A stretch of DNA of 34,730 nucleotides from an uncultured bacterium (lineage in GTDB: Bacteria; Planctomycetota; Planctomycetia; Gemmatales; HRBIN36): positions 1-34,730 of the forward strand of contig CALLZJ010000237.1 of assembly GCA_937858435.1 (NCBI GenBank). Reading direction: 5' to 3'. The position numbers were made by a program, and so were the translations under genes. Below the pieces are notes generated by a model. The model was not told where the DNA came from. It searched no databases and saw nothing but the letters and a program-made list of their open reading frames with translations. Below are positions 1-34,730 of the stretch, piece after piece; position 1 is the first letter of the stretch; every line of letters begins with the position of its first letter.

Positions 1-105
1 CGGCGTACGTTGCAGTCCCTGATAAAGGGCGATGCCGCCGCCGACGAGGCCGCCCAGCACGAGAGTGGTAACGCCAATCCAGAACCAACGCCAAGTGCGC
101 TTCAT
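1..105 (-). CDS. small membrane-anchored protein, N-terminus only (cut by window edge)
   Basis: Only the first 35 codons are in the window; the frame runs open off the left edge. The start is the ATG at 105-103, with AGGAG nine bases upstream. An in-frame ATG three codons earlier (114-112) sits too close to that AGGAG to be preferred. The visible part is a short basic, tryptophan-rich head (MKRTWRWFW) followed by a hydrophobic glycine-rich stretch at about residues 9-27, so it is an N-terminal membrane anchor or uncleaved signal. It lies 105 bases downstream of the histidine kinase on the same strand and may belong to the same transcript. Nothing visible identifies a family. Confidence 0.55.
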   Translation of the reverse strand, partial: MKRTWRWFWIGVTTLVLGGLVGGGIALYQGLQRTP

Positions 106-210
106 GAGGTCCATCTCCTGGGGGATCATCCCTGACCGTGCTGCCATCCTACCTGGCGGGGTGCAAGAGGGGAAGGCGAGGTGGCCTGAGGTGGGGAGCG
201 GGGCGGGCCG

Positions 211-1746
211 CTAGCCGGCTGGCGGGGGAGGCGCGGCGGGCAGCTCGACTCGCATGGTCGTGCTCTGGCCGGGGTTCGAGCGAATGATGGGCTTGCCGTC
301 GTGACTTTCGAGAATGGCGGTCACAAAGGCCAGCCCGAGGCCCAGCCCGGTAGCGTGGCCTTCGTACAGGGCATTGTCGCGCTTGGTCGTGAAGTGCGGT
401 TCGGTGCAATGGGCCTGAACGTCGGGCTGCATGCCGATGCCATTGTCGGACACTTCGACGACCGCCCGGCCCTCCTCGGTCGCGGCCCGAATCACGACAC
501 GGCCCCGCCATTGGGTCGCTACCAGCAGCGCGGCCCGGGGATCGGCCGCCTGTCGGGCTTCCTGACGCAAGTGGCCCCGCTGCTCGAAGGTGGCGTCCCG
601 GGCATTGAACAAGAGGTTCTCGAAGAGCTGGAGCAGTTGCGATGGATCGCCGTCGATCCACAGCCCCGCGGCGGGCTGTTCCAGCACGAGGTCGAGCATC
701 CACTTCTCCCGGGCCAGGTCCTGCCAGGCATGGGACAACTCGGCCAGCACCTCGGTCAGATCGCAACGGCTGCGCTGGACCCGGCTGGGGTCGCTCCGCA
801 CCGACCGGAGAATCTGCTCGGTGCGGTCGGTAACAGCCTGCATGCTGCCCCGCACGTCGTCGAGTAGGTTCTGTAGATGTTTCGGCAGGGCATCATCGCT
901 GGCGCAACGGGTCAAGAGGTCACTGGGTCGTACCATCATGTTCTTGATGTTGTGGGCATAGGAGCCGGCCATGACGCCCATGTTGGCGTAGAGCTGCGAC
1001 TTGAGTTCAAGGGCCTGGCTCTCAGCGGCCTGGCGGGCAAGTTGGGCTTCCAGGGCCTGCCGCTCCGAGGCGTCCAGCCGCTGCGGGCCCTCAAGGGGGG
1101 ACAGCGCAGGCCGCCGTTCGGCCCGGAGAACCAGTGCCACCCAGCCGATGGCGACCCCCCCCGAGCCGATGGCTAGAAGGCTCAGCCAGGTCCGGAGCCG
1201 AGCGGCCTCGGTGGCCATCTGTTCTTGCCGCTGGGCGAAGGCGTGAAGCTGGCAGTCGATGACCAGAAGAGCCGACGCCTTGGGACCCTTCCAGATCGGC
1301 ACGACGCGTCGCTCCACGTTGCCGGGGCGATAGGGCAGCCGAGCGTCCCAGACGACGCTCGGGTACTCGGCCGGCTCCCAGCGGACTTCCATGCGGTAGA
1401 TCACGGGAAAGAGCGGCAAAAGACCCTGGTGCAAGCGTGGGGCTTCGGCCAAGGCCGCCAGATGCTGATGCAGCGGGCCACCGACGGTGAAGGCGTCCTC
1501 GGCATCGCTCTCGGCCAGATCGCGCACCAGCTCTGGCAAAGTGGCACGGTAGACGCGGGCTTCCGAGACCCACTCCCGCAGGGCGGCCAGGTCATACTCG
1601 GCCCCGGCTTGCAGCCGGCTGTGCAGGGCAAACACCAGGACCGCGAGCAAAAGGGCGATCAGCACCAGCGGCGGCAGCAAGCCAGCCAGGTAGCGCCGCC
1701 AGAGTGGGCCAGGCCTCGGGGACAAGGGCGGCGGCGGCGCGGTCAT
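211..1746 (-). CDS. membrane-bound sensor histidine kinase
   Basis: A 511-residue kinase that should autophosphorylate on histidine and pass the phosphate to a response regulator; no regulator gene is in the window. Two membrane helices (about residues 21-42 and 187-207) flank an extracytoplasmic domain of about 145 residues that I do not recognise. A helical linker follows, then the H-box with His265 in SYAHNIKNM (HNxxN rather than the common HExxN), the N-box (Asn381, FENLLFNARDA), the G1 box (DNGIGM, 434-439) and the G2 box (TGLGLGLAF, 466-474). The start ATG at 1746 overlaps the stop of the upstream DUF6174-like gene as ATGA, which implies translational coupling. The frame stays open 96 bases further upstream, but that part lies inside the upstream gene and is less likely. 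The signal sensed is unknown; the upstream redox protein makes an envelope or electron-transfer cue possible, which is inference. Confidence 0.9.
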   Translation of the reverse strand: MTAPPPPLSPRPGPLWRRYLAGLLPPLVLIALLLAVLVFALHSRLQAGAEYDLAALREWVSEARVYRATLPELVRDLAESDAEDAFTVGGPLHQHLAALAEAPRLHQGLLPLFPVIYRMEVRWEPAEYPSVVWDARLPYRPGNVERRVVPIWKGPKASALLVIDCQLHAFAQRQEQMATEAARLRTWLSLLAIGSGGVAIGWVALVLRAERRPALSPLEGPQRLDASERQALEAQLARQAAESQALELKSQLYANMGVMAGSYAHNIKNMMVRPSDLLTRCASDDALPKHLQNLLDDVRGSMQAVTDRTEQILRSVRSDPSRVQRSRCDLTEVLAELSHAWQDLAREKWMLDLVLEQPAAGLWIDGDPSQLLQLFENLLFNARDATFEQRGHLRQEARQAADPRAALLVATQWRGRVVIRAATEEGRAVVEVSDNGIGMQPDVQAHCTEPHFTTKRDNALYEGHATGLGLGLAFVTAILESHDGKPIIRSNPGQSTTMRVELPAAPPPPAG

Positions 1747-2342
1747 GACGAAGCGGCCGACGGAGTTGCCGCGGGGAGGGTCGGCTCCGGCCCCGAAGGT
1801 GGCGGTGACGAAGGGGTGACCGGTGCCAGTTGTACCTCCCAACTGGTGGTGCGTTGGTTGATCGTATGGACGTACCGGCGGGGATAGCCCAGCTTGGGAT
1901 CGAACTCGACCATGGAATAGCAGCGATGCCCCTCCGGCGATTGCAGCGTCTCCAGTTCGCGCGGCAGTACTTCCTCAAGCAAGCCGTCAATGGTCCAGGG
2001 CCAGGCCAAGCGCAGATCCTGGAAGGGCTGGCCGTTCATGAGTCCCTGCACGACCTGGCCGCCGCGGACCCGCACCTGGTAGTGCCCGGGCGCACTGCCC
2101 GTCACTCGGACGTCGATGTCATAGTCCTTGATGTCCGCCAGCTTCCAGCGGAGCCGGGCGGCATCGAGCTTGTCCCGGTCGAGCCGCTGGCGGCTGCTCA
2201 GGATGTTGAGCACGATCACCAGGGCCAGGCAAGCGAAGATCAGCAGCCCGACCAGCCAGAAGAACCAGAGCCGGGCCGGCTGCTTGATGGGTTCAAGGGG
2301 CAACGGCTTGGGCAACGGCGAGGAGGAGAGCGGTTCGGCCAT
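1743..2342 (-). CDS. membrane-anchored DUF6174-like protein
   Basis: A 199-residue protein with a proline-rich cytoplasmic head, one hydrophobic helix (about residues 27-46) and a domain of about 110 residues outside the membrane. That domain has the order typical of DUF6174: an arginine/tryptophan start, DYDIDV, a VRVRGGQVV strand, then EFDPKLGYPRRY followed by a final strand. The family function is unknown. The last 30 residues are low-complexity Pro/Ser/Ala. The start is supported by GGAG seven bases upstream. The stop codon overlaps the histidine kinase start (ATGA), so the two are probably made together and the protein could be a sensory accessory of the kinase (inference). The pentahaem cytochrome gene ends 122 bases upstream on the same strand. 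Confidence 0.75.
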   Translation of the reverse strand: MAEPLSSSPLPKPLPLEPIKQPARLWFFWLVGLLIFACLALVIVLNILSSRQRLDRDKLDAARLRWKLADIKDYDIDVRVTGSAPGHYQVRVRGGQVVQGLMNGQPFQDLRLAWPWTIDGLLEEVLPRELETLQSPEGHRCYSMVEFDPKLGYPRRYVHTINQRTTSWEVQLAPVTPSSPPPSGPEPTLPAATPSAASS

Positions 2343-2464
2343 CGAAGTCTCCAGCGCTCGGCGGCGACGAGAAAGGCGTGCCGCTACGGTTCGATCTTAG
2401 GCACCCGGCTGGGGTGACCTGGCCCACGCCGACTCGGGCCCGGTCAGTCTGCTGACGGCCGTGG

Positions 2465-3979
2465 CTACCGGACCTCAAGCTGCGTGGTGAAGATGATCTT
2501 ATCGATGTCGGTCCAACCCTTGCGGTCGGCATCGACTTTCCAGAAACGGCGATAGACCAGCCGCACCTCAACCAGAGCCGTCGTCGGCCGTGGCAGGCTC
2601 CAGCGGTAGGCCTCCACTTTTTCGGGCTGAAGACGGGTATCGGCCAGCACCTTGTCGAACTGCCAGAAAGGGATGGGCCACTCGCCGTCGCTATCGGCGA
2701 TCTGCTTGGCGAAGAGCCGACCGCCCAGGCCGCCATAGTTGCGAAGATCGAGACTCTCTCCCGTGGCCCGGATGCCGGCCGCGGGGGGAAGCACGGGGCC
2801 CGACTCAGGCGGTACCAGGTCACCCATGGCCGTGCGACCGACGACGACGAGCAGAAGCTGCCGGTCGATGAAGCCGGTCGGCACGTGGTGGCCCACGTTG
2901 CGGGCCACAATTTCCACTAGCACCTGGACGTGAGCGGCGTCGACCACGAGCCGGGGCTTCACTTCCACGCTGGAGCGCAGCATTTCGAGGCTGCCGCCGG
3001 GAGAGGTATGACTGGCCAGCGTCTGGGGGTCACGCTCCCAGCCGCCCTTGCCTGGGGCGATGTTCGTCATGGTCCCCGTCGGAGCCATATGGCATGACTG
3101 GCACGTTTGCCCCTTCTTGGCGGCGGGGCTGGCTTGCCACTCCGAGTAGGTCGTGTAGACCGGCGCGCCGAAGACCGTGCCTTCATGACACGATGCACAG
3201 TAGCGGCTCTGGCGATAGAGCGGCGCGAAGGTGTCTTCATCTCGATCCACGTCCGGCAGCGGGCCGAAGAAGAGCTGCCCCTCACGCGGCCGCAGCAGCC
3301 GATGCCCGAACCGGCCATGCTCGGTTCCTAGGCCATCGAGGTTCACGTCGGCGATCTTGTGGCAGTAGTCGCAGTGGACCCCTAGCCGAGCTACTCCCAT
3401 CGTCTCACGCAGGTCGTCATAACCCGGGTCGGACGGTTCGATCGTGGGAGCATGGCAGGCGGCACAAACGCTCGCACCCAACGGGTGCTGTTTCAGCAGG
3501 TTCCAACCCGTGTCTGGTTGGCCTGGACGTTCGACGCCGGCATAGAGCCCCAGCAGATGCTCCCCCTGGGCTGATCGGGAATGGGCGCTGCCGTGCCACT
3601 CGCGGAAGATCTCCTCATGGCATTGGGAACAACGATGTTCGGAGCGGGCCACCGGTCGGGGATCGACCCATTCATACTCGGCATAGTCTTCCGTGGGCAG
3701 CGGGCGGAGCCGGAGGGTGATGGGGCTGCGGCCGTCCCAGGCAGTCCCGGCAATGAAGTAGCCTTCCTTCCAGGCGGTGACACGCTTCCCCTCGCCCGGC
3801 AGCGTGAAGCGGCCCTGGGCATCAGTCGTTGTGGCGTGGGGCGTGGCCTTGAAACGTACACAGGCATCGGCTGCCGGGCCCGTCGCCGTCACCACCTGCC
3901 CTGTAGCAGGGCGGTCCGGCTCCAGGGCCGCGCTCGTCGCGGTCAGCACTAGCGTCACCAGCAGCAGTCGCCCAGCCAT
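2465..3979 (-). CDS. secreted pentahaem cytochrome c with carboxypeptidase-regulatory-like N-terminus
   Basis: A 504-residue exported protein. Residues 1-18 form a signal peptide. Residues 25-92 look like a carboxypeptidase-regulatory-like beta-sandwich (GQVVTATGPAADACV, then TTDAQGRFTLPG, then strands). The rest carries five CXXCH haem motifs: CSQCH (117-121), CAACH (172-176), CDYCH (203-207), CASCH (261-265) and CQSCH (293-297). The spacing and the FREWHGSAHSRS segment resemble the cytochrome c-554-like multihaem proteins common in planctomycetes. The C-terminal 200 residues have no haem motif and look like beta-rich structure. Its likely role is electron transfer outside the cytoplasmic membrane; donor and acceptor are unknown. 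The start has GAGGG just upstream. A nested inverted repeat lies between this gene and the epimerase gene. Confidence 0.85.
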   Translation of the reverse strand: MAGRLLLVTLVLTATSAALEPDRPATGQVVTATGPAADACVRFKATPHATTTDAQGRFTLPGEGKRVTAWKEGYFIAGTAWDGRSPITLRLRPLPTEDYAEYEWVDPRPVARSEHRCSQCHEEIFREWHGSAHSRSAQGEHLLGLYAGVERPGQPDTGWNLLKQHPLGASVCAACHAPTIEPSDPGYDDLRETMGVARLGVHCDYCHKIADVNLDGLGTEHGRFGHRLLRPREGQLFFGPLPDVDRDEDTFAPLYRQSRYCASCHEGTVFGAPVYTTYSEWQASPAAKKGQTCQSCHMAPTGTMTNIAPGKGGWERDPQTLASHTSPGGSLEMLRSSVEVKPRLVVDAAHVQVLVEIVARNVGHHVPTGFIDRQLLLVVVGRTAMGDLVPPESGPVLPPAAGIRATGESLDLRNYGGLGGRLFAKQIADSDGEWPIPFWQFDKVLADTRLQPEKVEAYRWSLPRPTTALVEVRLVYRRFWKVDADRKGWTDIDKIIFTTQLEVR

Positions 3980-3992
3980 GTCGCCCTCGCTA

Positions 3993-4041
3993 GTCCCAGC
4001 CTACCCCAAGCGGGGTAGCGGATGCAAGGAGCACTTGGGAC
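3993..4041 (-). other. nested inverted repeat between the epimerase and cytochrome genes
   Basis: CTACCCC (4001-4007) and GGGGTAG (4012-4018) form a perfect seven-base stem with a four-base loop. Outside it GTCCCA (3993-3998) pairs with TGGGAC (4036-4041). On the minus strand it lies after the epimerase stop and 14 bases before the cytochrome start. There is no T-run, so it is not a standard intrinsic terminator; it could terminate weakly, mark an RNA processing site or be an operator. Confidence 0.4.
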
Positions 4042-4073
4042 GTGAGAAGGGCGACAGTAGGTCGAACCGGACG

Positions 4074-5027
4074 TCAGGCGGCCCGCTTGCCCCGGCGATG
4101 GAAGAGCTGCTCCTGCCAATGCCATTGGCGGCGCAGTCCCTCGTCGAGGTGAACGTGCGGCTGCCAGTTCACGTGGCGGCGGAGCTTCGTGGTGTCGGCA
4201 AATGTGTGTCGTTGATCGCCGGGCGGGACCGGAGCCATGCGCAGGTGAGCCTTGAGGCCACTGAGCTTTTCCAGCCGCTCGATCACCTCAAGGACGGAGA
4301 CCGCTTCGCCGCCGCCGACGTTGTAGGTCTCGCCCAACTGGGCCTCGAAGGCCGCGGTGATGGCGGCCACGCAGTCAAGGACATAGGTGTTGCCCCGCAC
4401 CTGCTGCCCGTCGCCGTAGACCTGGATCGGCTCGCCGGCCAGCATGGCGGCCACAAACCGGTTGTAGGCCATGTCGGGCCGTTGCCGTGGCCCATAGACG
4501 GAGAAGAAGCGCAGGATCACGAGCGGCAAATCGCCCGATTCCGCATAGCTCTTGCACAGATGCTCGGCGGCCAGCTTGGTGACGCCGTAGGGCGAGACGG
4601 GCCGGGTGGGCAGCGTCTCGTCGCCGGAGGCGAAGCGGCCGTAGACGGAGGAGGTCGACCCGAGGATGAAACGCTGCAGCGTGCCTTGCCGCCGGACCGC
4701 TTCGAGCAGGCGCTGGGTGGCCTGGATATTGCAACCAACGTAGAGATCGAAATCGGTCCAACTACGCATGAGCCCGGGCATGGCGGCCAAGTGAACCACC
4801 ACGTCGGCATCCATGACGCTGCCATCGAGATTGTCGGTCCGCAGGTCGAGCAGCCGGAATCGGAAGCGGGGGTGCCGTTGGCAACTGGCCAGATTCGCCT
4901 CCTTGATCTCCCGAGCATAGTAGGGGATGTAGGCATCGAGGCCGACGACGTCGTGCCCCAGGTGCAGGAGCCGTTCACACAAGTGGGAACCGATGAAGCC
5001 GGCGGCGCCGGTGACGAGCACTTTCAT
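4074..5027 (-). CDS. NAD-dependent sugar-nucleotide epimerase/dehydratase
   Basis: A 317-residue short-chain dehydrogenase/reductase of the extended type, the usual length for UDP-sugar 4-epimerases. The Rossmann nucleotide-binding motif GAAGFIGSH is at residues 7-15, an acidic residue ends the second strand (Asp31), and the catalytic set is SSVYG (126-130) with Tyr147 and Lys151 in YGVTK. The AYIPYYARE segment near residue 32 resembles UDP-glucuronate/UDP-galactose 4-epimerases, but the exact substrate cannot be read from sequence. It should act in the cytoplasm to supply a nucleotide sugar for the neighbouring glycosyltransferases. Its ATG overlaps the stop of the double glycosyltransferase gene (ATGA, 5024-5027), so the two are translationally coupled. 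Confidence 0.88.
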   Translation of the reverse strand: MKVLVTGAAGFIGSHLCERLLHLGHDVVGLDAYIPYYAREIKEANLASCQRHPRFRFRLLDLRTDNLDGSVMDADVVVHLAAMPGLMRSWTDFDLYVGCNIQATQRLLEAVRRQGTLQRFILGSTSSVYGRFASGDETLPTRPVSPYGVTKLAAEHLCKSYAESGDLPLVILRFFSVYGPRQRPDMAYNRFVAAMLAGEPIQVYGDGQQVRGNTYVLDCVAAITAAFEAQLGETYNVGGGEAVSVLEVIERLEKLSGLKAHLRMAPVPPGDQRHTFADTTKLRRHVNWQPHVHLDEGLRRQWHWQEQLFHRRGKRAA

Positions 5028-8014
5028 GGCAGGACTTCCTTTTCCTGAGACGAAGAGCGCCGGCGCGGCCGGCGTGGGGCGGACCGGCCTCGTTCGCGCC
5101 GCAGGCGCGCCACCTCTTGTTCGAGCAACTCCATTTGCTCGAGCACGAGGCCGAGGCAGTTGATCAGGTCCGCGTTGACTTCGGACTGCTGCCGGGACAG
5201 CACGTCGATGTAGGCCCGGCGTAGGTTGTTGAGCAGCTTCCGCTTGATGTACCGTTTGAGACTGGCGCCCCGGCCTTCAGTTACGTCGACATAGTCGTCG
5301 GGAAGCTGGTGCCGTTCCTGGGCTTGGGCCAGCAGTCGCCGGGCAGTTCGTAGCGCCGGGGCTGACGACGTCTCTGCCACGGCATGGCTCACGATCAAGA
5401 TGGTCGAGGTGCCGCGTCGTTGCGGCCTCTGCTTACGCCTCCGGAGCCGCCGCCCGATCCAAACTTCGACCTCGTACTGACCCGGGACGCTGGGTACGGG
5501 CAAGGGCAGGGCGATGGCTGCTTCCTGGCCGGGGAGAAGCGGCTGACGCAGACTGTGGCGCTGGGGCTTACCAAGCCGGCGGCCCGAAGGATCGCGCATC
5601 TGGAGGAAGAAGCAGTGCCGTCCGGGTCCATCGGCCGCGAGGGTGGCCGTTCCCCGATGGCAGACCCGCACGGGCACCGTGATGGCCTGATCGTCGGGCC
5701 GCGCCTCGACCTGCGTTGGCAGACGCAACTCCACGCGGCGGCTTCGAGGCCGTGTTCGGAGGCGGCCTAGGATTTCAAGCCAGCGCGGCCGCCAGTGTGC
5801 CTCGGTGAAGCGCTCGGCCCGGCACGGGCCACGTTCAGACATGATCGCCGCCAGCGGCCGACGCAGATCCTCCAGGATCGTCTCCCAGCGAACACCAAAC
5901 GCGGCAGTGTCCTGGTACTCCCGCCGAGCAAGCTGCTGACCCAGGCCGCCTCGCCGTTGGGCTTCGACCGGCTCATCGAGACAGGCCATCGCGGCTGCCT
6001 CGAACTCTTCGGCACTGCCCACCGCCCAGCCGCCCCCCGACCTGGCGACCTGCCAGGCGAGCACGGCACTGGCCCGATCCACGATCACAGGTCGACCTTC
6101 TGCCCAACACTCCAGCACTACCAGCGAGAGGGACTCGTTGGGCGAGAGCTGCACGAGGGCACGCGCCCCGGCCAGGACGTCCCGCTTCGTGGCTTCATCG
6201 ACGAATCCCAGGTTCACGAGCCAGGGAGCTGTCGGCACCCGACTGCCGCCGCCCATGACAACCAAGCGCACGCGGCCCGGCTGGCGGGCATGCAGAGCGG
6301 ACATCCAGGCCGTGAGCTTGTCCGCCCCCTTCTCTGCGGACCAGCGACCGCAGTAGACGAGATAGTCAGAGTCAAGCCGCGCCTGACCCCGGGCCGCTTC
6401 TCCCGTTCCCGCCTTCTCGGACAACGTGGTGCCGACGACGTAGCTGCGCGGGTGGTTGAGACCGAGGTGCTCGGTCATGAAGTGCAGCTCAGGCTCCGAA
6501 TGGCAGATCAGCGCCGCCGACCGACTGTACGTTTGCCGGAAGGCGGCGAGTCGGGCAAAGGGCTCATCATGAAAGCAAGGAAGCACCAGGGTCTGCTCGG
6601 GCGCTGCCGTCGCGACCTGCCAGGTGAGGCGGAAGAGATAGGGGCCGACCAGGATGGCGTCGAACTCTTGCCGGCGTTGGCACAGAGCGGCAACGAGCGG
6701 CTCCGAACCCAGCGAGTGGGCGAGATAGGCTGCTTCAACCTCGGAAGCGACTCGCCCCGAGCGTCGGCGGATCTCCGCGCAGGCCGTCTGGAAGGCCTCG
6801 GTGTCAGTGGGATCGCAAGGGTAGCGATGGACCGGCAGACCATCGACCTGAGTCGTGCCGGCGGGCAGCGTGTCCCGCCACAGGTGGTCGTGCTCGTTGC
6901 AGGTCGTGAAGACCTCGACGCTACGCCCCAGGTCGACCAGTGTCCGCGCGATCGTGGCCAGCGACCGCTCCGCGCCACCGGCAAAGCCCCGTCCCCACCG
7001 CGGGCTGACGATGGCGAAACGCCCCGTCGGTCGGGGCGACACCGTGGGCTGTAGCACACGGCGGAGCGTCGCGGCGAGGTCGACAGGATCGTCGGGCTCA
7101 AAACTCAGGCCGGCGTCCCCCAGAGTGGCGGGACTGGCCCCGGCTCGGGCCACGAGGACCGGCACGCCCGCTGCCAGCCCTTCGACAATAGGCAGCCCGA
7201 AACCCTCATGGACCGATGGCACGATCAAGGCTGCCGCTCGAGCCAACCAGCCACGAAGCGCGTGATCCGAAACCGCACCTTCCAGGATCAGATCGACCCC
7301 CAGACGAGTGGCCAGGCTTCGGCAGCGCTCGGCCTCCGCGGCGTAGCAGTCGTCATGACGTCCGACGGCCACGACTCGAATGCCCGGTATGTCCGAGGTC
7401 AGGCGGGCCGCCGCCTCGATCAGAACAGGTAGGCGCTTGTTGGCGGCCAGTCGGCCAACAAAGAGAAGGGTGGGTGGCTGTCCTTCACTCCGTCGTTCCG
7501 TGGCGGCCACATTCGATGATCCCAGGCCTGGCAGGCAACAGGGCAGCACCGTGGCGCGGTCGATCGGATAGCCCGTGGCTTCGTGCAGCTCTTCGGCGAT
7601 GAACCGGCTATGGACGACCACGCCATCCGCCAGCCAGACGTAGCCCCGCTGCCGCGACCGTGGCCGCAGCTCTCCGGCCAGCGACGTCGGCGTGACCCCA
7701 TGATCGACGAACAACAGTCGTTGCTTACCCCGCCCCAGGACGGGCAGGAGTTCAAGCAGGTCAAAATCGCCGCCGTATTCCACGACGACCAGGTCGGCGG
7801 CGCGGAGCCAGGCACGTTCGGCGGGATTGGCCCGGCATTGCCGCCAGGTGCCCGACCAGGCCACGGAGGCCACATCGGGGTGGAGCTCGCGGCCATCGTC
7901 GATCAGAACGCGTACGTCCCAGCCCTGGTTACGGGCCGCGCGGACGGTGGCCGCGATCTGCCCGCCGATAGCGTCGGCAGCACGGGCGCTCTGGGATAGG
8001 ATGGCCAGGCGCAT
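5024..8014 (-). CDS. double GT4 glycosyltransferase fusion with beta-sandwich and helical C-terminus
   Basis: A 996-residue cytoplasmic protein made of two complete GT4 (GT-B fold) glycosyltransferases in tandem. Module one (about 1-325) ends with EGFGLPIVE, the EX7E motif with Glu270 and Glu278, after the LFVGRLAANKR hinge region. Module two (about 331-720) starts with the glycine-rich loop of GT4 donors (RGFAGGAERS), has LVYCGRWSAEKG and a second EX7E (ESLSLVVLE, Glu627 and Glu635). Residues 758-860 look like a beta-sandwich similar in character to Wzt C-terminal carbohydrate-binding domains. Residues 915-970 are helical, of the type often attached to glycosyltransferase or methyltransferase modules. 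The tail is strongly basic. The start has AGGAGA four bases upstream. It probably adds two sugars in sequence to a lipid-linked or capsular glycan (inference). Confidence 0.88.
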   Translation of the reverse strand: MRLAILSQSARAADAIGGQIAATVRAARNQGWDVRVLIDDGRELHPDVASVAWSGTWRQCRANPAERAWLRAADLVVVEYGGDFDLLELLPVLGRGKQRLLFVDHGVTPTSLAGELRPRSRQRGYVWLADGVVVHSRFIAEELHEATGYPIDRATVLPCCLPGLGSSNVAATERRSEGQPPTLLFVGRLAANKRLPVLIEAAARLTSDIPGIRVVAVGRHDDCYAAEAERCRSLATRLGVDLILEGAVSDHALRGWLARAAALIVPSVHEGFGLPIVEGLAAGVPVLVARAGASPATLGDAGLSFEPDDPVDLAATLRRVLQPTVSPRPTGRFAIVSPRWGRGFAGGAERSLATIARTLVDLGRSVEVFTTCNEHDHLWRDTLPAGTTQVDGLPVHRYPCDPTDTEAFQTACAEIRRRSGRVASEVEAAYLAHSLGSEPLVAALCQRRQEFDAILVGPYLFRLTWQVATAAPEQTLVLPCFHDEPFARLAAFRQTYSRSAALICHSEPELHFMTEHLGLNHPRSYVVGTTLSEKAGTGEAARGQARLDSDYLVYCGRWSAEKGADKLTAWMSALHARQPGRVRLVVMGGGSRVPTAPWLVNLGFVDEATKRDVLAGARALVQLSPNESLSLVVLECWAEGRPVIVDRASAVLAWQVARSGGGWAVGSAEEFEAAAMACLDEPVEAQRRGGLGQQLARREYQDTAAFGVRWETILEDLRRPLAAIMSERGPCRAERFTEAHWRPRWLEILGRLRTRPRSRRVELRLPTQVEARPDDQAITVPVRVCHRGTATLAADGPGRHCFFLQMRDPSGRRLGKPQRHSLRQPLLPGQEAAIALPLPVPSVPGQYEVEVWIGRRLRRRKQRPQRRGTSTILIVSHAVAETSSAPALRTARRLLAQAQERHQLPDDYVDVTEGRGASLKRYIKRKLLNNLRRAYIDVLSRQQSEVNADLINCLGLVLEQMELLEQEVARLRRERGRSAPRRPRRRSSSQEKEVLP

Positions 8015-8051
8015 GCGGTCTCCTGCCCGCAGCTTGGGGGTTGGCCTCGGA

Positions 8052-8080
8052 AGTGTAGCCCGCGGAGTCGATTGCTACAA
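8052..8080 (-). promoter_or_regulatory. possible promoter of the glycosyltransferase-epimerase unit
   Basis: On the minus strand TTGTAG (8080-8075) and TACACT (8057-8052) are separated by 17 bases, giving a leader of about 30 bases before the ATG at 8014. The match to the housekeeping consensus is only moderate, so this is tentative. Confidence 0.3.
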
Positions 8081-8140
8081 GGGCAATCCGACCCAGGGAC
8101 CGCAGCCGCAGCGGTGCCGCGGTCGAGTCACAGGCTGCCT

Positions 8141-8165
8141 AAAAAGCGAAGCCGCCCGCGGCTTC
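8141..8165 (-). terminator. intrinsic terminator of the cysteine-rich secreted protein gene
   Basis: A perfect eight-base inverted repeat, GAAGCCGC (8148-8155) and GCGGCTTC (8158-8165), has a two-base spacer. On the minus strand it is followed by GC and five T residues (complement of the A-run at 8141-8145). It lies 46 bases after the stop of the gene at 8212-9582 and separates it from the glycosyltransferase gene. This is the clearest Rho-independent terminator in the window. Confidence 0.8.
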
Positions 8166-8211
8166 GACCGGGGCGGCTCGTGCGATCTCGGGGAGGGCCG
8201 GAGTCGAGTGC

Positions 8212-9582
8212 TTACTTCGGCTTGGAGCCCGAACTCTGGTTCAGCAGATTGAACATCCGCTGGTCCAGGCCGGGGTCCTTCTGGGGCTTGGTCGGCTTGA
8301 ACATGTTCTTGATCTTACCGCTGACGCTGTTGTCCGACGGCTCGACCACGATGTACTGAGGCTGAAGGGCCGGCTGGACGGCAGCGGGTTGGGCAGCGAC
8401 CATGGGCTGATCGTCGAACAGGATCTGCACCTTGGGCTGGGTGCTGGGGTCGGTCGCGGCGGCCGGATAGATCGGCTGCACGTACTGCACGCCATTTGCG
8501 GCCGGGGCGGGCTGCATGAACTTGGCCTGAGCCGGGGCCGCGGGCATCGGAACGGGGTGGAGCCGTTGCGCCGGTGCCGACTGCACCATGACCACGGTCG
8601 GCTGACTCTGAGCGACGGGGCTCAGGCGCGGCTGGGCGGTCGGGGTGGCGTCGGTGCGCACCGAGGCATTGACCAGATCGAACAGGCCCCGCGAACCCGA
8701 AGGCGGCGCCATGCCACGGCGGGCCCGCAGCACTTCCTCGGCGTCCTTGAGCGGATCGCCCGAGGGACGGCGCAGCACCTGCGTGCGGTCCGGCGAGGTT
8801 GGGTCAGCCGGCCGGTCGGGTGAAACCGGATCGGGACGCTTGGGATCGCTGACTTCGCGGTAGCAAGCCACGCAGCGTTCCAGGGCCAGGGCAGCGGCGT
8901 CACGCACGCGCTGGCACTTTTCGGGCTGGACGCGAATCTCTTCCTTGCCGTCCAGGGTGAAGCTCCACATGCCGCCCTGACCGGCCGCCACGAGGGACAG
9001 GGCCGCCATGGTCATCTTGGTGCAGCAGCAGCCCGTCTGCAGGGCCTTGGCTGCTTCCCAGCGGACGCATTCGTTCTTGTCGAAGAGCAGGGCCTCGACG
9101 ATTGCCTTTTCCACTTCGGGCCAGCGCGAGCAGTCGGCGGTCGAGAGATAGCGGATGGCCGCGGCCCGGGCCTTGGCGTTGGCCTCGTCGGCCTTGACCT
9201 TGTTGGCCACGTCCTCGGCGCCGCCGGGTGCTTCCTCGGCGATGCGGGCCAGGTCAGCCGCGCTCGGCATCGTCGGGCAGATGGGCCCGAGCATGCCGCC
9301 CGTGAACGCTCCCATCGGCAGCAGCATGTTGTTGAACAGGCCGCCCAGCGGACATTCGCAGAAGCGGCGGAGGCAGCGCTCCTTGGCTTCCGGACCACAA
9401 CCCAGGAAATCCCACAGGGTGCGGGTGCTGCCCGCGGCCTGCCCCACGGCCTGGGTCGCGCCGGCTGCCGCAGCCGGTGCCGCGGCCGGTCCCCCGCCCA
9501 TGCCAGGCAACTGGGCCTGAAGATGGGCAACCAGCCCCATGAGCACGACCAGGCTCACCGCGCACCGCATCCAAGGTTTCAT
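8212..9582 (-). CDS. secreted cysteine-rich protein with HEAT-like helices
   Basis: A 456-residue exported protein I cannot assign to a characterised family. Residues 1-23 are a signal peptide. A low-complexity Gly/Ala stretch follows, then a cysteine-rich part: Cys62, Cys70, Cys75, Cys77, Cys102, Cys151, Cys172, the triplet Cys185-187, Cys223, Cys237 and Cys240. Residues about 138-200 and 225-240 look like HEAT-type helical repeats (alternating VRWEAAKAL and RDAAALALE helices). The C-terminal 200 residues are Pro/Ala/Gln-rich and probably unstructured. The start has GGGAGGG about eight bases upstream, and a strong terminator follows the gene. It lies inside the exopolysaccharide region, but that does not prove a role there. 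The many cysteines suggest disulfides or metal binding outside the cytoplasm (inference). Confidence 0.75.
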   Translation of the reverse strand: MKPWMRCAVSLVVLMGLVAHLQAQLPGMGGGPAAAPAAAAGATQAVGQAAGSTRTLWDFLGCGPEAKERCLRRFCECPLGGLFNNMLLPMGAFTGGMLGPICPTMPSAADLARIAEEAPGGAEDVANKVKADEANAKARAAAIRYLSTADCSRWPEVEKAIVEALLFDKNECVRWEAAKALQTGCCCTKMTMAALSLVAAGQGGMWSFTLDGKEEIRVQPEKCQRVRDAAALALERCVACYREVSDPKRPDPVSPDRPADPTSPDRTQVLRRPSGDPLKDAEEVLRARRGMAPPSGSRGLFDLVNASVRTDATPTAQPRLSPVAQSQPTVVMVQSAPAQRLHPVPMPAAPAQAKFMQPAPAANGVQYVQPIYPAAATDPSTQPKVQILFDDQPMVAAQPAAVQPALQPQYIVVEPSDNSVSGKIKNMFKPTKPQKDPGLDQRMFNLLNQSSGSKPK

Positions 9583-9825
9583 GAGTTCGTCCCTCCCCGT
9601 GTCCTGCCCAGCCGCTTTTGCCTTGGCTGAGGCTCTTCCTCCGGCGACCTATCCCACGCCGGCAGGCATGCTGCTGGAAATCCCCTCCCCATTCAGTTCG
9701 GCCGCGGGGCATGAGGAACCTTAGGAAATGCGCTGGTTCTGCCGCCTTTGCGCGGAATGCATCAAGCAGCGGGAATGCAAGCGATAGCGTAGGGCCCGCG
9801 TTTGCGTTAACTGCTGGCTCTGAGG

Positions 9826-10608
9826 CTAACGCCACCAGCGGGGCAGCCAGGAGAAGGCGGAGCTCTTGGGAGGAGGCGCGACGCGGAGGGGGAGTCCCTG
9901 CAAGATCGCCAACCCGTTCCCGCCCAGGATGCGATCGGCGGCCGCGCTGCCGACCCATTCGACGACGGTATGGGCGGCGGCGGCCAGGTGGGGTGGCCGG
10001 CGGTCAGGCGAATGGCCATCGGAACCAAGGGTGTGAACCAGCCCACGCCGGAACCAATTCCGCAGGGCCTTCTGCCCGGCCGCTGACTGCATCCGCAGCA
10101 CGTTGGCCGAGGAGACTTGCGTCAAAAGCCCCTGGTCGACCCAGGTCGCGAGCAATTCCGGACTGTGAAGCAGTTCCGGAGTCTGTTCGGGGTGGGCCAG
10201 GATCGGTCGCAGGCCCAACTGGGTGAGCCGCCAAATGGTATGGCCCAGATCCACGAACAGCCCATGCGGCATCTCGATGAAGAGATACTGGCCTCGGTCG
10301 GCGACGCTGAGGAGGCGGCCAGCACTCCAGACTTCGTCGAGGTCGGGGACGACGATGATCTCGGCCCCGAGGTAAACCATCAAGGGCAGATTCTCCGCCC
10401 GCAGCCGCTCGGTGAGTTGGGCGTGGACAGTGCGAATGACCTCGGGGGTCACGTCGGGGTAGAACTCGTTCTGATGGGCCAGTCCGTGGACCGCGTCCAC
10501 GCCTTCATCCAGGAGGATGCGGCACATGGCGACGGCGTCGTCGAGGGTGCGCGGCCCGTCGTCAACGCCGGCGATCAAGTGGCAGTGCATGTCAACGAGG
10601 GGGATCAT
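9826..10608 (-). CDS. CpsB/CapC-type PHP-domain tyrosine-protein phosphatase
   Basis: A 260-residue PHP-fold metallophosphatase, the usual length for CpsB/YwqE proteins. Metal-ligand motifs are visible in order: DMHCHL (6-11), a downstream VDDGP, Glu83 in GAEIIV, His139 in ILAHPE, and SDGH (196-199). The family dephosphorylates the tyrosine-rich tail of bacterial tyrosine kinases that control capsule or exopolysaccharide chain length. It lies 90 bases downstream of the Wzc-type kinase on the same strand, so the kinase is its probable substrate. A GC-rich hairpin between the two genes may lower its expression relative to the kinase. PHP-type phosphatases are best known from Gram-positive loci; Gram-negative Wzc systems more often use a low-molecular-weight phosphatase. 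Confidence 0.87.
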   Translation of the reverse strand: MIPLVDMHCHLIAGVDDGPRTLDDAVAMCRILLDEGVDAVHGLAHQNEFYPDVTPEVIRTVHAQLTERLRAENLPLMVYLGAEIIVVPDLDEVWSAGRLLSVADRGQYLFIEMPHGLFVDLGHTIWRLTQLGLRPILAHPEQTPELLHSPELLATWVDQGLLTQVSSANVLRMQSAAGQKALRNWFRRGLVHTLGSDGHSPDRRPPHLAAAAHTVVEWVGSAAADRILGGNGLAILQGLPLRVAPPPKSSAFSWLPRWWR

Positions 10609-10637
10609 GGCCTGATGCCCATCCGGCCCCCGGGGTA

Positions 10638-10674
10638 AGGAAAGAGGCTCGCGACGGAGAGTCCGCCGCGAGCC
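10638..10674 (-). terminator. GC-rich hairpin between kinase and phosphatase genes
   Basis: GGCTCGCG (10646-10653) pairs perfectly with CGCGAGCC (10667-10674), and inside it CGGA (10655-10658) pairs with TCCG (10662-10665) around a three-base loop. On the minus strand it is followed by TCTTTCC, a weak U-rich tail. It begins 24 bases after the kinase stop. Only 37 bases remain before the phosphatase start, which leaves little room for a separate promoter, so partial termination with read-through fits best. Confidence 0.6.
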
Positions 10675-10698
10675 TGTACGTGACCCGGTACGGGCCGG

Positions 10699-13161
10699 TT
10701 ACTTCTTGCCGAACAGGCCCTTGAACCAGCCACCACCCTCCTGGCGGGGCGCGGTCAGGCTGGGGGTCTCCTCCTCGAGCCGCTCCGCGGAGCGGCGGCG
10801 GGTAGAGGCCTCCGGTGCGTCGCCTTCCTTGTCGCTGTAGTATTCCTCGCCGTGAGCAGAGTAGTAGCGGTCATAGTACTCGTACTTGTACTGGTACGAG
10901 TTGGCGTAGTCGTACTGGCCATAGTTGTAGCCGTACGTGTAGCCGTAACCGTAGCCGCCCTGCGAGAAGAGGTTGATGCCGTTGACCACCACGCCGAGCA
11001 CGTTGGCCCCGAGCGAGGTGAGGATTTCCCAGGCCCGTTCGGCGACCGGCCGGCCGTTGCGCGCCACCCGGATGCACAGGAGCACGCCGTCCACCCGCGG
11101 CGCCACCACGCACGGGTCGGTGACGACCAGCAGCGGCGGCGTATCGAGTAGAACGAAGTCGAACTGTTCGCGGAGCTCGTCGACCAGTTCCTTGAAGCGA
11201 GGCGAGGTGAGCAGTTCAGCCGGGTTGGGCGGATTCGGACCGCACGCCAGGATCGACAGGCCGGGCACGGCCGTGGGCTGGATCGCCTCGTGCAGTTCGC
11301 ACTGGCCCGTGAGCACGGACGTAAACCCGACCTCGTTGGTCACGCCCAGCACCTTGTGAATGCGGGGGCGGCGGAAGTCGGCGTCGATGAGGATCGCCTT
11401 TTTGCCCGACTGAGCGATGGAGACGGCCAGGTTGGTCGACAGGGTCGTCTTGCCGTCGCCCATGTTCGGGCTGGTGATTTGGATGACCTTGTGGCCTTCG
11501 CCACGGGTGCTGAAGTAGAGCGCGGTGCGGACGCCGCGGAACACTTCGGCCTTGCGCGACTTGGGCTTGTAGTAGGTGCAGAGGATCGGGTCGGGTCCGC
11601 CTGCCACGCCTTCGACCTTGGCCCGCTCTTCCTCTTCGGAGAGCAGCGGCGGGATGTGGCCGAGCACGGGCAGATTGAGCCGCCGCCGGATCTCGTCGGG
11701 GCTGCGGAAGCTCTTGTCGGTCACGTCGGCCAGGTAAGCGAAGCCCAAGCCGGACAGCAGACCGAAGAAGGTCGCCAGCGTGAAGACCGTGAGGGCCTTC
11801 GGCTCCACCCGCACCGCCTGGGTCGGCGGCATGATCAGGTCGGCGGCGTAGCCGCCCATGTTCTTCGAGGTGTCGAACTTGGCGATCTGCGTGCAGATGG
11901 CGTCGAACAACTTCTTGGTGCCTTCGATGGCATCGGTCAACTCGTCATCGCGGAGCAGTTGATCCTGTTGCCGTCGCAACTCGGCGGCGAGCAGGTTCTT
12001 CTTGGTCTCCCAGGTCGCGATCTCTTCGTTGATCGATTCGAGTTCGAGCTTGATGGCGGCGAGGCCCGTCAGGATGACACTGCCCGTCGAGTTGCCCTTG
12101 GAGTCCTTGGGCGCTCGCGGGTCGTTGGAACCAGGTCCCTGCTCTTCGCTGGTGACAGCGATCCGTTCGCGCAGGTCGATGATCATCTGGTCGAGCGTGC
12201 GGATGTCGGGGTGGTTCTCGCCCAGTTGGAAGAGGCGGACCCGGCGTTCGCGTTCGAGTTTGCTGAGTTCTTCTTGGAGGGCCAGCGAGGTGCTGGAGCG
12301 CAACTGGTCACCGCCCCAGCGGTGGCTGAGTTCTGCCGAGAGGAGCAGTTGGGCTCCTTGCCAGCGGTCGCTGTTCATGGCCTGTTCGATCTTGCGGATG
12401 CGTGTTTCCTTGGCGATCTGAGTGGCCACGAGCTTGGAGAGGACGTCCTCGATGGCGGCCAGCATCAACTTGCGGGGATCGCGGCCGTCCATCCGCTGGT
12501 CGATCATCGGGTTGAGTCGGCGGTGATCCTTGAGGTTTTCACGCTTGACCTGCATGTCCTTTTCCAGGATGGTGCGGGCCTCGACGAGCTTGTTCTGTAC
12601 GTCCTTGGCCGTTTCGCGGTAACGGTCGGCGAGGTAATTGCGATAGGCTTCGATGATGTGGCGCAGGATGCTGGCACAGTCTTCGCTGACCGGCCCGCGG
12701 AAGGACAGGTCGAGCACGCTGGAGCGATTCGTGCCTTCCCGGGTGTTGCGGACGACCGTCAGGTTTTCGATGATCTGGTTGACGACGGCGTAGGGCTCGG
12801 CGTTGCCCTTGAAGGTCTGCAGGGCGTAGAGCTCGCCGTTCTGGACGGCCATGCCGACGATGAGCGGACTGCGGATGATGAGCGTATGGGTGGCGAGGTA
12901 GTCTTCCATGTAGTACGTCGCCAGGTCCAGCGATACGCCGGTCCCCAGGTCAGGCGTCTTGCGGATGACGTGGATGGAGGCTTCCGACTTGTAGACGGGC
13001 TGCTTCTGGGCGTAGTAGAGGGCGCCGCAGACGAGGCAGACCACCAAGCCCAGGATGACCAAGGACTTGCGTTGCCAGGCGATGCGGTAAATGTTGGCGG
13101 CAGTGGCCAACTCCGGAGCGTCGGTCACGGGGGGCTCAATGCCCTCGGCTTTCCTGATCAT
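10699..13161 (-). CDS. Wzc-type polysaccharide co-polymerase and tyrosine autokinase
   Basis: An 820-residue inner-membrane protein with chain-length regulator and kinase in one chain. Membrane helices at about 33-50 and 457-477 flank a periplasmic domain with long coiled-coil helices (about 180-430). The cytoplasmic kinase has Walker A SPNMGDGKTT (564-573), Walker A-prime ILIDADFRRP (590-599) and Walker B FVLLDTPP (669-676). The tail carries 17 tyrosines between residues 737 and 775, the usual autophosphorylation cluster. An additional 40-residue charged extension ends in GWFKGLFGKK. The family controls chain length and export of capsule or exopolysaccharide through cycles of tyrosine phosphorylation. 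A good promoter lies 59 bases upstream, just after the preceding gene, and a PHP phosphatase gene follows. Confidence 0.93.
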   Translation of the reverse strand: MIRKAEGIEPPVTDAPELATAANIYRIAWQRKSLVILGLVVCLVCGALYYAQKQPVYKSEASIHVIRKTPDLGTGVSLDLATYYMEDYLATHTLIIRSPLIVGMAVQNGELYALQTFKGNAEPYAVVNQIIENLTVVRNTREGTNRSSVLDLSFRGPVSEDCASILRHIIEAYRNYLADRYRETAKDVQNKLVEARTILEKDMQVKRENLKDHRRLNPMIDQRMDGRDPRKLMLAAIEDVLSKLVATQIAKETRIRKIEQAMNSDRWQGAQLLLSAELSHRWGGDQLRSSTSLALQEELSKLERERRVRLFQLGENHPDIRTLDQMIIDLRERIAVTSEEQGPGSNDPRAPKDSKGNSTGSVILTGLAAIKLELESINEEIATWETKKNLLAAELRRQQDQLLRDDELTDAIEGTKKLFDAICTQIAKFDTSKNMGGYAADLIMPPTQAVRVEPKALTVFTLATFFGLLSGLGFAYLADVTDKSFRSPDEIRRRLNLPVLGHIPPLLSEEEERAKVEGVAGGPDPILCTYYKPKSRKAEVFRGVRTALYFSTRGEGHKVIQITSPNMGDGKTTLSTNLAVSIAQSGKKAILIDADFRRPRIHKVLGVTNEVGFTSVLTGQCELHEAIQPTAVPGLSILACGPNPPNPAELLTSPRFKELVDELREQFDFVLLDTPPLLVVTDPCVVAPRVDGVLLCIRVARNGRPVAERAWEILTSLGANVLGVVVNGINLFSQGGYGYGYTYGYNYGQYDYANSYQYKYEYYDRYYSAHGEEYYSDKEGDAPEASTRRRSAERLEEETPSLTAPRQEGGGWFKGLFGKK

Positions 13162-13219
13162 GGCTCGTTCCCCATTTCCCGCGGCAAAATGAACCCAGTT
13201 GCGCGAGGATGACAGTGGG

Positions 13220-13249
13220 ATTATACCCGGCAGCCGCGAAGCCTGTCGG
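13220..13249 (-). promoter_or_regulatory. promoter of the tyrosine autokinase gene
   Basis: On the minus strand CCGACA (13249-13244) and a perfect TATAAT (13225-13220) are 18 bases apart. Transcription would start near 13213 and give a leader of about 50 bases before the ATG at 13161. It lies in the 100-base gap after the WecA-like gene, so the kinase can be transcribed independently. Confidence 0.6.
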
Positions 13250-13261
13250 AAATCCTCAAGT

Positions 13262-14782
13262 TTAGTCAGCGGCCACAGCCAGTGCCGAGGCCGATTTCAC
13301 CGACAACGCCGGATGGGCTTCCGGGCGCTCCGGTGCCGCGAGCGACGCCTGCAGCGCCGACTCGAACTCTTCAATCAACAGGGCGATCTTGGCAGCCTTA
13401 TCCCAGAAGAAGTCGGAGCCCCGGTGTCCGAGCAGTTCCACGCGTCCGACCATGGCCCCTTCGACGGCGATGGGTAGTTCCATCCGCCAGGAAGTGGACA
13501 TTTCCGCATGATCGTCGGCAGGGTTCTCCCAACGGGCATGGAAGCTCGTTTGGTAGGCCGGGGCGTTGATGTCCAGCTTGACTTGGGAGCAGTCGAGGTC
13601 CTGGGCGGCGAGGGTCAGCCGCTCCCATAGGTCGGTCCAGTCGGCGTCGCCCTGCAGGTCCATGGACATCTGCTGCGGCTGGCCCCGCTTGCCGCGGGCC
13701 AGCAGCTTGGTGGTCTGGTGGGCCAGGCTCCTCTTGATGAGTACCAGCTCGACATAGCCAAAGAGCCGTGAGGCCACCAGGATGGAAACCACGATCAGGG
13801 CGGAGAGCAGGGCGTAAAGCTCGCTCTTGAGGAACATGCTCAGCCAGGCGCCCACGACGCAGAGCAGGCACAGGCAGGCCACGGCCACCAGGACCTTGCG
13901 ATGGGATAGCCCGCGGCTGAGCATGCAGTGGTGCAGGTGGCCTCGGTCCGTGGCGTAAATGCTGCGGCCGGTAAGCTTGCGACGGATGATGGCCGCAAAG
14001 GTGTCCATAATCGGTAGAGTCAGAACGGCAAGCGGGGCCGCGAGGCCGATGGTGGCCGTGGCCTTGAGCGAACTCTGGATGGCCAGCACGCCGATGATCA
14101 GGCCGATCAGCATCGAGCCGGAGTCGCCGAGGAAGATCGAGGCCGGCGGGAAATTATAACGGAGGAAGCCGATCAGGGCCCCGGCCAGAACCACGCCGAC
14201 GCAAGCCGCCGTCCAGGATTCGTTGAGAGCAGCGATGAGGCCGAAACCCAGCGTGATGATGATGCCAATGATGCTCAGGAGCCCGTCCATGCCGTCCAGC
14301 AGGTTGAGCGAATTGATCGCCCCGAGCAGGAAGAAGGCCGTGAACGGAATCGCCAGCCAGCCAAGGTTCACGGGCCAATCGAGGATGCGGAAGCTATCGA
14401 CCCGCACTCCCATCATCATGACCAGGCCGACAACGGCCATTTGGCCTAGCAGCTTGTAGCGGCCCCGGAGCTTACCGTAGTCGTCCACGACGCCCAGGAT
14501 CGTGATGAGCACGCTCGCGCCGAGCAGGCCGAGCAGAAACCCGAAGTCCTTGGAAAGGCTATCACGCACTGGGCCCGGTACGGCCCAGGCGGCAAATAGC
14601 GTCAGGGCCGCGGCCACCAGGATCGCCAGCCCCCCGGCCACGGGCATGGGCTTGGCATGGACCTTGCGTCGGCCGTCAGGATGGTCCAAAAGCCCCAGCT
14701 GTGTGGCCAACGCCCGGACGATGGGCGTCAGGGCCAGCGCTAAGGCGCAGCTCAGGACCAGCATGAAGATCAGAACAGTCAT
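13262..14782 (-). CDS. WecA/MraY-family polyprenyl-phosphate sugar-1-phosphate transferase with cytosolic extension
   Basis: A 506-residue integral membrane enzyme expected to move a sugar-1-phosphate from a UDP-sugar to undecaprenyl phosphate, starting a lipid-linked glycan. Family motifs are in order: the DHPDGRRKVH entry (33-42), VVDDYGKLRGR (98-108), NSLNLLDGMDGL (157-168), LGDSGS (218-223) and HLHH (282-285), with about ten or eleven hydrophobic helices to residue 345. Beyond the usual end is a soluble stretch (about 370-480) with strands and a final helix (KIALLIEEFESAL), which looks like a small GAF-like domain; I cannot confirm this. ATG 14782 is chosen because the first membrane helix starts there. 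GGGGAGGAG lies about 11 bases upstream. The frame is open for another 53 codons upstream, but these are not family-like. A long leader precedes it. Confidence 0.9.
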   Translation of the reverse strand: MTVLIFMLVLSCALALALTPIVRALATQLGLLDHPDGRRKVHAKPMPVAGGLAILVAAALTLFAAWAVPGPVRDSLSKDFGFLLGLLGASVLITILGVVDDYGKLRGRYKLLGQMAVVGLVMMMGVRVDSFRILDWPVNLGWLAIPFTAFFLLGAINSLNLLDGMDGLLSIIGIIITLGFGLIAALNESWTAACVGVVLAGALIGFLRYNFPPASIFLGDSGSMLIGLIIGVLAIQSSLKATATIGLAAPLAVLTLPIMDTFAAIIRRKLTGRSIYATDRGHLHHCMLSRGLSHRKVLVAVACLCLLCVVGAWLSMFLKSELYALLSALIVVSILVASRLFGYVELVLIKRSLAHQTTKLLARGKRGQPQQMSMDLQGDADWTDLWERLTLAAQDLDCSQVKLDINAPAYQTSFHARWENPADDHAEMSTSWRMELPIAVEGAMVGRVELLGHRGSDFFWDKAAKIALLIEEFESALQASLAAPERPEAHPALSVKSASALAVAAD

Positions 14783-15326
14783 GGAGTGGACCGCTCCTCC
14801 CCTTGTGCCGCCTGCATCTGATGAAACCAGCGATGAAAAGACCAAGAACTCAGATGCAAGACCAAAGCCAAGGCTCGAAGGTGATGGTGCGCCCGAGGCG
14901 ACCTTTCGACGTTGCCAGCAAGGCCAAAGTTCCGCCCCCACCGCGGCGGCGACCGCCGTTGGTCGGGGTGTCTTGAACGCGTAAAGCCTCTAAGCATGAA
15001 CTGCGCCGGCAACACATCCGTGGACCATCCGCCCTATCCGGGCGGGCATCCAACGTTCACGGAACGTACGTCCGCCAGCGTCCTTGCGGAAGACGTGAGA
15101 CCCTAGTTATACGTTAGCCCGGAAGCCGCGTCAATGGGCCACCCGCAGGTCCAGTATTCGCCCAGGACAGACCCCCCGGCGTGGCTGGCAGCACCGGCAG
15201 CACCATCTTCAAGGCCCAGTCAAGGAGAGTTGGGCAAGAGGCGGCGGCAGTAGGGCCCCAAGGCCGCGCGGCGTTGGAGCCGCCACCGCGTGACATCGAA
15301 GACGTAAGCGGCGGTCGGCAATGGTC
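14783..15326. other. 544-base non-coding region: WecA-like leader and WcaJ-like 3' flank
   Basis: No protein-coding gene is convincing here. It holds the promoter at 15106-15134 and, left of it, a minus-strand leader of about 320 bases. In the leader, CCGCCC (15029-15034) and GGGCGG (15040-15045) form a perfect six-base stem with a five-base loop. GCATCTGA (14814-14821) pairs with TCAGATGC (14850-14857) over 28 bases. A minus-strand frame from ATG 14997 (or GTG 15015) ends at 14779 with an ATGA overlap on the WecA-like start. Its base use at third positions is less GC-rich than the neighbours, so it is a leader-peptide candidate rather than a normal gene. Right of the promoter I see nothing definite. 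Confidence 0.6.
15106..15134 (-). promoter_or_regulatory. strong promoter with long leader, WecA-like gene
   Basis: On the minus strand TTGACG (15134-15129) and TATAAC (15111-15106) are separated by exactly 17 bases, each matching the housekeeping consensus at five of six positions. This is one of the best promoter matches in the window. Transcription should start near 15099, about 320 bases before the ATG at 14782. Confidence 0.65.
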
Positions 15327-16724
15327 TTAGTACGCGTTCTTATTCACGATCCCGTGCCAGATCGTCAGCCACATGATCTTGATGTCGAACCAAGGGTTCC
15401 AGTGAGTGATGTAATAGAGATCGTGCTGAATCCGCTTGCGGAGGGAGGTGTTGCCGCGCCACCCGTTGACTTGGGCCCAACCCGTGATGCCAGCCTTCAT
15501 GGCATGTCGCACCATATAGTTGGGCACGGTCTTGCGAAACTTCTCGATGAAGACGGGACGTTCCGGCCGAGGACCGACCAGGCTCATGTGGCCCGCCAGG
15601 ACATTGAGCAACTGCGGCAACTCGTCCAGGCTGGTCTTGCGGAGGAAGCTGCCGATCGGCGTCCGGCGCGGATCGTCGGCCCGAGCCCAAACTGGACCAG
15701 TCTGAGCCTCGGCATCGACCCGCATGGTTCGGAACTTGAGCATCTGAAACCGCTCGCCGTTCAGCCCGCACCGCTCCTGCCGGAAGAGGACTGGTCCGGG
15801 GCTGGTCAGCTTCACGAACAAGGCGACGGTCAGCATAACAGGGGCCAGCAATACCAGGGCGATCAGGGAGAGGACGACGTCCATGGCCCGCTTGACCGCC
15901 ACGTTGATGCCGTGGTAGGGATTCTCCCGCAGCCCCATGACGGTCAGGCCATCCAGATTGGTCGTCGTGATGGAGACCGCGGCCATGCTCGGCACATCCA
16001 GAACCAGGCGTACGTCGCAGTAGGAGGCTGAGAGCACGTCGAAAACTCGCCGGGCTTCGTGAAAGCGATTGAGGGGCAGGGCGATGAAAACGTGATCGAC
16101 CCGATGTTCCTCCACTAGCCGCGGCAAGTCGCTGATACCGCCGAGGATGTGCAAGTCGCTGGTCCAGCGGCTGGGTTGATCCTCGACGTGGCCCACCGCG
16201 GTCATGCCCGTCCAACTGGCATGGCGTAGGGCCCGGGCCATCTTGCGAGCAATGCGTCCGGTGCCAACAATGAGAGCAGGCTTGGCGTTGACCCCACGTC
16301 GCCGGAGCGAGCGGATGAGCTGCCACCAGATCCGGCGCGTGGCCCAGACCAGGACGAAGCAGGCCGCCAAGAACAGCCCCATAGTCAGCCGGGACTCATA
16401 GGGGTCCTGCTGGTAGAAGATGGCGGCCAGGACCAGGAGCATGAGGAGCCCCGTCCCCTTGGCCACGCTGGCCAGCTCTTCCCGATGACGGCGGAGCCGG
16501 TTCACGTCGTACATGCCGGCCAGGTAGTAGGCGATCGGCCCGAGCACGGCCAGCACCGGCAGGTGGACGAGGCAGTCGCTCCAACTGGGCGTGTTTTTCG
16601 TGACTTCAAGCCAGCCGGTGTGGAAGCGAATGAAGTAGGCCGTCACCCAGGCGACCATGGTCAGGGCGACGTCCCACGCCAAGAACCACAGAATGAGCAC
16701 TTGCCGCGATGGCTTGACGACCAT
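15327..16724 (-). CDS. WcaJ-type exopolysaccharide polyprenyl glycosylphosphotransferase
   Basis: A 465-residue inner-membrane enzyme that should transfer a sugar-1-phosphate (often glucose or galactose) from UDP-sugar to undecaprenyl phosphate. Four N-terminal helices (about 8-32, 52-72, 90-104, 114-128) precede a Rossmann-like domain ([12 protein letters not shown], 150-161). A fifth helix (about 284-304) leads into the catalytic bacterial sugar transferase domain: [15 protein letters not shown] (329-334), [11 protein letters not shown] (366-376), SLVGPRPE (381-388) and [14 protein letters not shown] (411-424). The length and order are those of full-length WcaJ/WbaP-like proteins. ATG 16724 has AAGGA eight bases upstream, better than the 28-codon upstream extension. 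It is the second lipid-linked initiator in this cluster besides the WecA-like protein. Confidence 0.93.
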
Positions 16725-16796
16725 GGTGAGCGTCCTTGCTCTCGAAGCCGGATCATGGGGGCGGCGCGCACGGCTACCCCGGTCCGGACCAGGCTG

Positions 16797-16825
16797 ATTA
16801 CGCGCCACCCCGCCGATTCTGTCAA
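16797..16825 (-). promoter_or_regulatory. promoter of the WcaJ-type gene
   Basis: On the minus strand a perfect TTGACA (16825-16820) and CGTAAT (16802-16797) are 17 bases apart. The start would be near 16790, about 65 bases before the ATG at 16724. Confidence 0.55.
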
Positions 16826-16896
16826 GCCGGGTCGGGCGCTCACCGCCGGCCGGCCTGGGACTCGCGTTGACGAAACGAGTTGAATAGTCGGCCTAA

Positions 16897-18924
<2,028 letters not shown>

Positions 18925-18991
18925 TCATGGGCCGATGCGATGTGACGGGCGGGGCGGCCCGGCGGGACCGATCGGGGTGCCGCCGGGGCCC

Positions 18992-19198
18992 TCAGCGTTC
19001 GGGCTTCTGGTCGAAGCTCATGCTGAGCAGCCCCAATATCATCAAGAAGCCTACTTCCACCAGCAGCACGAGCCAACCATATTCCTGGAACCAAGGAGGC
19101 AAATGATCGAAGGGCAGACTGTAAGCAAAGCAGGTCACGAGGAACATGATGCTGCCGACTACCAACAGGCGGAAGAATAGTCGGCTCGATTCGGGCAT
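18992..19198 (-). CDS. small two-helix membrane protein
   Basis: A 68-residue protein with hydrophobic helices at about residues 7-27 and 40-60, a short loop rich in proline and aromatics between them (FDHLPPWFQEYGW), and a basic C-terminus. I do not recognise a family. The start lies three bases after the ndk stop, with GGAG nine bases upstream inside the end of ndk, so expression is probably coupled to ndk. The close spacing and the clean hydrophobic pattern are the reasons to accept such a short gene. Confidence 0.65.
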   Translation of the reverse strand: MPESSRLFFRLLVVGSIMFLVTCFAYSLPFDHLPPWFQEYGWLVLLVEVGFLMILGLLSMSFDQKPER

Positions 19199-19201
19199 GG
19201 G

Positions 19202-19657
19202 CTAGGCTCCGGTCAGCCAGTCGCGATCGACCGGCTGCCAATCGACCAACTCCTCGGGCTTGAACCACAGGGCGATTTCGGTCGCGGCCGAATCGGGGCT
19301 GTCGCTGGCATGGACCAGATTGTTCTGGATGCTCACCGCCAGGTCGCCGCGGATGGTGCCGATGGCCGCCTTCATCCCGTCGGTCGAGCCGATCAGGTTG
19401 CGGACATATTCGATCACGCTGGGCCCTTCCCAGACCATGGCCACCGTAGGGCCGCTCGTCAGGAACTGGACCAGCCCCGGGAAGAACTTCTTCTCCTTGT
19501 GCACCGCATAGTGCTGCTGCGCCAATGACTCGCTGGCCCGCAGAAACTTCAGCCCCACCAGCCGCAACCCCTTCTGTTCGAAGCGGGCGAACAGGGTGCC
19601 GATCAGGCGGCGCTGGACACAGTCGGGCTTGAAGAGAACCAAGGTGCGCTGCTGCAT
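19202..19657 (-). CDS. ndk: nucleoside diphosphate kinase
   Basis: A 151-residue cytoplasmic enzyme of the usual length that transfers the terminal phosphate of ATP to nucleoside diphosphates through a phosphohistidine. Visible motifs are the N-terminal TLVLFKPDCVQR (Lys10), the IRGDL loop (102-106) and the active site NNLVHASDS with His116. The HASDS form replaces the more common HGSDS. The start is the only plausible ATG before the conserved first strand. It heads a minus-strand group with the small membrane protein and ligA. A 15-base palindrome and a GC-rich hairpin lie 30-68 bases upstream. Confidence 0.96.
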   Translation of the reverse strand: MQQRTLVLFKPDCVQRRLIGTLFARFEQKGLRLVGLKFLRASESLAQQHYAVHKEKKFFPGLVQFLTSGPTVAMVWEGPSVIEYVRNLIGSTDGMKAAIGTIRGDLAVSIQNNLVHASDSPDSAATEIALWFKPEELVDWQPVDRDWLTGA

Positions 19658-19686
19658 GAGAATTCCTCGGGACGGATCGGCAGACC

Positions 19687-19725
19687 GCGGCCAGACTCCG
19701 GCCGCACCGTGGTCATGATATGACC
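19687..19725 (-). promoter_or_regulatory. inverted repeats upstream of ndk
   Basis: GGTCAT (19711-19716) and ATGACC (19720-19725) form a perfect 6-3-6 palindrome. Next to it GCGGCC (19687-19692) pairs with GGCCGC (19700-19705). They sit between the TIGR03067-like gene and ndk. The palindrome has the size of a dimeric repressor site and contains TATCAT on the minus strand, a possible -10 element. The hairpin lacks a T-run. Confidence 0.35.
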
Positions 19726-19765
19726 GCCGGGCGATTGGACCGCTTTGGTTCGAACCCCGGACGGG

Positions 19766-20230
19766 TCAGCGCTGGGGCGGGGCGTCCGGCTTGACCCGCT
19801 GTAAGACGACCAGGGTCGTTCCCGCGGCCGGATCGCTCCGAAACTCCGTGGGCCGAGCGGGGATGTCGGGATTGGCCGGCACGCATAAGGTGAGCGTGTC
19901 GCCCTCGATCTTGTAGATGCCGAGCAGCGTCACCTGGGGCTTGTCGGCCTCGGCCTTGAGGCGGAAGTCGATGGTCCGGGGCGTGCGCGAGCCATCCAGT
20001 CGCAGCGTCGCTTCACGCCGCATGTCCGCAGGACCGAAGGTGACCTGACTGCCCTTGGCCTCGAACAGAAACTGCAGCTTCTCGACCTCACTCTGAATCA
20101 GGCGCCGACCCTGGACTTCGATGCTCGAGGCAGTCCACCGGCCTTGCAGCAAGTTCAGGTCGTTGCTGTCTGGCGTCTGCCCCGCAGCACTCAGCACCAG
20201 GAACAACATTCCCATCCAAGCGGTCTTCAT
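19766..20230 (-). CDS. secreted TIGR03067-domain protein
   Basis: A 154-residue exported protein of a family that is greatly expanded in planctomycetes. Residues 1-18 are a signal peptide. The mature part shows the typical order: LNLLQGRWTASSIEVQGR, a central strand set, YKIEGDTLTLCVP, and the closing RPTEFRSDPAAGTTLVVLQRVK region, which is diagnostic. The fold is thought to be lipocalin-like; ligand and function are unknown. The start has GGAGGACTGAC directly before the ATG, a good ribosome-binding site. It seems to be transcribed alone, since ndk follows after 108 bases containing inverted repeats. Confidence 0.85.
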   Translation of the reverse strand: MKTAWMGMLFLVLSAAGQTPDSNDLNLLQGRWTASSIEVQGRRLIQSEVEKLQFLFEAKGSQVTFGPADMRREATLRLDGSRTPRTIDFRLKAEADKPQVTLLGIYKIEGDTLTLCVPANPDIPARPTEFRSDPAAGTTLVVLQRVKPDAPPQR

Positions 20231-20808
20231 GTCAGTCCTCCATGCGTTGCCCCGAATCGCCCGTTCGCTGGAATTCTCGGAGATTCACAGTCGCCGTGCA
20301 AGTCCGAACCCCAGCGATCTGCCGCGGTGGGTCCGCCAAGAGAGCTTGGCACCATTCCCAGGCCTCGCCACGGGGGTTCTGCGGTGCCTCCAGGGCTCGC
20401 CGACAGGGGTTTCAGGACCGATCGACGGGGTCTCCAGGGCTCGCCACGGGGTCTCCACGCTTCTGGGCGCTAGCGCCAGAGCTTTCCAGAGGGTCGCCAC
20501 GAGGGGGTTTGGCGCTCTTGGACGCTCGCGCCACGTGGATTTCACTGGGTTTCAGGGCCATGCCACGCCTCCAGGCGCCGGGGGCGGGGCTCGGGACAGC
20601 GGTCCGCGCTCACCCCGCCGCCCAACTGACCGCTCGGTCAAACTCCGCAGCCTACCATAATGCGCGGACGTTCACATAGGTCGGTTGTGGGCGTCCTTTC
20701 GGCGTGCGTTCGAGCCCCATTCATGCCCAAGCTCCTCGCGCCGCCGTCGGGCGGAGAGGGGCCTGGAGAGTTCATCAAGAGCAGCCGACGCTGACCGGAA
20801 CCAGCCGG
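20231..20808. other. 578-base region without a convincing gene
   Basis: Several short frames cross this stretch on both strands, but none has a family-like sequence or a good start. Its main content is the degenerate tandem repeat at 20358-20560. The palindrome GGCGCTAGCGCC (20467-20478) lies within it. The right part (20600-20808) is the 3' flank of the DUF1501 gene; I see no terminator there. Confidence 0.5.
20358..20560. repeat. degenerate short tandem repeat, about 21-22 base period
   Basis: Related units resembling CCAGGGCTCGCCACGGGGTT start at 20358, 20390, 20412, 20434 and about 20486, with a more distant one near 20551. The three at 20390-20455 are directly adjacent with a 21-22 base period; the others are separated by 10-30 bases. 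Two GGCGC...GCGCC hairpins lie among them. Read on the minus strand the adjacent units give seven-residue repeats beginning ETP, but no gene start supports translation. The spacers are not of constant length, so this is not CRISPR. Confidence 0.55.
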
Positions 20809-22107
20809 CTAGCTGAACAACTCGCCGATGGGCTTGCCGCCGTCCACCAGCTTGATCGGCCGGCCTTCTTGGCTGTGGAGTTCCTTGCGCGGGTCGATGT
20901 CGAGGGCTCGATAGATCGTGCAGAAAAGGTCTTGCACGGTGACGGGACGGTCGGCGACGGTCCGGCCTTCCTTGTCGGAGGCACCGATGACCTGGCCGCC
21001 CTTGATCCCCGCCCCGGCCAGGGCCACGCTGAAGCAGCGCGGGTAGTGGTCGCGGCCCGTCCGGGGGTTGATCACCGGGGTGCGGCCAAACTCGCCCATC
21101 CAGATGACCAGGGTCTTGTCGAGCCGGCCCCGGTCGTGCAGGTCGGCCAGCAGGGTAGCAAAGGCCGGGTCGTTCACGCCGGCCAGCCGCTTCACCCGGT
21201 TGAAGTTGTCTTCATGGGTGTCCCAGCCATTCTGGTTGACCTCGACGAAGGTCACGCCCCCTTCGACCAGCCGCCGGGCCAGCAAGCAGCCCTGGCCGAA
21301 GTTGTTCTGGCCATAGCGGGTGCGGATGCTCTCCGGCTCCTCGGAGAGGTCGAACGCCTTCAGCCGCGGACTGAGGACCATCTGCGCCGCCGACTTGAGC
21401 AGGGCCGACTGCTCGTTGACCCGCACCTCGCCGCCGGCCCGGGCAAAGTCGTTTTGCAGCTTGTCCATGAGAGTGAGGCGCCGCTGCAAGCGGTCGGCAT
21501 CGACGCCGGGGGGCAGTTCGACGTCAAACGGCATGCGATTGGGATCGTTGACCAAGAACGGATTGAAAGCCGTGCCCAGGTAACTGGCCGAGTACCGAGC
21601 ATTGCCACCGACAGCGACGTAGTGGGGCAGATCGAAGGTCGGGTCGCAGAGTTCGCTGGCGACGATGGAACCCACGCCGGGATACTTGACGCTGCCGCTG
21701 GGGACGTAGCCCGTGTGGAGGAAGTACTGGGCCCGTTCATGGTTGCCCTCGCGGCTGGTCATGGAGCGGATGAAGGCGAGGTGGCGTGCCTGCCGCGCCA
21801 CGTTCTCCCAGCCCTCAGCAATCTCGATGCCGGGCACGGAAGTCTTGATCGCCTGGGTCGGTCCGCCGGTTGGGGCGCCGGGCTTGGGGTCCCATGTTTC
21901 AAACTGGCTCGGAGCGCCGCGCTGGAAGAGGAGAATGCAGGCCAGCCCCTTGCGGCGGAGCTGGGCCGCCTCGGCCCGGACCGCATCCATCCAGCTCAGG
22001 GAGCCGGCCACGGCCGCGGAGCCGACGGCCACGTGCCGCAGGAACGAACGCCGATGGATCACGCCGCCGTCGGCGGAGACATTCACGTGCAGGTTATGGG
22101 TCAGCAT
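20809..22107 (-). CDS. DUF1501 protein with Tat signal
   Basis: A 432-residue exported protein. A twin-arginine signal is visible (HRRSFLRHVAVG, Arg19-Arg20) followed by a hydrophobic stretch to about residue 36. The body is a DUF1501 domain: ACILLFQRGAPSQFETWDPKP, then RSMTSREGNHERA, the GWDTHEDN segment and the closing WMGEFGRTP...GRDHYPRCFS region. The fold is alkaline-phosphatase/sulfatase-like and the proteins may be hydrolases, but the substrate is not established. It follows the DUF1549/DUF1553 gene by 46 bases on the same strand; such pairs are a hallmark of planctomycete genomes and are probably co-transcribed. Confidence 0.93.
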   Translation of the reverse strand: MLTHNLHVNVSADGGVIHRRSFLRHVAVGSAAVAGSLSWMDAVRAEAAQLRRKGLACILLFQRGAPSQFETWDPKPGAPTGGPTQAIKTSVPGIEIAEGWENVARQARHLAFIRSMTSREGNHERAQYFLHTGYVPSGSVKYPGVGSIVASELCDPTFDLPHYVAVGGNARYSASYLGTAFNPFLVNDPNRMPFDVELPPGVDADRLQRRLTLMDKLQNDFARAGGEVRVNEQSALLKSAAQMVLSPRLKAFDLSEEPESIRTRYGQNNFGQGCLLARRLVEGGVTFVEVNQNGWDTHEDNFNRVKRLAGVNDPAFATLLADLHDRGRLDKTLVIWMGEFGRTPVINPRTGRDHYPRCFSVALAGAGIKGGQVIGASDKEGRTVADRPVTVQDLFCTIYRALDIDPRKELHSQEGRPIKLVDGGKPIGELFS

Positions 22108-22153
22108 GGTCGGGACTCCTCAGCAGTCGCTGTCGGGAAGGACCGCAGCACGG

Positions 22154-23896
22154 TTAGCGGCGAGTGGCGAACTCCGCGGAGTTGATGAGACACCAGAGAA
22201 TGTCCTCAAAGCCTGCCGCCCGACTGGGGCTGGTGCGCAGATGGTCGAGGCAGGCCTGTACCTCGCGGCTGGTCGGCTTCCGAGCCAGGACCCGCAGGTA
22301 GAGGGCCCGCAGGGCCTCGTCGTCGTCCGCGTGTTGCCGCAGGAGTTCGGCCAGGATCGTGGGGCCCGAGGCCCGCAGCTTCTCCTGGATGAGGCGGTTG
22401 TTCATCAGCATGAGCGCCTGGGGGACAGTTCCTTCAACGGGGGCGGGCTTGGGCGAGGGATCGAAGCTGAAGGTGGCGGCGAAGAGCCGGTCCCCGTTCT
22501 GGGCGAAGGGGTTGGCGGGCGGTCGGGCCGGCCGGCGCTGGTCGCGGACCCGGCCCGTCTGCTCGACGCCACCCACAGTCTGGACCAAAGCAGTCCAGAG
22601 GTCCTCGGCCCGGAGGCGCGTGGGATAGTTGGCCGTGAAACGCAGATGCTCGTCGGGTGCCTGGCCCGTTCGCGCTTGTCGCTGGTAGGCCTCGCTGTTG
22701 AGGATCAGGCGATAGAGTCCCCGGATGTCGAAGTCGGTCGCGCGAAGATGGGCAGCCAGGGCGAGCAGGACTTCGGGATAGGTCGCCTCCTGGAGCGGGC
22801 CCAGGTTGTCGACAGGCTGATAGAAGCCCTGACCCATCAGGTTGGCCCAGGTGCGATTGGCAAAGGCAGCGGCGAACCAGTAGTTGGTCGGCTTGGTGAT
22901 GAAGTCGGCCAGGGCCTGCCGGCGCTCCGCATCCGGTCGGCCGGGCGGCAGCGCCTCGCCGGTGATGAAGCGGGGATGGGTCAGCGTGCGGCGGCTGGGA
23001 TCGCGGGCGTCCGGCATCTGGTGCTCGCCGCGGGGCAGGCTGGCCACCCGCAGGGCCACTGGCTGGCGGGTGTTCGGATCGTTCACCCGCTGCTCCCGCA
23101 TCCGGGCGAAGAAGGCAGCGAACTGGTGGAACTGTTCGTGCTTCCAGATGTCGCTCGGGTGGTCGTGGCATTGGGCACACTGAATCTGAATGCCGAGGAA
23201 GACGCGGGAGGTGGCGGCAGCACGCTCGTTGATGGCGTCGTTGCCCATATGGGCCAGTAGGAAAAAGCTCGCGCCGTTGGGCTCGACCTTGACCTCGTCG
23301 CTGATCTGGCGTGGGTTCTGACCGCGTGGGAAGAGCAGGTCGCCCCGAGCCGTGATGATCCCCCGGGCGATCTCCGACCAACTCTGCTCTGACTTCATCT
23401 GTTCGAAGAGCCATTCCTCGAACTGCCGATCCGCGACCCGAATGCGGGTCTCGTTGAGAAGGGCGCTGACCACGCCCCGCCACTCACTCGCCCAGTGGCG
23501 CGCGAACTCGTCGCTCGCCAGCAGGCGGTCGATGAGCTTGGCCCGCTTCTGTGGATCAGCGTCGGTGCTGAATTGCTGAACCTCGGAGCCGCTCGGCAGC
23601 CGGCCCACCGTGTCCAGGAGCACGCGGCGGAGGAACTGCTCGTCGGTAGTTCGCGGCGACGGCGACAGCTCATCTTCCTTCTGGTAGCCGAGTAGCAGGG
23701 CGTCGAGTTCGGCCGAAGTAAGCGGCTTGATTTCCGCCTGTTCCCAGGCGGGCGGCATGACCGAGACGCCGTCCGACTTGGGCGGCGTGGGGTAGACCGG
23801 CTTCTTGTCGTCCGCGGCCAGGGGGAGGGCCAGGAGTCCCAAGAGTAAACCAGCCAAGAGGTTACGCTGGAGGGCCGACGTGCGGATTCGCTTCAT
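22154..23896 (-). CDS. secreted DUF1549/DUF1553 protein
   Basis: A 580-residue exported protein. Residues 1-28 are a signal peptide, which fixes the start at ATG 23896; the 36-codon upstream extension is not family-like. The DUF1549 domain begins near residue 75 (TTDEQFLRRVLLDTVGRLPS) and carries one haem-type motif CAQCHDH (240-246). DUF1553 follows from about residue 315 to the end. Unlike the related protein at the right end of the window it lacks an N-terminal planctomycete cytochrome domain. The family is nearly confined to planctomycetes and relatives; polysaccharide breakdown or electron transfer have been suggested for it. It is probably co-transcribed with the DUF1501 gene that follows. 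Confidence 0.92.
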   Translation of the reverse strand: MKRIRTSALQRNLLAGLLLGLLALPLAADDKKPVYPTPPKSDGVSVMPPAWEQAEIKPLTSAELDALLLGYQKEDELSPSPRTTDEQFLRRVLLDTVGRLPSGSEVQQFSTDADPQKRAKLIDRLLASDEFARHWASEWRGVVSALLNETRIRVADRQFEEWLFEQMKSEQSWSEIARGIITARGDLLFPRGQNPRQISDEVKVEPNGASFFLLAHMGNDAINERAAATSRVFLGIQIQCAQCHDHPSDIWKHEQFHQFAAFFARMREQRVNDPNTRQPVALRVASLPRGEHQMPDARDPSRRTLTHPRFITGEALPPGRPDAERRQALADFITKPTNYWFAAAFANRTWANLMGQGFYQPVDNLGPLQEATYPEVLLALAAHLRATDFDIRGLYRLILNSEAYQRQARTGQAPDEHLRFTANYPTRLRAEDLWTALVQTVGGVEQTGRVRDQRRPARPPANPFAQNGDRLFAATFSFDPSPKPAPVEGTVPQALMLMNNRLIQEKLRASGPTILAELLRQHADDDEALRALYLRVLARKPTSREVQACLDHLRTSPSRAAGFEDILWCLINSAEFATRR

Positions 23897-23950
23897 GGCA
23901 AGCACCGGGTTCCGCCAGAGAAGTTGGAGGGAACAGCGTCTATGTGCCTC

Positions 23951-23975
23951 AAACCCCGGACACCGCTCCGGGTTT
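23951..23975. other. hairpin in the divergent intergenic region
   Basis: AAACCC...GGA (23951-23960, with one extra C) pairs with TCCGGGTTT (23967-23975): nine pairs with a single bulge and a six-base loop. It lies about 55-80 bases before the DUF1549 gene start and would be in its leader if transcription begins further right. No known element is recognised. Confidence 0.35.
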
Positions 23976-24114
23976 CGCTCCGAGATCGGGCCGGGCCAGC
24001 CCATTCCTTCCTTTCCCGGGTTGACTCGGTCTGATTAGAATAGTGGAGTTGGCGGCGGTCGGACCCAGGAACCGGCCGGCCTGGATTGTCATGGTTCGGC
24101 ACGACTGGATCGTC

Positions 24115-25056
24115 ATGCCCCGAGATTACTACGAAGTGCTGGGCGTCGCCCGTTCGGCGACGGCCGATCAGATCAAGGCCGCCTACCACAAGCTGGCCAA
24201 GAAGCACCATCCGGATCGCAACCCGGGTGACAAGGAGGCGGCGGCCAAGTTCAAGGAGATTCAGCAGGCCTATGACGTGATCGGCGACGCCGACAAGCGG
24301 AAGAAGTACGATCAGTTCGGCCCCGCCTTCGAGCAGATGGGCGCGGGCGGTCCCGGCGGCGGGGGCCCGGGTTCGGGGCAGGGACCGTTCCACTTTCGCT
24401 GGGGGAGCGGCAGCGGGCCAGAAGTTGAGGGCGTCGACCCGAGCGTGATGGAGTCGCTCTTCGAGCAGATGTTCGGCGGTGCGGGTGGTGGCGGGAGGGC
24501 GGCCGGAGGCCGGGCCCGGGGCGGACGGCGAGGCGGAGGCTTCACGCCACCGCCAGACGTCGAGCATGCCGTGGAGATTGACTTCTTGATGGCGGCCCGG
24601 GGCGGCACGGTGGAGATCCTCGGCCCCCAGGGGCAGCGGGTCAGTGCTCGCATACCCTCCGGCATCGAGGACGGTCAGACGCTGCGGCTGCGTGAGCAGG
24701 GCGTCGCGGGCGGCGACCTCAAGCTCAAGGTCCGGGTGCGGCCGCACCCGCAGTTCCGCCGCGAAGGGCCGGACCTGATCGTGCGGCTGCCGCTGACTCT
24801 GGGCGAGGCGGTGCTGGGGGGCAAAGTCGACGTGCCGACGCTCGACGGCGTCATCACCCTGACCGTGCCGCCTGGAACTTCCAGCGGCAAACGGCTGCGG
24901 TTGCGAGGCCAGGGGCTGCCCAACCCCGGCGGCGGTAAGGGCGACCTGTTTGCCGAGGTCCAGATCGTCGTGCCGGAGAAGATCAAGGAGGAGAGCCGGG
25001 AGCTGATCCGCGAGTTCATGAAGCAGAATCCCCATGACCCACGCTCCCGAACCTGA
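24115..25056 (+). CDS. CbpA-type DnaJ co-chaperone without zinc finger
   Basis: A 313-residue cytoplasmic J-domain protein that should stimulate DnaK ATPase and hand over unfolded substrates. The J domain covers residues 4-68 with HPD at 32-34. A glycine-rich linker (about 79-145) follows, then the two beta-domains of DnaJ C (about 150-300: EIDFLMAARGGTVEI ... GKRLRLRGQGLPNPGGGKGDL). The CXXCXGXG zinc-finger repeats of true DnaJ are absent, so it is of the CbpA type. ATG 24115 gives the standard MPRDYYEVLGV opening; an ATG eight codons earlier is possible, and neither has a strong ribosome-binding site. It is the first gene of a plus-strand operon and overlaps rnpA by 23 bases. Confidence 0.93.
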   Translation: MPRDYYEVLGVARSATADQIKAAYHKLAKKHHPDRNPGDKEAAAKFKEIQQAYDVIGDADKRKKYDQFGPAFEQMGAGGPGGGGPGSGQGPFHFRWGSGSGPEVEGVDPSVMESLFEQMFGGAGGGGRAAGGRARGGRRGGGFTPPPDVEHAVEIDFLMAARGGTVEILGPQGQRVSARIPSGIEDGQTLRLREQGVAGGDLKLKVRVRPHPQFRREGPDLIVRLPLTLGEAVLGGKVDVPTLDGVITLTVPPGTSSGKRLRLRGQGLPNPGGGKGDLFAEVQIVVPEKIKEESRELIREFMKQNPHDPRSRT

Positions 25057-25432
25057 GCCGCGGCGGCCGGGCGACCAGCGTCTGCGGCATGAGGAGCGGC
25101 TGCGGGGCAAGCGGGTCTTCGACGCCATCTTCGCCGACCGCTGCAGTGTCCGCGACGACCGCCTGGTGGCCTATGGACGGCGGAACGGCCTCAACGTGAC
25201 ACGGCTGGGCGTGGCCGTGGGGCGGCGTTTCGGGTCGGCCGTGCACCGAAATCGTCGCAAGCGGCTGCTGAGGGAAGCGTTTCGCCAGTGCAAGACGCGG
25301 CTGCCGGTTGGGCTGGACCTGGTGCTCTTGCCCGCCACAGCCGAGGAGCTGGAATGGAGCGACCTGGTGGCCCGATTGCCGGCATTGGTCAGCCGGCTGG
25401 CCCGGCGGCTCGAAGCGAGGGCCCAGCCATGA
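25034..25432 (+). CDS. rnpA: ribonuclease P protein component
   Basis: A 132-residue basic protein that binds the catalytic RNase P RNA and helps 5' tRNA maturation. Family features are clear: [12 protein letters not shown] (near 22-33), [17 protein letters not shown] (about 57-73) and the RNR signature [13 protein letters not shown] (72-84). The N-terminus is a little longer than usual. The start lies inside the end of the dnaJ-type gene, and the stop overlaps the yidD start (ATGA). In most bacteria rnpA follows rpmH near dnaA; here the usual yidD neighbour is kept, but a J-protein gene stands upstream. Confidence 0.92.
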
Positions 25433-25671
25433 TCGGCCGCGCCGTCGACGGAGTGAGCTGGCTGGCGACGACGGCGATGGTCGGGGCCGTGCGCGTCTAC
25501 CAGTTCACGTTGAGCCCGCTGCTGGGGCCCTGCTGCCGCTTCCATCCCAGTTGCAGCCAGTACTTCATCCTGGCCGTTCGCAAGCATGGCCCCGTCGTGG
25601 GGGCAGCCAAGGGAGCCTGGCGCATCTGCCGCTGTCATCCCTGGAGTGCGGGAGGCTTCGATCCGCCATGA
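25429..25671 (+). CDS. yidD: membrane protein insertion efficiency factor YidD
   Basis: An 80-residue protein of the normal size. It has the family signature from [20 protein letters not shown] through [12 protein letters not shown] to [13 protein letters not shown], and the closing GGFDPP. It is thought to act at the cytoplasmic face of the membrane and help YidC-dependent insertion. Start and stop overlap the neighbouring genes as ATGA (25429-25432 and 25668-25671). The pairing with rnpA is widely conserved. Confidence 0.95.
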
Positions 25672-25997
25672 GAGACTGGTGGCGCTTCTGGGAACGGCAG
25701 GCGGCACGGGGTGCCCCCGTGTCCGTCGTCGTTTACAAGAATCCGCACTGCCCCTTGTGCGACGATGTCCTGGCGACCTTGGACCGGCTTGGCGATGAGT
25801 TCCCCATCGCACTGCAAGTCGTGGACAACGAGGCGGCTGAGGCGCCGGAGCCCTTCTATCTCGAAAACGCTCCGGTGGTGGCGGTCGCGGGCAAGGTCCG
25901 TCTGTGGGGCCGCATCGAACCGGGCTGGCTGCGCCGTGAGGTGCAAGCCGCCGCCCAGGGACGGAGCGAAAGCCAAGGCCGGGAAAGGGCCACGTGA
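25668..25997 (+). CDS. glutaredoxin-like (DUF836-type) thiol protein
   Basis: A 109-residue small thioredoxin-fold protein. The CXXC redox motif is CPLC (Cys28-Cys31) in [18 protein letters not shown], after the first strand VVVYK. The later [10 protein letters not shown] region takes the place of the cis-proline strand, and the C-terminal helix ends in a charged tail. Members of this group are assumed to reduce disulfides, but their partners are unknown. It overlaps yidD (ATGA) and the next gene (GTGA), so it belongs to the same operon. Confidence 0.8.
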
Positions 25998-26785
25998 CCA
26001 TGCTCCACAGAGTCTTCGAGATCGCGGCCGCCGTGCTGGCCCTCGCCGGTGCCGCCGTGGCATGGGGCGACGAGCAGCCGGTTGCCGGGCCGACGCGGGC
26101 CGCAGCTCAGCAAGCGGCTTTGACGGCGACGCTGCGGCCGCTGCTGCAGGCGGCCTTGCCCACCCCGCTTTACCAGAAGAGCGATCGCTGGGGCGACACC
26201 CGCCCCACGCCCAACGGCGTCAAGTGGCGTGGCCAAGGGCTGCGTGTCCGACCCGAAGTCCAGTTCAGCGATAAGAACCATGGCCGCTGGCAACGGCTCC
26301 GCGTCGAGGGGCAGGGGCTGCCAGACACGCTCGTTTTCCAGGTGTACAACCTGCATTCACCCAGTCCCGACCGCCGGGCCTTCGAGGTCTTCGCGGGCTT
26401 GCCGGTGCGCCTGATTTATGAGGAGCAGCGGTGGGAGAGCGGCGTGCGGCTCTACAGCACCGAGGTCAGAGCCCGAGCCCGTGTTGCCGTCGTGCTGAAG
26501 TGCGAGACCCGTATCAATCTCGGTTTCCGTGGCCTGATGCCCGACGTGGCCCTCCGGCTGGACATCACGGACCTGAACGTTGGGTATGACGGCCTGTCGT
26601 TCGAGCACGTCGCCGGTGTCGGCGGCGAGGCGGCTGAGCAGTGGGGCCGGCTGCTCGTCGGCGTGTTGCGCCAGGGCAAGCCCTCCATCGAACGCGATCT
26701 CCGGCAGCGGATCGAGGAGGCATTGCTGCGGGCCGTCCGCAAGAAGGAACTGCAAGTCCGCCTCAGCCAGCTCTGGGGGGCCTAG
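25994..26785 (+). CDS. exported protein of unknown function
   Basis: A 263-residue protein with an N-terminal signal peptide (about residues 1-25). The start is the GTG at 25994, overlapping the previous stop as GTGA; an ATG two codons later would give almost the same protein. The mature part is mainly beta-rich in the middle (RLRVEGQGLPDTLVFQVYN, then FAGLPVRLIYEEQRWE) and ends in amphipathic helices with many charged residues (about 215-260). I do not recognise a family. Its location between a thiol protein gene and uvrC suggests co-transcription only; there is no functional link to read from it. Confidence 0.8.
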   Translation: MTMLHRVFEIAAAVLALAGAAVAWGDEQPVAGPTRAAAQQAALTATLRPLLQAALPTPLYQKSDRWGDTRPTPNGVKWRGQGLRVRPEVQFSDKNHGRWQRLRVEGQGLPDTLVFQVYNLHSPSPDRRAFEVFAGLPVRLIYEEQRWESGVRLYSTEVRARARVAVVLKCETRINLGFRGLMPDVALRLDITDLNVGYDGLSFEHVAGVGGEAAEQWGRLLVGVLRQGKPSIERDLRQRIEEALLRAVRKKELQVRLSQLWGA

Positions 26786-26791
26786 CTCGGC

Positions 26792-28099
26792 ATGTCGTCC
26801 CTCCAGCGTCTGGCCGACAAGGTGAAGGGCTTTCCCGCCAGCCCGGGTGTCTACCTGATGAAGGATGACTCGGGGCGGGTGCTCTACGTCGGCAAGGCGA
26901 AGAACCTGCGAAATCGGGCTGGCCACTACTTCACCCAGCAGGCCCTAGAGGATCGGCGGACGGCCGACCCGGTGCCGCTCCTGGCCGACGTGGAGGTCAT
27001 TCCCCCCGCGACAGAGGTGGATGCGCTGCTGCTCGAAGCCCGCCTCATCAAGGACATCCAGCCGCGCTTCAACGTCGGCCTCAAGGACGACAAGACCTTT
27101 CCCTATCTGCAGATTCGCGTCCGAGAGCCGTTCCCGCGAGTGGAGTTTACTCGCTCTCCCAAGCGCGGCGCCAAGCTCTATGGCCCCTTCACCAGTGCCC
27201 GCAGCCTCCGTGCCGCGATCCAGGTGCTGCAGCGCATCTTCAAGTTTCGCACCTGCAATCTCGACATCGACCCCACCGACGCCAAGTGGCGCTGGTTTCG
27301 CCCTTGCCTCCTCGCCAGCATCGGCCAGTGCACCGCCCCTTGCAATCTGCGGGTTGGCACCGCGGACTACCGGGAGCAGGTGCGCCAGTTGCAGATGGTG
27401 CTCGACGGCAAGAAGGAGGAGTTGATCGCCGAACTCAGGGAGCGGATGCGGGCGGCCGCCGCGGCCCTGCACTTCGAGCAGGCGGCCCAGCTTCGGGACG
27501 ATCTCAAGGCCCTGGAGAACTTGAGCCTGCGTGGTCTGGCCGACAAGGACGTCCAGCCGGAAGTCTTCGTCATGAATCCGAAGCGTGGCGTGCACGGGCT
27601 CAAGAAGGTGCTGCGCCTGGCCGCCCCGCCTCGCGTCATTGAGGGCTTCGACATCGCCCATCTGGGCGGCACCGAAATGGTCGCCAGCATGGGGCAGTTC
27701 ATCGACGGGCTGCCCTTCAAGCCCGGTTACCGGCGCTTCCGCATCCGCACCGTAGAGGGGAACGACGATTTTGCCTCGATGCGTGAGGTCGTCACGCGCC
27801 GCTATCGCCGCATGCAAAGGGAAGAGGCGGTCCTGCCCGATCTGATCCTCATCGACGGCGGCAAGGGCCAACTCACGGCGGCCCAGGCGGCGCTCGAGGC
27901 CCTGGCCGTCCGCAAGCCCGTCCTCATCAGCCTGGCCAAGAAGCAGGAAGAGGTCTACCAACTCGACGCCGACGAGCCGCTCCGGCTAAGCAAATCCTCG
28001 GCAGCCCTGCGGCTCCTGCAGTACATCCGTGATGAAGCCCACCGCTTCGCCCAGCACTACCACCACCTCCTCCGCCGCCGCCGGCTGAGCGATTCGTAG
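26792..28099 (+). CDS. uvrC: compact excinuclease ABC subunit C
   Basis: A 435-residue UvrC, clearly shorter than the roughly 560-610 residues typical of the family. It should make the two incisions around DNA lesions in nucleotide excision repair. The GIY-YIG nuclease is complete (GVYLMKD 19-25, LYVGKAKNLRNR 31-42, Glu82). Four cysteines, Cys155, Cys172, Cys180 and Cys184, match the positions proposed for an iron-sulfur cluster. The UVR helix pair is at about 205-242. The RNase H-like nuclease keeps its DDH set: Asp287 (GFDIAH), Asp355 (LIDGGKG) and His417 (RDEAHRFA). Missing are about 100 residues between UVR and the second nuclease, and the C-terminal helix-hairpin-helix domain. The start lies six bases after the previous gene. 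Confidence 0.93.
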   Translation: MSSLQRLADKVKGFPASPGVYLMKDDSGRVLYVGKAKNLRNRAGHYFTQQALEDRRTADPVPLLADVEVIPPATEVDALLLEARLIKDIQPRFNVGLKDDKTFPYLQIRVREPFPRVEFTRSPKRGAKLYGPFTSARSLRAAIQVLQRIFKFRTCNLDIDPTDAKWRWFRPCLLASIGQCTAPCNLRVGTADYREQVRQLQMVLDGKKEELIAELRERMRAAAAALHFEQAAQLRDDLKALENLSLRGLADKDVQPEVFVMNPKRGVHGLKKVLRLAAPPRVIEGFDIAHLGGTEMVASMGQFIDGLPFKPGYRRFRIRTVEGNDDFASMREVVTRRYRRMQREEAVLPDLILIDGGKGQLTAAQAALEALAVRKPVLISLAKKQEEVYQLDADEPLRLSKSSAALRLLQYIRDEAHRFAQHYHHLLRRRRLSDS

Positions 28100-28135
28100 G
28101 GCGGGGGACTCGATTCAGTGCCCGCTGACATTTGC

Positions 28136-29341
28136 CTAGATACGGCTCATGCTCACGCACCAGCCGAGCACTAGCAGCAGATGCAGGACAATGAACACCA
28201 GAAGGAAGTCGCCGACGGTGAACGGCGCTGGGTTCGTGGTCCCTTGCGTCCGCAGTCGCTGCCAGCGTCGGGCGAGAAACCAGGTACAGAAGAGCGACAA
28301 GCCGATGCCGGCCCCGGCCGGCCCACCTAGGAGGAAGTCGCGCCCCTCGCGCTGCGGCCGGGGGATGAGCAGGATCGGCAGCACCAGCCCGGCCAGCAAG
28401 CCCGTCCAGGTCACCACGGCCCAGGGATGGCTCAGCGGGTGGAACGCGAGAAACCAGTTCACATGCCAGGAGAGCGGTCCGCCCGGTTCGAGGATCAAGT
28501 CCTCGTTCCATGTCGAAGGGGAGCCACTGACTCGAACACGCGTGAGTTGCACGCCGACCGGACCATCCACCATGTCGGCTTCCACCGGCGTGACATGGAT
28601 CCAATGGCGATGCAATCCGGCCGGGGGTGAAGCGAATCCGCGGACGTAGATGTCGGTTCTGATGGGGTCTTTGTAGACCTGCGAAGGCCGAAGCGGGAAG
28701 AAGATGTGGGGCGAAGGAAAGTCGATGCGCATGGCCCTGGCTTCGAGTGGACCCGAGGCCCAGCCACAGACGATGGCGGCCTGCTGCTCCAGATACGGGG
28801 CCAGGCTCCACAGGTCCTTGGCTTTGACGTCGAGTTGTTTGCTCGTGAGGTATTCATCCAAAGCCGACACGGAGACGGCCGAGAGCACCTCGATGGTCAT
28901 GCCGTGCTTCACCACGCGATCATGGACGGTCACGTCGGAGAAGGCGTCCGAAGCCGTTGCGCCAATGAAACTAAGGAGTATGGGGCTGAGTAACAGCCCA
29001 GAATCGAGCAGCGCGAAGGTGAATAGCGTACTGCGCACCCGGTACTCGACCTTGGGCTTGCAGTAGTGGACATGTCGGACTTGAGGCCATTGGGTGACCG
29101 GCTCGGCCTTGACCTGATCCGGAGGCGCGACGATGGGGACGATCCACATCGTGCCCGCATCAACCGACTGGGCGTGCGTCGCGACAAAGAGCCGCTGCTG
29201 CCCCGCGTGCCATTCGATGAAGGCAGCTTGCGTATGTTCGCGGAGGAAGCCGCCCCTTTTGAGAATAAAGCCATCGGCCCACACCCTCGGCGTCACCAGC
29301 GCTAGCAAGCCGAGCGTGGCCAGCAGACGACACGTATTCAT
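28136..29341 (-). CDS. DUF2330-like membrane protein
   Basis: A 401-residue protein with a signal peptide (1-22) and a large external part resembling DUF2330: FIEWHAGQQRLFVATHAQ and MWIVPIVAPPDQV near the start, then LDEYLTSKQLDVKAKDLW and IFFPLRPSQVY. A hydrophobic segment interrupts it at about 105-128. Three membrane helices close the protein (about 307-327, 336-356, 376-395). The function is unknown. ATG 29341 has a GGGGGA sequence about six bases upstream and starts a clean signal peptide; a 49-codon extension is rejected. It converges on uvrC, with 36 bases between the stops, and diverges from the fumarase gene. Confidence 0.75.
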   Translation of the reverse strand: MNTCRLLATLGLLALVTPRVWADGFILKRGGFLREHTQAAFIEWHAGQQRLFVATHAQSVDAGTMWIVPIVAPPDQVKAEPVTQWPQVRHVHYCKPKVEYRVRSTLFTFALLDSGLLLSPILLSFIGATASDAFSDVTVHDRVVKHGMTIEVLSAVSVSALDEYLTSKQLDVKAKDLWSLAPYLEQQAAIVCGWASGPLEARAMRIDFPSPHIFFPLRPSQVYKDPIRTDIYVRGFASPPAGLHRHWIHVTPVEADMVDGPVGVQLTRVRVSGSPSTWNEDLILEPGGPLSWHVNWFLAFHPLSHPWAVVTWTGLLAGLVLPILLIPRPQREGRDFLLGGPAGAGIGLSLFCTWFLARRWQRLRTQGTTNPAPFTVGDFLLVFIVLHLLLVLGWCVSMSRI

Positions 29342-29561
29342 CTTCGATCCCCCTGCGCAACCGCCTATCGGTTCTCGGCTTGGGTTGGCCCACGTGCCGT
29401 CCCAGCGTTGTTGCAGGTCGTTGAGGGGCTGGGGCCGCTGAGCTGGTGAATGGGTGGTTGGAAACGGCACGACCTCCCCACACTTCAAAGCGCCAGCGGG
29501 CCAGTGTCAAGCGGATTTGCCTTGGTTCCATACCCAATGCCCAAGAGGGGCCGTCGGCCGG

Positions 29562-29567
29562 TAGAAT
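29562..29567 (+). promoter_or_regulatory. possible -10 element of the fumarase gene
   Basis: TAGAAT stands out in a very GC-rich stretch, 31 bases before the fumarase start. No acceptable -35 element is seen at 16-18 bases. The same octamer TAGAATAG occurs at 24036-24043, before the dnaJ-type gene. Confidence 0.35.
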
Positions 29568-29598
29568 AGCCGCAGCCGTTCTTCCTCGGAGTCCCGCC

Positions 29599-31134
29599 AT
29601 GAATCGCGATGCCTTCTTCAAGCAGATGCTCGAACTCGTTCGCCGCACCTCGGCCTTCCTACCGCCCGACGTGGAGAGCGTGCTGGCCATCCGCCAAGCG
29701 CTGGAGAATCCCGGCTCCAAAGCCGACCTTGCCCTGCGCCTGGTGCTGCAGAACATCGGCCTGGCCAAGCGCTTCTCCGCCCCCATCTGCCAGGACACCG
29801 GCACCATAGGCTTCTACATCAAGACGCCGGTCGGTTTCGATCAGCTCGCACTGCAGGAGATCTGCTGCGATGCCGTGGTCGAGGCCACGCGCAAGGGCTA
29901 CCTGCGGCAGAACTCCGTGGACAGCCTCACGGGCCGGAACACGGGCAACAACCTGGGCGCGGGCAGCCCCGTCTTCCACTGGCATCAACATCGGCACGAG
30001 ACGGTCGACGCGCGGCTCATCCTCAAGGGGGGCGGCTGCGAGAACATGTCGGCCCAGTATTCGCTACCCACGACAATCAATGGCAAACGTTGCGACCGCG
30101 ACCTGGAGGGCGTCCGTGACGTGGTGCTCGATGCCATCTGGCAGGCGCAGGGCAAGGGCTGCGGGCCGGGCTTCATCGGCGTTTGTATCGGCGGGGACCG
30201 GGCCCAGGGCTACGACTTTGCCAAGGAGCAACTGCTGCGCACCGTGGAGGATGTGAACCCGGTGCCCGAGCTGGCCGCCTTCGAAGACCGCATCATGAAG
30301 GATGCCAATCAGCTCAACATTGGCCCCATGGGTTTCGGCGGCAAACTGACGATCGGCGGCTGCAAGATCGGAGCGCGGAATCGGCTGCCCGCCAGCTTTT
30401 TTGTCAGCGTCGCCTACATGTGCTGGGCCTACCGCCGGCGCGGCGTCGTCCTCGATACCAAGGGCAACGTCCAAGATTGGCTGTATCACGCGCCCGGCGA
30501 GTTCGACCATGAACCCGAGCCGACCTCGAACGTCGTCGACCTGGGGAACAAGGTGGCGCCGGGCGAGCGGATCATCCCGCTCACGCTGCCGCTCAGCGAG
30601 GCGGACGTGCGGAGCCTGCGGGCCGGCGACGTGGTCATGTTGAGCGGCATGGTGCTCACGGGCCGGGACGAGGTCCACAAGTTCCTGTTCAAGGGCGGCG
30701 ACGTCCCGGCCATGCAGGGGGGCGTGATCTACCACTGCGGCCCTGTCGTGCTGGAGGAAGGGGGCAAGTACCGGGTGGTCGCGGCCGGGCCGACGACCTC
30801 CATCCGCGAGGAGCCCTATCAGGCGGACGTGATTGCCCGCTACGGCATCAAGGCGGTGATCGGCAAGGGGGGCATGGGGGCCAAGACGCTGGCGGCCTGC
30901 AAGGAGCACGGCTGCGTCTACCTGCACGCCATCGGCGGCGCGGCCCAGATCTATGCCCAGTGCGTGACCGACGTGCCGGGGGTGTTTCTCAAGGAGAAGT
31001 TCGGCAGCCCCGAGGCCGTCTGGCAACTCGTGGTCAAGGACTTCCCGGCCGTGGTGACCATGGACGCCCACGGCCGCAGCCTGCACGCCGAGGTCGCCGA
31101 CGCCAGCAAACAGGAACTCGCAGGGGTGCTGTGA
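29599..31134 (+). CDS. class I (iron-sulfur) fumarate hydratase
   Basis: A 511-residue single-chain class I hydro-lyase that interconverts fumarate and malate in the citric acid cycle. The N-terminal alpha part contains APICQDTGTIGFYI (near 61-74), the GKGCGPGFIGVCIGGD region (186-200) and SFFVSVAYMCWAYRR (267-280). Cys64, Cys188 and Cys275 are the probable ligands of the 4Fe-4S cluster, assigned from spacing only. The beta part starts near residue 330 with LRAGDVVMLSGMVLTGRDEVHK, followed by HCGPVV, GPTTSIREEPYQ and IGKGGMG. The related L-tartrate dehydratase cannot be fully excluded. GGAG lies about eight bases before ATG 29599. It is transcribed alone. Confidence 0.92.
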   Translation: MNRDAFFKQMLELVRRTSAFLPPDVESVLAIRQALENPGSKADLALRLVLQNIGLAKRFSAPICQDTGTIGFYIKTPVGFDQLALQEICCDAVVEATRKGYLRQNSVDSLTGRNTGNNLGAGSPVFHWHQHRHETVDARLILKGGGCENMSAQYSLPTTINGKRCDRDLEGVRDVVLDAIWQAQGKGCGPGFIGVCIGGDRAQGYDFAKEQLLRTVEDVNPVPELAAFEDRIMKDANQLNIGPMGFGGKLTIGGCKIGARNRLPASFFVSVAYMCWAYRRRGVVLDTKGNVQDWLYHAPGEFDHEPEPTSNVVDLGNKVAPGERIIPLTLPLSEADVRSLRAGDVVMLSGMVLTGRDEVHKFLFKGGDVPAMQGGVIYHCGPVVLEEGGKYRVVAAGPTTSIREEPYQADVIARYGIKAVIGKGGMGAKTLAACKEHGCVYLHAIGGAAQIYAQCVTDVPGVFLKEKFGSPEAVWQLVVKDFPAVVTMDAHGRSLHAEVADASKQELAGVL

Positions 31135-31227
31135 CAGAGGGCGGCGAAGTAGGCTTCCGAGAACCCAATCTGGACGCTTGGAGTTTCAGCGAGCGTAGGA
31201 AGAGGACTTCCAAGATGCAGTGCCATC

Positions 31228-32739
31228 TCATCCGAGGTAGGACTGCCGCATGGAGCGGAGCATGGCGAGGGCGGGTTTGATCTGGCCCTCGGCGTCGACG
31301 AGCCCCGAGTGTGGAAAGACGTGGGGGTGGGCGTCGCACCAGTGGCTCCAGTGCAGGCCGGTGACGTAGGGCTTGCACAGAACGAGGACGCCGGCATCGT
31401 CGGCGAAGCGGGCCTGGATGTCCGCGTCCCAGGCCCCGGGGTTGACGGCGTAAGCGGCTTCGGCGTGCGGGTCGGCGTCGGCGGACGAGGGCATGCCCAG
31501 GTTCACATGGATGGGCACGGCCAGGAGGGCGTAGAGGTCCAGAAGCCGGGACAGATCGAGCCGATCACGGGGCTGGCTGCCACGGACCGCACTACCGACC
31601 TGCACTTCCAGTTCCAGGTAGCTCATGCGGATGCGGCTGCGGAGCAGGGCATCGGCAAAGACGAAGGGTGAGATAGCCCGGTAGCCTTGGGCCACGGCTT
31701 CGCCCCACGGCTGCGCCAGCGCGATGGCGTATTCGCCTGTGGGGTTGATCTGCTCGGCCGAGGTGAGGAGTTGGGCATTGAGCGTCAGCGCTTCTTCGTC
31801 GTCCAGTTCCAGGGTCGTGGGATCGTTGCTCCCGGCGGTGAGGAGCCAGCCCCGGGCGTCATTGCGATAGCGCATCAGGGCGGCTTCGAGGAAGTCGAGC
31901 ATCTGACCGGCCATGCGCTGCGGATCGCCGAGGACCTCGGGCAGCCACGGGGGCAACATGTTAGGGGCCATGTCGAAGAGCGGCCCGATCTCAAACGGCA
32001 TTCCGACGAGCTTGGCCCAGGCCAGGAGTGCGTCGAACGCCTCCCAGCGATACTCGCCCATGGTGGCCTCGACCTGGCCCCAGGGGAGCGGCAGCCGGAG
32101 CAGCGAGAAGGAAGAGGCCAGTTCACGGATGTGGTCGGGATTGATGATCGGGCTCGCGACGGTGCAAGACACGTGGGCCGGCAACTTCGGTGTGCGCGCC
32201 AGCCGGGCTGCGAGCACCTGGGAGACATAGGTGGCCACCAGTTCGTCGCCGGTCTTGAGGGCGAACTGCAGGGCGGCGGCAGCCAACTCATCGGCGCGGT
32301 CCGCCGCTTCGCGTTCGCAGACGGACCGAGCGAAGGCCTTGCTCGCCTCGCGGATGGCGTCGTCCAGTTCGGGCGGCAGTTCCAGACCACCCGTCTGCCA
32401 GTCGGCCGCCTGGTTGCGGAGCTGATTCACCTTGCCCCGGGCGAGTTCGACGAGCAGCCGGTAGCTCTGGTCGCGCTCGACGAGCGTCGCCGTGGTGAGC
32501 ATCAGGGGCTGAGAAGCCGGCCAGGTGCGCAGGCCATTGTCGCTCGGTGCCAGGGTCCAGGGCACGCACAGGCAGCCGCTTTCGGGGACTTCCTTCTCGG
32601 CGGTCATCTGACCGTGCGAGACGGTGATAGCCGTTTGCCAGGGCATGTAGTCGGGCAGGCCGAGAAAGTAGCTGGGCTCCAGCGCCTTGGAGGCGTCGGG
32701 CGCGAGCGTCGAAGGCAAACGCAGGTTGACCACACCCAT
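31228..32739 (-). CDS. GH10-like TIM-barrel protein, probably degenerate active site
   Basis: A 503-residue protein whose second half resembles family 10 glycoside hydrolases (xylanases). Residues 228-260 match the YxWxxxDxxxxWAxxxGMP segment. SYLELEVQV (373-381) sits where the nucleophile strand ITELDI is expected, with a glutamate kept. Residues 455-495 match the C-terminal pattern KPYVTGLHWSHW...SGLVDAEGQIKPAL. At the place of the acid/base motif (DVVNE) the protein has GWLLTAGSND (297-306), without the glutamate. The first 185 residues look like beta-sandwich structure plus a helical stretch. No signal peptide is evident. It may bind or modify polysaccharide, or be catalytically inactive; both are inference. 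It is convergent with the fumarase gene. Confidence 0.75.
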   Translation of the reverse strand: MGVVNLRLPSTLAPDASKALEPSYFLGLPDYMPWQTAITVSHGQMTAEKEVPESGCLCVPWTLAPSDNGLRTWPASQPLMLTTATLVERDQSYRLLVELARGKVNQLRNQAADWQTGGLELPPELDDAIREASKAFARSVCEREAADRADELAAAALQFALKTGDELVATYVSQVLAARLARTPKLPAHVSCTVASPIINPDHIRELASSFSLLRLPLPWGQVEATMGEYRWEAFDALLAWAKLVGMPFEIGPLFDMAPNMLPPWLPEVLGDPQRMAGQMLDFLEAALMRYRNDARGWLLTAGSNDPTTLELDDEEALTLNAQLLTSAEQINPTGEYAIALAQPWGEAVAQGYRAISPFVFADALLRSRIRMSYLELEVQVGSAVRGSQPRDRLDLSRLLDLYALLAVPIHVNLGMPSSADADPHAEAAYAVNPGAWDADIQARFADDAGVLVLCKPYVTGLHWSHWCDAHPHVFPHSGLVDAEGQIKPALAMLRSMRQSYLG

Positions 32740-32824
32740 AGGTCCCGGCCGCCGGAAGATTCGCTGGTCGCGGCGCGCGCAACGCGCCGACAGGCGCGGG
32801 GAGGAGAGCAGCGAACCCTAGTTC

Positions 32825-32854
32825 TTTGTAACACCTTGCGCCCAGCGTTGGCAA
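32825..32854 (-). promoter_or_regulatory. possible promoter of the GH10-like gene
   Basis: On the minus strand TTGCCA (32854-32849) and TACAAA (32830-32825) are 18 bases apart, giving a leader of about 80 bases. In that leader CGGCGCG (32771-32777) and CGCGCCG (32783-32789) form a perfect seven-base stem with a five-base loop. Confidence 0.4.
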
Positions 32855-32953
32855 CCCCAACGACGGACTAGGCTTGGGCCGTTCAATCGTACAGGGCCGG
32901 TCGTGCTGATCAGGGAATCCAGGGCGTTCTCGGGTGTTAGAACGAGTCCGACG

Positions 32954-32962
32954 TGCTATAAT
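32954..32962 (+). promoter_or_regulatory. extended -10 promoter of the planctomycete cytochrome gene
   Basis: TGCTATAAT is a perfect extended -10 element (TGN followed by TATAAT). No clear -35 box is present, as is common for extended -10 promoters. Transcription would start near 32969, before both candidate start codons at 32984 and 33032. Confidence 0.55.
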
Positions 32963-33031
32963 CCCCCCAGAGCCATCCCCCGGATGGTCCCCACCCTGAA
33001 ACTGGCCCCTCCCTCCCGCTGGAGCCGCCAG

Positions 33032-34730
33032 ATGCTGGCCCGCCTGTTTTTCCTTGTCCTTTTCCTCGCCCTGACCCTGGCCATCAGTGCCCGGGTGCCG
33101 GCTGCCGGTGCCGCATTGCCGCCCGACCGCGGTCCTGACGCCGAAGCGGCCGTTGACTTTAGCCGCGATATTCGCCCCATCCTGTCCAATCACTGTTTCG
33201 CCTGCCACGGCCCCGACGAACAGCAGCGTCAGGCGGGGCTGCGGCTGGACGAGCCTTCGGGACTGTTTGCGCGCCGACGCGGCCGGGCCATCGTCGCCCC
33301 GGGCAACGTGGCCGAGAGCACCCTCCTGCGAAGGGTCCACACGACCGACGAAGAGGCGGTCATGCCCCCGCCTGAGTTTGGCAAGCCGCTCAGCCCCGGT
33401 CAGGTGGAACTGCTCCAAAAATGGGTCGAACAGGGAGCCACCTGGAGCAGCCATTGGTCCTATCGGCCCGTTGAAAGACCACCCTTGCCACAGGTTCGCC
33501 AGGCCGACTGGCCGCGCACGGGCATTGACTACTTCGTCCTGGCTCGGATGGAGCAGGCGGGCCTGGCTCCCAATCCGGAAGCGGAACGACGGCAACTCGC
33601 GCGGCGGCTCTACCTGGACCTGATCGGACTGCCGCCCACGCCGGCCGAGGTCGAAGCGTTCGTGGCCGACCCCAACCCCGACGCCTATGAACGGCTCGTC
33701 GATCGGCTGCTGGCCTCGCCGCACTATGGCGAACGCTGGGCTGTCCATTGGCTCGACCTGGCCCGCTTCGCCGACACCAACGGCTACCACATCGACAACC
33801 ACCGCGACATGTGGCTCTGGCGCGAATGGGTCATCGGCGCCTTCAATCGTAACTTGCCCTTCGACCAGTTCACCATCGAACAATTGGCCGGCGATTTGCT
33901 GCCTGGTGCGACGACGGAGCAGCGTATCGCCAGCGGCTTTCATCGCAACGTCATGGTCAACTTTGAAGGTGGCGCCGACCCGAAGGAGTACCTGACCAAG
34001 TACATCGTCGACCGAGTGAACACGACGGGCACGGTCTGGCTCGGCTCGTCGCTGGCCTGTGCTGAATGCCATGATCACAAGTACGATCCCTTCACCCAGC
34101 GTGACTTCTATCAGCTCTACGCCATCTTCCATAATGTCCCCGAGAAGGGGCTCGACGGGGAGAAGACCAATCCCGTGCCGAGCCTCCGCGTCCCCAGTCC
34201 GGAGCAGGCCCAGCGGCTGACGCAACTGCCCAGCGAAAGCGCCGCCGCTTCGGCTGCGCTCGAAGCCGCCACGCAAGAGGTCCAAGTCGCCGAGAGTCCC
34301 GGCGACAAGTCCCGCCGCGAGTTCGTTTGGGTCGAAGATCAGCCGCCCCCGGGTGCCAAGCTGGGCCAGATCGGGCCCGGCTGGGAGTGGAGCCAGCCTC
34401 AGGAGCCGCGCTGGTCCGGCAACCGGGCCTCCAAGCGCAAGGCCCAGGGGCTGAGCCAGCACTACTTCGAGCAGGTAGCTGACGCTCTCCGCATCGGGCC
34501 CGGCGATGAACTCTTCGCCTGGGCCTACCTCGATCCGGACGATCCTCCTCGGTCTTTGATGCTCCAGTGGAATGATGGCTCCTGGGAGCACCGCGTCAGT
34601 TGGGGCGACGAGGCGGCGATCCCCTGGGGGCAGCCCGGCACGCCCAGCCGCCGACCCATGGGACCGCTCCCGCCGCTGGGCCGCTGGGTACGGCTGGCGG
34701 TACGGGCCGAGGAAGTCGGCCTGCCGGCCG
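33032..34730 (+). CDS. planctomycete cytochrome C / DUF1549 protein, truncated by the window edge
   Basis: The frame is open from 33032 to the right edge (566 codons visible). Residues 1-28 are a signal peptide; an in-frame ATG at 32984 would add 16 residues and cannot be excluded. Residues about 42-145 form the planctomycete cytochrome-c domain: FSRDIRPILSNHCFACHGPD with one CXXCH motif, then PGNVAESTLLRR and the VMPPP methionine expected as haem ligand. DUF1549 follows from about 165 (GIDYFVLARMEQAGLAPNP) and contains a second motif, CAECHDHKYDPF. The last visible 130 residues (FAWAYLDPDD onward) look like a beta-sandwich inserted before DUF1553, which must lie beyond the edge. Function is not established; exported redox or polysaccharide-related roles have been suggested. 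Confidence 0.93.
   Translation, partial: MLARLFFLVLFLALTLAISARVPAAGAALPPDRGPDAEAAVDFSRDIRPILSNHCFACHGPDEQQRQAGLRLDEPSGLFARRRGRAIVAPGNVAESTLLRRVHTTDEEAVMPPPEFGKPLSPGQVELLQKWVEQGATWSSHWSYRPVERPPLPQVRQADWPRTGIDYFVLARMEQAGLAPNPEAERRQLARRLYLDLIGLPPTPAEVEAFVADPNPDAYERLVDRLLASPHYGERWAVHWLDLARFADTNGYHIDNHRDMWLWREWVIGAFNRNLPFDQFTIEQLAGDLLPGATTEQRIASGFHRNVMVNFEGGADPKEYLTKYIVDRVNTTGTVWLGSSLACAECHDHKYDPFTQRDFYQLYAIFHNVPEKGLDGEKTNPVPSLRVPSPEQAQRLTQLPSESAAASAALEAATQEVQVAESPGDKSRREFVWVEDQPPPGAKLGQIGPGWEWSQPQEPRWSGNRASKRKAQGLSQHYFEQVADALRIGPGDELFAWAYLDPDDPPRSLMLQWNDGSWEHRVSWGDEAAIPWGQPGTPSRRPMGPLPPLGRWVRLAVRAEEVGLPA

Follow-up and report, generated by a model that had tools for sequence, protein, structure and literature searches.

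The window, by which we mean the whole 34,730-nucleotide stretch of DNA analysed here, carries on its minus strand, at 31228–32739 (stop codon included), an open reading frame without internal stops for a 503-amino-acid putative GH10-like pseudoenzyme. The protein belongs to a single-copy, two-domain family that is widespread in at least two classes of Planctomycetota, Phycisphaerae included. Sequence comparison shows GH10 homology, the absence of both catalytic glutamates in nearly all members read, one copy per genome and a single clade, and the loss of GH10 catalysis is well supported. Taken as a whole, the family would best be read as a cytosolic pseudoenzyme derived from GH10, which may bind sugars or glycolipids as a partner in making the envelope (lipid A), a reading to which we give about an even chance.

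The C-terminal domain, residues 184–503 (31231–32190, minus strand), is a GH10-type (beta/alpha)8 barrel according to AF2 modelling, Foldseek, VIA and hhalign. The AF2 model of the barrel (from about residue 184 to residue 503) has a mean pLDDT of 94.9, and its VIA superposition on the GH10 xylanase AcXyn10A (PDB 8b73_A) gave a Z of 28.5 and an rmsd of 3.8 over 307 aligned residues. Structure prediction followed by superposition on GH10 was the check that the initial annotation had proposed, and it bears out both a recognisable GH10 barrel and an N-terminal part of about 185 residues ahead of it. The 50 best Foldseek rows were all GH10 xylanases or designs on GH10 scaffolds. GH1 barrels score Z values of up to 25.4 against the same model in VIA, so the fold by itself is not GH10-specific. 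Sequence profiles give the same family: the profile of alignment A1 (59 relatives), compared by hhalign with six GH10 sequences from relatives of the window organism, scored 99.8% (E 1.2e-29, 298 columns), and the 59-sequence profile matched GH10 xylanases in the PDB at E 3e-18. Searched alone, the window protein matched no Pfam family at E ≤ 1, so PF00331 was not hit directly; it found one chance-level NCBIfam model (E 0.11) and weak PDB matches headed by GH10 xylanases and designs built on them (best E 0.066).

Other barrels of clan GH-A, such as GH42, GH35 and GH1, resemble the family in sequence models (GH42, GH35) or in fold (GH1), but GH10 is closer in Pfam, the PDB profile search, Foldseek and VIA. 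Pfam Glyco_hydro_10 was matched by 57 of the 59 members at E ≤ 0.1 (best 6.4e-14), GH42 by 31 (best 2.7e-6) and GH35 by 6, whereas NCBIfam ranks a GH35 model first (43 of 59 members, best 6e-7), with a xylanase/feruloyl esterase model matched by 14. Membership of the clan is thus certain, with GH10 as the best-matching Pfam family. With GH10 xylanases (PF00331) the window protein has in common the barrel fold and its length, the WxxxEPxxGxYxW and RYxxxxxxW segments, and the C-terminal KPA pattern, in agreement with the GH10-like C terminus described earlier. Those xylanases keep both glutamates and the GHxxxW segment; in the window family, the acid/base Glu is replaced, the nucleophile is missing and GHxxxW is altered. 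The family also differs from them in having no hydrophobic leader, an N-terminal addition of about 185 residues and a single copy per genome across classes.

In the window protein, Gly303 (31831–31833, minus strand) occupies the end of strand 4, the position of the acid/base Glu in GH10. The GH10 WDVVNE segment is replaced there by W298-LLTAGSND, W298 pairing in hhalign with the Trp of that segment and Gly303 with the acid/base Glu, which upholds the earlier observation that DVVNE had given way to another sequence; none of the 59 rows of A1 has E or D at position 303. The nucleophile Glu is missing between Asn413 and Leu414 (31498–31503, minus strand), as seen in the raw segments and in the hhalign alignment. 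Strand 7 comprises residues 410–415 in the model (PIHVNLGMP), and against the GH10 ITELD strand the gap falls exactly at the nucleophile; the strand order of the model, read by DSSP, agrees with the profile alignment. The nucleophile strand had been called recognisable, but the likely candidate for it, YLELEVQV (374–381, LELEVQ), is strand 6 by DSSP, and strand 7 has no nucleophile Glu. The GH10 segment GHTLVWHSQ after strand 3 has also changed, its His to Gly252 in 59 of 59 rows and its Trp to Asp256 in 43 of 59. A catalytic glutamate at the proper place, which would have refuted the earlier description, was sought and not found. The description of the protein as an intracellular, perhaps non-catalytic xylanase relative fits the evidence, except that it is more degenerate than was proposed, with both glutamates missing and GHTLVW altered.

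The same state extends to nearly all relatives. Among 116 distinct relatives (each covering no fewer than 250 model columns and read together with its insertions), 112 have neither Glu, two have both (L092 and L094), L093 has the acid/base alone and L089 the nucleophile alone; within the 112, an Asp directly precedes the nucleophile place in L147, and the segment is short in L082 and L133. In a call-set of 80 named-genome loci, which overlaps with the 116, every locus has G, A or S at position 303, and the 78 with a readable strand 7 (76 fully covered plus 2) lack the nucleophile Glu. The nucleophile place is missing in the window protein and the other sequences with 12-residue segments (99 of 116) and is filled in 49 of the 76 covered loci (A 32, G 8, S 6, L 2, K 1); most Phycisphaerae-type members have a substitution there, and the window protein and most of its class have a deletion.

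The N-terminal part (residues 1–183; 32191–32739, minus strand) was modelled by AF2 as residues 1–186 alone, with a pLDDT of 94.7, and consists of a small beta domain (about 1–90) followed by three helices (95–182). Y93, E98 and R101 are invariant across 59 rows (alignment A3). Foldseek found no PDB match for it at E ≤ 0.001, its profile found none in the PDB below E 0.17, and the VIA matches were mostly to helices (best Z 9.1 over 72 residues) and give no evidence of kinship. The hydropathy of the window protein peaks at a 15-residue mean of 0.46 within the first 45 residues, with no hydrophobic leader, and over the 59 proteins the same scan reached at most 1.35, again with no leader evident. 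This simple hydropathy test, which is not a signal-peptide predictor, concurs with the reported lack of a signal peptide.

The initial annotation had suggested that the protein would be a new variant; instead of a one-off, we found a widespread single-copy family. Of 119 close genomes, 103 have a single-copy match, and the window's genome is one of them; G026 and G031 each show two pieces, which largely cover separate regions of the query, and certain other matches are fragmentary (64 residues in G101, for example). A profile search of the 16 genomes without a match detected no copy, and 5 of them are at least 90% complete. In two genomes with no copy (G021 and G062), the contig ends at lpxI, where the gene may have been cut off. 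In a phylum sample of 294 genomes, 45 had profile matches at E ≤ 9e-43, and 28 more had weaker ones (3.6e-16 and above) that we took as other GH10-like proteins. Three of the 45 strong carriers (G177, G242 and G394) belong to a branch with one or two of the glutamates, which leaves 42 Glu-less carriers; the catalytic positions were read in 38 of these and inferred from kinship in 4 (G151, G192, G283 and G319). A scan of named genomes gave no matches with the single protein as query and 96 loci with the narrower alignment A4, of which 80 were kept: 78 are titled as Planctomycetota lineages, mostly Phycisphaerae, and the other two as Alphaproteobacteria and Cyanobacteria MAGs (titles taken as given). 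Locus L202 of this set is 100% identical to the query L055, whose genome belongs to the window's phylum, so that phylum is Planctomycetota. The profile searches covered Planctomycetota and the named-genome scan used A4, and these counts do not imply restriction to the phylum.

In a FastTree phylogeny of 55 barrels, the Glu-poor core formed one clade (support 0.978), and the core together with L092, L093 and L094 formed a larger one (support 0.985, rooted on a GH10). These three, with one or both glutamates, are the nearest outer branch. L092 (7025–8620, minus strand, in G394) and L094 (5791–7302, plus strand, in G177) encode GH10-like proteins with both glutamates, in the motifs WDIINE/WEIVNE and ITELG/ITEMG, and may be living relatives of an active ancestor. 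L092 combines both glutamates with the N-terminal part of the family (hhalign 96.0%, E 3.8e-9), whereas L094 has both glutamates and an N-terminal part for which hhalign found no relation to that of the family (1.8%); the window family has neither Glu. L093 (G242), of the same branch as L094, has a Lys at the nucleophile place (ITKMG), so there may have been more than one loss of the nucleophile. L089 (G239) lies in the Glu-less clade, yet its nucleophile place is occupied by Glu (VSELK); the acid/base Glu is absent. Because L089 is inside the core with a strand-7 Glu, the loss of catalysis may not have been a single step. The simplest history suggested by these sequences would be that a two-domain GH10 lost catalysis and was then inherited within the phylum.

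Among the genes next to the family, those of lipid A synthesis stand out in one lineage. The close genomes with a match include 80 of family f2 (103 minus 7 of f1 and 16 of other families), and 59 f2 loci were fetched with flanks. In 42 of these 59, from 18 genera, the order is lpxD-lpxI-gene, on the same strand and directly adjoining, with a median gap of 150 bases between the lpxI stop and the start of the match; 14 of the 42 come from one genus. The two families were named through NCBIfam for a representative locus (L069), LpxD scoring over its cut-off and LpxI (E 6.8e-41) under it, and in G088 and G101, too, the sequence immediately upstream of the gene matches Pfam LpxI_C. The remaining 17 f2 loci have no lpx neighbour, and all 17 genomes carry LpxI elsewhere. 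The lpxD-lpxI pair was upstream in none of the other 42 among 101 loci examined, the window included; in the window genome, lpxI is on another contig (C419) behind an lpxD-like ORF, and the GH10-like gene is absent there. The next commonest neighbour family in the 101 loci is a protein kinase (by eye, 25 loci), in a ranking that leaves aside two opposite-strand ORF clusters resembling an antisense reading of neighbours. The gene order in f2 makes lipid A the first candidate; since that order occurs in f2 only and the neighbours differ elsewhere, the lpx link rests on one family, and we regard it as tentative.

Co-occurrence points in the same direction. LpxI was detected in 70 of the 294 phylum genomes, and all 42 Glu-less carriers are among those 70, an association with Fisher p values of 2e-32 by genome and 1e-8 by family (11 of 11 carrier families vs 22 of about 93) that ignores shared ancestry. 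The carriers fall in two large clades, so the co-occurrence amounts to very few independent events and may reflect shared ancestry. The 28 LpxI genomes without a Glu-less gene comprise 27 lacking a strong match and G394 with its intact relative, and one close genome (G006, 87% complete) has the gene and no LpxI match. In some bacteria, lpxB follows lpxI, in the position taken here by the GH10-like gene. We rejected replacement of LpxB as a role: Pfam LpxB was found in 276 of the 294 phylum genomes, which gives no contrast, and in the window genome. As LpxB and LpxI are both present there, the GH10-like protein need not replace either.

The altered pocket bears on whether the protein is still an enzyme. 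Its strongest new features are the motif Q-P-W-G-[ED]-Y, which follows strand 5, and Asp469, which follows strand 8. In the window protein, they appear as Q343-P-W-G-E347 at the end of strand 5 (31699–31713, minus strand), with Ala in place of the Tyr, and as D469 (31333–31335, minus strand). Of the 116 relatives, 109 have E or D at position 347 and 97 have one of these at 378; D469 is kept in 106 (and in 59 of 59 rows of A1) and D392 in 106. The 40 most conserved barrel positions are enriched on the catalytic face, delimited by hand from DSSP (25 of 144 positions vs 15 of 177 elsewhere, p 0.018), but mean conservation is not higher in the catalytic-face loops (0.503) than in the barrel (0.507). 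Read from the alignment, this pattern fits a pocket still in use, for binding or for other chemistry. The protein could accordingly be an enzyme with an active site rebuilt in the old GH10 pocket from conserved acidic residues close to where strands 5 and 8 end (E347 and D469), possibly with D256, E378 or D392. That it is kept as a single copy per genome in at least two classes also favours such an enzyme; however, D256 and E378 vary among distant members, and 5 of the 80 named-genome loci lack E or D at 347, three of these having Leu at 469 (misalignment possible). We consider a rebuilt enzyme unlikely, though worth keeping in view. Far less probable is a GH10-type glycosidase that is still active and whose catalytic residues have been misaligned. 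The motifs of L092 and L094 would suit it, as would the 25 of 116 sequences with E or D at strand-7 position 411 (PLEVV; His in the window protein), a few residues ahead of the nucleophile place, which we did not count as a nucleophile. Yet L092 and L094 stand outside the core, position 303 is never acidic in A1, a Glu fills the nucleophile place only in L089, L092 and L094 of the 116, and the modelled strand order matches the alignment.

The neighbourhood outside f2 allows a third alternative, in which the protein has a structural or regulatory part in some other process, the lpxD-lpxI adjacency is an accident of one lineage, and purC and a comEA-like gene mark the older neighbourhood. In 11 loci, drawn from six families both within and beyond the window's class, a divergent purC (identity assigned from one representative) lies no more than 400 bases from the gene. 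Of the 80 named-genome loci, 60 have full flanks, and in these Phycisphaerae-type loci a comEA-like gene is downstream in 52 and a divergent purC upstream in 32. Since purC is transcribed away from the gene, it may reflect conserved position only. In a separate neighbour analysis, the comEA-like cluster was seen in seven loci (L086, L087, L088, L090, L091, L097 and L099), none of them of the window's class. We judge this alternative to be distinctly unlikely. The comEA-like gene itself, seen in L202–L281, encodes a helix-hairpin-helix protein, and its label comes from a comE model match under the cut-off of that model.

Under the preferred reading of a GH10-derived cytosolic pseudoenzyme, a two-domain GH10, with its N-terminal beta/helical part and barrel, would have lost the acid/base Glu by substitution and the nucleophile Glu by substitution in most Phycisphaerae-type members and by deletion in the window protein and most of its class. 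The loss would have come before the lineages split, the barrel then being kept as a single-copy protein. It would no longer cleave glycosides by the GH10 mechanism, but its altered pocket could still bind a ligand that contains sugar. It might take part in cell-envelope synthesis as a partner or regulator without catalytic activity, the likeliest point being the glucosamine lipid precursors that LpxD and LpxI make for lipid A. The role of the protein is probably important. That a glycoside hydrolase barrel has been turned into a dead or re-equipped cytosolic lipid A component, near-universal and perhaps essential in Planctomycetia and Phycisphaerae, is a broader proposition that we regard as doubtful. 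The chitinase-like lectins of GH18 are also glycosidase barrels without chitinase activity, some of which bind sugars, although they belong to another family and are not known as bacterial core proteins. To our knowledge, bacterial glycosidase pseudoenzymes kept as a single copy across whole classes are rare. In the portions of the literature on conserved Planctomycetes proteins and on pseudoenzymes that our search covered, no description of the family was found.

If the lpx link holds, the family would point to a component of lipid A synthesis that has so far been overlooked. The pathway matters in this group: in Planctopirus limnophila, almost all lipid A genes (lpxABCDKL) are essential (PMC10632474), and the same paper gives 108 essential proteins of unknown function as phylum-specific. 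Where CAZyme counts place such proteins in GH10, they would exaggerate the use of xylan by Planctomycetota. Among the GH10 counts for Planctomycetes genomes in PMC4807772, Rhodopirellula baltica has 17, a number that may or may not include the family.

In the window, the gene is solitary, with no same-strand partner adjoining. Its end converges with a fumarase gene (29446–31134, plus strand), and its start diverges from a PSCyt1/PSCyt2 gene that runs from 32903 onward on the plus strand. Membership of a xylan-degradation locus was rejected on account of these neighbours and of the absence of Pfam GH10 matches at E ≤ 0.01 in the genome, and the relation to xylan implied by the earlier xylanase label finds no support. 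A decaying gene was rejected as well: the reading frame is open in nearly all matches (a single TAA, in G052), and the protein is 51% identical to its nearest relative over residues 1–502.

Elsewhere in the window, the UvrC encoded at 26792–28099 (plus strand) is only 435 amino acids long; its GIY-YIG, UVR and RNase H domains were matched, and no C-terminal helix-hairpin-helix domain was found at E ≤ 0.01. A 450-amino-acid ORF at 28136–29488 (minus strand) has a weak DUF2330 match (E 0.0014, under the model cut-off). The region 5024–16808 resembles an exopolysaccharide cluster: it includes, at 10699–13161 (minus strand), a gene for a Wzz-like chain-length protein with an ATPase domain (Pfam Wzz and AAA_31), and beside it are ORFs that by eye resemble glycosyltransferases, a PHP-type phosphatase and lipid-phosphosugar transferases.
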